Assembly (NCBI GenBank): GCA_013816585.1
Contig: JACDEE010000017.1
Location: forward strand, 1 to 55,666
DNA length: 55,666 bases
Source: Sphingosinicella sp.
GTDB lineage: Bacteria > Pseudomonadota > Alphaproteobacteria > Sphingomonadales > Sphingomonadaceae
Direction: 5' to 3'
The notes under the pieces are model-generated. The model made no database searches. It was given only the letters and a program-made list of their open reading frames with translations, and was not told the DNA's origin. Positions 1 to 55,666 of the stretch are shown piece after piece. A program made the translations under genes and the position numbers. Within the stretch, counting starts at the first letter, position 1; each line of letters starts with the position of its first letter.

Positions 1-64
1 GTTTGTTGGGCAACAGCGGCTGGATCACCCGCCACTCGAAATCGGTCAGATCATATCGGCTCAT
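1..64 (-). CDS. IS5-family transposase, N-terminal fragment (cut by window edge)
   Basis: Read from the ATG at 64-62 the minus strand gives MSRYDLTDFEWRVIQPLLPN, the typical opening of IS5-family DDE transposases that move insertion sequences by cut and paste. Only 21 codons are inside the window. The catalytic DDE residues would lie further left, so activity cannot be judged. The fragment is certain as a family match because this opening is very conserved; whether the copy is intact is unknown. Confidence 0.85.
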   Translation of the reverse strand, partial: MSRYDLTDFEWRVIQPLLPNK

Positions 65-123
65 GCTCGAGCCTGAATCAGAAAACCCGCGCCAAGGGAA
101 TCCTGTTTATGGGTTCACGACCT
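1..123 (-). mobile_element. End of an IS5-family insertion sequence
   Basis: The first 123 bases hold the 5' end of a transposase gene on the minus strand and about 60 bases of terminal DNA beyond its start codon. Position 123 is the likely outer border, because from about 125 the plus strand reads in frame as the interior of an S9 peptidase. The junction reads CCTAG. IS5-type elements of the IS427 group often target CTAG or TA, which would fit. The other end of the element lies outside the window, so the terminal inverted repeat and target duplication cannot be checked here. Confidence 0.75.
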
Positions 124-124
124 A

Positions 125-1618
125 GTTTCAAGGGACTATATCCCCGAAGGGAAGATAGGCAGCCTGGTCGCAAAGCGGGGCGACGGCTTAGGGGTCGAGC
201 GTATCGATACGAAGACGCTCACCCGCCGGAACGTCGAGCCCGCCCATGGAGAGGCGGTTCGTTATATTTCCGACGGCCGGGGAATTGTCAGGATCATGGG
301 GACGCAGGCTAAGAAGGGCGACGGTTACCTAGGGGAAAAAGTCAGATATTTCTACCGTGGCAAGGGATCCGAGGATTGGAAGGATCTTGCGACTTATAAC
401 CTCGCCGACGATACCGGCTTTCACCCACTAGCCGTCGATCCCGAAGCGAATCTCGTCTACGGACTAAAGCGGCATTCGGGGCGAAACGCGCTCTTTTCAA
501 TGGCGCTCGATCAAGGTCTGGAAACGAAATTAGTCTTCGCTCACCCCGAGGTCGATGTCGACAATGTCGTCCGGGTCGGGCGGCATCGGCGAGTAGTCGG
601 GGCTACCTTCGCCACGGAGAAACGCGAGGTCGTCTATTTCGATAAGCAGGTAGCCGCCATGCAGGCATCTCTCCGCAAGGCGCTTCCGGACCAGCCGCAA
701 AGCGCCGTTCTCGATTCCAGTCTGGATGGAAGTATAATGCTTCTTTGGGCCGGCAGCGACGTCGATCCAGGCAATTATTATGTCTTCGACAGGAATGCAA
801 AGCGGCTGAACAAGATTCTGCTCGCCCGTCCGGAACTGCAGGACCTACCGCTCGCGCCGATGAAGCACGTCACGGTGCGCGCCTCCGACGGGACGATGAT
901 ACCCGGATATCTGACGCTCCCGCGCGGGAGCGAAGGCAAAGGACTCCCGTCGATCGTTATGCCTCATGGCGGTCCCGAGGCACGAGACGAATGGGGTTTC
1001 GACTGGCTCGTGCAATATTATGCCAATCGCGGGTTCGCCGTGCTGCAGCCCAATTTTCGTGGATCGACAGGCTATGGCGACAGCTGGTTCCAGAATAATG
1101 GGTATAAATCCTGGCGGATCGCAGTCAGCGATGTTGTTGATGCCGGGCGGTGGCTGGTGGCCGAAGGTATTGCCGATCCATCCAAGTTGGCGGTCGTCGG
1201 CTGGTCCTATGGTGGCTATGCGGCATTACAGTCGAACGTCCTCGCGCCAGACCTTTATAAGGCAGTGGTAGCCATCGCTCCGGTGACTGACTTCAAGATG
1301 AAGATCGAAGCCTCACGCGGTTGGAGTAGTTATTTGCTGGCGCGCGAACGTTTCGGCACTGGCCCGCATATCCGCGATGGTTCCCCGCTGCAGAACGTGG
1401 CCGCTTTCAAGGCTCCCGTCCTGATGTTCCACGGCGATTATGACCGAAACGTCGAGGTCCGCCAATCGCAACTGATGGCCGACCGGCTGAAGGAAGCCGG
1501 CAAGAAGCAAGAATTGATCATCTATCCGCGGATCGATCATTATATCGCGGATTCGCAGCTTCGCGCAGACATGCTCCGCCGCAGCGACCGGTTCCTCCGG
1601 ACCTCAATGGGGATGTGA
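125..1618 (+). pseudogene. S9 family peptidase (prolyl oligopeptidase), 5' end removed by IS insertion
   Basis: An open frame of about 497 codons runs from the IS border to a TGA at 1618. Its upstream part (RDYIPEGKIGSLVAK...) continues the same frame as the later sequence, so the in-frame ATG at 296 is internal, not the original start. The C-terminal alpha/beta-hydrolase domain has the nucleophile motif GWSYGGY (codons near 1198-1218), the acid in HGDYDRNV and the histidine in RIDHYIAD. Family members usually have 650-700 residues with an N-terminal propeller; roughly the first 150-200 are missing here. The catalytic domain may be intact, but substrate gating by the propeller is probably lost. 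It could be expressed from a promoter in the IS; more likely it is a dead gene. Confidence 0.8.
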
Positions 1619-1660
1619 GAGGCCGAATCGGGGAGTCCCAGCTGAAGCGATGAAATAAAA

Positions 1661-1685
1661 AAGGCGGCCCGACGGCCGCATTTTT
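1661..1685. terminator. Bidirectional rho-independent terminator between the S9 gene and rpsD
   Basis: GCGGCC (1664-1669) pairs with GGCCGC (1674-1679) around a CGAC loop. It is followed by a T run on the plus strand (1681-1685), and on the minus strand the A run at 1655-1662 becomes a T run. It can therefore end both the plus-strand peptidase gene and the minus-strand rpsD transcript. Confidence 0.8.
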
Positions 1686-1702
1686 CACTAATCTCCATCC
1701 GA

Positions 1703-2317
1703 TCAGCGCGAGTAGAACTCGACGACCAGGTTCGGCTCCATCTTCACCGGATAAGGCACTTCGTCCAGCGTCGGGACGCGGTTGAAGGTGACCTTGGTCG
1801 TGCCGTCCGGAACCACATATTCGGGGATGTCGCGCTCGGCGAGACCCTGGGCTTCCATGACCAGCGCCATTTCCTGCGCCTTGGGTCCAAGCTCGATCAC
1901 GTCGCCGACATTCACCCGGCGCGAGGCGATGTTGCACTTCACTCCGTTGACGCGGATGTGACCGTGATTGACGATCTGGCGAGCCGACCAGATGGTCGGT
2001 GCGAATTTGGCGCGGTAGACGACCATGTCCAGACGGCGCTCGAGCAGGCCGATCAGATTCTGCGAGGCGTCGCCCTTTATCTTGCTCGCCTGCTGGAAGG
2101 TCTGCTTGAACTGCTTTTCGGTAACGTCGCCATAATAGCCCTTCAGCTTCTGCTTGGCGCGAAGCTGAATACCAAAGTCGGAAACCTTGCCCTTGCGGCG
2201 CTGACCGTGCTGGCCGGGGCCATATTCACGCTTGTTGACGGGGCTCTTGGGACGTCCGAAGACGTTCTCGCCCATACGGCGGTCGAGCTTATACTTGGCG
2301 CTTGAGCGCTTCGACAT
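1703..2317 (-). CDS. rpsD: 30S ribosomal protein S4
   Basis: This 204-residue protein is a primary 16S rRNA binder that nucleates 30S assembly. The N-terminal part begins [20 protein letters not shown] and includes the [16 protein letters not shown] segment. The S4 RNA-binding domain spans roughly residues 94-155 ([34 protein letters not shown]). Length is that of the usual bacterial S4. A GGAG sequence lies about 9 bases before the ATG. In this window rpsD stands alone, outside any ribosomal operon, divergent from the chorismate mutase gene and closed by the terminator at 1661-1685. Confidence 0.98.
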
Positions 2318-2532
2318 CTGTCATACTCCAATTTGCTGACTATCTGCCCTGGATCGCACCACCGGACCCATCGTCCGACGCGGCCACCGCTTCACCAGGG
2401 TTGCGGAGCCAATTGCGAACGGTGCCTCTGTCGAAATATTGCCCCGAAGTCAACCAGAGGCGCCTCGGTGCGACGGTATTCCTCACCGAAGGCGAAGCTC
2501 GACAGACTACCGGCAATTGCTAAAAGGCGCTC

Positions 2533-2841
2533 ATGACAGACCAGCGAATTTCCCCTCAAGAGTGCCGGACTATGACCGAGGTTCGCCATGGAGTGGATGA
2601 GGTCGACCGACAGATCATTGCTCTCCTGGGCGAACGATTCCGCTACATGGAAGCGGCCGCCCGTATCAAACCCAGCCGGGAAATGGTGCGCGACGAAGCG
2701 CGCAAGGCTGATGTTCTGGAAAAGGTTCGCCGATCCGCAGAGGGCGCCGGAGTAGACGTCCGGCTTGCAGAAGGGCTTTACGAGACCTTGGTCGAAGCTT
2801 CGATCGATTTCGAATTGCGGCGTTTCGACGCCATCAACTGA
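2533..2841 (+). CDS. Chorismate mutase, AroQ class
   Basis: The 102-residue protein matches the small all-helical AroQ fold that converts chorismate to prephenate on the way to phenylalanine and tyrosine. Helix 1 shows the usual pattern (VDEVDRQIIALLGERFRYM), followed by IKPSREMVRDEARKADVLEKVR, which carries the active-site Arg and Lys positions. The C-terminal helix is LYETLVEASIDFELRRF. There is no signal peptide, so a cytoplasmic enzyme is expected. An ATG at 2572 could also serve as start (residue 14). The divergent rpsD shares the 215-base upstream region. Some relatives act as isochorismate-pyruvate lyases; no neighbour suggests siderophore synthesis here. Confidence 0.85.
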   Translation: MTDQRISPQECRTMTEVRHGVDEVDRQIIALLGERFRYMEAAARIKPSREMVRDEARKADVLEKVRRSAEGAGVDVRLAEGLYETLVEASIDFELRRFDAIN

Positions 2842-2900
2842 GCTTCGTCCGCCGACTTGCCGAAGGGCGGAGCTGTGGCCCGTTCTATCGCAAGCAGCAG

Positions 2901-3617
2901 CTATCGGGACCTAGGATTGACCAGAGCGCGTATCATGCCGCGCAGCGCCTGGATCTCGCGGTTCGACCAGCTTGCCTTGGACAGGATCGTACGCATCGTG
3001 TTTCGCGTCGCAGGAACCCGGTCGGCCGGGAAATAATAGCCCGAATTCTCAAGCGCTTCGTCCATCTGGCCGATCAGCCCCTCCAATTGTTTCTGCGTCG
3101 CGCGCGGCTCCGGCGGATCGACGTCGGTCGGCATAACCAGCGCCTCGTGCTTCGACCATTCATAGGCGACGAGAATCACCGCCTGAGCCAGATTGAGCGA
3201 TCGGAATTCGCTGTTCACCGGCACCGTGAGGATCTTTTGCGCGACCGCAACTTCCTCTGTCTCCAGGCCTGAGCGCTCTGCCCCGAACAGGATGGCCGAT
3301 GGTCCCGATTGGTCCCGGATTTCCTGAGCTGCCTCCTGAGGGGTAACCACCGGCACTATCAGGCCGCGCTTGCGAACGGTGGTGGCGTAGACGAAGGGGC
3401 AGTCGGCAACTGCCTCCGCGACGCTGTCGAAGACGCGGGTCTTTTCAAGTACGGTATCGGCGCCGGCCGCCGAAGGGCCCGCGCTTGGATTGGGCCAGCC
3501 GTCCCGCGGCTTTACCAGCCTGAGGTCGGTCAGGCCGAAATTGAGCATTGCTCGCGCTGACTTGCCGATATTCTCGCCAAGCTGGGGGCGGACCAGCACT
3601 ATCGCGGGGGCCGTCAC
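2901..3617 (-). CDS. trmJ: RNA methyltransferase, TrmJ type (SPOUT family)
   Basis: The 238-residue protein opens with [19 protein letters not shown], the N-terminal SPOUT signature of TrmJ/TrmH enzymes, and has the cofactor knot motif [15 protein letters not shown] followed by [16 protein letters not shown]-like sequence (here [16 protein letters not shown]). TrmJ makes 2'-O-methyl groups at tRNA position 32, and length and order of motifs fit that branch better than TrmH. It starts with GTG overlapping the nrdR stop codon as GTGA, so the two are co-translated. The exact RNA target is inferred from the family. Confidence 0.88.
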
Positions 3618-4075
3618 TCCTGACCGGCCTCGCTGACCTTGCCGGCGAAATTCTCGAAATCCTTGGCCTCGCGAAAATCTTTATAGACCGAGGCGAAGCG
3701 GATATAGGCAACCGAATCCAGCGCCTTCAAACCGTTCATCACCGTCTCGCCTATCTGGCTTGAGGACACCTCGCTCTCGCCGCTCGTTTCAAGCTGCCGC
3801 TGGATTGAAGAGAGCAATTTATCGATCCGTTCCGGGCTTACCGGACGCTTGCGAAGCGCGATTGCGACGGAGCGTTCGAGCTTGGCGCGGTCGAACGGCT
3901 CGCGGCGATTCTCCGACTTCACCACGGTCAATTCGCGGAGCTGCACGCGCTCGAAGGTGGTGAAGCGCGCACCGCAATCCTCGCACTGGCGGCGGCGGCG
4001 GATCGACGCACCATCCTCGGTCGGACGGCTATCCTTTACCTGGCTGTCTTCATGCGAGCAAAACGGACAGCGCAT
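3614..4075 (-). CDS. nrdR: Transcriptional repressor NrdR
   Basis: NrdR represses ribonucleotide reductase genes when ATP/dATP are bound. The 153-residue protein has the N-terminal zinc ribbon with CPFC and CEDCG cysteine pairs (residues 3-34) and then an ATP-cone domain ([21 protein letters not shown], about residues 48-138). Length is typical. It is the first gene of a unit with trmJ and lies downstream of rpiB-glyA on the same strand, separated from glyA by a long palindrome. The nrdR target genes are not in the window. Confidence 0.96.
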
Positions 4076-4095
4076 CTATTGGCCCAGAGCCTGCA

Positions 4096-4164
4096 CCGGC
4101 CCGCTCCCCCACCCAGCCTCCCGACAGTGTAGGCTATGGGAGGTTGGGTGGGGGAGCGGGCCGG
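4096..4164. repeat. Long GC-rich palindrome between glyA and nrdR
   Basis: Positions 4096-4122 and 4138-4164 are inverted copies of 27 bases that differ at one position, which would still form a G-U pair in RNA. The loop is the 15 bases 4123-4137. The arms are made of C-rich and G-rich blocks (CCCGCTCCCCCACCCAGCC). There is no T run, so it is more like a REP-type interspersed palindrome than an ordinary terminator, although it could attenuate transcription from glyA into nrdR. Confidence 0.8.
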
Positions 4165-4179
4165 CGCGGTCTACGAACA

Positions 4180-5496
4180 TCATTGCCCCTGATATATCGG
4201 GAAGCGCGCGCAGAGTTCGCGGACCCGGACCTTCACGGCGGCTTCCACCTCGGGATCGCCTTGTTCGCCCTTGCTGCGAAGACCTTCAAGCACGTCGGCG
4301 ATCATGTCGCCAATGTCGCGAAACTCCTGCACGCCGAAGCCGCGCGTGGTGCCGGCCGGCGATCCGACCCGGATACCGCTCGTCTTGAGCGGGGGCAGGG
4401 GGTCGAATGGGATTCCATTCTTGTTGCAGGTAATCGCGGCACGCTCCAGCGCCTCATCGGCATCTTTGCCGGTAATGCCGAGCGGTCGGAGATCAACCAG
4501 GGCAAGGTGTGTGTCCGTGCCGCCGGCGACGAGATCCGCTCCGCGCTCCTGAAGCTTTCCCGCCAGCGCCTGCGCGTTGGCGATAACGGCGCGCGCATAG
4601 CTTTTGAAATCGGGCTGGAGCGCCTCGCCGAATGCCACCGCCTTGGCGGCGATGACATGCATTAGCGGGCCGCCCTGCAGGCCCGGGAAGACCGCCGAAT
4701 TGATCTTCTTGGCGATGTCCTCGTCGTTGGTCAGGACCATGCCGCCCCGGGGTCCGCGCAAGGTCTTGTGCGTGGTGGTAGTAACGATATGAGCATGCCC
4801 GAACGGGGTCGGGTGCTCACCCGCCGCGACCAGGCCTGCGAAATGGGCCATGTCGACCATGAAGATCGCGCCGACACGGTCTGCGATCACCCGGAAGCGG
4901 GCAAAATCGATGTGGCGCGGATAGGCCGAGCCCCCAGCGATGATCAGGCGCGGTTTATGTTCTGCGGCCAGTGCTTCGACCTGATCGAAGTCGATCAGAT
5001 GGTCGTCTGGACGAACTCCATATTGGACCGCATTGAACCATTTGCCCGACAAAGCGGGCTTCGCGCCATGGGTGAGGTGCCCCCCGGCATCAAGCGACAT
5101 GCCTAGAATAGTGTCGCCGGGCTTGGTCAGCGCCAGCATCACCGCTCCATTGGCCTGAGCACCCGAATGAGGCTGCACGTTGGCGAAGCCGCAATTGAAG
5201 AGTTGCTTCGCGCGCTCGATGGCAAGCGTCTCAACCGTGTCCGATGGCGCGCAACCCTGATAATAACGCCGACCCGGATAGCCTTCGGCATATTTGTTGG
5301 TGAGGACCGATCCCTGGGCCTCCAACACAGCTTTGGACACGATATTTTCCGAAGCGATCAGTTCGATTTGATTCTGCTGGCGGTCGAGTTCGGCGGCGAT
5401 AGCGCCGGCGACCGAAGTGTCCGCATCGCGTAATCCTTCAGTGAAGAAACCCGCCGGCTGGACGTCGCTCAAATCATTGGCGGGACGGCTGCTCAT
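4180..5496 (-). CDS. glyA: Serine hydroxymethyltransferase
   Basis: This PLP enzyme interconverts serine and glycine and loads tetrahydrofolate with one-carbon units. The 438-residue protein carries the PLP-lysine motif [14 protein letters not shown], the N-terminal [12 protein letters not shown] segment and the tetrahydrofolate-site region near [15 protein letters not shown]. Length fits bacterial GlyA. Its ATG overlaps the rpiB stop codon as ATGA, an arrangement common in Alphaproteobacteria (rpiB-glyA-nrdR). The protein is cytosolic and probably dimeric or tetrameric. Confidence 0.97.
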
Positions 5497-5951
5497 GCGC
5501 TTTCCTTCGTGAATATTGGATTGGATAATTTTTCGACCCGGCGCAGGTGGCGGTCGCCCCCGAACGGGGTAGCGAGAAAGGTATCGACGCAGGCCTTTGC
5601 CATTTCGATGCCGATCAGGCGCGCGCCCATCGCGATCACATTGGCGTCATTGTGCTCGCGGGCGAGGCGAGCCGAAAGCGGTTCCGAGACCAAAGCCGCG
5701 CGGGCTGCCGGGTTCCGATTGACGGCGATGGAAATACCGATGCCTGAGCCGCAAATGGCAACGCCTCTCGCGGCGTCCCCCGAAGCGATGGCGCTGGCCA
5801 GCTTGTAGCCATAATCCGGATAATCGACGGGCTGCGCGCCTTCGGGACCAAGGTCCAGCACGTCATGGCCCTGGCCGCGGAGATGCTCGACGAGCGCTGA
5901 TTTGAGCTCGAATGCCGCATGATCGGAAGCGATGGCGATACGATCGGCCAT
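5493..5951 (-). CDS. rpiB: Ribose-5-phosphate isomerase B
   Basis: RpiB interconverts ribose 5-phosphate and ribulose 5-phosphate in the pentose phosphate pathway. The start chosen is the ATG at 5951 ([17 protein letters not shown]), because the family begins at this point and a GGAG lies about ten bases upstream; a longer frame to 5999 has no family support. Key features are the N-terminal ASDHA loop and the catalytic cysteine in [13 protein letters not shown]. The 152-residue length is usual for RpiB/LacAB proteins. It is the first gene of the rpiB-glyA unit. Confidence 0.94.
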
Positions 5952-6039
5952 TCGGAGGACTCCACACCGTGAGTTGAGGCCCTCGTCTAGCCCAGGCAAC
6001 CGCTTTTTGTCACCAGCGATTACGTGTCGCTGACGAGAA

Positions 6040-7251
6040 TCACGCCGCCAGCTTTATCTCCATCCGGTCCCAGATCTCGACCAGCGCATGGGCAAGTTCC
6101 CGCATCATCTGTTCGCTATGCTGGGGCCCCGGGGTGAAGCGGAGGCGCTCGGTACCGGGCGGGACCGTCGGATAATTGATCGGCTGCACGTAGACGCCAT
6201 ATTCGGCGAGCAGGATGTCACTGATTCGCTTGGCATTGACCGGATCGCCCACCATCAGCGGCACGATATGCGTCATGGACGGCATGACCGGCAGGCGTGC
6301 TTCCTCGAAAATCAGCTTGAGCTTCCGGGCGGCGGCCTGTTGCGCATCTCGCTCTTCCGACGACTGCTTGAGATGCCTGACACTAGCCAGCGCGCCCGCC
6401 ACCAATACGGGCGACAGCGACGTGGTGAAGATGAATCCCGGAGCGTAGCTCCGCACCACATCGACGATATTCTTGTCCGCGGCGATATAGCCGCCCATGA
6501 CTCCGAATGCCTTGCCGAGCGTTCCCTCGATGAGGGTAACCCGGTCGGCCACGCCGTCGCGTTCCGAAATGCCGCCGCCCCGCGCCCCGTACATGCCGAC
6601 GGCATGGACTTCGTCGAGATAGGTGATGGCGTCATATTTGTCGGCCAGATCGCAAATCGCGGCGATCGGCGCGACATCGCCGTCCATCGAATAAACGCTT
6701 TCGAACGCGATCAGCTTGGGGACGTCAGCTGGAACCGCCGCCAGCAATTCTTCCAGATGAGCGAGATCATTATGGCGAAAGACCCGCTTTTCGCATCCCG
6801 AATTGCGGATTCCGGCAATCATCGACGCATGGTTCAGCGCGTCGGAAAAGATGATGCAGCCGGGCAACAGCTTTCCCAGCGTCGAAAGGGTGGCCTCGTT
6901 CGAAATGTAGCCCGAGGTGAAAAGGAGCCCCGCTTCCTTGCCGTGAAGATCGGCAAGTTCCGCTTCCAGCTCCACATGATAATGGGTGTTTCCGCCGATA
7001 TTGCGGGTTCCCCCCGATCCGGCGCCGACATCATGCAGCGCTTCCTCCATCGCCGCGACCACCTTGGGATTCTGGCCCATGGCGAGATAGTCGTTCGAAC
7101 ACCATACGGTGATTGGCTTGGGACCATTGTGGCCGGCAAAGCAACGGGCGTCCGGATAGGAACCCTTGTTGCGCAAGATATCGATGAACACACGATACCG
7201 TCCCTCGGCATGCAGCCGGTCGATGGCCTGTGCGAAGATACGCTGATAATC
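6040..7251 (-). CDS. hemA: 5-aminolevulinate synthase
   Basis: The enzyme condenses glycine and succinyl-CoA to 5-aminolevulinate, the first step of haem synthesis by the C4 route used by Alphaproteobacteria. The PLP lysine lies in [13 protein letters not shown], and the glycine-rich [13 protein letters not shown] and the [10 protein letters not shown] motif are present. The open frame reaches an ATG at 7299, but homologues begin near [17 protein letters not shown] at 7251 is preceded by GGGGAGCAGG at good spacing, so I prefer that start (403 residues). If the ATG at 7299 is used the protein has 419 residues. It is monocistronic in this window. Confidence 0.94.
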
Positions 7252-7327
7252 CAAAGAAACCTGCTCCCCGGGGTTCTTGCCGCCCCATAAGGATTTCACC
7301 GCGCCAAAGCCAGCGCAATCCTCCGCA

Positions 7328-8125
7328 TCATAGCGGTTCAGTCAGCGTCAGTCCAAATCCGGCCAAACCCTTGCGATAGGATTCCAGCGCTGGATCGTCG
7401 CTTGTGAACAAGGCAATGCCGGGGGAAGGCTCGGCCGGCCAGCGCCGATCACGCGTGAGCCAGGCGGTGCGGCGGGCTATTCCGTCGCTTCCGTCTACAA
7501 AGGCGAGCGGGCGCGGCGAGGCGGCTTCCAGCTCCTGGCGGACCAATGGGAAATGGGTGCAGGCAAGGACGATCACGTCCATTTTCTCGCCGCCCGGCTG
7601 GTCCAGCAGGCAACGCAAGATCTCTCGATAAGCGGCGGGGTCCGTATCCTCTCCCCGCAATTTGGCTTCGGCGAGGCCGACAAGTTCGGCCGAACCATGG
7701 CGCAGCACGAGGCAGTCGGCGGCATATTCCTTCGAAAGCCTGTCGACATAGGGTTGCCGCACCGTTGCTTCGGTTCCGAGCACGCCGATCACCCGCTTTT
7801 TGGACAGCGCGGCCGCGGGCTTTATGGCGGGCACGGTGCCGACCACCGGCAGATTGAGGGCGATTCGAACCTGGTCGAGCGCGATGGTGGAAGCGGTGTT
7901 GCAGGCAACCACGATCAATTCCGGATCGAATCGCTCCGCGAGGCGAGCGAGCAGGACGGGAACGCGCGCTTCGATCTCGGACGGCTTCTTGGTGCCATAT
8001 GGATAGAAGGCGCTATCGGCGACATAGACGATCGGCGCGGTCGGCAGCAGCTTCGTGATCGGGCGAAGCACCGATAGGCCGCCGATTCCGGAGTCGAAGA
8101 TCAACAAGGGTCGCGAGATCGTCAT
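7328..8125 (-). CDS. murI: Glutamate racemase
   Basis: MurI makes D-glutamate for peptidoglycan without a cofactor, using two cysteines. Both are visible: one in [13 protein letters not shown] and one in [13 protein letters not shown]. The N-terminal [14 protein letters not shown] motif is also typical. At 265 residues it has normal length. It lies 28 bases upstream of the hemA open frame on the same strand and divergent from plsY. The product is cytosolic and feeds MurD. Confidence 0.96.
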
Positions 8126-8243
8126 CCCGCCCGCTTAGACACCGCCGCGATGCGCTGCAATTCGTCCGGAGAATATGAACCGCCGATCCAAATTGTTGCA
8201 CGCACTCCGTAATTTGGTAGGCTCCCGAAACGAGGGGGAAATA

Positions 8244-8861
8244 GTGACCGCATTGCCATGGACCATGCCTCTGTTGTCGCTTGTCTTCGGCTATCTGCTG
8301 GGATCGATACCCTTCGGGATATTGCTGACCCGATTGGCGGGTGCTGGCGACCTGAGAGCCGTGGGCTCCGGTAATATCGGCGCCACGAACGTTCTTCGAA
8401 CCGGCCGCAAGGGCCTCGCCGCGCTGACTTTGCTGCTCGACATGCTGAAGGGCACGGCGGCGGTCTTGATGGCCTCCTATTTCTATCCGGGTACCGAAGA
8501 ACTTGCGGCAGTCGGCGCCTTTGTCGGCCATTTGTGGCCGCTCTGGCTACGGTTCAGGGGCGGAAAGGGCGTCGCCACTTTCCTGGGCGTGATGATCGGC
8601 CTGCACTGGCTGTCGGCGCTTGTTTACGCAGTGGCCTGGCTCCTGACCCTCGTCGTCACTCGCTTTTCTTCGATAGCGGGAATGACGGCCGCGCTTGCCG
8701 CCCCGGTTGGCGCCGCGGCGCTTGGTCGATTCGATCTCGCTTTGCTCTATCTCGGTTTCGCCCTGCTCGTGTTCTGGAAGCACCGGGAAAATCTCGAGCG
8801 GCTTCTGGACGGAAGCGAACCGCGCGTGGGGAGCCGCGAGAGCGGCCCGCCCGATGCTTGA
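8244..8861 (+). CDS. plsY: Glycerol-3-phosphate acyltransferase PlsY
   Basis: PlsY acylates glycerol 3-phosphate with acyl-phosphate in the inner membrane, the first step of phospholipid synthesis. The conserved loops are present: GSIPFG near the start, GSGNIGATNVLRT, and the FRGGKGVATFLG motif. About five membrane segments can be read. The GTG at 8244 is chosen because GAGGGGG lies five bases before it and because homologues start just before the first membrane helix; an ATG at 8175 would add 23 residues. Its 3' end overlaps dprA by eight bases. Confidence 0.93.
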   Translation: MTALPWTMPLLSLVFGYLLGSIPFGILLTRLAGAGDLRAVGSGNIGATNVLRTGRKGLAALTLLLDMLKGTAAVLMASYFYPGTEELAAVGAFVGHLWPLWLRFRGGKGVATFLGVMIGLHWLSALVYAVAWLLTLVVTRFSSIAGMTAALAAPVGAAALGRFDLALLYLGFALLVFWKHRENLERLLDGSEPRVGSRESGPPDA

Positions 8862-9954
8862 TCGGTCCGCGACCGAAGACCAGATTGCCCGCCTTCGCCT
8901 GATACGCTCCGACAATATCGGGCCAATCACCTATTTTCAGCTTCTGGCCCGCTTCGGCTCGGCATCGGCGGCCCTGGAGGCCGTCCCCGATCTCGCGGCT
9001 CGAGGGGGCGGTCGCTCGCCGAAATTGGCGACGCGGTCGGCGGTCGAATTGGAAATGGAGCGGGTGGAAAAACTGGGCGCCCGATATCTGTTTCGAGGGC
9101 AGGGGCTCTATCCAGCGTTGCTGGCGCAATTGGAAAATGCGCCGCCTGCCCTGATCGTCCAGGGCCATTTGTCGCTGCTTGAAAAGCCCGCCGTCGCGAT
9201 CGTCGGCGCCCGAAACGCATCTGCCGCCGCCTGCCGATTTGCCCGCGGGCTGGCCCGGGACATCACGCTTGCCGGCCCGGCAATCGTTTCCGGCCTCGCC
9301 CGCGGCATCGATACCGCCGCCCATGATGGTTCGCTGGAACATGGAACGATCGCCGTAATCGCAGGCGGGATCGACATATGTTATCCACCCGAGAACGCGG
9401 ACCGCCAGAATGCAATTGCTGGCCAGGGCCTGCTGATCGCCGAACAGCCCCCGGGCATAGAACCGAGGGCGCGCCATTTTCCCTACCGCAACCGGATCAT
9501 CGCCGGATTGGCCCAGGCCCTGGTCGTGGTCGAGGCTGCCCCGAAATCCGGATCGTTGATCACCGCCCGCTACGCCGCCGAATTCGGGCGGGATGTGATG
9601 GCCGTACCAGGATCGCCGCTCGATCCGCGCGCGCAGGGCTGCAACCAGCTTATCCGCGAAGGGGCGACCCTGGTTCAGAATGCCGAGGACGTGCTGGAAG
9701 GCCTGCGGCCGTTCGACCTGAGGCCGTTTGCCCAGACCAAATTGGGCTATTCGACTCCGGATCTGTCCGCCGATGCGACCGAGGAGGGACGGCGGCTGGT
9801 TTCAGATTTGCTCAGCCCAACAGCGGTGACGGTGGACGAACTGATCCGGCAATCGGGCCTCGCGCCGGCAATCGTGCTGACGATCCTGCTGGAACTTGAG
9901 CTTGGCGGAAGGCTGGAACGGCATGCGGGGGGACGGGCGAGCCTAATCGTCTAA
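8854..9954 (+). CDS. dprA: DNA-processing protein DprA
   Basis: DprA loads RecA on incoming single-stranded DNA during natural transformation. From the ATG at 8854 (MLDRSATEDQIARLRL) the protein has 366 residues: an N-terminal SAM-like helical part, a Rossmann domain with IVGARNASAAACR, SGLARGIDTAAHDG and VVEAAPKSGSLITAR, and a C-terminal winged helix (about 300-366). The open frame extends further upstream inside plsY, but that part is unlike the family. Together with comM at 36.7 kb it hints at competence genes, though dprA is common in non-competent bacteria too. Confidence 0.94.
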   Translation: MLDRSATEDQIARLRLIRSDNIGPITYFQLLARFGSASAALEAVPDLAARGGGRSPKLATRSAVELEMERVEKLGARYLFRGQGLYPALLAQLENAPPALIVQGHLSLLEKPAVAIVGARNASAAACRFARGLARDITLAGPAIVSGLARGIDTAAHDGSLEHGTIAVIAGGIDICYPPENADRQNAIAGQGLLIAEQPPGIEPRARHFPYRNRIIAGLAQALVVVEAAPKSGSLITARYAAEFGRDVMAVPGSPLDPRAQGCNQLIREGATLVQNAEDVLEGLRPFDLRPFAQTKLGYSTPDLSADATEEGRRLVSDLLSPTAVTVDELIRQSGLAPAIVLTILLELELGGRLERHAGGRASLIV

Positions 9955-10064
9955 TGGCGCGATGAGGGAGCACGCCAAGGAACGGCCGCCGCGGCTTGTA
10001 CTTGACGAACGCATGCCGACCTTACCACCCTCGCGCGTATACACACGAGGATTGAAACAAATTC

Positions 10065-12590
10065 ATGAAGCTTGTCGTCGTCGAATCGCCCGCCAAGGCG
10101 AAAACAATCGAAAAATATCTCGGCGGCGAATATCGCGTTCTCGCCTCCTACGGACATGTCCGCGATTTGCCGCCGAAGGATGGATCCGTCGATCCTGAGA
10201 ACGGCTTTGCCATGGAATGGGAAAATTACGCCGACAAGGCCCGGCAGTTGAAGGCGATCACCGACGAGGCGAAGAAAGCCGACACCCTGATCCTCGCCAC
10301 CGATCCAGATCGGGAAGGCGAGGCAATCAGCTGGCACGTTCAGGAAGTGCTGCAAAAGCGCAAGGCGCTGCCAAGCGAGGTCCAACGGGTGACGTTTAAC
10401 GCGATCACCAAGGCTACAGTGATCGAGGCGATGAAACATCCGCGCGCGCTGGACGAGGATCTGATCGATGCCTATCGCGCCCGCCGCGCGCTCGATTATC
10501 TGGTAGGCTTCACCCTCTCGCCGGTCCTCTGGCGCAAATTGCCGGGGGCCAAATCGGCAGGACGCGTCCAATCCGTCTCGCTGCGGCTAATCGTGGACCG
10601 CGAACGCGAGATCGAGCTTTTCAAGGCGCAGGAATATTGGAGCGTCTCCGCGACGATGGAGGCCGACGGAACCGAATTTCTGGCGAGATTGGTGCGATTC
10701 AATGGCGGCAAGATCGACCGGCTCAGCATCAATGATGCCGGTGTCGCTGCGGCGGCCAAGGCGGCAGTCGAAGCGGGACGCTTCACCGTGGCGTCGGTTG
10801 AAACCAAGCCCCTGACTCGCAATCCGCCGCCACCCTTCACGACTTCCACGCTGCAGCAGGAAGCGGCGCGCAAGCTTGGCTTTGCAGCGAGCCATACGAT
10901 GCGGATCGCGCAGCAGCTCTATGAGGATGGAGCGATCACCTATATGCGAACCGACGGCGTGCAGATGGCGGGAGAGGCCATCTCGGCCGCCCGCCGCGCC
11001 GTGGTGGAACGCTATGACGCCGGCTACGTGCCGGATCAGCCTCGCCATTATTCGACCAAGGCCAAGAATGCGCAGGAAGCGCATGAAGCGATCAGGCCCA
11101 CGGATTTCGGCCGCGACCGGGCGGGTACGGGCGACCATGCCCGCCTTTACGACCTCGTCTGGAAACGGGCGCTGGCGAGCCAGATGGCATCGGCGCGGCT
11201 GGAGCGGACGAGCGTGGAAATGACCGACGGTACCGGACAGACCGCGCTTCGGGCTACCGGCCAGGTAGTTCTGTTTCCAGGTTTCCTCGCGCTTTACGAA
11301 GAGGGCCGGGATGATGAGCAGGATGACGAAAGCCGTCGTCTTCCGCGCCTCAACGAAGGCGATCAGCCGCACAAGAAATCGGTTCATTCCGAACAGCATT
11401 TCACCCAGCCGCCACCGCGTTATTCGGAGGCCAGCCTGGTCAAGAAGATGGAGGAGCTGGGCATTGGACGTCCATCCACTTATGCCGCGACCCTGCAGAC
11501 GCTGAAGGATAGGGACTATGTCACGCTCGACAAGAACCGCTTCTTCCCCGCCGAAAGCGGGCGGCTGCTGACCGCCTTCCTCGAACGTTTTTTCGAACGT
11601 TACGTGTCCTATGATTTCACGGCCGGGCTTGAGGACAGCCTGGACGAGATATCGGGCGGTCGCGAACAATGGCAAAAGGTGCTCGAAGCCTTTTGGAAGG
11701 ATTTCAAACCCAAGACCGCCGAGGTGATGGAGCAACAGCCTTCGGCGATCACCGCGGCGCTCGACGAGTTCCTCGCGCCCTTCCTATTTCCTGAAAAAGC
11801 GGACGGAACCGATCCCCGCATCTGCCCGGCCTGCGGCGAAGGGCGGCTTGCGCTGCGCGGCGGCCGGTTCGGAGCATTCGTCGCCTGCTCCAATTATCCT
11901 GAGTGTAAATTCACGCGTCGTTTCGCGCAAGGCGGCGAGGAGGCAGGCGGCGATAGCGGACCGGAAGTCCTCGGCCAGCATCCGGAAACCAATCTCGACA
12001 TCAGCAAGAAGACTGGACGCTTTGGACCTTATGTCGAAATGGGCGAGGGCAAGGAAGCCAAGCGTGCGTCGATCCCCAAGGATGCAGGAGAGCTTGATCT
12101 GGACCTCGCCATAAAGTTGCTCTCGCTGCCGCGGCTCATCGGCGACCATCCGGAGACAGGGAACCCGATCAATGCCAGCATCGGCCGCTATGGCCCCTAT
12201 CTTTCGCATGACGGTAAATATGCGAAGCTCGGGTCCACCGCGGAGGTCTTTGAAACGGGCATGAACGCGGCGGTCGCCAAGCTTGCCGACGCCGCCAACG
12301 CGAAGGGCCAAAGCCGGGGATCGCGCGAACCGCTCAAGATACTTGGATCCCACCCGCGCACCGAGGCGGAGATCAAGTTGATGGAGGGCCGTTATGGCCC
12401 CTATGTCACGGACGGCACGACCAACGCGACTCTCCCCAAGACGATCGCGCAGGATGATCTGACGCTCGAAGAGGCCGCGCAACTGATCGACGAGCGCGCC
12501 GCCAAAGGCCCCGCAAAAAAGGGGCGCAAGAAAGCGCCCGCCAAGAAAGCCGCGGCCAAAAAGGCGCCGGCAAAGAAGAAAAAGGGGTGA
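10065..12590 (+). CDS. topA: DNA topoisomerase I
   Basis: This type IA topoisomerase relaxes negative supercoils. The TOPRIM domain opens the protein (VVVESPAKAKTIEKYLG) with the acidic DPDREGEA motif. The catalytic tyrosine lies in ITYMRTDGVQM. After the core comes a zinc-ribbon with CPACG and CSNYPEC, then three topoisomerase C-terminal repeats (ILGSHP-type segments) and a lysine/alanine-rich tail that should bind DNA. At 841 residues it is normal for Alphaproteobacteria. The next gene starts on the topA stop codon. Confidence 0.97.
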   Translation: MKLVVVESPAKAKTIEKYLGGEYRVLASYGHVRDLPPKDGSVDPENGFAMEWENYADKARQLKAITDEAKKADTLILATDPDREGEAISWHVQEVLQKRKALPSEVQRVTFNAITKATVIEAMKHPRALDEDLIDAYRARRALDYLVGFTLSPVLWRKLPGAKSAGRVQSVSLRLIVDREREIELFKAQEYWSVSATMEADGTEFLARLVRFNGGKIDRLSINDAGVAAAAKAAVEAGRFTVASVETKPLTRNPPPPFTTSTLQQEAARKLGFAASHTMRIAQQLYEDGAITYMRTDGVQMAGEAISAARRAVVERYDAGYVPDQPRHYSTKAKNAQEAHEAIRPTDFGRDRAGTGDHARLYDLVWKRALASQMASARLERTSVEMTDGTGQTALRATGQVVLFPGFLALYEEGRDDEQDDESRRLPRLNEGDQPHKKSVHSEQHFTQPPPRYSEASLVKKMEELGIGRPSTYAATLQTLKDRDYVTLDKNRFFPAESGRLLTAFLERFFERYVSYDFTAGLEDSLDEISGGREQWQKVLEAFWKDFKPKTAEVMEQQPSAITAALDEFLAPFLFPEKADGTDPRICPACGEGRLALRGGRFGAFVACSNYPECKFTRRFAQGGEEAGGDSGPEVLGQHPETNLDISKKTGRFGPYVEMGEGKEAKRASIPKDAGELDLDLAIKLLSLPRLIGDHPETGNPINASIGRYGPYLSHDGKYAKLGSTAEVFETGMNAAVAKLADAANAKGQSRGSREPLKILGSHPRTEAEIKLMEGRYGPYVTDGTTNATLPKTIAQDDLTLEEAAQLIDERAAKGPAKKGRKKAPAKKAAAKKAPAKKKKG

Positions 12591-13081
12591 ATATGTTCAA
12601 ATGGCCTGTTTTGCTTTTGGGCCTCCTGTCCGTCCCCGTCCTGGCGCAGGAGGCACCGGAGCCGCCGCCCATTGAGCGCGATGCGGATTTCCATAACCGC
12701 CAGTTCCTCTATCTCTACGAGTTGAAAACCAGCGACGGCTGGTCTTCCACCGCGAGCGGCCTTCGCTATCGCAGGGTCAAGGCCGGCGAGGGGACCGCGA
12801 GGCCCGGCCCGACCGATACGGTCACGATCCATTATGCCGGCCGCTTCATCGACGGTAAGGAGTTTGACAGCTCGATCACCCGGGGGGAGCCCGCAACTTT
12901 TCCCCTGCCGCGCCTGATCAAGGGATGGCAGGAAGGGGTGCCACTGATGGAGGTTGGCGACACGTATGAATTCGCGATTCCCTATCATCTAGCCTACGGT
13001 CCCAAAGGTAAGGGTCCCATCCCGGGCGGCGCGACCTTGCTCTTTACGATCGAGTTGATCGCCATTCCCGCACCATCGTGA
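12587..13081 (+). CDS. FKBP-type peptidyl-prolyl cis-trans isomerase, exported
   Basis: The 164-residue protein has a signal peptide (MFKWPVLLLGLLSVPVLAQ) with cleavage expected after ALAQ-like sequence, so it should act in the periplasm. The FKBP fold follows: TVTIHYAGRFIDGKEFDSS, then FPLPRLIKGWQEGVPLM and the YEFAIPYHLAYG signature. The first possible codon is a GTG overlapping the topA TGA; the ATG at 12593 is an alternative start. It likely assists folding of exported proteins. It is translationally linked to topA upstream and to the membrane protein gene downstream. Confidence 0.9.
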   Translation: MNMFKWPVLLLGLLSVPVLAQEAPEPPPIERDADFHNRQFLYLYELKTSDGWSSTASGLRYRRVKAGEGTARPGPTDTVTIHYAGRFIDGKEFDSSITRGEPATFPLPRLIKGWQEGVPLMEVGDTYEFAIPYHLAYGPKGKGPIPGGATLLFTIELIAIPAPS

Positions 13082-13377
13082 TGTTGAAGAACTGGACGAT
13101 CCGTCGCGCCACGGGCCTCGGGATGATTGCGGGCCTTGCCGCCATGGTCCTGTGGCCCGCTTATGCCGCCTACCCAGAACGCATTCTGGTTCCGTTCCTC
13201 GCGGCGCTCCTGATCGCCGCCTTTTGCGGAATGTCGATCCTGATGATCACCTGCGCCGACATGATCTTGCATCGGCGCGGCGAGAGTCTGCGGCCGGTTC
13301 GGGCATTCGATATCATCATTGGTCTTGCGCTGGCGGTGCCCAGCCTGCTGCAGCTAAGCGCCCTGGGCGTCTTCTAG
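13078..13377 (+). CDS. Small membrane protein, unknown function
   Basis: I do not recognise a family. The 99-residue product has three hydrophobic stretches (about residues 13-31, 37-60 and 78-97), each long enough to span the membrane, and a basic segment RRGESLRPVR between the second and third. The GTG at 13078 overlaps the FKBP stop codon; the ATG at 13081 is equally possible. Position suggests co-translation with the FKBP gene. It runs tail to tail into moeB with a 4-base overlap. Confidence 0.7.
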   Translation: MMLKNWTIRRATGLGMIAGLAAMVLWPAYAAYPERILVPFLAALLIAAFCGMSILMITCADMILHRRGESLRPVRAFDIIIGLALAVPSLLQLSALGVF

Positions 13378-14147
13378 GCGAGTTTGGGCGCTTCCGCTCC
13401 GCAAGCCGAACAGGCCGGATCCTTGACGATGCGAATGGTCCGCATTTCGGGCTTCAGTCCATCGAAAATATGCAGTTTCCCGGCGGTCGGGCCGCCAAAG
13501 CCGATAATTTGCCGGATAGCTTCCAGCGCCGCCCAACTGCCCGCGACCCCTGCCATGGCTCCGATTATTCCAAGTTCGGAGCAGGTGTCGCAATCCTCGG
13601 CATCGAAAGCGTCGCCGACGAAGCAGCGATAGCAGGGCTTGCCTTCTTCCCATCCGGAAAAGGTGCCGATCTGCGCCTGGAACTGGCCGATCGCGGCGGA
13701 GACCAGCGGGATGTGGGCGGCAGTGACATAGTCGGAGACCGCCAGGCGCGTGGCGAAATTGTCGCTTCCATCCACCACCAGATCCACGCCTTCCAGCAAT
13801 TCGCGGACATTAGCGGGATTGAGGCGTCGGGGCACGCCTTCAAAGACAATGTCCGGGTTCAGGCGTCGGACGGCGTCCGACGCAACTTTTATCTTCGCTC
13901 GTCCGACGTCGCCAGTCCCGAACAGGATTTGACGCTGCAGATTGTCTAGGCTCACCTGATCATCGTCGATCACGCGAAGCCGGCCTATTCCGGCTGCGGC
14001 CAGATATTGGATGACGGGAGATCCGATACCGCCGGCGCCGATCACCGCAACGCGGGCGCCCAGCAGCTTATGCTGTCCCTCGCCGCCAATCTCCTTCAGC
14101 ACGATGTGTCGCGCGTAACGGTCAAGCTGTTCGTCAGTCAGCATCAT
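13374..14147 (-). CDS. moeB: HesA/MoeB/ThiF family adenylyltransferase, probably MoeB
   Basis: Such proteins adenylate the C-terminal glycine of a ubiquitin-like sulphur carrier (MoaD or ThiS). The ATP-binding [19 protein letters not shown] motif lies near residue 36, the conserved LQRQILF segment near 70, and zinc-binding cysteine pairs appear as CYRC and CSACG. The 257 residues lack a rhodanese domain, as in E. coli MoeB. Its ATG overlaps the dut stop codon (ATGATG context). Which carrier it serves cannot be read here, since no moa or thi genes are nearby. Confidence 0.88.
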
Positions 14148-14581
14148 TGCCCGGTCGAGCCGAATCCTCCGCTGCCCCTGACGGTGGCATCCAGTTCCTC
14201 GACCTGATTGAAGCGCGCCTTCAGGACGGGTGCCGGCACCAATTGTGCAATCCGCTCTCCACGGACGATCTCGAACGGCTCGGAGCCAAGATTGGCGAGG
14301 ATGATCTTCACTTCGCCGCGATAGTCGCTGTCGATTGTGCCGGGCGTGTTGAGACAGGTAATTCCGTGCTTCAGCGCCAGGCCGGAGCGCGGACGCACCT
14401 GCACTTCATAACCTTCCGGGATCGCGACGGCGAAGCCGGTGGCGACCGCATGCCGCGCTCCGGGCGCGAGCGTCAGGCTTTCGGCCGCAACGACATCCAA
14501 GCCAGCCGCGCCTTCGCTCGCATAGGAAGGCAAGGGGAGTTCCTCGCCCTGCACAAGGCGCTTAAGTTCAATTTCGATCAT
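14144..14581 (-). CDS. dut: dUTP diphosphatase
   Basis: Dut hydrolyses dUTP to dUMP, keeping uracil out of DNA and feeding thymidylate synthesis. The 145-residue trimeric-type protein has the five motifs: [44 protein letters not shown], and the glycine-rich C-terminal [10 protein letters not shown] that closes over the substrate. It overlaps coaBC upstream and moeB downstream, each by a few bases. The coaBC-dut pair is widely conserved. Confidence 0.97.
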
Positions 14582-15777
14582 AATGGCCCTGGAACTCCCA
14601 GCAATTCGTCGGCTACCCGGCCCGCGAGCCGCCGGGCCACTTCGCGCTTGGAAAGCTTGTCCCAGCTTTCGACCCCTTTGTCCGTGATCAGATGCACTTC
14701 GTTCGAATCCCCGCCCATCACGTCCCCCGACACGTCATTGGCAATGATCCAGTCACAACCTTTGCGCTGTAATTTGGACCGGGCGTGTTCGATCACATCC
14801 TCGGTCTCGGCGGCAAACCCCACCAGCAGGCGGGGCCGATCGGGGGAAGCGGCGAGGCCGGCCAGTAGGTCGGGGTTTTCGATCAGGGTCAGGGCCGAGA
14901 CCTTTCCCTGTTTCTTTATCTTCTGCGGTGCCGCCTCGACCCGCCAGTCCGCTACGGCCGCCACCATCACCGCGGCATCGGCGGGAAGCGCTTGGACGAT
15001 CGCCTGACCCATCTCGGCTGCGGTGCCTACATTGGTTCGGGTAACACCGGCCGGGGTGTCGAGGGCAACCGGGCCGGCGACGAGGCTGACCCGGGCGCCC
15101 AGGGCGGCGAGCGCTTCAGCAATGGCGAAGCCCTGCTTGCCCGAGGAACGATTGGCGATGACTCGAACGGGATCGATCGGTTCATGAGTGGGCCCCGCCG
15201 TCACGATGATGTGCCGCCCTGCCAGGCGCTCGCCATCATTCCCAAAATGCACGCGGATCGCTTCCAATAGGGCCTGGGGCTCGGGCAAACGGCCGGGACC
15301 ATATTCGCCGCAGGCCATTTCACCTTCGTCAGGATTGAGGATGCGGATGCCGTCGCGGCGCAATTGCTCGACATTGCGGCGCGTGGCCGGGTGCGTCCAC
15401 ATGCGAACGTTCATCGCGGGCGCCGCCAAAACAGGCTTGTCGGTGGCCAGCAGAAGAGTGGTCGCAAGATCATCGGCCATGCCCGCATTCATCTTTGCCA
15501 GAAGGTCTGCAGTCGCAGGCGCGACCACAATCAGGTCGGCCTGGCGGGAAAGCTGGATATGCCCCATTTCGACCTCATCCTTGAGGTCCCACAGGCTGGT
15601 ATAGACCTTGTTCTCTGACAAGGCCGCGAGGGTCATCTCAGTAATGAAATGGGCGCCGCCCGACGTCAGCACACAGGTTACGTCCCCGCCCGCCTTTTTG
15701 ACCAGCCGGATCAGTTCAGCGGCCTTGTAAGCCGCGATGCCGCCACCGACGATCAGGAGGATGCTTTTGCCCCTCAT
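14578..15777 (-). CDS. coaBC: Bifunctional phosphopantothenoylcysteine decarboxylase / phosphopantothenate-cysteine ligase
   Basis: CoaBC carries out two consecutive steps of coenzyme A synthesis. The N-terminal CoaC flavoprotein half begins [19 protein letters not shown] and has the PAMNVRMW motif, with the active-site histidine probably in TMTHP-like sequence (here WTHPAT). The CoaB half starts near residue 185 ([23 protein letters not shown]) and ends with the ligase region. I use the ATG at 15777; a TTG at 15786 would overlap the ubiB stop. Full length near 400 residues is normal. Confidence 0.95.
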
Positions 15778-15782
15778 CCAGA

Positions 15783-17315
15783 TCAATTTAGGAAGTACGT
15801 CGCCACTGCGCCAGCCGCGGCCGACACAATGATCGTGAATAACCCCCGTCCGAAGCTTCGCGGGCGCACGACCAGCACGTCAGGCAGCGGTGGGGCCGGC
15901 GGCGTCGCACCGGGCGGTGGATAATAATGGTCGATCCGCCGGATGAGGTCGGGGATTTTGCGGAGGGTGCGGAAGTCCCGCACCAATTGGTCGGCGAGCC
16001 GCGTCTCCGGCCCCAATTCGCTCCTCAGCCATTCGCGAAGGAAGGGCTCGGACGTCTCCCACATGTTGATGTCGGGATCGAGGTCGGTTGCGACTCCTTC
16101 TTCCATCACCATCGTCTTTTGCAGCAGCAGCAGATGCGGTTGGGTAGGCATGTCGAAATCGCGGGTGATGGTGAAGAGGCCATCCAGCATCTGCCCGACG
16201 GAAATATCCTTCACCGGCAGGCCGCGTATAGGCTCGCCCACCGCGCGCAGCGCCGTCGCGAATTCTTCGATGCTATGATGCGGAGGCACATATTGCGCTT
16301 CGAAATGTATTTCGGCGACTCGGCGATAGTCGCCGGTAATCAGGCCATACAATATCTCTGCGAGCCATAGTCGCGCCTGGCGATCGACCCGGCCCATGAT
16401 CCCGAAATCGATCGCTGCGAGGCGCCCGTCCGGCAGAGCGAACAAATTGCCCTGGTGCAGGTCGGCGTGAAAAAAACCATCGACCACCGCCTGGCGAAGG
16501 AAGGCGCGGACCAGGGTCGCGGCCAGAGCCTTCAAATCGTGCCCTGCGGCGACCAGGGCGTCGCGATCGGTCAGCTTGATGCCGTCGATCCACTCCATCG
16601 TCATCACCCGGCGCGCGCTTCGGCTCCAGTCGATCTCGGGAACGAAGAATCCGCTTTCGGCAATCATACCTTCGCGAAGTTCGGAGGCTGAAGCGGCTTC
16701 GCGGCGAAGGTCCAGTTCGCGCATTGTCCATTGGCGGAAGTGGGCGACAACCAGCCGCGGGCGGAGCCTCGCCGCTCCGCCTCCCATATTTTCGACCTGT
16801 GCCGCCGCCCACTCGTAGGTGTCGAGCGCCTTGGCAAAATCTTCCTCGATATTGGGACGAAGCACTTTGATCGCGACATGGCGACCATCGGTGGTAACGG
16901 CGCGATGAACCTGGGCGATCGAGGCGGCGCCCACAGCGACCGGGTCTATCGAAGTGAAGAATTGCTCGATCGGACCCTCCAGGGCCTGTTCGATGCTGAG
17001 TTTGATTTTGTCGAACGGTTCCGGCGGAAGGCTGTCCTGAAGGAGCTGCAATTCTCGCGCGGCCTCGGGTCCTACCAGATCAGGGCGGGTCGCCAGGGCC
17101 TGCCCGAACTTGATTGCCGCGGGGCCGATATCCTGAAACGCGGCAGCATAGGTCGGCACCGTTGGGACGCGCGCGCCGAAACGCGCGATCCGCGCCAGGC
17201 GCCGAACGGGTGGCGGGGTATTCGGGTCGCGTTCGATACCCCGAAGCGCGCCATGCCGCGCCAGCACCCGGCCCCATTTCAAGAGCCGCCAGATATGGAC
17301 TGCGGAGGCTGTCAA
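15783..17315 (-). CDS. ubiB: Ubiquinone biosynthesis protein UbiB (atypical kinase-like ATPase)
   Basis: UbiB is a membrane-anchored protein of the ABC1/ADCK family needed for ubiquinone synthesis. The family KxGQ motif is present as AAIKFGQALATRPDLVG, followed by AAASIAQVHRA-like sequence (here GAASIAQVHRA), the kinase-like HADLHQGNLF and the DFGIMG metal-binding motif. The C-terminus has a hydrophobic stretch (GLFTIIVSAAAGAVATYFL), likely the membrane anchor. The TTG start overlaps the ubiE stop codon as TTGA. Placement directly after ubiE supports a role in the same pathway. Confidence 0.95.
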   Translation of the reverse strand: MTASAVHIWRLLKWGRVLARHGALRGIERDPNTPPPVRRLARIARFGARVPTVPTYAAAFQDIGPAAIKFGQALATRPDLVGPEAARELQLLQDSLPPEPFDKIKLSIEQALEGPIEQFFTSIDPVAVGAASIAQVHRAVTTDGRHVAIKVLRPNIEEDFAKALDTYEWAAAQVENMGGGAARLRPRLVVAHFRQWTMRELDLRREAASASELREGMIAESGFFVPEIDWSRSARRVMTMEWIDGIKLTDRDALVAAGHDLKALAATLVRAFLRQAVVDGFFHADLHQGNLFALPDGRLAAIDFGIMGRVDRQARLWLAEILYGLITGDYRRVAEIHFEAQYVPPHHSIEEFATALRAVGEPIRGLPVKDISVGQMLDGLFTITRDFDMPTQPHLLLLQKTMVMEEGVATDLDPDINMWETSEPFLREWLRSELGPETRLADQLVRDFRTLRKIPDLIRRIDHYYPPPGATPPAPPLPDVLVVRPRSFGRGLFTIIVSAAAGAVATYFLN

Positions 17316-18040
17316 ATCTTCCAGCCGCTGTGAATGGCCACCGCGCCGCCGAGGATCGGCTGGACCGACACCCGGGCAAAACCGGCTTTCCCGATCATGG
17401 CGGCAAAGGTCGGCATGTCTGGAAAGCGGCGTATCGATTCGACCAGATAACGATAGCTATCCTCATCGCCAGCGACCGCCTGGCCAATCTTCGGCACGAT
17501 CCGGTGGCTGTAGAGATCATAGGCCTGCTTGAAGCCCGGCCAGGTGGAAGTGGAGAATTCGAGGCAGAAAAAGCGCCCGCCGATGCGCAGCACACGGTGC
17601 GCTTCGGCAAGTGCCGCCGGTATGTCCGTCACGTTGCGGATGCCGAACGCGATCGTATAGGCATCGAATGCCCGGTCGGGAAATGTCAGCTTCTCGGCAT
17701 TTTCCTCAGCCCAGACGAGGCCGTCTATTCCCTGGCTTTGAGCGCGGTCGATCCCGACAGCGAGCATTTCATCATTGATATCGGCAACCGTGATCGAAGC
17801 GCCGGATGGGGCCATTCGAAAGGCTATGTCCCCGGTGCCGCCTGCCATATCGAGAATGGCTTCACCCTTTCGGGGTTTGATGCGGCGCACGAACTGATTC
17901 TTCCAAAGCCGGTGCATTCCGCCCGACATGAAATCGTTCATCACGTCGTAACGGGACGCCACTTGCGAGAAGACGTGGCCGACCCGGCGCGTCTTTTCCT
18001 CTGGCGGAACATCTTCATAGCCGAAAGAAACCTTGTCCAT
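17312..18040 (-). CDS. ubiE: Demethylmenaquinone/ubiquinone C-methyltransferase UbiE
   Basis: This class I SAM-dependent methyltransferase adds the C2 methyl group in ubiquinone synthesis. The start at 18040 gives MDKVSFGYEDVPPEEKTRRV, the usual opening; the frame continues to 18085 without family support. Motif I is ILDMAGGTGDIAFRMA, and the C-terminal signature is present as YRYLVESIRRFPDMPTF. With 242 residues it matches the family. It heads an overlapping operon ubiE-ubiB-coaBC-dut-moeB and is divergent from mutM. Confidence 0.95.
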   Translation of the reverse strand: MDKVSFGYEDVPPEEKTRRVGHVFSQVASRYDVMNDFMSGGMHRLWKNQFVRRIKPRKGEAILDMAGGTGDIAFRMAPSGASITVADINDEMLAVGIDRAQSQGIDGLVWAEENAEKLTFPDRAFDAYTIAFGIRNVTDIPAALAEAHRVLRIGGRFFCLEFSTSTWPGFKQAYDLYSHRIVPKIGQAVAGDEDSYRYLVESIRRFPDMPTFAAMIGKAGFARVSVQPILGGAVAIHSGWKI

Positions 18041-18087
18041 GGCGCGTGCCTCTAGCAGGGGAAGGGGCAACATGAACAGAACCAACC

Positions 18088-18900
18088 ATGCCTGAGCTTC
18101 CCGAGGTCGAAACCACGGTACGCGGACTTGTTCCCGTGCTGCAGGGGCAGCGCGTAAAAAGCGCGGAAACGCGCCGCGCGGATCTCCGCTGGCCGTTTCC
18201 GCCCGACCTTCGCCAAAGGCTCACCGGCGCACTCATCACCGGGCTTGGGCGCCGCGCCAAATATGGACTGATCGATACCGATCGCGGCGATACTTTGATC
18301 TTCCATCTGGGAATGTCGGGAAAGTGGCGAGTCGATCCAGCGGAGCTTGGTGCCCACGACCATTTCGTGATGGAGACCGAGGATGGCCGCCGGGTGGCGC
18401 TAAACGATCCACGCCGCTTCGGCTCGGTCGATCTCGTGCGTACCGAGGCGCTCGCGGCTTACAAGCCCTTCATAGCCATGGGGCCGGAGCCGCTGGGCAA
18501 CGCATTTACCGCCGATTATCTGAAAATCGCGCTGCGAGACCGCTCCGCCTCGATCAAACTGCTGCTGCTCGACCAGCGCATCGTGGCGGGCCTCGGCAAT
18601 ATTTATGTGTGCGAGGCGCTGCACATGGCCGGCATATCGCCCCGGACAGCCGGCGGAAGGATATCGAAACCGCGACTCGAAGCCTTGGTCCAAGCGATCA
18701 GGAATGTGCTGGTGGCAGCCATCGAGGCGGGCGGTTCATCGCTCAGAGATTATGCCCGGCCGGACGGAGAACTCGGTTATTTTTCAAAGGAATGGCGGGT
18801 CTATGGCCGCGAGGGCGAGGAATGTCATTGCGGCGCTCTGGTCAGGCGGCGAGTCGACGGCGGGCGTTCGACTTTCTATTGCCCGACCTGCCAACGCTAG
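18088..18900 (+). CDS. mutM: Formamidopyrimidine-DNA glycosylase (Fpg/MutM)
   Basis: MutM removes 8-oxoguanine and formamidopyrimidines and nicks the abasic site. The catalytic proline and glutamate are in the N-terminal PELPEVE. The helix-two-turn-helix region includes LLLDQRIVAGLGNIYVCEAL, and the C-terminal zinc finger has two cysteine pairs (CHCG and CPTCQ). At 270 residues it has family length. It lies 48 bases from the ubiE start on the other strand and is followed by rpsT, as in many Alphaproteobacteria. Confidence 0.97.
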   Translation: MPELPEVETTVRGLVPVLQGQRVKSAETRRADLRWPFPPDLRQRLTGALITGLGRRAKYGLIDTDRGDTLIFHLGMSGKWRVDPAELGAHDHFVMETEDGRRVALNDPRRFGSVDLVRTEALAAYKPFIAMGPEPLGNAFTADYLKIALRDRSASIKLLLLDQRIVAGLGNIYVCEALHMAGISPRTAGGRISKPRLEALVQAIRNVLVAAIEAGGSSLRDYARPDGELGYFSKEWRVYGREGEECHCGALVRRRVDGGRSTFYCPTCQR

Positions 18901-18996
18901 ACGGTTGACCAAAACAGACTTCATGCGTAGAGAGCGCCCCTGATTGGCGTGGCCGAGCCGCGCCATTTTCTTTTCATCGATACGAGGCAGTTAAAG

Positions 18997-19260
18997 ATGG
19001 CGAATACGCCGCAAGCAAAGAAACGCATCCGTCGCAACGATCGCCGCGCGGAGATCAATGGCGCGCGCGTCAGCCGCATTCGCACTTTCGTGAAGCAGCT
19101 TGAGACCGCCCTTGCCGCCGGTGACAAGGATCAGGCCAAGGCCGCCATGCAGAAAGTACAGCCCGAGGTCGCCCGCGGCGTTGCCAAGGGCGTGATCCAC
19201 AAGAACACTGCCTCGCGAAAAATCTCTCGCCTGGTGAAGCGCGTCGCCGCGCTGGGCTAA
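18997..19260 (+). CDS. rpsT: 30S ribosomal protein S20
   Basis: S20 binds 16S rRNA early in 30S assembly. From the ATG at 18997 the protein is [20 protein letters not shown]..., 87 residues, fully typical; GAGG at 18983-18986 serves as ribosome binding site. A longer open frame to 18949 lacks family support. The C-terminal helix ends [19 protein letters not shown] clear terminator follows at 19285-19312. Confidence 0.98.
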
Positions 19261-19284
19261 CGACCTTAATAGTCAATGCTTAAG

Positions 19285-19312
19285 CCCGCCGAGTAATTCC
19301 GGCGGGTTTTTT
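19285..19312 (+). terminator. Rho-independent terminator of rpsT
   Basis: CCCGCCG (19285-19291) pairs with CGGCGGG (19300-19306) around an 8-base loop and is followed by six T residues. It separates rpsT from dnaA. Confidence 0.92.
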
Positions 19313-19675
19313 GCGTCAATGATGCGACGAAATGAGAAGCCTAGGATTCCCCGCGATTCGCGGGCTCTTTGCATTTCCGTGACAGAGTATCTGCTAACAT
19401 AAATCATTAGATTTCAGGGGTTTTGGGCGCCGAGCGACCATATTGGCGCATTTCCATGTCAACGGCTTTATTTCACTAACATGTCACTTTTGCCCCTTGA
19501 TTGACGGGCTCCAAGCTCGCAAAAAACACGTCTCCGGTGCAGCGAATCTGCTCCATCGGGGCGCACACAGCATAACGAATCCAAAATCGGCAGCACGGGG
19601 GTGTTTGCGGTCTGGGGAAAGCGTTTGCTCAAAACATGGCCGCGATGACAGCGGTAAGGATGAGGGGGTGCTCGC
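19313..19675. other. Intergenic region between rpsT and dnaA, no gene seen
   Basis: The 363 bases presumably hold the dnaA promoter. A small hairpin CCCGCG-ATT-CGCGGG lies at 19350-19364. I looked for DnaA boxes of the TTATCCACA type and saw no convincing cluster, so I do not call a replication origin. AT-richer stretches around 19388-19420 and 19460-19490 could be promoter elements. Confidence 0.5.
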
Positions 19676-21070
19676 GTGAACCAGTCGCCAGCAACAGGCG
19701 CAGCTTTGAAGGCGGATACCGATCCGATCACCGCCGCTTGGGAGCAAATTCGCACCGGACTTCGCCGGGACTGCGGCGCGCGCACGTTCGACGGATGGCT
19801 GCGCCCGATCATGCTTGGTGGATTTGACGCAGGGACGGGCATTCTCAGCCTCGAACTTCCTTCGCAATTCATGGCGGATTGGGTTCGAACCCATTTTGCC
19901 GAGCGCCTGGCGCTCGCCTGGCGTTCCGCCTTGCCCTCGATTCGCCAGGTGGAAATCGGCGTCGGCGCCAACTCCCCTCGGACAGCCGTCGATATTCCCG
20001 CGCCGCCGTTGGTTGAGGACGCTCCCGAATCCAAGGGCGGGCTATATGCGGCGCAGCTGGAGCCGCGTTATCGGTTAGACAATTTCGTCGTCGGCAAGGC
20101 TAATGAAGTCGCGTTCAATGCGGCGCGCACTCTCGCCGCCAACGACAAGGTCGCCTTCAACCCGCTTTTTCTTCACGGGGGCACCGGGCGGGGCAAGACT
20201 CATTTGCTGCATGCCATCGGGCATGAATTCCGTGCCCGCCGACCCAATGCCAACATCATCTACATGTCGGCCGAAAAGTTCATGGTCGAATTCGTGGCGG
20301 CCTTGCGCGCCAACGAGACCATCCGCTTCAAGCAGCAGCTTCGCTCCGCCGACCTGCTGATGATCGACGACGTGCAGTTCATCGCCGGCAAGGAATCGAC
20401 CCAGGAAGAATTCTTCCATACGATGAACGAAATCATCTCGGCCGGGCGGCGGTTGGTAATCAGCTCGGATCGGGCGCCGCAGGATCTTGACGGGATTGAG
20501 CCTCGTATCCTTTCGCGCCTTTCCTGGGGCCTGGTGGCGGACATCAATGCCGCTGACCTGGAACTGCGGCTCAATATCATCATCAAGAAACTGGAGGCGT
20601 TGCCCGATGTGGCGGTTCCGCAGGATGTGGTGATGTTCCTGGCCAAGCGGATCAGCTCGAACGTTCGAGAGCTCGAAGGGGCACTGAACCGGATTGCCGC
20701 TTATGCCGCGATGACCAGCCGCGTGATCGATCTCGATTTCGTCAGCGAGGTTCTGGCCAATATCCTCCGCGCCAATCAGCGCCGCATTTCGATCGACGAG
20801 ATCCAGGGCAAGGTTTCGGACCATTACCGGATTCGTAAGGCGGAAATGACTTCAGCGCGCAGGGCGCGCGAAGTCGCCCGTCCGCGCCAGGTGGCGATGT
20901 ATCTGTCCAAGCAATTGACGCCGCGTTCGCTGCCCGAAATTGGTCGTCGGTTTGGCGGCCGGGATCATACGACGGTGATCCATGCCGTTCGTCAGATCGA
21001 GAAATTGCGGGCGCTAGACGCCGAACTGGACGCCGATATCAGGCTCCTGACGCGGCAGCTGGAAAGCTAG
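19676..21070 (+). CDS. dnaA: Chromosomal replication initiator DnaA
   Basis: DnaA opens the chromosomal origin. The 464-residue protein has an N-terminal DnaB/DiaA-binding domain (WEQIRTGLRRDCGARTFDGWL), a short linker, an AAA+ core with Walker A GGTGRGKTHLLHA and Walker B LLMIDDVQFI, and the C-terminal box-binding domain with GGRDHTTVIHAVRQIE. The Walker A has Arg where most DnaA proteins have Leu (G-R-GKTH), a small oddity. The GTG start follows GATGAGGGGG at workable spacing. Confidence 0.97.
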   Translation: MNQSPATGAALKADTDPITAAWEQIRTGLRRDCGARTFDGWLRPIMLGGFDAGTGILSLELPSQFMADWVRTHFAERLALAWRSALPSIRQVEIGVGANSPRTAVDIPAPPLVEDAPESKGGLYAAQLEPRYRLDNFVVGKANEVAFNAARTLAANDKVAFNPLFLHGGTGRGKTHLLHAIGHEFRARRPNANIIYMSAEKFMVEFVAALRANETIRFKQQLRSADLLMIDDVQFIAGKESTQEEFFHTMNEIISAGRRLVISSDRAPQDLDGIEPRILSRLSWGLVADINAADLELRLNIIIKKLEALPDVAVPQDVVMFLAKRISSNVRELEGALNRIAAYAAMTSRVIDLDFVSEVLANILRANQRRISIDEIQGKVSDHYRIRKAEMTSARRAREVARPRQVAMYLSKQLTPRSLPEIGRRFGGRDHTTVIHAVRQIEKLRALDAELDADIRLLTRQLES

Positions 21071-21085
21071 AGCGCCAAATGCCAC

Positions 21086-21124
21086 AAAAAGAAGGGGAGG
21101 GAAGCTTGGCTTCCCTCCCCTTCT
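21086..21124 (-). terminator. Long hairpin closing the small gene at 21143 and probably dnaA
   Basis: Positions 21090-21104 and 21110-21124 are perfect 15-base inverted copies with a 5-base loop. On the minus strand the stem is followed by a T run, so it ends the minus-strand small gene. It lies 20 bases after the dnaA stop codon and, without a T run on the plus side, may still block or stabilise the dnaA transcript. Confidence 0.85.
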
Positions 21125-21142
21125 GATTGGAGGCGATCCAGT

Positions 21143-21289
21143 TCAGTACCGATCGAGTTTGGCGAGAAGCCGCTCCAGGAATCGGGCCGGAACCTGCCGT
21201 TCAAAGGCCTTTCTGAGCGCCTCACCAATCGCCGAATGGACGCTTGGCGGGGACACCAGGACAAATCGCCTCGGAAGAGCATTTGTCAT
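21143..21289 (-). CDS. Conserved-looking 48-residue protein, unknown function
   Basis: The product MTNALPRRFVLVSPPSVH... is short, basic and without a membrane segment. I do not recognise a named family. The start at 21289 is supported by AAGGAGAG seven bases upstream. The gene has its own spacing and a strong terminator directly downstream, which argues that it is expressed. The C-terminal half (IGEALRKAFERQVPARFLER) is predicted to be helical. It sits between dnaA and the DUF4136 lipoprotein gene. Confidence 0.6.
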   Translation of the reverse strand: MTNALPRRFVLVSPPSVHSAIGEALRKAFERQVPARFLERLLAKLDRY

Positions 21290-21366
21290 GCTTTCTCTCC
21301 TTGGCTTGCTTGATGTTAGAACGCACGGAAACGCCGGCAAGTTTCCGAAAGCCACTGAAATTTAGC

Positions 21367-21396
21367 AAAAAAGAAGGGCCGGTCTCCCAGCCCTTC
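21367..21396 (-). terminator. Terminator of the DUF4136 lipoprotein gene
   Basis: GAAGGGC (21373-21379) pairs with GCCCTTC (21390-21396). On the minus strand the stem is followed by TTTTTT (A run at 21367-21372 on plus), a standard intrinsic terminator 22 bases after the stop codon. Confidence 0.88.
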
Positions 21397-21417
21397 CTTA
21401 GATTGTCCTTTACGCGA

Positions 21418-22104
21418 TCAGCGATTGCGCGGCGGAGGAGGAACGGTGATCCTCACGGTTTCGCCGGAACGGCCCGGGAAACCCTGGAACATGGCTTCGA
21501 CCAGATTCGGCACCAGCACCTGCAGATCGTCGGTCCGTGAGCGCGCCTTGGCGAGACCTTCGAATACCGACTGGCCATCGGATGCCCGCTTGATGTCCAT
21601 GTCGAGGTAGCTGGTGTAGGAGGTATAGCTGCGGACATCGTCATAGCCATAGCCGAACGGCGAATACCAGAAGGGGTCGTTCCATCCATAATAAAAGGGT
21701 GAACGGCGCCCATAACCCCCGAAGCGGGAATAATAAGGGCTATAGCCTCCGAAACCGCCATAGCCGCCGAAGCGGCTAAAGGAGCCTGGAGAACTCACCA
21801 CTTCGGTTCGGCCATTATCGACACCATAATCAAGCGCCACGATCAGGCTGGCCCCTTGTCTCGAAGCAGCCTCGGTATAGCCCTGTGCGAGCAAATGCTG
21901 GCGCACCAGCGAGGCATATTGCGAGAATTCGAGCCCGCCGCGATCCATCGGATCGGCGGCCTGGATCACGAAGCTCTGGCCTTGGGGGGCAGGCATCGCC
22001 TGGAAGCGCGAAACCTGGGCCGGAAAGCCCGTGGTTCCGCAGGCGCTGAGCGAGAGCAAAGCGGCCGGGGCCGCGAGCGTCAAAAGTATCTTCGAGACGG
22101 ACAT
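21418..22104 (-). CDS. DUF4136 family lipoprotein
   Basis: From the ATG at 22104 the protein begins MSVSKILLTLAAPAALLSLS and reaches a lipobox LSAC with cysteine near residue 22, so it should be lipidated and anchored in a membrane. The DUF4136-type part covers about residues 30-95 and 155-225. Between them lies a Gly/Tyr/Phe-rich insert (repeats such as FGGYGGFGGYSPYY) that is probably disordered. The biochemical role of the family is unknown. The gene is monocistronic with its own terminator. Confidence 0.82.
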   Translation of the reverse strand: MSVSKILLTLAAPAALLSLSACGTTGFPAQVSRFQAMPAPQGQSFVIQAADPMDRGGLEFSQYASLVRQHLLAQGYTEAASRQGASLIVALDYGVDNGRTEVVSSPGSFSRFGGYGGFGGYSPYYSRFGGYGRRSPFYYGWNDPFWYSPFGYGYDDVRSYTSYTSYLDMDIKRASDGQSVFEGLAKARSRTDDLQVLVPNLVEAMFQGFPGRSGETVRITVPPPPRNR

Positions 22105-22209
22105 GGAACGCGCCCTTTCACCAAAAATCATATTATGGAGGATATACAACAACTTGGCCCTAGAGCCAAATCGCTGAACGGTTGCTGAAGGACGGCGTGC
22201 CGAAAAGCC

Positions 22210-23202
22210 TTAGCGCGGTAGCCCCAGCGCCTTGTAGGCGCCCTCGAGGGTCGGGGCGGCCATGGCCGCCGCACGCTGTGATCCGCTGGTAAGTATCCGG
22301 TCGATTTCTGTAGGATCCTGGCGCCACTGGCCGAGTCGCGCACGGACCGGACGAAGAGTCTCCACGAGAAGGTCCGCAAGCGCCGGCTTGAACGATCCGA
22401 AGCCCTTGCCGGCAAATTGCGTCAAGATATCGGAAGGCTGCAGGCCGCTCAGCGCCGCATAAATAGCAATAAGGTTGGTCGCTTCCGGCCGGTCGGCCAG
22501 CCCCTCCGCGGTCTCGGGAATAGGCTCGGCGTCCGTTTTCGCTTTGCGGACCTTCTGTGCAATCAGATCGCTATCGTCGGTCAGGTTGATCCGGCTCATG
22601 TCGGAAGAATCCGATTTCGACATCTTGGCTGAACCATCGCGCAGGCTCATGATCCGCGCAGCGTCCTTACCGATCAGCGGTTCAGGCAGAGTGAACAGCT
22701 CGACACTGGTATCGGCGTTAAATTTTGCGGCGATGTCCCGCATCAGTTCGATATGCTGCTTCTGATCCTCGCCGACGGGAACGTGGGTCGCCTGGTAAAG
22801 GAGGACATCCGCCGCCTGCAAGACCGGATAGGTATAGAGCCCGACGCTCGATCCTTCGCGATTCTTGCCGGATTTTTCCTTGAACTGCGTCATCCGGTTC
22901 AGCCACCCGATTCGCGCGGTGCATCCGAGGATCCAGGCAAGTTCGGGGTGGGCGGGGACCCGGGCCTGGTTGAACAGGATGGTTCGATCAGGGTCTATCC
23001 CGCAGGCGATCAGCGCGGCCGCCATTTCGCGGACGTTTGCGCGAAGCTGGGCCGGGTTGCCCGGGACGGTTATCGCATGCAGATCGGCGAGGAAGATCAG
23101 GCATTCCGCTTCGTCCTGCATCCTTACCCAGCGGATGATGGCGCCGAGATAATTTCCAAGGTGGAGATTGCCGGTCGGCTGGATTCCCGAAACGATACGC
23201 AT
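22210..23202 (-). CDS. trpS: Tryptophanyl-tRNA synthetase
   Basis: This class I aminoacyl-tRNA synthetase charges tRNA-Trp. The HIGH-type motif is [14 protein letters not shown] near the N-terminus and the KMSKS loop is present as [10 protein letters not shown]. At 330 residues it has the usual bacterial length. Its start codon shares one base with the murJ stop codon (TGATG), so it is translated as the third member of secB-murJ-trpS. Confidence 0.97.
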
Positions 23203-24887
23203 CAGCCGACCTTCTTCTTGCGTAGCAGGATCAATATGTCGTCGCGGTTCATCGCGCCGATTATCCAGGCGACCAGAAAATAGATGATTCCGCCGGTTGC
23301 GACCAGCGCCCCTAGCCCGAGTAAACGGTCCCCCGCCGAGCTCGCGAAACGATCAGCCAGCATTCCTTGTACCGCCCAGAGGGCCGCGCCCATCGCGATG
23401 CCGGCGATAATTTGGCGCACAAGCCGGGATGCGAGCCAGCCCGGCACCCTGAAATGTCCCCGTATATGGAGCAGCCCAGCCAGCAGGAGAGCATTGACCC
23501 AGGCACCGATGGCGGTGGAGAGGGGAAGGGCTACGATGCCGAGGCGCGGCACGAGAAGGAAGTTGAGAAGCACGCTGCCGATGAGCGTAACCACGGCGAT
23601 CACTACCGGAGTCTTGACATCCCGGCGCGCGTAAAATCCCGGCGAAAGTATCTTGATGAGAACATAGGCCGGCAGTCCGAGCACCAGCGTCGCCAGTACC
23701 GCTCCCGTGACCGATGCGTCCTCGGCCGTGAAACGACCGCCTTCGAAGATTACGGTCGCGATCGGTCCGGCCGTGACTGCGAGTGCCACTGCGGCGGGAA
23801 TGGTGAGCAGCATCCCAAGTTCTATGGCCTGGGCCTGAACCCGGCCCGCCCCCGCTTCGTCGGCGCGGCCGATGGCGCGGCTGACGGCGGGAAGGATGGC
23901 AACTCCAAGCGCCGAGCCGATGAGCGCGAGCGGAAGCTGGTTCAGGCGGTCGGCTTGCCCGAGGATCAGCAGCGATCCTTCGGGCAGGCGTGTCGCGAAG
24001 TATGCATAGAAGAACTGGCTGATATAATAGGTGCCCCCGGCCAGTGTCGCGGGGAGAACAAGCGTGAATAACTCGCGAACGCCCGGGGTGATGCGCGGCG
24101 CGCGAAACCTCAGCTTTATGCCCGCCCGGACCATGTTCGCCCAGGTGAGGCCCAGCTGCGCGATTCCGCCGGCCACGACGGACCAGCACATCGCTCGCAC
24201 GGTGGGTTCGCCCCCGTCGGGCACGACAACCAGCGCGATAACCAAAGCCACGTTCAAGAGCGCCGGCGCAAATGCTGCGGCTGCAAAACGCCCAATCGAG
24301 TTGAGTACGCCGGACACTAGCGAAACGAGACAGATGAATATGAGATACGGCATGGTGATGCGCGTCATCGCCACCGCAAAATCGGTCTTTGCCTGGGTCT
24401 GCCCCCAGTCGCTGGGGACGATCAGGCCGATGAAGAACGGCATGAAAACGATGAATATCGCCGTAACCGCCAGCAGGATGGGCAGGAATACGGACAATAC
24501 CTCTTCGGCGAACCGCCGGGCCCCGTCGGTATCGCCGTCATCCTTGAGCCGCTGGCTGAAGAGCGGGACGAATCCCGCTGAGAACGCGCCCTCGCCAAAA
24601 AGGCGGCGGAAGAGATTGGGAATGAGGAAGGCCAGCGTGAACACGTCCGCCGCCGCCGAGGCGCCCAATATGCGGGCCACGACCATCTCGCGCACGAATC
24701 CAAGCACGCGGGAGACCATTGTCAACCCGCCGATCGAACCCAGCGCCGCGTACAGGTTCATGCCCTTATTCTGGCCGGCCGCACTCTCCGGCGGCGGGCC
24801 GACAAGGCCCGGCGGCGTAGCCGCGTCTGACGCTTCCGCCTGCCGTCCGGCTGGGCGCGTGTCGTCAGCGGGCGGCTTCGTGGTCAC
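23202..24887 (-). CDS. murJ: Lipid II flippase MurJ
   Basis: MurJ (MviN) moves lipid II across the inner membrane for peptidoglycan synthesis. The 561-residue protein shows about fourteen hydrophobic helices and the N-terminal family sequence [23 protein letters not shown]. It begins with a GTG that overlaps the secB stop as GTGA, which gives a 42-residue proline-rich hydrophilic tail before the first helix. Homologues start near MNLYAALGS, so an internal ATG at 24761 is an alternative start. Confidence 0.94.
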
Positions 24888-25405
24888 GCCTGGCCGGTGA
24901 TTTCCGGGGCGGTGAATTCGCCGCCCTCGGCCTGCGCCTGTGCTGCCTGCTGCATATAGAGCGCGCCAAAGTCGATCGGATCAAGCATCAGGGGCGGGAA
25001 CCCGCCGTCCTGAACCACGTCCGCGATGACGCGGCGCGCGAAGGGGAAGAGAAGGCGCGGGGCCTCTGCCAGCATGAAGGGCTGCAACTGCTCCTTCGGG
25101 AAATTGCGCATGCCGAACAGGCCCGCATAGAGAAGGTCTACCTTGAACGCGGTGCCCGCTTCAGCGGTCGCGGTAATGTCGATCTTGAGCGCCACTTCGT
25201 AAATCTCGTCCGCCACGACGGCCGATCCGATGTTGAACTGGACGTCGATCTGCGGCTGGCCCTGCCATTGATAAACTGCCGGCGAATTGGGATTTTCGAA
25301 CGACAGATCCTTCACATATTGAGAAATGATTCCGATCTGGGGCAGGCTGTCCTCGCCATTGGCGATCTGCTCGTTCGTTCCTTCACTGCCCTGTTCTTCC
25401 GCCAT
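24884..25405 (-). CDS. secB: Protein-export chaperone SecB
   Basis: SecB keeps preproteins unfolded and hands them to SecA. From the ATG at 25405 (MAEEQGSEGTNEQI) the protein has 173 residues and carries the family core YVKDLSFENPNSP, VALKIDITATAEAGTAFKVDLLYAGLF and the LFPFARRVIADVVQDGGFPPL segment. The open frame extends to 25531 without family support. It heads the secB-murJ-trpS unit and is divergent from the Tim44-like gene, as in other Alphaproteobacteria. Confidence 0.95.
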   Translation of the reverse strand: MAEEQGSEGTNEQIANGEDSLPQIGIISQYVKDLSFENPNSPAVYQWQGQPQIDVQFNIGSAVVADEIYEVALKIDITATAEAGTAFKVDLLYAGLFGMRNFPKEQLQPFMLAEAPRLLFPFARRVIADVVQDGGFPPLMLDPIDFGALYMQQAAQAQAEGGEFTAPEITGQA

Positions 25406-25594
25406 GTTCGCCAACCTTCGAAAATATTGTGGAGATTTTTCGGCGCTGATCGGCCGATCCATGCCGCGGGCGGGTAGCAGGCGTGATGGTTTCACGCAAC
25501 AATGCTGAGGGCGCGTGCGTTCAGGCGGCACGCAATTTGAATCATTGTGTCTGCGGGCCTATGTAGGGCCTGTAAATATCACGGAGTTTGGTTG

Positions 25595-26245
25595 GTGACG
25601 GTTGAAATTGTCCTGCTTGCAATGGTGGCCGTGTTTGTGGGCTTGAGGCTTTACGCCGTGCTCGGACGGCGGACCGGACATGAGCAGCAGCCGGTGACCA
25701 GGCCGGACGCCGTGCCCGGCCAGGAAACCCCAACGCCAGTCACCGATGTCCCGATGGATCGCGTCGAACCCGGGAATGTGGTCTACGAGGCTGCCGCCGC
25801 CAACGGCATCCGATCGGTCATCGCCGCCGATCCCTCGTTCGACGTGGCCCGATTCCTTGAGGGCGCGCAGGCCGCCTACCGGATGATCCTTGAAGCTTAT
25901 TGGAAGGGCGACCAGGAAGAGCTCGCCTATCTGGTCGGCGACGAAGTCCGTGCCTCATTTGCCGAGGCGATCGCGGCTCGGGAGGCCGCTGGGCATAAAT
26001 TGGACAATCGGTTGATCATGATCGAGCGCGCCGTGATCGAAGATGCGCGGCTTGACGGTGGCGTTGCGAGTATCGACGTTCGCTTCGATGCGGACATTGC
26101 CGCGGTGACGCGAGACCAGGATGGCGAACTGGTTGCGGGATCGATGACTGATGCGGTCGAAACTCACGACATCTGGACCTTCCAGCGCACGCTTGCAGGC
26201 GACGATCCCAATTGGGTGCTGGTCGATACCGACGAAGCGGCCTGA
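25595..26245 (+). CDS. Tim44/TimA family membrane-associated protein
   Basis: The GTG at 25595, preceded by CGGAG, starts a 216-residue protein with one N-terminal membrane helix (VTVEIVLLAMVAVFVGLRLYAV), a Pro-rich linker, and a C-terminal Tim44-like domain (about residues 85-215, including FLEGAQAAYRMILEAYWKGD). Bacterial relatives (TimA) are thought to be related to the mitochondrial import motor protein Tim44. The chromosomal neighbourhood secB / tim44-like / mltA / smr is common in this class. The exact function is unproven. Confidence 0.82.
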   Translation: MTVEIVLLAMVAVFVGLRLYAVLGRRTGHEQQPVTRPDAVPGQETPTPVTDVPMDRVEPGNVVYEAAAANGIRSVIAADPSFDVARFLEGAQAAYRMILEAYWKGDQEELAYLVGDEVRASFAEAIAAREAAGHKLDNRLIMIERAVIEDARLDGGVASIDVRFDADIAAVTRDQDGELVAGSMTDAVETHDIWTFQRTLAGDDPNWVLVDTDEAA

Positions 26246-26333
26246 CGGGTTCGCCTTTCGACCCATCGGCCTCAATCTTTCGACTTGGCCATCCGGACTT
26301 CCTAGCCTTCCCCTCCAGCGCTATGCCGGTGGA

Positions 26334-27554
26334 ATGTTCCTGTTCGAATCGCTGCGCCGCCCAGTTCGGCTTTCCATTCTCGCCGTTTCGCTCCTCGTGG
26401 CGGGCTGTGTGCCGAAGATTGTCGCTCCGCCGCCGGTAATCCCGCCTCCAGTCACGCCCCCCGTCATAGTGCCCGTCATACCCGCGGTGCCCGACAATGC
26501 GGCGCTGGCCGGGGTTGCTCGTGGGCCCGAAATTGCCAGTCTCGCCCTCAACCCGGCATCCGCCGCCGGCGCGCTGGCGGCTTTCCGTATCAGCTGCCCC
26601 TCGCTCATCAGAAGAACGGACGCATCGGGCCTCACCCGGGGTCCGGATTGGAGCGCCACCTGCGCGGCAGCCACGACCTGGCCCGACGCCAGCGCTTCGG
26701 CTTTCTTCGCCACCCATTTCGAAACGGCCCGGATCGGCGAAGGCCAGGCTTTTGCCACCGGCTATTATGAGCCGCAGATAAAGGGCTCGCGAATCCAGCT
26801 CCCCGGTTATGACGTACCTATATATTCGGTCCCGCCCGATTTGCTGGAATCCAACCCCCTGACCGGAGAGCGCGGACGGGGCCGCCTTGGCGAAGATGGC
26901 CAGTTCGGCCTCTATCATGATCGCGCGTCGATCGAGGATGGAGCGCTTGCCGGGAGGGGCCTCGAAATCGCCTGGGCGGCCGATCCGATCGAACTGTTCT
27001 TTCTTCAGATCCAAGGTTCCGGCCGGCTTTTGTTGCCCGATGGAAATGTGATGCGGATCGGTTATGCCGGTCAGAACGGACGCGAATATCTCGCGATCGG
27101 GCGGATCATGCGCGAACGTGGTATCCTTCAGACCGGCGGCACTTCCATGCAGCATATCGTCGCCTGGCTTCGGGCGAATCCCGAAGAGGGAAGGGCGATC
27201 ATGCGCGAGAATAAAAGCTATATCTTCTTCAAGGAGTTGACCGGCCCTGGGCCGCTTGGCGCACTTGGCCTGCCAGTGACGCCCCGGGCGACAGTGGCGG
27301 CCGATCCCAAGTTCGTGCCGCTTGGAGCGCCGGTCTTCCTCTCGCTCGACCGGCCGGAGGCGAACGGCCTGTGGGTGGCCCAGGATACGGGCGGCGCGAT
27401 CAAGGGCGCCAATCGGTTCGATACCTTTTGGGGAGCGGGCGATGAAGCCGCCAGGATTGCCGGGGGCATGTCGGGGAAGGGACAGGCCTATATCCTGCTT
27501 CCCAAGGGCGTTGTCGCCCGCCTGACCGCCAATGCCGCGCCGCCTCAACCCTGA
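26334..27554 (+). CDS. mltA: Membrane-bound lytic murein transglycosylase A
   Basis: MltA cleaves peptidoglycan to 1,6-anhydromuropeptides. The ATG at 26334 gives an N-terminal lipoprotein signal ending in LVAGC, then a long Pro/Val-rich linker, the MltA domain (GYYEPQIKGSRIQLPGYDVPIY) and the C-terminal 3D domain, where the catalytic aspartate lies in WVAQDTGGAIKGANRFDTFWG. The product has 406 residues and should sit in the outer membrane facing the periplasm. The 3' end overlaps smr by 23 bases. Confidence 0.94.
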   Translation: MFLFESLRRPVRLSILAVSLLVAGCVPKIVAPPPVIPPPVTPPVIVPVIPAVPDNAALAGVARGPEIASLALNPASAAGALAAFRISCPSLIRRTDASGLTRGPDWSATCAAATTWPDASASAFFATHFETARIGEGQAFATGYYEPQIKGSRIQLPGYDVPIYSVPPDLLESNPLTGERGRGRLGEDGQFGLYHDRASIEDGALAGRGLEIAWAADPIELFFLQIQGSGRLLLPDGNVMRIGYAGQNGREYLAIGRIMRERGILQTGGTSMQHIVAWLRANPEEGRAIMRENKSYIFFKELTGPGPLGALGLPVTPRATVAADPKFVPLGAPVFLSLDRPEANGLWVAQDTGGAIKGANRFDTFWGAGDEAARIAGGMSGKGQAYILLPKGVVARLTANAAPPQP

Positions 27555-28065
27555 CGAGAAGGCGCTTTGGGCAAAGGTCGTTGAAAGCGTCCGGCCGCTC
27601 CACTCGCCCACGCCCGAATCCGAACCCGTAACGGGTAAGGCGGCGATCGAAGTAAAGACGGCGGCGAGGAGGCCTGGTCCGAAACCAGGCCCTCAGCCGC
27701 CGCCTTTGCGGTCGCCGCCTCGGCCAGGCAGCACGCTTGATGGAACGTGGGACCGGCGGCTTGCCCGCGGCCTTGTTCAGCCCGAAATGAATGTCGATCT
27801 TCACGGCCATAATCTCGCCACGGCTTATTCTCTCCTCGACGAACGCCTTGATCGCGCCATTTCGCAAGGCATTAGGATGGTCCTGCTGATCACCGGCAAG
27901 CCCCCGCAGGGAGAGCCACCGATCGCGCGGGGCCGGATACGGGCGGCTGTGGGGGACTGGCTTGCCGCTTCCCGCCACGCGGGCGATATCGCCGCCGTTC
28001 GCGGAGCCCATCCTCGCCACGGCGGAGCGGGCGCGCTCTACATCGTTCTCCGCCGAAAAAAATAA
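27532..28065 (+). CDS. Smr domain protein
   Basis: The 177-residue protein has a Pro/Arg-rich N-terminal part and a C-terminal Smr domain (about residues 85-177) with the signature DLHGHNLATAYSLLDERLDRA, the TGK motif and the GRIRAAVGDWL and HGGAGALYIVL strands. Smr domains nick DNA or RNA. Stand-alone proteos such as YdaL/SmrA or SmrB act in stalled-ribosome or RNA cleavage; which applies here is unknown. It starts inside mltA, so it is translationally coupled. Confidence 0.88.
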   Translation: MPRRLNPDEKALWAKVVESVRPLHSPTPESEPVTGKAAIEVKTAARRPGPKPGPQPPPLRSPPRPGSTLDGTWDRRLARGLVQPEMNVDLHGHNLATAYSLLDERLDRAISQGIRMVLLITGKPPQGEPPIARGRIRAAVGDWLAASRHAGDIAAVRGAHPRHGGAGALYIVLRRKK

Positions 28066-28158
28066 TGCAAACGAAATGGTAACCCTATCAGATTAGCAGG
28101 ATTGTTTGGGCGCTAGCCGCCCTGCATTCTAGCTGATGGGGCGGCTGTACTGCGGATC

Positions 28159-29853
28159 ATGAAGGTAAGACTGCAAAGAATAAGCAACGGCGTTTTGTCG
28201 GTTTGCGCGGGGATCGCATCCTTCCTGCTCTCGCTGGCGGCTCTGCTTGTCCTTCGCCAGTTGGACGAGAAGATCCTGGCTGCCCTCACGATGGGAACGT
28301 TTGCCCTGCTGATCGTCTGGATCGCATGTGAACGGCCGAACACCCGGCAGGGTCGGGCCATTGCCGCCCTGGTGAAAAGATTGCTGGCGGTAGGTTCGGG
28401 CGACTTCACCTCGCCTGCACCGCGCGCGCTCAAACAGGAAATGCCGGCCCTGGCCAATGCCGTGGAGACCTTGTTCGACCAGGTTCGCACCAATCTCGAC
28501 AAGGTGCACGCTATGGCGATGTACGATCCGGTCACGTCGCTTCCCAACCGGCTTTACTTCAAACGCGAAGGGGAAAAGGCGCTTGCTTCGTGCGACGACG
28601 GCAACGATGCGGCATTGCTGTTCATCGACCTGGACGGGTTCAAGGAGGTGAACGACAATTTGGGTCATGCTCAGGGCGACGAGGTTCTGACGATGGTCGC
28701 GGATCGGCTTCGCGCCGTAGTCCAAAATGAAATGAAACCCGACAGTGTCTCCCAGCCGGTGATCGCCCGGCTCTCCGGAGACGAATTCACAATGTTGTTT
28801 CCCATGGTGAAAACACCGGCGGAAGCTCGGCGTATCGCGCAGGACGTCCTGTCCTCGCTGGCCAATCCTTTCCATTCCGCCGGGCAAAGCGTTCAGGTCG
28901 GGGCGTCGATCGGGGTCGCACGCTGGCCCTCGCACGCGGCGGATCTCACCAGCCTGATGAAGGCTGCGGACATCGCCATGTATCATGCGAAGGCTTCCGG
29001 CCGTTCGCAGGTCTGTCTGTATGACGAAAAGCTGGCCGTCGCCTTTGCCCGAAAGGGCGAGATCGAGAAATCGTTGCGCGAGGCCCTTCAACGTGACGAA
29101 TTCTCGCTCGTTTACCAGCCCCAGATTTCCGCCCGAACTGGCGAAATCGTAGCGGGCGAAGCTCTGTTGCGTTGGAATCACCCGACCGACGGACTGACAT
29201 TGCCCGGCGAATTCATCCGGATTGCGGAAGAAAGCAGCCTGATCGTCGCGATCGGCGATTGGGTGCTCGACGCCGTGGTGGAGGCGCTGGGGCGTTGGCG
29301 GCGCGCGGGAATGACGCAGCGCCTCTCATTCAATGTCAGCCCAGGGCAGCTCGATCGTCCGGGTTTCTTCCTGCGGCTTCGCGAGGCACTGCAGCGTACC
29401 GGCTCGCCGCCCTGGCTGTTGGAGCTGGAATTCACGGAAACCATGGCGATGCGCTGCAGCGATGCCGTGATCGCCGAACTTGCCGCGCTGCGCGCCGACG
29501 GCGTCTGCATCGCGATCGACGATTTCGGCTCCGGCTATTCCAATTTTGCCCGAATGAAGGACATGCCGCTCGACCGGGTGAAACTGGACAGCAGCCTGGT
29601 GAAGGATGTGGAGACTTCCGAAAGCGCCCGAACGATCGTCGCCGCGATCATCCACCTGATCCATGGTCGGGGCCTGGAAGTGGTTGCCGAAGGTGTGGAG
29701 AATGAGGCGCAGATCGATGTACTTCGAGCGGTCGGGTGCGACATTTTTCAGGGGCACGCTTTCTCCGAAGCGTTGGATGAGCGGAGTTTTTCTGCCTGGA
29801 CCGCACAGCACAGCCTCGCTGCGCAGCCGAAAAGCGCCCTGAACGCCAAGTAA
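28159..29853 (+). CDS. Membrane-anchored GGDEF-EAL cyclic-di-GMP enzyme
   Basis: The 564-residue protein has two N-terminal membrane helices (about 9-30 and 36-57), a short HAMP-like coiled stretch, a GGDEF domain with the active-site variant SGDEF (in ARLSGDEFTML) and an EAL domain starting EALLRWNHP. The EAL domain keeps ELEFTET, DDFGSGYSN, KLDSSLV and VAEGVEN, so it should hydrolyse c-di-GMP. The inhibitory I-site RxxD is not present before SGDEF. It may be bifunctional, or the GGDEF part may be a GTP sensor. It is convergent with dapE, ten bases apart. Confidence 0.9.
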   Translation: MKVRLQRISNGVLSVCAGIASFLLSLAALLVLRQLDEKILAALTMGTFALLIVWIACERPNTRQGRAIAALVKRLLAVGSGDFTSPAPRALKQEMPALANAVETLFDQVRTNLDKVHAMAMYDPVTSLPNRLYFKREGEKALASCDDGNDAALLFIDLDGFKEVNDNLGHAQGDEVLTMVADRLRAVVQNEMKPDSVSQPVIARLSGDEFTMLFPMVKTPAEARRIAQDVLSSLANPFHSAGQSVQVGASIGVARWPSHAADLTSLMKAADIAMYHAKASGRSQVCLYDEKLAVAFARKGEIEKSLREALQRDEFSLVYQPQISARTGEIVAGEALLRWNHPTDGLTLPGEFIRIAEESSLIVAIGDWVLDAVVEALGRWRRAGMTQRLSFNVSPGQLDRPGFFLRLREALQRTGSPPWLLELEFTETMAMRCSDAVIAELAALRADGVCIAIDDFGSGYSNFARMKDMPLDRVKLDSSLVKDVETSESARTIVAAIIHLIHGRGLEVVAEGVENEAQIDVLRAVGCDIFQGHAFSEALDERSFSAWTAQHSLAAQPKSALNAK

Positions 29854-29862
29854 TCTTTCGCT

Positions 29863-30993
29863 TCAGCCAAGCGCCGCACGGATGATCCGCGCATAAATAG
29901 CCTGAAGAATTTTCAAATCCTCGACCGCCACCGCCTCGTCCAGTTTGTGCATCGTGGCATTAGGCAGGCCGAAATCCACCACCGGGCATAATTGGATGAG
30001 ATAACGGCCGTCCGATGTTCCGCCGCTGGTCGAAAGGTCCACCTCCACTCCGGTTTCGGCGCGAATGGCTTCAGTGACGATATCGTAGAGCGGACCCGGA
30101 GGAGTGAGGAAGGCTTCGCCCGATATTTTCGCTTCAACGATCGTACCGGGTGCCGCCGCCTCGGCGGTATTGCGAACCAGTTCAACCAGGTCGACGCCCT
30201 TATGTTCGTTGTTGAAGCGAATGTTGAGCCGGGCTCGCGCGTTTCCCGGAATGACATTGCCCGCGGGATTGGCCGTTTCGACGTCGGTCACCTCCAGATT
30301 GGAGGGCTGAAAAATTTCATTGCCGTCGTCGAGATGCAGGACATCGAGCGCCGTCAGCACCCGGCCGAGCTTGGTGATCGGATTATCGGCGCGGTGCGGG
30401 TAGGCGACATGTCCCTGGGTTCCGGGAATAGTGATCCACATATTGACCGATCCGCGCCGCCCGATCTTGGCCATGTCGCCGAGACGGTCCTGCGAAGTGG
30501 GTTCCCCGATCAGGATCATGTCGGGGCGAATGTCGCGCTCCTTCATCCACTCCATGATCTTAGGGGTGCCATAGGTCGCGGGACCCTCCTCGTCGCCCGT
30601 GATTAGAAAGCTTAGCGTTCCCTGATGGTCAGCAACCTCCGCGGCTGCCGCGGCAAAGGCCGCGATCCCGCCCTTCATGTCGACCGCGCCGCGGCCATAA
30701 AGCAGGCCCCCGCGTATCTCCGGGATGAATGGGTCGCCGTTCCAGCCCTCGCCCGCGGGAACCACATCCAGATGCCCGGCAAAGCCGAAATGCGTGCCCG
30801 CACTGCCCCTGGTCGCGAACAAATTCTCGACCGGGCCGTCGGGCGCCTCACCCAATATGAAACGGTGGACGGTGAAGCCGATCGGCGTCAGCGCCGCCTC
30901 CAGTACGTCGAATACTTCGCCGGTAGCGGGCGTGACGCTGCGGCAGGCGATAAGGCGAGAGGCGAGGTCGACGGGATCGATTGGACTGGTCAT
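29863..30993 (-). CDS. dapE: Succinyl-diaminopimelate desuccinylase
   Basis: DapE releases L,L-diaminopimelate for lysine and peptidoglycan synthesis using two zinc ions. The metal ligands are in GFAGHLDVVPAGEG, AVDMKGGIAAF, DEEGPATYG and, at the C-terminus, MHKLDEAV. The dimerisation domain occupies about residues 175-290. At 376 residues it matches the M20 peptidase-type DapE. It is monocistronic here, divergent from the cupin gene. Confidence 0.95.
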   Translation of the reverse strand: MTSPIDPVDLASRLIACRSVTPATGEVFDVLEAALTPIGFTVHRFILGEAPDGPVENLFATRGSAGTHFGFAGHLDVVPAGEGWNGDPFIPEIRGGLLYGRGAVDMKGGIAAFAAAAAEVADHQGTLSFLITGDEEGPATYGTPKIMEWMKERDIRPDMILIGEPTSQDRLGDMAKIGRRGSVNMWITIPGTQGHVAYPHRADNPITKLGRVLTALDVLHLDDGNEIFQPSNLEVTDVETANPAGNVIPGNARARLNIRFNNEHKGVDLVELVRNTAEAAAPGTIVEAKISGEAFLTPPGPLYDIVTEAIRAETGVEVDLSTSGGTSDGRYLIQLCPVVDFGLPNATMHKLDEAVAVEDLKILQAIYARIIRAALG

Positions 30994-31040
30994 GCCGCTT
31001 CGCCTAGCAAGGCGGCCTCGTCTTGCCCAGCGGAGAGCTT

Positions 31041-31490
31041 ATGCCCAAGCTAGATCTCGACAGCATCGAACAGACCAATCGCACCAGCTACCCAGCCCCT
31101 TTCGCGGCCGCGACGGCCGGGCGGCACCTCCGCAGGCTGGCGCCCGCCGCCGGGCTCACCGATTTCGGGGTCAGCCACGTCGTCCTGGAACCCGGCGGTA
31201 TGTCCAGCCAGCGCCATTGGCATGAGGGCGAGGATGAATTCATCGTCCTTATCGAAGGCGAGGCGATATTGGTGCAGGACGAAGGCGAAACGGTGATGCG
31301 CGCGGGCGATTGCGCCGCTTTCCCAAAGGGCGTGCCCAACGGGCACCATCTGATCAATCGCAGCGCGAGGCCCTGCATCTTCCTGGCGGTAGGGAAGCCA
31401 GCGCAATCCGGCTGCCATTATTCCGATATCGACCTGCATTTCGACGCGCCAGGCGGGAAGTTCACGCGAAAGGACGGCAGCTTTTATTGA
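31041..31490 (+). CDS. Cupin domain protein
   Basis: The ATG at 31041, with CGGAGAG just upstream, starts a 149-residue single-domain cupin. Motif 1 is visible as RHWHEGEDEFIVLIEGEAIL and motif 2 near GDCAAFPKGVPNGHHLIN, giving three histidines and a glutamate for metal binding. The family ranges over isomerases, dioxygenases and sugar-binding proteins, so no substrate can be named. The C-terminal segment SDIDLHF...FTRKDGSFY is also typical of sphingomonad cupins. It is convergent with the GST gene. Confidence 0.82.
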   Translation: MPKLDLDSIEQTNRTSYPAPFAAATAGRHLRRLAPAAGLTDFGVSHVVLEPGGMSSQRHWHEGEDEFIVLIEGEAILVQDEGETVMRAGDCAAFPKGVPNGHHLINRSARPCIFLAVGKPAQSGCHYSDIDLHFDAPGGKFTRKDGSFY

Positions 31491-32149
31491 GCGGCCTGCT
31501 CATATTCCTCAATCACCCAGGGCTCCTCCTGCGCAGCCTCGATCCACTCGCGCATCCAGGGATGGTTGAGGATCGCCTCCATATAGGCCGCTGCGAACCG
31601 CGGAACGGGAATCGAATAAGTGACGAAACGTGTCACGACCGGCGCGAACATGATGTCCGTCGCGCCGAAGGTTCCGAACAGATAGGGACCGCCGCTGCCA
31701 TGCCGCGCCCGCGCCTCCGCCCAAAGTTCGAGAATGCGGATCACCTCCGTTCGAACCTCGTCTGAAAGCTCGGTCGCCGGAAATTGCTTGCGCACATTCA
31801 TCCCAAATTCCCGGCGCAAATTCGGATAGCTTGAATGCATCTCGGCGGCCATCGAACGGGCCATGCCGCGCGCGGCATCCTCTTCGGGCCAGTAGCGCGC
31901 GCGATCGGTCTTGTCGGCTAGCCATTCGACGATGGCCAGACTGTCCCAGATCACGGTCTTGTCGTCCCACAGGACCGGGACCTTGCCGCCCGACGGGGCA
32001 AATTCGTCGCCTTGCGCGCGCTTGTCCCAATTCTCGTCGAACATGGGCACGGTTATTTCCTCGAACGGAAGGCCCGATTGCTTGACCGCCAGCCAACCGC
32101 GCAACGACCAGGAGGAATAGGCCTTGTTGCCGATAATGAGTTTGAGCAT
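31484..32149 (-). CDS. Glutathione S-transferase family protein
   Basis: The 221-residue protein has an N-terminal thioredoxin-like domain (KLIIGNKAYSSWSLRGWLAV) with the glutathione contact region GKVPVLWDD and IWDSLAIVEWLAD, and an all-helical C-terminal domain. It resembles a group of GSTs often annotated as stringent-starvation or YfcF-like, but the substrate is unknown. It follows engB after 12 bases on the same strand and may be the last gene of the rpmH operon. Confidence 0.88.
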   Translation of the reverse strand: MLKLIIGNKAYSSWSLRGWLAVKQSGLPFEEITVPMFDENWDKRAQGDEFAPSGGKVPVLWDDKTVIWDSLAIVEWLADKTDRARYWPEEDAARGMARSMAAEMHSSYPNLRREFGMNVRKQFPATELSDEVRTEVIRILELWAEARARHGSGGPYLFGTFGATDIMFAPVVTRFVTYSIPVPRFAAAYMEAILNHPWMREWIEAAQEEPWVIEEYEQAAQ

Positions 32150-32161
32150 TCCGATCCCCGA

Positions 32162-32800
32162 TTAGCCGATCGCTTCGATCACTGCCTTGCGTAACTGATC
32201 GATGCCCAGACCGGTTTCGCTGGACGTCGTGATAATGTCGGGATGGGCGGCCGGATGCTTGCGCGCCTTCTCCGCCGTCGCTTCCTGCACGGCCTGAAGT
32301 TCGCTGGCCTTTATCTTGTCGGCCTTGGTCAGGACCAGATGGTAGCTTACCGCCGCGTCGTCGAGCATCTTCATGATCTCGAGGTCGATGTCCTTCAGCC
32401 CATGCCGGCTATCCACCAGCACCAAGGCGCGTTTCAACACCTGCCGCCCGCGAAGATAATCATTGACCAGATAGCGCCATTTACGCGCGATATCCTTGGG
32501 TGCCTTGGCAAAGCCGTAGCCGGGCATATCGACCAGCCTCAGGCGGAGCGGCGACCCGACTTCGAAGAAATTGAGTTCCTGCGTTCGCCCCGGCGTATTG
32601 GAAGTGCGTGCGAGGTCGCGGCGATTGGTAAGCTTGTTGAGCAATGAAGATTTGCCGACATTGGAACGGCCCGCAAAGGCGACTTCGTCCACCTCCGCCG
32701 CCGGCAGATGCTCCAGTCCCGGCGCCGATTTCAGAAATGAAATCGGCCCGGAAAAGAGCTTCCGCGCTACTTCGTCCAGGTCGGGCGCATCCTCGCTCAT
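32162..32800 (-). CDS. engB: Ribosome biogenesis GTPase EngB (YihA/YsxC)
   Basis: EngB is a small GTPase required for 50S subunit assembly. From the ATG at 32800 (MSEDAPDLDEVARKLF) the product has 212 residues with G1 AGRSNVGKSSLLN, the switch-II DMPGYGFA and G4 LTKADK. The open frame running further upstream is out of register with the family and lies inside yidC. Its ATG overlaps the yidC stop codon as ATGA. Confidence 0.95.
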   Translation of the reverse strand: MSEDAPDLDEVARKLFSGPISFLKSAPGLEHLPAAEVDEVAFAGRSNVGKSSLLNKLTNRRDLARTSNTPGRTQELNFFEVGSPLRLRLVDMPGYGFAKAPKDIARKWRYLVNDYLRGRQVLKRALVLVDSRHGLKDIDLEIMKMLDDAAVSYHLVLTKADKIKASELQAVQEATAEKARKHPAAHPDIITTSSETGLGIDQLRKAVIEAIG

Positions 32801-34497
32801 GTCGCGGCGGCGGGCTCTTTCAGGCCCGGATGGCGGCTGTAGAGCCACTTTTGCTGCGCGATGGTGAGGAGGTTGTTGGTCACCCAGTAAAGCTGCAGCC
32901 CGGCAGCGAATGGCGCCATGACGAACATCAGCACCCACGGCATGATCGCGAACACCTGCTTTTGCACCGGATCCATCGGCGCCGGATTGAGTCTGAACTG
33001 GAGCCACATCGTCACGCCCAACAGGATCGGAAGGATGCCGAGCGCCAGAAAGGACGGAGGGGTGAAGTTCAGGAATCCGAACAGATTCACCGGAGTCAGC
33101 GGATCGGGAGCCGACAAATCCTTGATCCACAGAATGAACGGCTGGTGCCGCATTTCCACGGACAGCATCAGTACCTTGTAGAGCGCGTAGAAGATCGGGA
33201 TCTGGACCACGATTGGCAGGCAACCCGCCATCGGATTAACCTTCTCCTCCTGATATAATTTCAGCATCTCCTGTTGAAGCTTGGGCTTGTCGTCCTTGTA
33301 GCGTTCCTGAAGCGCCTTCATCTTGGGCTGCAGGACGCGCATCGAGGCCATCGACTTGAATTGCTTCTGCGCGATCGGGAACATCAGGGCACGCACGATC
33401 AGGGTCAGGCCGATGATCGCCAGGCCGAAATTGCCGATCGCCGCGAACAGCCAGTGGAGCAAGGAGAAGATCGGCTTCATGAACCATCTGAACCAGCCCC
33501 AGTCGATCGCCCGCTCGATCTGGGTACCGAGCTCGGTCGAATAATTTTCCAGCAGCTCGATTTCCTTGGCGCCGGCAAACAGATGCGAGCGATAAGTGGA
33601 AATCTGGCCCGATGCGACAATAGCCGGGGCGGGCGAGAAATCGGCTACGAAGCCGCCATTGCCGCCCCGGCGGAACGAGGCATCGACGTTGCTGGCCTGG
33701 TCGGGAACGATCGCGGCCAGCCAATATTTGTCCGAAAAGCCAAGCCAGCCGCCCCGGGATGCGAAGCGCTGATCGCCGCTTTCGGTAATATCGTCATAAT
33801 CCCAATCGTAATTGGCCGAGCCGTTGAACACGCCCACCGGTCCGACATGCGTGGTCCAGCTGTCGGGGTCGGCCGAAGCCGCCGCACGGCTGATCAACGA
33901 ATAAGGACGCGCAGCGACCGCGCCGGCACCAGCGTTGGCGACACTCTGTTCGATCGAGAAGAGATAGCGTTCGTCAACCGACATCCGGATCCGGAACGTC
34001 TGGCCCTGGCCATTATTCCAGCTGAGCGTGACGGGCGTCGCCGGTGTCAGCTGCTTACCGCTCGCCGTCCAGACCGTTGCGGGGCCGGGCACGGCGATCC
34101 CGTCGCCGCTCCAGCCGAATCCAGCCACATAGGCATTGGAAGAACCGGCGGGCGAAAGCAGGTGGATCGGAGTATCCTTGTTGAGGCTTTCATGTTCCTG
34201 GGTAAGCACCAGATCGTCGATCTGAGCGCCGCGAAGATTGATCGAGCCCTGGAGGATAGGAGTCTTGATGGCGACCCGCGGCGTTTCCGCCAGCACGATC
34301 CGGCGGTCGCGGATCGCCTTGGGCGCGTCCGCCGCAGGGTCCGCCTGCGGATTGGGAAGGACGACCTCTTTTCCGCGGACGATCTCGGTCGAGGGTGGGT
34401 TCGCGGTCGGAAAATAGCGTTCCGAAAGGAAGCTCCAGCCGAACAGCACGATCGCCGACAGGACGATCGCAAGGATCATGTTCCGGGAGTCGTTCAC
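32797..34497 (-). CDS. yidC: Membrane protein insertase YidC
   Basis: YidC inserts and folds inner-membrane proteins alone or with SecYEG. The 566-residue protein begins with a membrane helix (MILAIVLSAIVLFGWSFL), has a large periplasmic beta domain (about residues 50-340) and a conserved C-terminal five-helix core starting near WFRWFMKPIF. The GTG start is 10 bases from the yidD stop. A charged C-terminal tail (KWLYSRHPGLKEPAAAT) follows the last helix. It belongs to rpmH-rnpA-yidD-yidC-engB. Confidence 0.96.
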   Translation of the reverse strand: MNDSRNMILAIVLSAIVLFGWSFLSERYFPTANPPSTEIVRGKEVVLPNPQADPAADAPKAIRDRRIVLAETPRVAIKTPILQGSINLRGAQIDDLVLTQEHESLNKDTPIHLLSPAGSSNAYVAGFGWSGDGIAVPGPATVWTASGKQLTPATPVTLSWNNGQGQTFRIRMSVDERYLFSIEQSVANAGAGAVAARPYSLISRAAASADPDSWTTHVGPVGVFNGSANYDWDYDDITESGDQRFASRGGWLGFSDKYWLAAIVPDQASNVDASFRRGGNGGFVADFSPAPAIVASGQISTYRSHLFAGAKEIELLENYSTELGTQIERAIDWGWFRWFMKPIFSLLHWLFAAIGNFGLAIIGLTLIVRALMFPIAQKQFKSMASMRVLQPKMKALQERYKDDKPKLQQEMLKLYQEEKVNPMAGCLPIVVQIPIFYALYKVLMLSVEMRHQPFILWIKDLSAPDPLTPVNLFGFLNFTPPSFLALGILPILLGVTMWLQFRLNPAPMDPVQKQVFAIMPWVLMFVMAPFAAGLQLYWVTNNLLTIAQQKWLYSRHPGLKEPAAAT

Positions 34498-34507
34498 TTA
34501 ATTCCCC

Positions 34508-34720
34508 TCATGGTATTGGGTCATAGCCAGATCCCCCCCAGGGGTGGCAACGAAACAGGCGTTTGACGGCGATCCAGCCGCCTTTGAGCGCGCCATAGCG
34601 TTCAATGGCATTGATTGCATAGGCCGAGCAGCTTGGCTGGTAGCGGCAGGTGGGCGGCAGCACCAGCGATGGGCCCCTTTGCCAACCCTTGGCGATCAGG
34701 ATGAGCAGCCTGGCTATCAT
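34508..34720 (-). CDS. yidD: Membrane protein insertion efficiency factor YidD
   Basis: The 70-residue protein carries the family core [19 protein letters not shown] and [20 protein letters not shown], with three conserved cysteines. YidD supports membrane insertion together with YidC and sits at the inner membrane through an amphipathic helix. The ATG overlaps the rnpA stop codon as ATGA. Position between rnpA and yidC is the canonical one. Confidence 0.95.
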
Positions 34721-35070
34721 TGAGCCTCACCTGTGCGGGGCGATGCTGCACCGATCTTTTTCAACGCCTTGGAAAGCTCGGCGGAAAGAAGGTCGAAAGG
34801 CCGCTCGATCCCGCCTGCCCGGCCGATCAGGATATGATCCGCCCCAGGAAGACCCTGCTCAGGGATCGTGGCGCGCGCCAATTGACGGAACCGGCGCTTC
34901 ATTCGGTTGCGAACGACCGCATTTCCGATTTTCTTGGTGACGGTGATTCCTAGGCGCATGGTCGGATCGCCGTCCTTCCGTTCGCGCACCAGAAGGACGA
35001 ATCCGGGCATGGAGGCTCTTGGCGCCCGATTGGCGGCCAGGAAGTCCGCGCGGCGGCTGATCGTGATCAG
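34717..35070 (-). CDS. rnpA: Ribonuclease P protein component, probable non-ATG start
   Basis: RnpA is the protein part of RNase P, which matures the 5' end of tRNAs. The family motif appears as [27 protein letters not shown], preceded by the substrate-binding [13 protein letters not shown] segment. No ATG, GTG or TTG lies between the rpmH stop codon and this segment. The best start is a CTG at 35070 (codons CTG ATC ACG ATC AGC) with CCCAGGGG directly before it. That gives 117 residues, the normal length. The frame stays open far upstream through rpmH, so a start inside rpmH is a formal alternative. Confidence 0.9.
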
Positions 35071-35084
35071 CCCCTGGGAAGGAT

Positions 35085-35219
35085 TTAGGCTGACAGCGAC
35101 TTGCGGCCGCGAGCGCGGCGAGCGGCCAGGATCTTGCGGCCGCCCACGGTCGCCTTGCGGGCGCGGAAGCCGTGACGGCGCTTGCGCACAAGATTGCTTG
35201 GCTGGAAGGTGCGCTTCAT
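35085..35219 (-). CDS. rpmH: 50S ribosomal protein L34
   Basis: The 44-residue basic protein reads [20 protein letters not shown] and ends [10 protein letters not shown], the standard L34 sequence. It is too short for most gene lists but unmistakable. A GAGG sequence lies about eight bases before the ATG. The stop codon at 35087-35085 is 14 bases from the proposed rnpA start. It heads the operon for RNase P protein and the membrane insertion factors. Confidence 0.97.
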
Positions 35220-35243
35220 CGCTCATACCTCGAAAACTTGAAT

Positions 35244-35271
35244 GAAAAGGGCCGCCATATGATTGGCGGCC
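35244..35271 (-). terminator. Probable terminator between the PGPGW gene and rpmH
   Basis: GGCCGCCA (35250-35257) pairs with TGGCGGCC (35264-35271), loop of six bases. On the minus strand it is followed by CTTTTCATT. The T run is short, so termination may be partial. Confidence 0.65.
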
Positions 35272-35308
35272 TCGTTGGGGGCGCGGATAAGGAAAGGAAG
35301 CGGCAAAG

Positions 35309-35629
35309 TCAATCGTCTCCCGCCTTGATCTGCTCCTGCTGCCGCTTGCGCATTTCCTCCCGCTGCCTGGCGCTTCGCCGCCTGAGGCCCCAATCCGCCC
35401 AGCGCCCCTTATTGGGGTGCTTGCGCTTGAAGCGGACATATTGGCGCTTGGCCCACTCGCTATATTTGAGCGTCAGGGCAAGACCGCCGGCAAAGACGAT
35501 CACCCCGCCGGGGCCGGGAAGCACTCCCACCGCCGGCGACGCCAGCATCAACAGGACACCCAGCACGAACAAGGTCGTTCGCACCGCCGGTATTTCGCTC
35601 AGGGATTGCCATCGTTCGCGAATATTCAT
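35309..35629 (-). CDS. PGPGW-type small membrane protein
   Basis: The 106-residue product contains the LPGPGGVIVFAGGLALTL motif of the putative transmembrane PGPGW family, with two membrane helices (about residues 17-36 and 42-57) and a highly basic C-terminal tail (RRRSARQREEMRKRQQEQI) that should lie in the cytoplasm. No function is known. It is the gene just upstream of rpmH on the same strand, separated by a likely terminator. Confidence 0.78.
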   Translation of the reverse strand: MNIRERWQSLSEIPAVRTTLFVLGVLLMLASPAVGVLPGPGGVIVFAGGLALTLKYSEWAKRQYVRFKRKHPNKGRWADWGLRRRSARQREEMRKRQQEQIKAGDD

Positions 35630-35681
35630 GGGACCTCATGTGGGGACAGTGTATTATTCATGCAAGACGCCTTTTACGGTA

Positions 35682-35756
35682 CTCGACTTCTCTCAACGCT
35701 CTCTGCGAAACGAATGTTTCGGCGGGGAATTTGATAATGGTAGCGCATTTCGCCGC
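35682..35756 (+). repeat. Degenerate duplicate of the comM leader and first codons
   Basis: About 75 bases here closely match 36658-36731, which is the leader and first codons of comM. The core CTCTGCGAAACGAATG-TTTCGGCGGGG aligns with one mismatch at the junction with the other copy (CTCTGCAAAACGAATG), and even the start ATGGTAGCGCAT matches ATGGTCGCGCAT. After about six codons the similarity ends. This looks like a broken copy of the comM 5' end, on the same strand, about 0.98 kb upstream. Confidence 0.8.
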
Positions 35757-36086
35757 TTCACGATTAGCGGGGTCACTTCCGGCAGTTCCAAACCCCTTCG
35801 CAACCGGACTTCTAATCAAGCGACCATTATCCAGGCCTGCTAGCTATCGACCGTTTCAGGGAGGGACTGAAGCATTCCGTTATCGGGAGAGTTTTTCGTG
35901 TGGCGCACCGGAGCGGTCGAAGATTGGCCGCAGCCATGCGGTAAAACCAGGCCCCGATGACCCGCATTGGAGAAATGGCCATGGCCAGCCGCAACGCCCT
36001 TGTTGAAGTCTCCGTATTTTAACCAGCTGCCGGAATTCGCCCGCTGGCTTGTTAGGGAAATAGCTGTCCGGCGCGACGGCAGAACT
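35757..36086. other. Non-coding stretch downstream of the comM-leader copy
   Basis: No open frame here shows features of a real gene. The stretch lies between the partial comM leader copy and the 3' end of the SnoaL-like gene. An in-frame continuation of the copied start codon exists but its sequence (rich in Pro, Arg and Ser) does not resemble ComM. Confidence 0.5.
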
Positions 36087-36557
36087 TCAACGGCCGTCGG
36101 CGGCCGACGGAAAGCCGATCTGCTTCATAATCGACAGGCCATCGATCAGATTCCACGATTCCTCGATCATTCCGTCAGGCCCAAAGCGGTGCATCTCCCA
36201 GAAGGTCGTGGTAATGCGCTGGTGGGTCGGCGGAATTTCCCAGATCGTTTTCGCGTGCGTCGCACTTGTCGAGCACCAGGCCGCCAGCCAATCGTCCTTC
36301 ACGACCGTTCGTTCGGTTACCACCTGAACGTCAGGCCAGTCTTCCCGAAAGGATGAAAGGAATTGTTCGATAAATTCCCGGCCTTTTCCCAGGTCCTGGG
36401 ATCGGATCTGATGATCCAGCGCATAATAACCGATGCAGGTGGGGATATCGCCGGCGTTGAAGGCCGCCTTCGCGGACAAATAATTGTGTAGGTTACGCTG
36501 CTCGATCGGGCTTTGCAGATTAGTGGCCATCATCATCCCCCGGCTGGCATTGGACAT
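36087..36557 (-). CDS. SnoaL-like / NTF2-fold protein
   Basis: The 156-residue protein has the general pattern of SnoaL-like polyketide-cyclase folds: a helical N-terminus (IEQRNLHNYLSAKAAFNAGD), a central FIEQFLSSFREDWPDVQVVTERTVVKDD and a beta-rich end with FWEMHRFGPDGMIEESWNLID. Such proteins bind small molecules or act as cyclases and isomerases; nothing here identifies a substrate. Starts at 36557, 36536, 36533 or 36530 are possible (MSNASRG..., MMMATN...). The gene is flanked by two copies of the comM leader, which suggests insertion between comM and its old upstream region. Confidence 0.72.
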   Translation of the reverse strand: MSNASRGMMMATNLQSPIEQRNLHNYLSAKAAFNAGDIPTCIGYYALDHQIRSQDLGKGREFIEQFLSSFREDWPDVQVVTERTVVKDDWLAAWCSTSATHAKTIWEIPPTHQRITTTFWEMHRFGPDGMIEESWNLIDGLSIMKQIGFPSAADGR

Positions 36558-36657
36558 TTTAAGTCGGTCGCACTTTCAGCAACAAGCGGGAGGCGTACCC
36601 GAAATGACTGCCCTGCGTTTGACTGTTCGTCTTGCTTGGCGCGCGACTTAACTGGCG

Positions 36658-36731
36658 CTCGACTTCTTCGGCGCTCTCTGCAAAACGAATGTTTCGGCGG
36701 GGGATTGAATTGATGGTCGCGCATGTCGCCA
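36658..36731 (+). repeat. comM leader and first codons (intact copy of the repeat at 35682)
   Basis: This is the functional counterpart of the 35682-35756 copy and includes the ribosome binding region GGCGGGGGA and the ATG at 36713. The two direct copies bracket the SnoaL-like gene. Confidence 0.8.
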
Positions 36732-38221
36732 CGGTGGCGTTTCTGGGGCTGGAGGCGCGCGCGGTGGAGGTTCAGGTCCAGATCGCGAGCGGACTGCCGG
36801 CATTTATCATGGTCGGACTGCCCGACAAGGCTGTGGCCGAAAGCCGCGAGCGGGTGCGGGCGGCCCTGGCGGCGATCGGCCTTTCGCTCCCGCCTAAACG
36901 TATCACCGTCAATCTGTCTCCAGCCGATCTGCCCAAGGAGGGGTCGCATTATGATCTTCCGATCGCTCTTGGACTGCTCGGAGCGATGGGGGCAGTCGAT
37001 GCCGAAACTCTCGCCGGCTATGCGGTGGTGGGCGAGCTGGGCCTCGACGGCCGGTTGACGCCTTCGCCCGGCGTGCTGCTGGCCGCGATGCACGCTTCGT
37101 CTCGTGGCCTGGGCCTGATCTGCCCCGCCGCGCAGGGATCGGAAGCGGCCTGGGCGGGGGATGTCGAGGTCATCGCCGCCCCGGATCTCATCGCCTTGCT
37201 CAACCATTTGCGCGGAACTTCGATATTGTCGCCGCCTTCGCCCGGCGAGGCCGATCCTCCCGGCTTTGGTCCCGACCTCGCCCAGGTGAAAGGGCAGGAG
37301 ACCGCGAAACGGGCGATCGAAATCGCCGCGGCCGGAGGACATAATCTGCTGATGAGTGGCCCGCCCGGCTCGGGCAAATCGTTGCTCGCGGCCTGCCTGC
37401 CGGGAATTTTGCCGGAGCTGAATCCGGCCGAAGCGCTCGAAGTTTCGATGATCGCGAGCGTCGCGGGCTCGCTGGCCGATGGAAAGCTGGTCCGCTCCCG
37501 CCCTTTTCGGACGCCCCATCACAGCGCATCCATGGCGGCCCTGGTGGGCGGCGGGCTCAAAGTTCGTCCCGGCGAAGTGAGCCTGGCGCACCTCGGAGTG
37601 CTGTTTCTAGACGAGCTGCCCGAATTTCAACGCGCGGTGCTCGATTCGCTGCGCCAGCCGCTCGAAACCGGAAAGGTGAGCGTCGCCCGTGCCAACGCCC
37701 ACGTGACCTTTCCCGCGCGAGTCCAGCTGATCGCGGCGATGAATCCCTGCCGGTGCGGCCATCTGGGCGATCCCGCGCTCGCCTGCTCGCGAGCGCCCCG
37801 CTGCGCCGCCGACTATCAGGCCAAAGTGTCAGGGCCGTTGCTCGATCGTATCGACCTGCATGTCGACGTGGCGGCGGTATCCGCTGCCGATCTGGTCCTT
37901 CCGCCCCCGGCCGAAGGCTCTGCCGAAATCGCTATGCGCGTGGCGTCGGCCCGCGCAGTTCAGACCGCCCGTTATAAGGGGCACGGCATCCGGACCAATG
38001 CCGAAGCGGACGGTGACCTGCTCGATGCCGTCGCCACGCCGGAGGAAGCCGGCCGCAAGCTGCTGGCCCAGGCGGCCGAGGCCATGCGCCTTTCGGCCCG
38101 CGGCTTCCACCGCATCCTTCGTGTCGCGCGGACCATCGCCGATCTTGCCGAAAGCGAAGGCGTGACCCGCGTGCACATCGCCGAGGCGCTCAGCTATCGT
38201 CGACAGGCGCCCCGCAATTAG
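36713..38221 (+). CDS. comM: ComM-like Mg-chelatase family AAA+ ATPase (YifB)
   Basis: ComM is a hexameric helicase that promotes branch migration during natural transformation; the family is also annotated as YifB. From the ATG at 36713 (MVAHVATVAFLGLEARAVEV) the protein has 502 residues: an N-terminal Lon-protease-like fold, an AAA+ core with Walker A GPPGSGKSLLAA and Walker B VLFLDELPEF, the RPFRTPHHSASMAALVGGG segment, a zinc-type cysteine cluster around NPCRCGHLG, and a C-terminal lid. The annotation start further upstream is less likely. Its end overlaps the HAD gene tail by four bases. Confidence 0.93.
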   Translation: MVAHVATVAFLGLEARAVEVQVQIASGLPAFIMVGLPDKAVAESRERVRAALAAIGLSLPPKRITVNLSPADLPKEGSHYDLPIALGLLGAMGAVDAETLAGYAVVGELGLDGRLTPSPGVLLAAMHASSRGLGLICPAAQGSEAAWAGDVEVIAAPDLIALLNHLRGTSILSPPSPGEADPPGFGPDLAQVKGQETAKRAIEIAAAGGHNLLMSGPPGSGKSLLAACLPGILPELNPAEALEVSMIASVAGSLADGKLVRSRPFRTPHHSASMAALVGGGLKVRPGEVSLAHLGVLFLDELPEFQRAVLDSLRQPLETGKVSVARANAHVTFPARVQLIAAMNPCRCGHLGDPALACSRAPRCAADYQAKVSGPLLDRIDLHVDVAAVSAADLVLPPPAEGSAEIAMRVASARAVQTARYKGHGIRTNAEADGDLLDAVATPEEAGRKLLAQAAEAMRLSARGFHRILRVARTIADLAESEGVTRVHIAEALSYRRQAPRN

Positions 38222-38910
38222 AGCGTGTCGATCCAGGCGGCGAGCTCGCCGAGCGTTGCCAGTTCGCGGTAGCGCGGATGATCCTCGGGCGCGTCGGCCG
38301 CTTCGTGACTCCAGACGATTTCGAACGGAATGAAAGCGGCATAGGCGCCGGCCTCCAGCGCCGGCAGGATGTCGGAACGCATCGAATTGCCTGCCATCAC
38401 CGCCTGTTCGGGCGCCGCCCCATAGCGTTCGAATACGCGCCGATAGGTGTCCGCTTTCTTGTCGCTGACGATTTCGACGCCGGAGAAACATTCGCCGAGG
38501 CCCGAGGCGGCGAGCTTGGCCTCCTGGTGATAGAGATCGCCTTTGGTGAGGAGGATGAGGCTGCCGCGTTCGGCCAGAGCGTCCAGCGCCTCGCCTACAC
38601 CGCCCAGCATCTCGACCGGGTGCGACAGCATGTCCTTGCCGAGGGAGAGGATGCGGGCGACCGTAGCGGGCGGAAGCTTGTCGCCCGCGATTTCGTGCGC
38701 AGTCTCGATCATCGAAAGCACGAAGCCCTTGGCGCCATAGCCATAAGCGGGGAGGTTGCGATGCTCGGCCGCTTCGAGCCGTTCTGCGACCGTCCCCGCA
38801 TCGGCGAAGGGCGCGAGCAAATCGGCAAAAGCCTCGGAAGTCCGCCGGAATATGGTTTCATTATGCCAAAGCGTGTCGTCGGCATCGAGGCATATGAGGC
38901 TGATCGTCAT
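38218..38910 (-). CDS. HAD superfamily hydrolase
   Basis: From the ATG at 38910 the protein begins MTISLICLDADDTLWHNE, with the nucleophile and acid-base aspartates in DADDT. Motif 2 is LLTKGD, and the C-terminal motif is AGNSMRSDILPALEAGAYA, which provides the magnesium ligands. The cap domain lies between about residues 20 and 90. The 230-residue protein resembles phosphatases of the FMN/YjjG type, but the substrate is unknown. It is the last clear host gene before the tRNA junction. Confidence 0.85.
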   Translation of the reverse strand: MTISLICLDADDTLWHNETIFRRTSEAFADLLAPFADAGTVAERLEAAEHRNLPAYGYGAKGFVLSMIETAHEIAGDKLPPATVARILSLGKDMLSHPVEMLGGVGEALDALAERGSLILLTKGDLYHQEAKLAASGLGECFSGVEIVSDKKADTYRRVFERYGAAPEQAVMAGNSMRSDILPALEAGAYAAFIPFEIVWSHEAADAPEDHPRYRELATLGELAAWIDTL

Positions 38911-39079
38911 GGGGCGGCGAAATGGCTCAAACGGCTTGCGGATACAAGCGTGAGAAACGATGTCTTCCTGATCCCTGGCCGAAATCCTGACTGGGCTGAA
39001 TTTTCGCCTGGCTGAAAAAGCTGCAGGTGGAAGTTGCAGCCTGCCTGCGGCTTCGCTAGGCACTGCGCGCTGCCTCCGT

Positions 39080-39119
39080 GCCCCTGTGGCGGAATTGGTA
39101 GACGCGCTCGACTCAAAAT
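39080..39119 (+). pseudogene. 5' half of a tRNA-Leu(CAA) gene, broken in the anticodon loop (probable attL)
   Basis: GCCCCTGTGGCGG starts an acceptor stem and D arm followed by GGAATTGGTAGACGCGCT and the anticodon loop CTCAAAA, which gives anticodon CAA. After TCAAAAT the sequence changes to TGCGTTTGGCC, which cannot complete the anticodon stem (CTCGA needs TCGAG), and no variable arm, T arm or acceptor end follows. A tyrosine recombinase gene begins 111 bases later. This is what the left junction of an element integrated in the anticodon loop should look like. Confidence 0.8.
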
Positions 39120-39184
39120 TGCGTTTGGCCTAAAAAAATAAGGCAAAAACTCCGTAAAACCAATGGTTTAGCTAAGGACGAGAC

Positions 39185-39222
39185 CTCCAAAAAGACTTAC
39201 ACATGTCTTACACATTTTGGAG
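39185..39222 (+). promoter_or_regulatory. Direct repeats inside an inverted repeat before the integrase gene
   Basis: CTTACACAT occurs at 39196-39204 and 39207-39215, eleven bases apart, about one helical turn. The pair is framed by CTCCAAAA (39185-39192) and its inverse TTTTGGAG (39215-39222). The block ends eight bases before the integrase ATG. It may be an arm-type binding site for the recombinase or its directionality factor, an autoregulatory operator, or both. Function is inferred from location only. Confidence 0.55.
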
Positions 39223-39230
39223 TTCTCACA

Positions 39231-40517
39231 ATGCCGGTAGAAACCCATCTCCTGATGGACGGAGCGCTTCACGTCTATCGGCGTGAGAACAGCCGCTTCT
39301 GGCAGTGCGCAACCTACCTGGGCAGTCAGAACCATCGGCAGACAACCAAGGAGGTCAGCCTAGCTGCCGCCAAGGATTTCGCGCGCGACTGGTATATGGA
39401 GCGTTGCGTCGAGGATCGCCAACGCCGACGCGGTGGCGCTGCCTTGCTGGACGGTGCCGTCCAGCCACTTATCGCCGGACCCGGCGCGCCGACCGATGGT
39501 CGGCGTCGGCGAACGCCAACCGGCCCCAGCTTCGAGGATGCCGCTACTGCCTTCACCAATGAGTTCGAGGTTATCACCCTAGGCGAACGCAATGCCGGAT
39601 ATGTGAAGTCGAAGTCCGATCTCATCCGAGTTCACCTCCTGCCGTTCTTTGGCGATACGGCCCTTGAAGACATCACGGCTGGCAAGGTGCAGGAATACAG
39701 GTTTCATCGTCAGACATCCCGCGTCGACCCGAAAACCGGCAAGCCGAAGAAACCCGCCCGCGCGACTTTGCATGGCGAGATCGTCACGCTTCGTCAGGTG
39801 TTGAAGACCGCCAATCGCAAGGGCTGGATTGCTGCGATCCCGGATATGTCCGCGCCCTATAAGACATCTGGCAAGGTGGAGCATCGCGCGTGGTTCTCGC
39901 CCGAGGAATACAAAATGCTTTATGAAGCGACGCGCGAACGGGCGAAGAACCCGCCAAAGCCTCGGTGGCGCGAGGTCTGCGAGACCTTTCACGATTATGT
40001 TCTGTTCATGGGCAACACCGGGCTTCGTCCCGATGAGTCCGCGCGACTCGAGCTGCGGGACGTCAAGATCGTGAACGACGAGTCGACTGGTGAGCGCATT
40101 CTGGAGATCGAGGTGCGCGGCAAGCGCGGTGTTGGTTTCTGCAAGTCGATGCCCGGTGCGATCCTGCCCTTCGAGCGGGTCCGCAAGCGCAAACAGCTAA
40201 AGCCGACCGACCGCATTTTCGGGAAGTCGCCTCGCGAGTTGATGAACACCGTTCTCGACGAGCTCAACCTGAAGTTCGACCGCGATGGCCATGTCCGCAC
40301 CTGTTATAGCTTGCGGCATACTTATATCTGCCTTCGATTGCTCGAAGGCGCGGACATTTATCAAGTCGCCAAGAACTGCCGCACCAGTGTCGAGATGATC
40401 GAGAAGTTTTATGGGCGGCATTTGAAGAACAACATTGATGCTTCTGCCGTCAACGTTCGGAAAGTACGGCCTAAGCCGCCCGCCGTCCGGAAGAAGGCGC
40501 CGAAGCCAACATCATAG
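39231..40517 (+). CDS. Tyrosine recombinase / phage-type integrase
   Basis: The 428-residue protein should catalyse site-specific integration at the neighbouring tRNA-Leu. It has an N-terminal AP2/SAM-like arm-binding region, a core-binding domain (about residues 105-205, FTNEFEVITLGERNAGYVK...) and a C-terminal catalytic domain with Arg266 (TGLRPDES), SLRHTYI containing Arg362 and His363, and nucleophile Tyr394 in EKFYGRH. The usual His three residues before Arg362 is Tyr, a variant seen in this integrase branch. The basic C-terminal tail (RKVRPKPPAVRKKAPK) may bind DNA. The gene points away from the tRNA junction. Confidence 0.92.
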   Translation: MPVETHLLMDGALHVYRRENSRFWQCATYLGSQNHRQTTKEVSLAAAKDFARDWYMERCVEDRQRRRGGAALLDGAVQPLIAGPGAPTDGRRRRTPTGPSFEDAATAFTNEFEVITLGERNAGYVKSKSDLIRVHLLPFFGDTALEDITAGKVQEYRFHRQTSRVDPKTGKPKKPARATLHGEIVTLRQVLKTANRKGWIAAIPDMSAPYKTSGKVEHRAWFSPEEYKMLYEATRERAKNPPKPRWREVCETFHDYVLFMGNTGLRPDESARLELRDVKIVNDESTGERILEIEVRGKRGVGFCKSMPGAILPFERVRKRKQLKPTDRIFGKSPRELMNTVLDELNLKFDRDGHVRTCYSLRHTYICLRLLEGADIYQVAKNCRTSVEMIEKFYGRHLKNNIDASAVNVRKVRPKPPAVRKKAPKPTS

Positions 40518-40577
40518 CTTCGTTTTCTATGTTTGGCGTTGCGTGTTTTGATGGCGGCGCTATAGGCGTGTCGCCAT

Positions 40578-40662
40578 GCCCCAGTGGTGGAATTGGTAGA
40601 CGCGCTGGATTCAAAATCCTGTTCCGAGAGGAGTGCCGGTTCGACTCCGGCCTGGGGCACCA
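40578..40662 (+). tRNA. tRNA-Leu(CAA), complete
   Basis: The 85 bases fold as a class II tRNA: acceptor GCCCCAG with CTGGGGC, D arm with GGAATTGGTAGA, anticodon loop TTCAAAA (anticodon CAA), a long variable arm (GTTCCGAGAGGAGT), T arm GCCGGTTCGACTCCGGC and an encoded CCA end. The anticodon stem CTGGA/TCCTG has one T-T mismatch. It differs from the broken copy at 39,080 in acceptor, D and anticodon stems, so it is a different gene, not its restored 3' part. It lies 60 bases behind the integrase gene. Confidence 0.93.
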
Positions 40663-40926
40663 TCCATAAAAGCAGGATCTAAAAAGCCCTCCGCACGGGG
40701 GCAGGAGCCTGCATCAGCGGATCGCCTGGGGTCGCACGTCCCGCGCTCCGCTGCGCGAAATGACAATCGAAGGGTATTGTCATGCTGGCACTTGGCATCC
40801 TGTCCGGGATGCGGCCATCGCCAAAAACTAGCGCCGCGAAGCGCCCGCTCTCGTTGATTGATTAGCAATCGCCTTATCAATCATAATCGGGCATACCGTG
40901 ATTGATAGAAAGGCATCCTATCGATC
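40663..40926. other. Intergenic region between tRNA-Leu and the Fic gene
   Basis: The 264 bases contain no gene I can support. A perfect 8-base inverted repeat (ATGACAAT at 40760-40767, ATTGTCAT at 40776-40783) and a GC-rich block around 40,690-40,760 are visible. The right end carries the TGATTGAT repeats listed separately. Confidence 0.5.
40855..40907 (+). promoter_or_regulatory. Three TGATTGAT repeats upstream of fic, possible operator
   Basis: TGATTGATT at 40855-40863, its inverse TATCAATCA at 40875-40883, and TGATTGATA at 40899-40907 lie directly before the Fic start at 40927. Centre spacings are 20 and 24 bases, close to two helical turns. The C-terminal winged helix of the Fic protein could bind here; that link is inference. 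Confidence 0.5.
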
Positions 40927-42048
40927 ATGCGTTGGAATTGGCAGCTTCCTGACTGGCCCGATTTTCGCTTCGACGCGGAGCGCATTCGCTCGGCTGAGGA
41001 GCAATTCCTGAAAGGCTCCGGCGTCGTCATCGGGTCGCTGCACCACCTCGATGCCGATAAACGCGACGGCCTGACGATCGAACTAATTTCGCAGGAGGTC
41101 GTCGATAGCTCCGCCATTGAAGGCGAAATCCTCGACCGCGCCAGCGTCCAGTCGTCGCTTGCAAAGCATCTCGGCTTTGCCGCCGACCAGCGCCGCGCCA
41201 GCGCGGCGGAAGCCGGAGCCGCCGAACTCATGGCCGATGTTTATCATAACCATGCCTCGCCGCTCCACGATCGGACCCTGTTCGCGTGGCACGCGATGCT
41301 GATGAACGGTCGCCGCGACATTGCCAATGTGGGGCGCTACCGGACGCACGAAGACGCAATGCAGATTGTATCGGGCACCATTCACGAGCCGCGTGTACAC
41401 TTTGAGGCCCCGCCTTCGACAATCGTTCCGAGTGAAATGTCGCGCCTCATAGCGTGGTTTAATGACAGCGCACCGTCGTCGCAGAATGCGCTACCAGCGA
41501 TCACCCGTGCCGCAATCTCGCATTTGTGGTTCGAGAGCATCCACCCGTTCGAGGACGGCAACGGCCGCATCGGGCGCGCGATTGCCGAGAAGGCTTTGGC
41601 GCAATGCTTGGCAGCTCCGACGCTGACGGCGCTCGCTGAGACGATCCACCGACACCGCAAGGCCTATTACGCCGCACTTCAGCTCGCGAGCCAGAGCAAC
41701 GTCATTGACGCCTGGTTGGCATGGTTCGCCAATATCGTCATCGAGGCGCAGGCAAGGACAATCACCCGCATTCGCTTCCTGATCGACAAGACGCGCTTGC
41801 TCGATCGCTTGTGCGGGGCGATTAACGAGCGGCAGGAGAAGGCCCTGCTTCGCATATTTCAGGAGGGGCCGGATGGATTTGAGGGCGGGTTGAGCGCCGG
41901 GAACTACCGAACAATCACCGATGCCAGTCTGGCAACCGCGACACGCGATCTGAGCGATCTTGTCGAAAAAGGCGCCCTAATCCGCACTGGCGAGCGCCGC
42001 TATGCGCGCTACCGGCTTGCTGTCGATCAGGATTCTGATCCCAAATGA
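40927..42048 (+). CDS. Fic family protein with N-terminal DUF4172-like domain and inhibitory motif
   Basis: Fic enzymes transfer AMP (or other nucleotides or phosphate) to proteins. The 373-residue protein has the full active-site motif HPFEDGNGRIGR (His206), the upstream beta-hairpin region, and an N-terminal autoinhibitory S-x-x-x-E-G motif (Ser61, Glu65, Gly66) typical of class II Fic proteins. The N-terminus (MRWNWQLPDWPDFRFD) matches the DUF4172 type and the C-terminus (YRTITDASLATATRDLSDLVEKGALI) looks like a winged helix for DNA binding. No antitoxin gene is needed because inhibition is built in. It is divergent from nothing and lies 57 bases before the type IIG gene, so both may share a transcript. 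Confidence 0.9.
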   Translation: MRWNWQLPDWPDFRFDAERIRSAEEQFLKGSGVVIGSLHHLDADKRDGLTIELISQEVVDSSAIEGEILDRASVQSSLAKHLGFAADQRRASAAEAGAAELMADVYHNHASPLHDRTLFAWHAMLMNGRRDIANVGRYRTHEDAMQIVSGTIHEPRVHFEAPPSTIVPSEMSRLIAWFNDSAPSSQNALPAITRAAISHLWFESIHPFEDGNGRIGRAIAEKALAQCLAAPTLTALAETIHRHRKAYYAALQLASQSNVIDAWLAWFANIVIEAQARTITRIRFLIDKTRLLDRLCGAINERQEKALLRIFQEGPDGFEGGLSAGNYRTITDASLATATRDLSDLVEKGALIRTGERRYARYRLAVDQDSDPK

Positions 42049-42105
42049 AACTACCATGCCCTTTGTTGATTGCGGGTAATTGCCTTCGATGGCTAGAACC
42101 AACTC

Positions 42106-45100
42106 GTGTCAGACAACGATAAAATCGAATCCTTCATCGCCGAATGGGCGCCGACCGGCGGCTCCGAACTCGCGAACACGCAAAGCTTCGTCAACGGCAT
42201 GTGCGCCCTGATCGGCGTCGATGCGCCCAAAGGCAGTCGCACCGACGACGTCCACAACGACTATGTGTTCGAGCGCCGCGTGTTCCAGAAAGAAGCCGAC
42301 GGCACCGAGAGCTTTGGCCGTATCGACGCCTATAAGCGCCATTGCTTCGTGCTAGAGGCCAAGCAGGGCAGCGATGCCGACCGCAAGGCCGCCGAAAAGG
42401 GCGAAGCTGACCTCGACATTTTCGGTCAGACCGCCGCCACCCGCTTCAAGCGCGGCACAGCAAAGCGCGGCACCCCGACCTGGTCGAAGGCAATGGTCGA
42501 GGCACGCGGGCAAGCTGAACGCTATGCCAAGGCGCTGCCCATAGATCATGGCTGGCCGCCGTTCCTGCTCGTCACCGATGTCGGCCACTGCATTGATGTC
42601 TATGCTGATTTCAGCGGCACCGGAAAGCAATACACACAGTTTCCCGACGCAGCCCGCTTCCGCATCGCGCTCGACGATTTGCGCGAAGAAGATGTCCGCA
42701 CCCGCCTTGCCACGATCTGGACCGACCCGCTCAGTCTTGATCCGTCAAAGGAAGCCGCCCGCGTCACCCGCGAGATTGCCGGGCATCTGGCCGAACTTTC
42801 CAAACGCCTCGAAAAGCGCGAGCAAAACCCCACCCGCGTCGCTGATTTCCTAATGCGCTGCCTGTTCACGATGTTTGCCGAGGATGTGAAGTTGATCCCG
42901 GAGGGCAGTTTCACCAACTTCCTCGCCCGGATGAAGACTCGCCCTGAGAATTTCGCGCCCAACCTGTCATCGCTGTGGCAGGCGATGGACAAAGGCGGAT
43001 TGGCCGGGGTGCTGGGCGACGCGGGCGAAACCGTGCTGCGCTTCAATGGCTATCTGTTCAAAGATATCACCGCGATTGCGCTCAATGCCGACGAGATCGG
43101 CCTGTTGATCGAAGCGGCATCGCACAAGTGGAACCATGTCGAACCCGCGATCTTCGGCACGCTGCTTGAACGCGCGCTAGATGGGAAGGAACGCGCCAAG
43201 CTCGGCGCGCATTACACCCCGCGCGCCTATGTCGAACGGTTGGTGATGCCGACGATCATGGAGCCGCTGCGCGCCGATTGGGCCGGGGTGCAGGCCGCGG
43301 CCGGTCATTTGATCGAGGCGGGCAAGGCCGATGAAGCGCACGACGTGATCGAGAAATTCCACGCACAGCTCGCGCAGACCAAGGTGCTTGATCCCGCGTG
43401 CGGCACCGGCAATTTCCTTTATGTCGCGCTCGCCCGGATGAAGGAGCTGGAGGGCGAAGTGATCGGGCGGCTTACCGAACTTGCGCCCGAAGGTGAAAAG
43501 CAGACGGTGGCTGAACTGAGCGGCCACACCATCACGCCCGAAAACTTCCTCGGCATCGAGATCAACCCGCGCGCCGCGGCGATTGCCCAGCTCGTGCTGT
43601 GGATCGGTTATCTGCAATGGCATTTCCGCGTGAATGGCGAAGGCAAGGTTCCGCCCGAACCGGTGCTGCGCGATGTGAAGACCATTAAAAACGGTGATGC
43701 GTTGATCGACTGCGAGAAAAAGATCTTAGAACGCGACGAGCAAGGTAACCCACTTACTCGCTGGGATGGTGAGACGAAGAAAAAACACGCCGTTACGGGG
43801 AAAGAGGTTCCTGACCAAGAGGCCCGCGTCGAGGTTTATCGGTATGTGAAGCCCCGGCCAGAAAAATGGCCCAAAGCGGATTTTATCGTCGGGAATCCGC
43901 CTTTTATCGGCAAAGGAAAGCGGGCGGTTGAGTATCTTGGGCGTCCATATCTGACCGCCCTCAAATCAGCTTCAAAAGTGAAGTTATCGGCCGACTATGT
44001 GATGCACTGGTGGGACCGAGCGGCAAATTTGGCGCGCACAAAGCAGTTGAGGCGTTTTGGCTTTATAACGTCCGCAACGATTACACAGCAATTCAACACG
44101 AAAGTCGTCCGTCAGCATGTCGAGGCTGTCCAAGGCGGACTTTCGATATCGTATGCGATAGCCGATCATCCGTGGGTTGATGAAAAGGGTTCTGCGGCAG
44201 TCAGGATAGCCATGACTGTCGGGGCTGCCGGAAAAGCCGACGGTCGACTGCTGCAAATCGTTGATGAAAGCGACGCTCCCGACAGCATTCAGTTTTCGGA
44301 GCAGACTGGCCCGATCAGCGCGACACTGAATATCAGCAATGATGTCAAATCAGCGAAGCCGTTGAAGGCAAACGATGGCATTTGCTCGCCGGGGATAAAA
44401 ACCTTTGGCGCGGGCTTCATCATTGATGGCGCGCTCGCTCAACGGTGGATTTCACAGCTCACACCGCAGGAGCTTGTCGTCCTCAAGCCCTATTTCGGGG
44501 GCAAAGATGTGACAGACCGATGGAAAGGGAAGTATGTAATTGATGTCGATCACTTGGAAGAGGACGCCCTCCGCAGCGATTACCCGACCTTCTACAGCCA
44601 CATTTTCAACCATGTGAAACCCGAGAGGGACGAGAACAACGAAGATAGCCGTAGGCTTCAGTGGTGGAAATTCGGTAGGCGCAATACGGAATTACGCGGG
44701 GCGCTTGCTGGGTGCGAGCGATTCATAGCCACCACAGAAACTGCAAAACACCGCTTTTTTGTTTTTCTCGAACCACCGCAATTCCCAGAAGGTGGATTGG
44801 TGGTGGTGGCAAGCTCCGACGCATTCTTCCTCGGTATTCTTTCGAGCAAAATTCATTTGGTTTGGATGCAGCGCGCGAAGGGCGCGCTGGAAACACGTCC
44901 CAGATACAACAAGCAGAGATGCTTTGATCCATTCCCGTTCCCGGCAGACGCCCCCGAACCACTCAAGGCCCACATCCGCGCAGAGGCAGAGGCGCTCGAT
45001 GGCCTGCGCAAGCAAGTGCTGGCCGCGCATGGCGATCTGACCCTGACCAGCCTCTATAATGTTCTGGAAGCACTGAAAGCAGGCCGAGCGCTGACCGACA

Positions 45101-45579
45101 AGGAACGCGACATCCATGATCGCGGGCTGGTGACGCTAATCCGCCAGCATCACGACGCCATAGATACTGCCGTTGCCGAAGCCTATGCTTGGCCCGCCGA
45201 ATTGAGCGATGAAGACATCCTCACCCGCTTGGTCGCGCTCAACAAGACCCGCGCCGCCGAAGAGGCAAAGGACGTGATCCATTGGCTCCGCCCCGAGTTC
45301 CAGGCACTGGGGGCAGTCGCTCCGCAAGTCAACGCCACGCTCAATCTCGGCGACGCCCCGGCATCCGCACCCGCAACCATCATCCCCTGGCCCAAGACGC
45401 TCGCCGAACAAGTCAGCGCCGTCGCCGCGATCCTCGCTGCCGCACCAATTCCCCAACACCCCCGCGACATCGCCCGCGCCTTCGACGGCAAACGCGCCGC
45501 CAGCGTCACACCAGTGCTCGATGCACTGACCGCCATCGGTCAAGCACGGAAGCTGGGGGATGGGCGCTATGCGGCGTGA
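42106..45579 (+). CDS. Type IIG restriction-modification enzyme (fused nuclease, methyltransferase, specificity domain)
   Basis: One 1157-residue chain appears to hold cutting, methylation and recognition. The N-terminus has a PD-(D/E)xK-like signature, Asp74 (GRIDAYKRH) and Glu84-Ala-Lys86 (VLEAKQG). Helical linkers follow. The N6-adenine methyltransferase core has motif I DPACGTGNF (Asp429) and motif IV NPPF (Asn597), an order typical of gamma-class enzymes. Residues about 640-950 should hold target recognition, and the C-terminal 200 residues are helical with a winged-helix-like end. The enzyme starts with GTG. The family resembles MmeI-like and YeeA-like proteins. It could be a solitary methyltransferase if the nuclease is inactive. 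The middle of the gene is poorer in GC than its ends. Confidence 0.85.
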   Translation: MSDNDKIESFIAEWAPTGGSELANTQSFVNGMCALIGVDAPKGSRTDDVHNDYVFERRVFQKEADGTESFGRIDAYKRHCFVLEAKQGSDADRKAAEKGEADLDIFGQTAATRFKRGTAKRGTPTWSKAMVEARGQAERYAKALPIDHGWPPFLLVTDVGHCIDVYADFSGTGKQYTQFPDAARFRIALDDLREEDVRTRLATIWTDPLSLDPSKEAARVTREIAGHLAELSKRLEKREQNPTRVADFLMRCLFTMFAEDVKLIPEGSFTNFLARMKTRPENFAPNLSSLWQAMDKGGLAGVLGDAGETVLRFNGYLFKDITAIALNADEIGLLIEAASHKWNHVEPAIFGTLLERALDGKERAKLGAHYTPRAYVERLVMPTIMEPLRADWAGVQAAAGHLIEAGKADEAHDVIEKFHAQLAQTKVLDPACGTGNFLYVALARMKELEGEVIGRLTELAPEGEKQTVAELSGHTITPENFLGIEINPRAAAIAQLVLWIGYLQWHFRVNGEGKVPPEPVLRDVKTIKNGDALIDCEKKILERDEQGNPLTRWDGETKKKHAVTGKEVPDQEARVEVYRYVKPRPEKWPKADFIVGNPPFIGKGKRAVEYLGRPYLTALKSASKVKLSADYVMHWWDRAANLARTKQLRRFGFITSATITQQFNTKVVRQHVEAVQGGLSISYAIADHPWVDEKGSAAVRIAMTVGAAGKADGRLLQIVDESDAPDSIQFSEQTGPISATLNISNDVKSAKPLKANDGICSPGIKTFGAGFIIDGALAQRWISQLTPQELVVLKPYFGGKDVTDRWKGKYVIDVDHLEEDALRSDYPTFYSHIFNHVKPERDENNEDSRRLQWWKFGRRNTELRGALAGCERFIATTETAKHRFFVFLEPPQFPEGGLVVVASSDAFFLGILSSKIHLVWMQRAKGALETRPRYNKQRCFDPFPFPADAPEPLKAHIRAEAEALDGLRKQVLAAHGDLTLTSLYNVLEALKAGRALTDKERDIHDRGLVTLIRQHHDAIDTAVAEAYAWPAELSDEDILTRLVALNKTRAAEEAKDVIHWLRPEFQALGAVAPQVNATLNLGDAPASAPATIIPWPKTLAEQVSAVAAILAAAPIPQHPRDIARAFDGKRAASVTPVLDALTAIGQARKLGDGRYAA

Positions 45580-47477
45580 AACCCAGGCAGCGCTGACACG
45601 ATTTCTTCGTCATCAAACCAGTTGTTCGCGACGACGTGTGCCCTCACGGCAGAGGGGTCCAAGGAGTAAGCGACAAGAGCAAGGCTCGATTTGGCTCGGC
45701 TGCAAGTCACGTAAAACAGCCGCCGCGTGCGATCGAGTGATGTTTCTCGGCCTTCTTGTTCGTTTTTCTGGTCGGCGGCACTCCGCGCTTTGGCTCCAAG
45801 CAGCTTGTCATAGCCGAAGAGAAAACCTCTAGCGTCCCCGTCATCCATCAAGACCATAACGCGATCAAACTCTAATCCCTTTACGCCTTGATGCGTGTCG
45901 AACGATGCCTCTCTCGCGACGTAAGCAGCGTAAGGTCTGATTACCGAGAAGGAGCAGTTCAGGAAGCTGAGAAGCGCTTCGAGATTTTTGCCGACAGGGT
46001 CTTCCTCCTCATCTTGCAGAGATTGGGCGGGCTCCGCTTCTTTGGCGGCCAATGCCGCCTTCAGGCTGTCGGGTATGACAAAGAGGTTGCTGCTGGCGAC
46101 GTTAGCGAGGATCGCCGCACAAGTCGGCACGCCCTCCGCCCATAATGCCATCAAGCCATCGATAGCGCTTTGAGCCGAGCGGAGTTGGTCTATCGGCTTC
46201 TCGGAGCCTTTCAGGCTTTCCTTGCTCAAGAGCGGCGAGTTTTCCCGGACAAGTCTGGTTGCGGCGAATTTGTCGTCCCGCTGCTGAGCCTGGACAAGGG
46301 GAAGGACGTTGTGAGTAAAAAACCGGGTCGCGGCAAAGCTGCCATCCAAAAAGCTCGTCCGGAACTCATCGACCGATGCAAGTGCTTCAAATAAGTCTTG
46401 GAAGCCCATGCGCTTGGCTGCCATGTGGTGTTCAAGCGTCAGAATTTTACACTTGCTGCGGTCGGTCCAGTCGCCGTCGCCCGTGAGCGCGGCCATGTAA
46501 TCCCTGACACGATCTTCGATCGCTGGCTTGTCTTCGACATCGACCGGAAACACGAACAGCCTCGCCCAGCCTTCGGCGGAATCGCCACGCGGTTCCTGCT
46601 TGTGATTGTCGGCGCCATCCCGAATCTGATTGATCAGGCGCACGATCCGCTGCGGACTGCGGTGGTTTAGTTTCTTTTCGGGGGTCGCCCAATCTTCGGG
46701 AATTATGGTCTCGATTCGCTCTTTCCCGTCCGGGTAAATGCGCTGCATCGTGTCGCCGATAAGCCCCAGCGCGAACCGGCCCGCGTGCGCCTGCTGCACG
46801 GCAAGAACAGCGTCTATCAGCGCCTTGTTTGTGTCCTGGCTCTCATCGATCAGCACAAAAGGATATTTCTCAACGAACATGCGCTGCATCAGCGGCTTCG
46901 TCAGCAGGAAGGTCGAGAATATCTTGATGACTTCGCTATGATTGAGGGCATTGCGCTCCCGATTGTCGCTGTTCGGATTATAGGTGAAGGTCTTGAACTC
47001 ATCTAACCGCGACAGGCGGCGCTGCTTGGATTCGATCTGAGCAAGCCGCGAAGCAGATGCTTTCGTGCCCACGCGGCCTTTCTGCTCTTCCTCGGTGATC
47101 TCAGCGATTTCCTGTTGAAGATTGGTTCGAAGCCATTCACGAATGTCTATGTTGAAGCTCTGAATCTGCAACCACGCGAAGCTATGAATGGTTTTTATCA
47201 CGAAGAGCGGATCGAACTCTGTGCGGCGCGTGATCTCGTCGCACGCCGCGTTGGTATAGGTGATCACGGCGACCTGTCGCCCGCGCAGACGGAGCGTATC
47301 CCGGTAGCGGAAGGCAATATGCTTTAGCGCGTTCACTAGCGACCGGGTTTTCCCCGATCCCGCTCCCGCGAAAAGAAAGAAGCTTTTCGGACACTCCAGA
47401 TTCAAAAGCTCGGCGAGCTCCGTTTCGACGTGATCGTCGAGCGTGATGTTTGATCCCGTCTCTGTACCTCCCGTCAC
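45567..47477 (-). CDS. gajB: UvrD-like superfamily 1 helicase, GajB-like
   Basis: The 636-residue protein has Walker A FAGAGSGKT (Lys43), motif Ia ITYTNAACDEI, motif II DESQD (Asp211, Glu212), motif III LIGDTMQRIYPDG and motif VI RRLFYVTCSRAKSSL. In Gabija defence, GajB senses DNA ends and pairs with the GajA nuclease. Its ATG overlaps the end of the OLD-family gene by four bases (ATGA), a strong sign of joint function. Prototype GajB has about 500 residues, so this one is longer, mainly in the middle (about 95-200 and 330-520). Its 3' end overlaps the type IIG gene tail to tail by 13 bases. A role in repair cannot be excluded. Confidence 0.82.
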   Translation of the reverse strand: MTGGTETGSNITLDDHVETELAELLNLECPKSFFLFAGAGSGKTRSLVNALKHIAFRYRDTLRLRGRQVAVITYTNAACDEITRRTEFDPLFVIKTIHSFAWLQIQSFNIDIREWLRTNLQQEIAEITEEEQKGRVGTKASASRLAQIESKQRRLSRLDEFKTFTYNPNSDNRERNALNHSEVIKIFSTFLLTKPLMQRMFVEKYPFVLIDESQDTNKALIDAVLAVQQAHAGRFALGLIGDTMQRIYPDGKERIETIIPEDWATPEKKLNHRSPQRIVRLINQIRDGADNHKQEPRGDSAEGWARLFVFPVDVEDKPAIEDRVRDYMAALTGDGDWTDRSKCKILTLEHHMAAKRMGFQDLFEALASVDEFRTSFLDGSFAATRFFTHNVLPLVQAQQRDDKFAATRLVRENSPLLSKESLKGSEKPIDQLRSAQSAIDGLMALWAEGVPTCAAILANVASSNLFVIPDSLKAALAAKEAEPAQSLQDEEEDPVGKNLEALLSFLNCSFSVIRPYAAYVAREASFDTHQGVKGLEFDRVMVLMDDGDARGFLFGYDKLLGAKARSAADQKNEQEGRETSLDRTRRLFYVTCSRAKSSLALVAYSLDPSAVRAHVVANNWFDDEEIVSALPGFHAA

Positions 47478-49810
47478 GCGTCGACCTCTACTGCACCTGC
47501 GTCGGGGAGGGCGAGCTGTTCGGCGCTGCCGATTTGGGCAAGGCCAAGTTCTAACTGCTTGTGCTCAAGCTTCTCCGCCAGCCAAAGCAACCCTTCACGG
47601 ATGTAGGTCGGTGGCTTGAGCGCGATTGGGTCCGCGATCTCGAGAAGATCCAAGGCAAATTCGGCTTTGCTACCCTTATCGAGTGCCGCCTTGAGCGCGG
47701 TTGCAAGAGCATTGAAGTTCGCACTATTCGCGATCTCGGTACGAAATTTGGCGATCAGGCCGGTTCCCGGCAACGTGGCGAAAAGCGCCAAGTTCTCGGT
47801 TACGACCGCATCCTCCAGGGTATAGGCCAGCGCCTCGACGGTCGCGCCTTTGAATTCGACTTGAATTGGGCACTGGTATGCAACGCGGATGGCAAAGTTC
47901 TCCGCTGCGTAAGACTTGATCTTGTCGGCTTCGGCCTTATCGAGCAGCTCGTCCAGAGCCAGTATGGCGGGCCACCAAGTTTTCAGGGTGTGATTGCGAG
48001 TGGTGTAGCCGGCGCCCCTCATTGGCACCGCGCTGCTGCCGGCGGCGTCACAAGAATCGATGTCCGTGACAATGAGCGTCACAAGGCCGATCTTTTCGAT
48101 CAGTTTGCGCAACTTGTGGGCGTGACTGCCGCCGATCTCTAGCCAAGTGATGTAGCTTTCGGAGAGATTCGCAAACTCCGGATGAGTATTCACGAAGTTG
48201 GGCACCAAAATACGTTCGGCGGGCCCTTCGATCAGGACGGCCGCGTCCGCGAAGAATAGATCGCAATGTGTGACTTTCAGGTAGCGTGTGACGAAGCGTT
48301 TGGTGTCGGGATCGGCGCCGAAGGCGTTTTCGAGGTTCACCACGCAGGCCGTGGGGATAGAGTTCGCCCCGCCCGGCAAACGGCGGAAGTAGCGCAGCGA
48401 GTCAAAATCGCATTCTTGAGCGATATGGCTGGAATGCGTGCTGACAACCATCTGCGTGACGAAATTCGTGCCGCCCCCCAGCTCATCATGATTCCTGAGA
48501 ATTTTGTGCGCTTGTCGGATAAATACCTGCTGCACCTGCGTATGCAGATGCACTTCGGGTTCTTCAATTAGGACAAGATGCAACGGCGGAATAATCGAGT
48601 CGTCGGCAGCCTTGTGCTTGGCTTTGCCCACGCGCATCCAACTATCGCGGAATGCCATGAGGCGAAACACCATTGAGATCAGATTTTGATAGCCCAGCCC
48701 GTTTGAATCCTCGGGCAGAAACAGATCGACGGTGTTTTCGCCATCTCCCATCGGCACGACAAACTGCACGGCCGTATCGTGATTGAGGCCTTCGACAGGA
48801 CGCAGGCGCGTCGAAATATTCAATTTCGGATCGGTGACACCCGGATAGCCAAGTTTGTGCATTTCCTTGAGAGGGCTTTTGAACCCATCACTCAGCCGTA
48901 GATTGAAAGCCTTTTGCGCGTCCTCGATTGCCTTGAGGGCCAGTAAGTCTTGGGCGTCAGGATTTTCGTATGGGTCGAGGTGCCGCGTATAATATTGTCT
49001 GAGTTGGACAGACAACTTACGCGATCCAGCTGGGCTCGTCGTCGCATTTTCATCTGGCCCGGCTTCCTCGCCCGCATGGCCGAAACCTCGCTGTGCGCTG
49101 ATTTCGTCGATGCGTATTAGACCCCGAAAAGGGTCGCCATCAATCGGTTCGCTACCATTCAAGAGTTGGGGCTGCGCGACCCCGTGTTCGGGATCAACGC
49201 AGGCGGCTGGATCGAGGACATAGGACTTGATCGTGAAAAAGCTGGTCAGACGCCGGCTCAGAAATTCGACAAGGTTTTGCGGCCAGATCGAGACCTGGAA
49301 TGACTCGGCGGCTTCACCCTGTTGCTGTGCGAGTGCCGCACCAGCGGCTTGCAGCGTCAACGTCTCGGCGCGCGCGTTAACATAATCCTTCTGCAACTCC
49401 GCAGCGTCTTTGGGCTCAAGGCGCATTCGAACGCCAAGCCGCCCGCCATCCCAATCCAGCGTCGGCAGTATGTTCTGAACGTAATGAACTTCATCATCGG
49501 CGACGTGCAGCCACACGTCCAGAAACGGGAGGACAGCATCCCAATCCGACGCCGGCATCTCCTGTTGCGCAGCTTGGGCCGTTTCCCAGGCCTGCCCCAT
49601 CGTGTTGATGGCGGGCCAATGCGAGAGCGTAAAGTCGTTGAAACAGAATTTAGATCGCTCACGATCGACCAAAAAATAACGCAGCGCCGTGATCGCGGAG
49701 GTCTTTCCACTGTTATTTGCACCAACGAACACCGTCTTTGCAGGGGATAGCCCAATCCGCGTTGAAATCAGTTTTCGAAAGTTCGCGATTTCAACAAATT
49801 CAATGCGCAT
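47474..49810 (-). CDS. gajA: OLD-family ATPase with TOPRIM nuclease domain, GajA-like
   Basis: The 778-residue protein has an ABC-type ATPase domain with Walker A VGANNSGKTSA (residues 30-38), Walker B VLIEEPEVHLH (Glu416, Glu417) and the switch STHSSHIAQ, then a C-terminal TOPRIM domain with Glu528 (VLIEGPAER) and the acidic pair Asp583/Asp585 (LIVTDIDSC). This is the class 2 OLD layout, which together with an adjacent UvrD-like gene defines Gabija. Prototype GajA is near 580 residues; here there is extra sequence between Walker A and Walker B (about 90-300) and a longer C-terminus. GGAGAGG precedes the ATG. It may need nucleotide depletion to cut, as in other Gabija systems. Confidence 0.83.
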   Translation of the reverse strand: MRIEFVEIANFRKLISTRIGLSPAKTVFVGANNSGKTSAITALRYFLVDRERSKFCFNDFTLSHWPAINTMGQAWETAQAAQQEMPASDWDAVLPFLDVWLHVADDEVHYVQNILPTLDWDGGRLGVRMRLEPKDAAELQKDYVNARAETLTLQAAGAALAQQQGEAAESFQVSIWPQNLVEFLSRRLTSFFTIKSYVLDPAACVDPEHGVAQPQLLNGSEPIDGDPFRGLIRIDEISAQRGFGHAGEEAGPDENATTSPAGSRKLSVQLRQYYTRHLDPYENPDAQDLLALKAIEDAQKAFNLRLSDGFKSPLKEMHKLGYPGVTDPKLNISTRLRPVEGLNHDTAVQFVVPMGDGENTVDLFLPEDSNGLGYQNLISMVFRLMAFRDSWMRVGKAKHKAADDSIIPPLHLVLIEEPEVHLHTQVQQVFIRQAHKILRNHDELGGGTNFVTQMVVSTHSSHIAQECDFDSLRYFRRLPGGANSIPTACVVNLENAFGADPDTKRFVTRYLKVTHCDLFFADAAVLIEGPAERILVPNFVNTHPEFANLSESYITWLEIGGSHAHKLRKLIEKIGLVTLIVTDIDSCDAAGSSAVPMRGAGYTTRNHTLKTWWPAILALDELLDKAEADKIKSYAAENFAIRVAYQCPIQVEFKGATVEALAYTLEDAVVTENLALFATLPGTGLIAKFRTEIANSANFNALATALKAALDKGSKAEFALDLLEIADPIALKPPTYIREGLLWLAEKLEHKQLELGLAQIGSAEQLALPDAGAVEVDA

Positions 49811-49853
49811 AACGGCCTCTCCAAGCGAAGAAAGGCGATTTGCACTCGGATAG

Positions 49854-49863
49854 CCGACGTCGG
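49854..49863. promoter_or_regulatory. Perfect 10-base palindrome upstream of gajA
   Basis: CCGACGTCGG lies 44 bases before the gajA start, in the 123-base gap after the P63C gene. It could be an operator or half of a processing hairpin. Short palindromes of this kind also occur by chance in GC-rich DNA, so confidence is low. Confidence 0.3.
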
Positions 49864-49933
49864 TGGGCCGATGGGTTTTGCAATCTGATTGTTCGCATTT
49901 CTATCAGTTCCCTCTTTTCGCCGACAAGGATCG

Positions 49934-50977
49934 CTAAAGCCCCGTCCCGGCATCCGTATTCTGATCATAATCCATCGGCAGCATCCGTGTGTCTCCGAGC
50001 CGCGGGTAGTGCTCGTTGAGCAAATTCATGAATCCGCCCCAGCTCTTGCTTACCTTCATGAGCGCGATCGTTGCGCCCAGGTGCTCCTTGAGCTTGGGAT
50101 AGCCGATGTTGGATGTCAGGCTTTGGAAGAACTTGGCCGTCGGGCGGCCTCCCTCATTGCGGGGTGTTACCCGCTGAAGTTCGGCGAGGACCCCCGGTGC
50201 CAGGCGCTTATAGATGACGTCGTTTGTGAGGATCCCGAAATACCGTGGGCGCTGCACCGACGACGATGAGAATTCCAGCCCACGCAAACGGAACATCTGC
50301 TCGTAGAATTCGGCCGGGAACGTTTGAATCCAGGCTTGCAGTTCCTTCGCGATGAACGCTTCGAGGATCTTGGACAGCGCGTCCTTCTCGCGGTCGCGTT
50401 GATAGCCGGTCGCTTCGTCGACCAGCGCGACGATACCGACACGGGCGAAGCCTCGGATAAGAATCTCGCACTTGGCTGCGATACCCAATTGCTGCTTTTG
50501 CAACGCGCCTGCTTCACGCGCTTTTAGAACCGCTTCGCAAAGATCGTGAAGCAATGTCGCTTCAAAGCCGTTAGCTCGCCCGCCTTCCGGCGTGATGAAG
50601 GAAATCGGATTGGCAAACCGTTCAGCAATTTCGTTCGAGATGAACGGATTTACTGATTTCCTCGATACGAAGAGCTCAAGCCGATTCATCCCGGCGATCA
50701 TCGACCCCCCCCGTGCCATGCCGAGTGCGCCGGCGAAACCACCTTGGCTGAGCACTCGGGTGCCATCTTCCAACACAAAGCAGGGAAGTTCGGCGTCACC
50801 AATTTTCAGGGGGTGATTTGACGAGCCGTGGGTGGCCTTTAGCATTTTCTTGCGGTCCCACCGGGCCTTGGCCGCTTTGCTCGCGATTTCACGGCGCTCG
50901 GCTGGGTTGAGCAGCTTCATCCTGGCGTGGCCGCCCTTTGCGCGCCCTACCGGCAATCCGGGATTGGTCTCGTTCAT
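49934..50977 (-). CDS. P63C-domain protein
   Basis: From the ATG at 50977 (MNETNPGLPVGRAKGGHARM) the protein has 347 residues. The N-terminal part is basic and helical (LNPAERREIASKAAKARWDRKK), as in several plasmid and phage proteins. The C-terminal P63C domain covers about 190-320, with ALVDEATGYQRDREKDALSK, FYEQMFRLRGLE, RPRYFGILTNDVIYKRLAPG and YPKLKEHLGATIALM. P63C proteins occur in phages and mobile elements, sometimes linked to antirepressor or regulator functions; their biochemistry is unclear. It lies 123 bases before gajA on the same strand and may be co-transcribed with gajAB. Confidence 0.8.
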   Translation of the reverse strand: MNETNPGLPVGRAKGGHARMKLLNPAERREIASKAAKARWDRKKMLKATHGSSNHPLKIGDAELPCFVLEDGTRVLSQGGFAGALGMARGGSMIAGMNRLELFVSRKSVNPFISNEIAERFANPISFITPEGGRANGFEATLLHDLCEAVLKAREAGALQKQQLGIAAKCEILIRGFARVGIVALVDEATGYQRDREKDALSKILEAFIAKELQAWIQTFPAEFYEQMFRLRGLEFSSSSVQRPRYFGILTNDVIYKRLAPGVLAELQRVTPRNEGGRPTAKFFQSLTSNIGYPKLKEHLGATIALMKVSKSWGGFMNLLNEHYPRLGDTRMLPMDYDQNTDAGTGL

Positions 50978-51007
50978 GATTCGCATATGCAAGCTATTGA
51001 CCACTAT

Positions 51008-51035
51008 TGCTAGCATAAAATAAAACATGCTAACA
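51008..51035 (-). promoter_or_regulatory. Inverted repeat in the promoter region of the P63C gene
   Basis: TGCTAGCAT (51008-51016) and ATGCTAACA (51027-51035) are inverted copies with one mismatch and a 10-base AT-only-like spacer (AAAATAAAAC). They lie 31-58 bases before the P63C start in the most AT-rich stretch of the area. The layout of 9-10-9 fits a dimeric repressor site over a promoter. The regulator is unknown; the P63C protein itself is a candidate. Confidence 0.55.
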
Positions 51036-51055
51036 TTTCTGGCTTTTGCTCGCAC

Positions 51056-51707
51056 GATCTAGCTGCGGGGTACTAGATCAGGAGCCAGTAAACGAGTGCG
51101 TGTCCTGCCTGCGGGGAAGCCCGCACCGCGCTCTATTGCGCAACCCCGTCTGCGCGGGCTTGCTCCACCGAGCCGCCTTTGGCGTCTCGGCCAGTCGGTG
51201 ACGATCGCATGGCGTGAGGAAAGAAGAGCGGCCGTAAGTTGAGCGGGAGAATTTAGGGACGCGCTCTGTTCCGCGCTGCGCGCTCCTAAGGGCGCGGCGT
51301 TTTCGTGCTGACCCGCTGGCGCTCTCGCCTCTCTCCTTGCCGGGCGGGGGCCTGACGCGCGCTCGCTTCGACTGGCGGCGCTGCGCTGTCGCGCAACAGC
51401 CTTGTCGCGCGCTCGGCTTGCAGTCACGCCGCCCGTCCGCGTCGCGCCGTGCAAGGGCGCCATTTCTGTGCCGCGTTGCGGCTGAGGGAGGCTGACGCAT
51501 CCGTTTCTTTGTCCGAGCGGGAACGCCAAGGGCTTTGCCCTCTCGTTCCCAAAGCAGAATAGCCGCCCCCGTGTGGCGGTCGCTGCGCGCCCGCTGGCCC
51601 GCGCCAAGGGCGGCGATTCGGCTTTCCCTCCCCCTCCCATCCTCGCCGGAAGGCAGAGCCGCATGTCGCAGCCAGTGCGGCTTCGCCTGAGGGAAGGAAG
51701 GTTTCAG
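51056..51707. other. GC-rich structured region without a recognisable gene
   Basis: This 0.65 kb stretch separates the minus-strand defence genes from the plus-strand backbone genes. Long open frames exist on both strands but they are Arg/Ala/Pro-rich, lack domain signatures and are what GC-rich DNA yields by chance. Several hairpins are visible: TGCGGG-GAAG-CCCGCA at 51110-51125 and a nested one, GGGAACG (51519-51525) with CGTTCCC (51544-51550) enclosing AGGGC-TTT-GCCCT. It may hold promoters, a replication or transfer origin, or a structured leader RNA for the following genes. Confidence 0.45.
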
Positions 51708-51896
51708 ATGACCGATTTGCTGTTGAACTATCGTGCTTGCGGCGCGGAGTGCCGCGACGATTATCTGCGCGGTGTCGCCAACGAGAATGGCTTGCCGTTG
51801 GAGTGCGTTCAGAAAATCGCGGAGCGGCTCGGCGAGCGTGAGGATTTCGGGGCGCTGATCCTGATTTGCGAAGGACGGCGGGGGCGTGTGCAATGA
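51708..51896 (+). CDS. Small hypothetical protein of the element backbone
   Basis: The ATG at 51708 follows GGGAAGGAAGG at about seven bases and starts a 62-residue protein (MTDLLLNYRACGAECRDDYL...). It has two cysteines near the N-terminus and helical propensity throughout; I do not recognise a family. The start of the next gene overlaps its stop codon as ATGA, which supports its being real and co-translated with the DUF3768 gene. Confidence 0.65.
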   Translation: MTDLLLNYRACGAECRDDYLRGVANENGLPLECVQKIAERLGEREDFGALILICEGRRGRVQ

Positions 51897-52294
51897 GCGT
51901 CGCCCTTGCCACAGCGCGCGAGCAGACCGCGCGCATCGCCCGTTTGAACGACCTTGCCCGCAGCGCGAGGGGGGTTGCTTGCACCGCCGTTGCGACAGCC
52001 GGGTTCCGGTCGCTGCCCGAGGCCGACCAGTCTTGCGTCCGTGAATTGATCGAGACGTTCGATGCCTTCGCCGAGGACAACGACCCGCACGGCGAGCGGG
52101 ATTTCGGGACGATCTACCAGCTTGGTGATGGTCACTGGACGACCGAGCGCCCGCGATTGCGCGAGGATGAGCGCGAACGGGTGTTCTGGAAACTCGATTA
52201 TTACGACCGTGCGATGCGGTTCGCCAGCGAGGACGCCGCCGACCCCCGCGTCACGCGGCGCGTCCTGACCATCATGCTTTCCGATGAATATTGA
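51893..52294 (+). CDS. DUF3768 domain protein
   Basis: The 133-residue protein carries the DUF3768 pattern: a helical N-terminus with IARLNDLARSARG, then LIETFDAFAEDNDPHGERDFGTI, FWKLDYYDRAMRFAS and the ending DPRVTRRVLTIMLSDEY. This family is found on plasmids and integrative elements of Alphaproteobacteria; no activity is known. It overlaps the upstream small gene by four bases and precedes another small gene. Confidence 0.85.
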   Translation: MSVALATAREQTARIARLNDLARSARGVACTAVATAGFRSLPEADQSCVRELIETFDAFAEDNDPHGERDFGTIYQLGDGHWTTERPRLREDERERVFWKLDYYDRAMRFASEDAADPRVTRRVLTIMLSDEY

Positions 52295-52308
52295 GCGGAG
52301 GCGAGGCC

Positions 52309-52500
52309 ATGAAGCGCAAAGACCTCCCCGCCGTCACGCCGCCCGCCCCCGATCAGGTCATGATTCCGGGCATCGCGCCCGTCAGCATGGGCGAACGGCT
52401 TGGCTGGCTTGCCGCGCAGCCGATGCAGCCCCGCCGTGAGCAGCGCCCGCTCGACATCGGGTTTTGGAACCCGATGCGCGACCAGATCGAGATGTTCTGA
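52309..52500 (+). CDS. Small hypothetical protein between DUF3768 and parB
   Basis: The ATG at 52309 is preceded by GCGGAGGCGAGG, so the reading frame of 63 residues (MKRKDLPAVTPPAPDQVMIP...) is probably translated. The sequence is proline-rich in the first half and ends DIGFWNPMRDQIEMF. I do not recognise a family. It lies 14 bases after DUF3768 and 36 before parB, in one gene string. Confidence 0.6.
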   Translation: MKRKDLPAVTPPAPDQVMIPGIAPVSMGERLGWLAAQPMQPRREQRPLDIGFWNPMRDQIEMF

Positions 52501-52536
52501 CTTGCCAGTTTTCAACCATTTTCAGGAGTGTTTCCA

Positions 52537-54396
52537 ATGACCCTACAGACCGTAAAACTTTCGCAGCTTCGCCTGTCGCCGCTTAACGTGCGGCGCGTGA
52601 AGCCCAAGGCCATCGACCAGCTTGCCGCCGATATGCTGGCGCACGGCCAGTTGCAGAACCTTGTCGTTTACGCCGAGGGCAATCGCTTCGAGGTTGCCGC
52701 CGGAGGGCGGCGCTACCGCGCCTTCAAGCAGCTTGAGAAGGCCAGGGCGATTCCGTCCAGCCATCCGGTCAGTGTTGACGTGCGCGACAAGGCCGAGGCG
52801 GTCGAACTGTCTTTGGCCGAGAATGTGAGCCGCGAGGACATGCACGTTGCCGATGCAGTGATCGCTTATGGCGATCTCCACGCCGAGGGTAAGTCGCCCG
52901 AGGATATTGCGGCACGGTTTGGCGTGGCATTGTCTTACGTCAGGAAGGTGTTGCGCCTGTCGGCATTGCAGCCTGACGCGCTCGCCTGTCTCGCGCGCGA
53001 TCAGATCGGCATGGAGGCGGCACAGGCACTGACCCTGACCGACGATCACGACCGCCAGCTTGAGGCGTTGAAGCGGTTTGGCAACAGCGCGCACCAAATC
53101 CGGCGAATGCTGACCGAAGAGAAGATCGGCACCGACCATCCGCTGTTTTTGTTTGTCGGGCACGATGCCTATGCCGCAGCGGGCGGCACGATCACCGCCG
53201 ACCTGTTTGCGGAAGGCGGCGACGGCTATGCAGACGACCCCGCATTGATCGAGACGCTGGCCACCACCAAGATGGCCGAGGTCGAAGTGGGCTATCGCGG
53301 CGACGGCTGGAGCGATGTTCGGGCATCGCTTGAACGACCCGACGACTATTACAACCTTGTCACTGTCCACGCCGAAGGGAAGCGCGAGCCCACCGACGCC
53401 GAAGTGGTCGAGCGCGCGCGTATTCAGGACGCGGCGGACGTGCGCCTTGCCGAACTGGGCAAGGGCAACCAGTGGGGCGACAGGGTGTTCAACGGATTGG
53501 AGCGCGAAGCCCGCATCCTTGAAACCCGCCTGTGCGTGTTCGCCGACGCGCAGAAGGCAGACAGTGCGATGGTGCTGTTCGTCGGCAATAGCGGCGAGGT
53601 CGAGGCCAAGGCTATCCGCACCAAGCGGATTGCCAAAGGCGGCAGCGGCGATGCACCGGCCATCAAGCCCGATTATTCGGGCGCGATGATCGAGACACTA
53701 TCGAAGATCAAGACGCTCGCCGTGCAGGAAGCGGTTGCTACCAATCCCGCGCTTGCGCTCGACATCTTGCTCGATTGTCTTGTCGGGCAGGGCATCCACC
53801 GCGAACCGTCCTATTACTCGCCGCTGTCGCTTCGGCTCGAAGGGTTCAATGCCGCCGTTCCCGACGACATGATGACCCTTGGCGACATTGCGTCGGTCGA
53901 TGAGATCGGCGGCAGCGACTTCGCCGCCATGCCCGAGGTCAACCGGTTCGCGGCCATTCAGGCAATGGACGCCGACGCCAAGGGGCGGTTGCTGGCGTTG
54001 CTTGTTGCGCGCCAGATCAACGGCGGCGAGCCGTCCGGCTCGCGCCGCGACCGTCGCCACCAGCGGTTCGACCAGATCGCGTTCGCCAGTGGCGTCGATA
54101 TGGTCGGCAAGTGGCAAGCGCCGGTCGCTTTTTACGACCGGCTCAAAAAGCCTATTATTGGGAAGATCATGACCGAGGTGCTCGGCAAGGCCGCCGCCGA
54201 AAATTGCGCGAAGATGAAGAAGGGCGAACTTGCCGCCGCCGCCGCCGAGCGGATGGCAGGGAAGGGATGGCTGCCGCCCGCGCTTGTGATCGCGGAGCCG
54301 CCCGTCGAGGTCGCGCAGGAGCGAGCCGCGTTCGACGACGATGAAGGCAGTGAGGACGGCGAGGCCGTCGAGTTCGAGGAGGAAGAAGCGGCTTGA
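52537..54396 (+). CDS. ParB/RepB/Spo0J family protein, plasmid/ICE type
   Basis: The ATG at 52537 with CAGGAGTG upstream starts a 619-residue protein. The N-terminal ParB nucleotide-binding domain has LRLSPLNVRRVKPKAIDQLA, AAGGRRYRAFKQL and LAENVSREDMHVADAV; a KorB-like helix-turn-helix follows (SPEDIAARFGVALSYVRKVLRL). The remaining 450 residues are element-specific and end in an acidic tail (DDDEGSEDGEAVEFEEEEAA). Chromosomal ParB has about 300 residues, so this is the long plasmid/ICE form. No parA lies in the window, which suggests a role other than classic segregation, such as regulation or DNA protection. Confidence 0.88.
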   Translation: MTLQTVKLSQLRLSPLNVRRVKPKAIDQLAADMLAHGQLQNLVVYAEGNRFEVAAGGRRYRAFKQLEKARAIPSSHPVSVDVRDKAEAVELSLAENVSREDMHVADAVIAYGDLHAEGKSPEDIAARFGVALSYVRKVLRLSALQPDALACLARDQIGMEAAQALTLTDDHDRQLEALKRFGNSAHQIRRMLTEEKIGTDHPLFLFVGHDAYAAAGGTITADLFAEGGDGYADDPALIETLATTKMAEVEVGYRGDGWSDVRASLERPDDYYNLVTVHAEGKREPTDAEVVERARIQDAADVRLAELGKGNQWGDRVFNGLEREARILETRLCVFADAQKADSAMVLFVGNSGEVEAKAIRTKRIAKGGSGDAPAIKPDYSGAMIETLSKIKTLAVQEAVATNPALALDILLDCLVGQGIHREPSYYSPLSLRLEGFNAAVPDDMMTLGDIASVDEIGGSDFAAMPEVNRFAAIQAMDADAKGRLLALLVARQINGGEPSGSRRDRRHQRFDQIAFASGVDMVGKWQAPVAFYDRLKKPIIGKIMTEVLGKAAAENCAKMKKGELAAAAAERMAGKGWLPPALVIAEPPVEVAQERAAFDDDEGSEDGEAVEFEEEEAA

Positions 54397-54401
54397 ATCG
54401 A

Positions 54402-54432
54402 GAGGGCGGGCCGAGCGGCCCGCCCTCATTTT
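54402..54432 (+). terminator. Terminator of the parB gene string
   Basis: GAGGGCGGGCC (54402-54412) pairs with GGCCCGCCCTC (54417-54427) around GAGC and is followed by ATTTTC. The 11-base GC stem six bases after the parB stop codon fits an intrinsic terminator. Confidence 0.8.
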
Positions 54433-54490
54433 CTTGTTCCCGATTCCCCTAATTAAGTGTTCGCGCGGCCCGTCTCTGCTGGACGGGCAA

Positions 54491-54550
54491 AGGCCGGACG
54501 TTCCGACCGGCCTCAAATCGGCACGGCAGCTTATGGCTGCCGTGCCGATT
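54491..54550. repeat. Two tandem perfect hairpins between parB and the DUF1289 gene
   Basis: AGGCCGG (54491-54497) pairs with CCGGCCT (54507-54513). Directly after it, positions 54516-54530 and 54536-54550 are perfect 15-base inverted copies (AATCGGCACGGCAGC) with loop TTATG. Neither has a T run. Together with the parB terminator they make three stems in 150 bases. Confidence 0.75.
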
Positions 54551-54597
54551 GCGCGCGAAGGATAGCGAGGGAGCCGCTTCGCGTTTAGGGGAATGGC

Positions 54598-54795
54598 GTG
54601 ATCGAGCCTCCTGAATCGCCCTGTGTTGAGGTCTGCGCGCTCGATTCGCGCGCAGTGCTTTGCACCGGCTGCGGTCGCACCATCGCCGAGATCGGCGAAT
54701 GGGGCGGCGCGACTGCCGAACGGCAGTGCGCGATACTTGCCTTGTTGCCGAAGCGGATGGCGCAGCTCGCCGCCGGAAAGCCGGTCATGCTGTGA
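54598..54795 (+). CDS. DUF1289 domain protein
   Basis: The 65-residue protein starting at a GTG has the complete DUF1289 pattern: SPCVEVCALD, then CTGCGRTIAEIGEW, giving four cysteines that likely bind a metal. Chromosomal members are common in Proteobacteria as small proteins near unrelated genes; their function is unknown. Here it sits among plasmid-type genes behind the hairpin pair. Confidence 0.88.
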   Translation: MIEPPESPCVEVCALDSRAVLCTGCGRTIAEIGEWGGATAERQCAILALLPKRMAQLAAGKPVML

Positions 54796-55306
54796 TCGTC
54801 ATTCCGCCGCCCTTGTCGGGATCATGCCTAACCGAAAGCAATCGCCGCTCTTGATGATGCCGCTGCCGTGGTTGTGGCGGATCGCCGGGATCGGTTGAAG
54901 GTCGCGGTGCTGCGCGCAGTGCGTGTTGGTGGGCGGCGAGACTATTCAGGTGAACGCGGCCTGGCGGCACCGTAGGTGGCGGTTGAGCTGGCACCGGCTG
55001 TGACATCGCGGACCTTGGTGTCGATACGGCCAGAACCAATCGCGCGAAAGATCGGCAGCTTCTCTTGTCCGGGGTTGCAGAACGATTTCCTTGTTTGCCG
55101 GTTTCGTGGCCGCGCGCGTCGCCTCATACGATCAAGCAAAAAACCGGACGCCTCCCAATGCCCGCCAAGGCGGGCGGGGCGTCCTACGGTTTCCACCCCA
55201 TTGCATGGGGCAGAGCCTCCGTTTTTTGGCTGGATCGCGGCTCCTCCGCGGCCCCCTTGAAGACCGTCAGGAAATCACCTGCGCAACCCAAGACGGAGTA
55301 AGACCC
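54796..55306. other. Structured region upstream of ssb, no gene supported
   Basis: Open frames on both strands here lack domain signatures and ribosome binding sites, so I call no gene. The right half is rich in inverted repeats: AAACCG (55141-55146) with CGGTTT (55187-55192), GACGCC (55147-55152) with GGCGTC (55178-55183), inside them GCCCGCC (55160-55166) with GGCGGGC (55169-55175); then CCCCA-TTGCA-TGGGG near 55,197-55,210. It is probably a long leader or a structured element controlling ssb. Confidence 0.5.
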
Positions 55307-55642
55307 ATGCAGAACATCGCAGAATTTCGGATCATCGGCCGCATCGGCAAGGTCGAGGTTAAAGAGAAAGTCACTTATCTTTCGGTGGCCTCGAACTACA
55401 ACCGCAAGGACGGCGACGACTGGAAGACCGATGCCCACTGGAACAGTGTCACGCTGTTCGACAAGCTCGCCAAGCGTCTGACCGCCAGCAAGGGCGACCT
55501 CGTGCACATCACCGGTCGCGTCCGCCAGAACCAATATGAGGCAGGCGGCACCACCCACTACGACGTCGATCTGATCGCCGACGGCATCGCCATCCTCGCC
55601 AGGAAGGACGGCGGCCCTGCCGATGACGAAAAGCACGACTGA
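55307..55642 (+). CDS. ssb: Single-stranded DNA-binding protein, mobile-element type
   Basis: The ATG at 55307 with ACGGAGTAAG upstream starts a 111-residue OB-fold protein (MQNIAEFRIIGRIGKVEVKE, then AHWNSVTLFDKLAKRLTASKGDLVHITGRVRQNQYE). It should bind single-stranded DNA during replication or conjugal transfer of the element. The C-terminus is PADDEKHD and lacks the DDIPF-like tip that chromosomal SSB uses to recruit repair and replication partners. It is shorter than chromosomal SSB (about 170 residues). The frame is open upstream but without support. Confidence 0.92.
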   Translation: MQNIAEFRIIGRIGKVEVKEKVTYLSVASNYNRKDGDDWKTDAHWNSVTLFDKLAKRLTASKGDLVHITGRVRQNQYEAGGTTHYDVDLIADGIAILARKDGGPADDEKHD

Positions 55643-55666
55643 CCATCCGGCGGGGCGGCGATAAGC

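Follow-up and report, generated by a model that had tools for sequence, protein, structure and literature searches.

A Probable Long-Branch Gabija System on a Mobile Genomic Island in Sphingosinicella sp.

Results

A 55,666-nt stretch of Sphingosinicella sp. DNA (assembly GCA_013816585.1, contig JACDEE010000017.1; hereafter the window) carries two genes that, with a probability of about 90%, encode a long-branch Gabija anti-phage system, consisting of a class 2 OLD protein (GajA) and a UvrD helicase (GajB) and located on a mobile genomic island. The genes have the Gabija layout, their products fall in the Gabija families with intact motifs, and the two are inherited together (Table 1).

Table 1. 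Predicted genes, motifs, and added segments of the gene pair, with neighboring island genes
Feature	Position	Strand	Basis or remark
gajA, OLD-type ABC ATPase + TOPRIM endonuclease (predicted)	47474..49810	-	778 aa, ATG start
gajB, UvrD/Rep-like SF1A helicase (predicted)	45567..47477	-	636 aa, GTG start
gajA stop/gajB start overlap, 4 nt	47474..47477	-	ORF coordinates
GajA Walker A, residues 30-37, Lys36	49700..49723	-	sequence; Lys36 invariant in alignment
GajA Walker B, EEPE, residues 416-419	48554..48565	-	invariant in alignment
GajA TOPRIM Glu528 + Glu532	48215..48229	-	align to E379/E383, B. cereus type
GajA TOPRIM DxD, Asp583/Asp585	48056..48064	-	align to D432/D434, B. cereus type
GajA third metal-site motif, Thr664-x-Glu666	47813..47821	-	like B. 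pseudomallei OLD T506/E508
GajA Lys715, probable BcGajA K541 equivalent	47666..47668	-	aligns to L108 K552
GajA extra segment, residues 68-95	49526..49609	-	alignment to L108/L222; 39% mean majority conservation
GajA extra segment, residues 134-177, long predicted helix	49280..49411	-	34% mean majority conservation
GajA extra segment, residues 193-222	49145..49234	-	46% mean majority conservation
GajB Walker A, residues 38-44, Lys43	47346..47366	-	invariant except Ser41 (at least 95%)
GajB DESQD box, residues 211-215	46833..46847	-	invariant in alignment
GajB extra segment, residues 470-505, 2B region	45963..46070	-	30% mean majority conservation
GajB motif V-VI segment, residues 553-582	45732..45821	-	61% mean majority conservation; also in UvrD
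MmeI-like type IIL/IIG restriction-methyltransferase	42106..45579	+	PADLOC REase_MTase_IIG, 1422 bits
Fic-family protein (DUF4172 + Fic)	40927..42048	+	
Integrase-like island gene	39231..40517	+	weak matches below Pfam cutoffs

The preliminary description of this DNA proposed an OLD-type ATPase gene followed, with a 4-base overlap, by a UvrD-like helicase gene, and both ORFs were found on the minus strand between positions 45567 and 49810. Overlaps of the same 4-nt type occur in 43 of 77 related pairs. A helicase gene lies directly downstream in 77/80 related loci (in the remaining three the locus reaches a contig end or stops no more than 259 nt short of one), which together with the PADLOC profile scores given below excludes a chance pairing. 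The two genes are inherited as a unit, as seen in these 77 loci and in corresponding GajA and GajB clades. Scans for promoters (3 found, 2.0 expected) and terminators (9 found, 7.4 expected) were not used.

Profile searches assigned both proteins to Gabija. The PADLOC GajA model PDLC00093 scored 926 bits over residues 1-754, leaving the C-terminal tail from residue 755 on unmatched, and the GajB model PDLC00111 scored 833 bits over residues 11-628. Pfam placed AAA_15 (148 bits) and OLD-like_TOPRIM (56 bits), both over cutoff, in GajA and UvrD-helicase (69 bits) in GajB. A portion of PMC8565338 states that PADLOC models of the Doron systems were built from the loci of Doron et al.; the statement covers those models as a group, and the GajA and GajB models used here are of the 2023 version. 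GajA matched solved GajA structures in phmmer (E about 1e-10), and nine of the first 10 Foldseek rows were Gabija GajA chains, the other being the T. scotoductus OLD protein. Identity in the best rows was 12-15%, and across the first 10 the TM-score by query was 0.34-0.40 with an rmsd of 9-22 Å, a weak whole-chain overlap. The Gabija layout proposed for the pair is borne out by the PADLOC scores and the fold search. With GajB, a profile search of the PDB scored PcrA (4e-17) above the B. cereus GajB (3e-11), and no GajB chain was among the best 50 of 916 Foldseek rows. These GajB results and the distance of GajA from its B. cereus counterpart count against the assignment. The NCBIfam cutoff for the Retron-Eco8 effector OLD protein was missed (40 vs. 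250 bits).

The catalytic machinery is complete. In 44 aligned GajA sequences (the window's included), Lys36, EEPE 416-419, His459, Glu528, Glu532, Asp583, Asp585, Glu666, and Lys715 are invariant and Thr664 is kept in 98%. The TOPRIM active site is complete, as stated earlier of its residues, and the ATPase motifs (K36, EEPE, H459) are likewise intact. The catalytic residues align to K35, H320, E379, E383, D432, and D434 of a B. cereus-type GajA, and the correspondence of the third metal-site motif to reference residues was assigned from the alignment and by eye. The available part of PMC10822852 gives H320, E379, E383, D432, D434, and D511/D513 for BcGajA and, for the B. pseudomallei OLD protein (BpOLD), the metal ligands E400/E404/D455/D457/T506/E508 and K562. 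Lys43, which had been singled out for mutation, is indeed intact and is the Walker A lysine of GajB; that of GajA is Lys36. Lys43 and DESQD 211-215 are invariant in 44/44 aligned GajB sequences, and the helicase motifs are intact.

The proteins had been described as unusually large, and this did not hold. In a phylum sample of 299 genomes, from which all 80 listed OLD-TOPRIM places outside the window were taken, our own profile recovered an OLD ORF at 78 (all except L219 and L220). A helicase gene was directly downstream in 48 of these, giving 42 complete pairs; for three of the 30 loci lacking one (L145, L188, L215), the sequence runs out at or close to a contig edge. Among the complete pairs, the OLD protein has at least 700 residues in 13 and the helicase at least 600 in 23, with median sizes of 639 and 620 aa. 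Both profiles derive mostly from the long branch and could therefore overlook helicases that are distant or short, which would inflate the proportion of long ones. Ten of the 48 helicase-paired loci score at least 380 bits, a self-chosen threshold, with the long-branch GajA profile. The lengths of the PADLOC models PDLC00093 and PDLC00095 (736 and 752 positions) and PDLC00111 and PDLC00143 (625 and 632) already fit the "large" sizes, the window GajA being slightly longer at 778. The apparent excess arose because the short B. cereus reference had been used for comparison. PADLOC already includes the long form, which is common, and the locus is largely ordinary.

The location of the added sequence, said to be between the Walker motifs of the ATPase and inside the helicase domains, was confirmed. 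The size reference was L108, a Paenibacillus GajA of the B. cereus type (591 aa); the alignment is of low identity and its figures are approximate. The distance from Walker A to Walker B is 381 residues in the window GajA and 254 in L108; this difference of 127 makes up about two thirds of the net gain of 187 residues. The larger added segments in this interval are poorly conserved (34-46%). The earlier proposal that the added sequence could alter DNA recognition, assembly, or activation is thus far speculative. In the single-chain GajA structure model, a helix is present at residues 136-163, and residues 241-370 (the dimerization region) mostly have confidence below 60. A conserved added face at residues 96-133 (66% conserved) was considered and rejected; the stretch mostly has counterparts in short GajA proteins, and only residues 114-121 are added. 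The extra GajB residues are scattered across regions 1B and 2B and the stretch between motifs V and VI, and residues 470-505 are partly unstructured (pLDDT <50 at 484-492). Ordinary UvrD shares the longer motif V-VI stretch, so the B. cereus GajB may itself be a shortened form.

Phylogenies of both proteins supported the suggestion of a separate branch within Gabija. The long GajA proteins form one clade with 100/100 support (24/67 rows of the careful tree) on a stem of 1.34 changes per column; other UvrD-paired branches are also on long stems. The first tree of 105 rows placed 38 rows in this clade, including the long-branch row L175 (193 bits). Dropped from the careful tree were 38 of these 105 rows, namely every single-gene row of the outer group (12), 10 of 15 from the inner single-gene clade, close relatives inside the long clade, and L145, L175, L188, and L218. 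In a quick GajB tree, which carries long-branch warnings for L155, L175, L218, and L224, the helicases of the long GajA proteins form a matching clade. There, L146 and L152 are labeled "other" only because a contig end cut their GajA, and the GajA profile gives them 883 and 596 bits. The P. aeruginosa PA14 pair (PMC12407980) might belong to the long branch. OLD clades U1-U11 are named in a portion of PMC12796447, and the accessible portions of the literature on GajA/GajB clades and diversity yielded no experiment on exactly this branch.

The pair occurs in mobile settings. The island that holds it is inserted in a host tRNA-Leu gene, with the integrase-like gene sitting between a tRNA-Leu 5' fragment and a complete tRNA-Leu, and the MmeI-like gene is convergent with gajB, overlapping it by 13 nt. 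Relatives 76-82% identical are carried on rhizobial plasmids, and in the three closest plasmid relatives examined the pair lies in unrelated surroundings. Distribution is patchy, with matches at E up to 1e-20 in 22 of 296 genomes from the order, a count that includes the window's own. A search for a third operon partner (tblastn, 1e-5), covering flanks of mostly ≤4 kb at loci L006-L225 without L008 and L112-L141, found none; the P63C-domain, MmeI-like, and integrase genes had no match in those flanks, where the search picked up just a weak Fic at L210 and ParB at L029 and L038. The host encodes an AddA-type subunit scoring over its cutoff; part of PMC12407980 links end-processing enzymes of this kind to the self/non-self choice of Gabija.

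Discussion

By homology, GajA would oligomerize through its ATPase/dimerization insert and dock GajB, and bound ATP would keep the TOPRIM nuclease inhibited. The trigger may be linear ends of phage DNA left unprocessed by a host end-processing enzyme, a fall in nucleotides, or both. The TOPRIM site would then cut DNA by two-metal catalysis, aided by the helicase/ATPase activity of GajB, and so probably defend against phage.

The closest rival is a separate OLD-helicase two-gene defense system that is Gabija-like in layout only and differs in assembly, trigger, or cutting, for example by lacking a 4:4 ring or by cutting nonspecifically as reported for the B. pseudomallei OLD protein. The GajA clade of its own on a long stem, the matching helicase clade, the longer ATPase insert, the fuller helicase, and a third metal motif of the T-x-E form found in BpOLD, not D-x-D, would all suit such a system. 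We nonetheless regard it as unlikely: existing Gabija models cover both proteins almost end to end, the available part of a review (PMC10568477) places the B. pseudomallei enzyme under class 2 Gabija, long stems also underlie other UvrD-paired branches, and conservation is poor in most of the added GajA segments. That last observation also makes it less probable that the long clade represents a Gabija subtype distinct in function, with a partner-specific ATPase insert, a fuller helicase, and a different assembly or trigger. This, too, is doubtful; if true, the subtype would escape inhibitors evolved against the short form.

Decay of the pair into a nonfunctional copy on a remnant island has a precedent in the 4/80 related loci where GajA is broken into pieces, but is very improbable for the window, where both ORFs are full length and the conserved catalytic residues are present. 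Least credible of all is a housekeeping DNA-repair ATPase-helicase pair with no part in defense. Both folds occur in repair enzymes, and RecF/SMC and Rep/PcrA models match weakly; however, the repair equivalogs reached 20-50 bits vs. cutoffs of 172-1168 (Rep 50/951, PcrA 49/911, UvrD 36/1144, RecF 20/172), and the patchy occurrence and plasmid and island locations also argue against it.

As a single locus, the long-branch Gabija pair is ordinary. The structural papers on Gabija are, in the portions available, based on B. cereus proteins (PMC10781630, PMC10822852), which most pairs of the phylum sample exceed in length. From a long-branch pair one could learn if control by ATP, the 4:4 ring, and sensitivity to the inhibitor Gad1 are general to Gabija.

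Comparison with Known Systems

The Gabija system of B. cereus VD045 (PDB 8SM3, 8TJY, 8U7I; GajA 578 aa, GajB 493-494 aa) shares with the window pair its gene order, the ABC ATPase plus TOPRIM and SF1A helicase composition, the best fold match, and, by alignment to L108, a relative of its type, the catalytic residues. Its GajA differs in the low Foldseek identity given above, in having about 127 fewer residues between Walker A and B, and in a third metal motif of D-x-D where the window GajA has T-x-E, and its GajB has shorter 1B/2B and motif V-VI stretches. The class 2 proteins BpOLD and XccOLD (PDB 6NK8, 6NJV) appear in PDB searches by their TOPRIM domains only; the likely window counterparts of the BpOLD metal ligands and lysine, assigned via BcGajA, are E528/E532/D583/D585/T664/E666/K715. 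Pseudomonas phage PfAC02b (OR790969, annotated Gabija) encodes a GajA of 647 aa and a GajB of 660 aa that fall in the window's clades, but its pair is borne by a filamentous phage, has 28.5% identity over half of GajA, and forms a long branch in the GajB tree.

Family assignment and size of the pair

The gajA product contains Pfam AAA_15 (ATPase) and OLD-like TOPRIM domains and the gajB product UvrD helicase domains, each above cut-off, and the genes overlap by 4 nt. An HMM search against Gabija models bore out the family named in the preliminary description: PADLOC models covered both proteins almost end to end, with 926 bits for GajA model PDLC00093 (protein 1–754, model 1–728 of 736) and 833 bits for GajB model PDLC00111 (protein 11–628, model 6–623 of 625). 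Repair-protein models gave 20–50 bits against cut-offs of 172–1168. The pair is long-branch Gabija, a kind already known.

Most of the extra GajA sequence lies where it had been placed, between the Walker motifs, and GajB is likewise extended inside its helicase domains. In a pairwise alignment with L108, the 591-aa Bacillus cereus-type GajA of a Paenibacillus urinalis plasmid, window GajA is 187 residues longer, with 127 of these in the Walker A–Walker B interval. Additional GajB residues fall within the 1B and 2B (470–505) regions and between motifs V and VI (553–582), the last a stretch that aligned ordinary UvrD has too. The description of both proteins as unusually large did not hold, since the two best PADLOC GajA models already span 736 and 752 positions and the two best GajB models 625 and 632. 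The PADLOC paper states generally that it derived its Doron-system models from the loci in the lists of Doron et al. An OLD TOPRIM match occurred in 72 of 299 genomes sampled from the phylum, the window's own counted. Among all 80 such places outside the window, 78 contained an OLD ORF and 48 of these had a helicase directly downstream, giving 42 complete pairs. OLD proteins of these pairs measured 392–916 aa (median 639; ≥700 aa in 13/42) and helicases 343–717 aa (median 620; ≥600 aa in 23/42), as found with search profiles built mostly from the long branch that may favor long pairs. The size of the window pair is not rare.

A separate branch and its distribution

The suggestion of a separate branch was upheld by trees of both proteins. 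A careful tree with 67 OLD/GajA proteins grouped 24 rows, window GajA among them, into one clade (100/100 support; 100% of 200 bootstrap trees), separate from the B. cereus-like type (L108 and L222). A wider, quick tree of 105 rows recovered the same clade with 38 rows (100% SH-aLRT); many are from Pseudomonadota, and others come from records titled Planctomycetota, Paenibacillus, Flavobacterium, Alicyclobacillus, and Legionella (loci L035, L042, L074, L085, and L093). A matching helicase clade held 34 of 71 rows in a quick tree (99% SH-aLRT); 32 have their GajA in the long clade, and for the other two, whose GajA is cut by a contig end, the long-branch profile scored that protein at 596 and 883 bits. 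Five retained single-gene OLD rows (L163, L177, L179, L185, and L207) nest within a UvrD-paired group of the careful tree, from which the remaining single-gene rows had been removed, most as long branches or near-duplicates; helicase pairing therefore defines no single clade in that tree. These five form a clade of OLD genes with no detected helicase neighbor, and from its position among helicase-paired genes, gain or loss of the partner may have happened one or more times.

Relatives were collected by a pattern scan of contigs with one genome per species, and the best 80 of at least 501 were kept. In 77 of these 80 a helicase directly follows gajA, and in the other three 0–259 nt remain before the contig end; the gajB-type start codon overlaps the gajA stop by 4 nt in 43 of the 77 pairs. 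Four of the 80 loci (L080, L082, L094, and L101) have a fragmented gajA though the helicase frame is present. In the order to which the window belongs, matches came from 22 of 296 genomes (own counted; E up to 1e-20), some without long proteins. Matches were found in 332 of 72,556 plasmid records and 5 of 50,697 phage records. Four plasmid relatives, all rhizobial, are 76–82% identical, and in the three that were opened the surroundings of the pair are unrelated.

Island setting

Coordinates of the pair and its surroundings (window unless another contig is named)
Feature	Position	Strand	Remark
tRNA-Leu(CAA), 5' half	39071–39125		Left of integrase-like gene
tRNA-Leu(CAA), complete, divergent	40578–40662		On island
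DUF4172-Fic protein	40927–42048	+	Between tRNA-Leu and restriction enzyme
MmeI-like single-chain restriction-methyltransferase	42106–45579	+	PADLOC IIG, 1422 bits
gajB	45567–47477	−	636 aa
gajA	47474–49810	−	778 aa
P63C-domain gene	49934–51055	−	Directly upstream of gajA, same strand
DUF3768 protein, ParB-like protein, SSB	51866–55642	+
tRNA-Leu(CAA), 3' half	Contig C48 13314–13367 (fetched piece L247 3314–3367)
HipA-like gene and helix-turn-helix partner	L247 3504–5059 (C48)	−	Beyond tRNA-Leu 3' half

The Gabija pair is carried on an island. The tRNA-Leu 5' half (39071–39119) and the start of the complete tRNA-Leu share a 49-nt repeat. Compared with the intact tRNA-Leu from three genomes of the same genus, the left half shows 94–96% identity and the complete copy 84–88%; the 3' half on C48 matches that of a relative at 98%. 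Thus, the host gene is split in the anticodon region. Beside its integrase-like gene, the island seems to contain a whole tRNA-Leu as a possible replacement for the split copy. Next to these lie the Fic protein, the MmeI-like enzyme, and Gabija. The MmeI-like gene is convergent with gajB and overlaps it by 13 nt, placing two defense systems end to end. The P63C-domain gene was not found in the flanks fetched around related loci. GC content drops to 55–57% at 44–50 kb, versus ~61% elsewhere. The HipA-like gene and its partner lie at the apparent far end of the island, whose middle is absent from both contigs, and the DUF3768, ParB-like, and SSB genes suggest a plasmid-like or conjugative origin.

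Conserved residues, predicted structures, and comparison with known systems

In an alignment of window GajA with 43 relatives, Lys36 (Walker A), EEPE 416–419, His459, Glu528, Glu532, Asp583, Asp585, Glu666, and Lys715 are invariant and Thr664 is kept in 98%; in the corresponding GajB alignment (43 relatives), Lys43 and DESQD 211–215 are invariant. L108, 70% identical to B. cereus GajA (BcGajA) across a 56-residue stretch, stood in for the latter, and the window catalytic residues align to its K35, H320, E379, E383, D432, and D434. PMC10822852 gives the last five numbers for BcGajA. The larger added segments between the Walker motifs are variable (mean majority 34% for 134–177, 39% for 68–95, and 46% for 193–222), against 66% for the well-conserved core stretch 96–133; Pro116 and Trp120, in the small added piece 114–121, are invariant. 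This variability speaks against a tightly conserved new function for most of the added GajA sequence and slightly lowered the already small probability that the long-protein clade is a functionally distinct Gabija subtype.

The GajB model was good (pLDDT 89.5, pTM 0.84) and resembled UvrD, Rep, and PcrA, although TM-scores over the whole chain stayed under 0.5; the best 50 of 916 Foldseek matches included no GajB chain. Profile searches ranked PcrA (4e-17) ahead of BcGajB (3e-11). These results argue against a particularly close relationship with BcGajB and would agree with BcGajB being a reduced form. The GajA model was fair (78.6, 0.74), with a poor dimerization region; its best 10 Foldseek matches were nine Gabija GajA chains and one T. 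scotoductus OLD (13–15% identity; TM-score by query 0.34–0.40).

By homology, the pair would act as an ATP-controlled TOPRIM nuclease complexed with a helicase. The B. cereus pair is described in PMC10781630 and PMC10822852 as forming a 4:4 ring, and PMC12407980 proposes linear DNA unprocessed by RecBCD as the target of P. aeruginosa Gabija; an AddA-type subunit scored above its cut-off in the window's genome. In the third metal motif, by a correspondence made partly by eye with residues given in PMC10822852, T664-x-E666 of window GajA differs from D511/D513 of BcGajA and is like T506/E508 of B. pseudomallei OLD.
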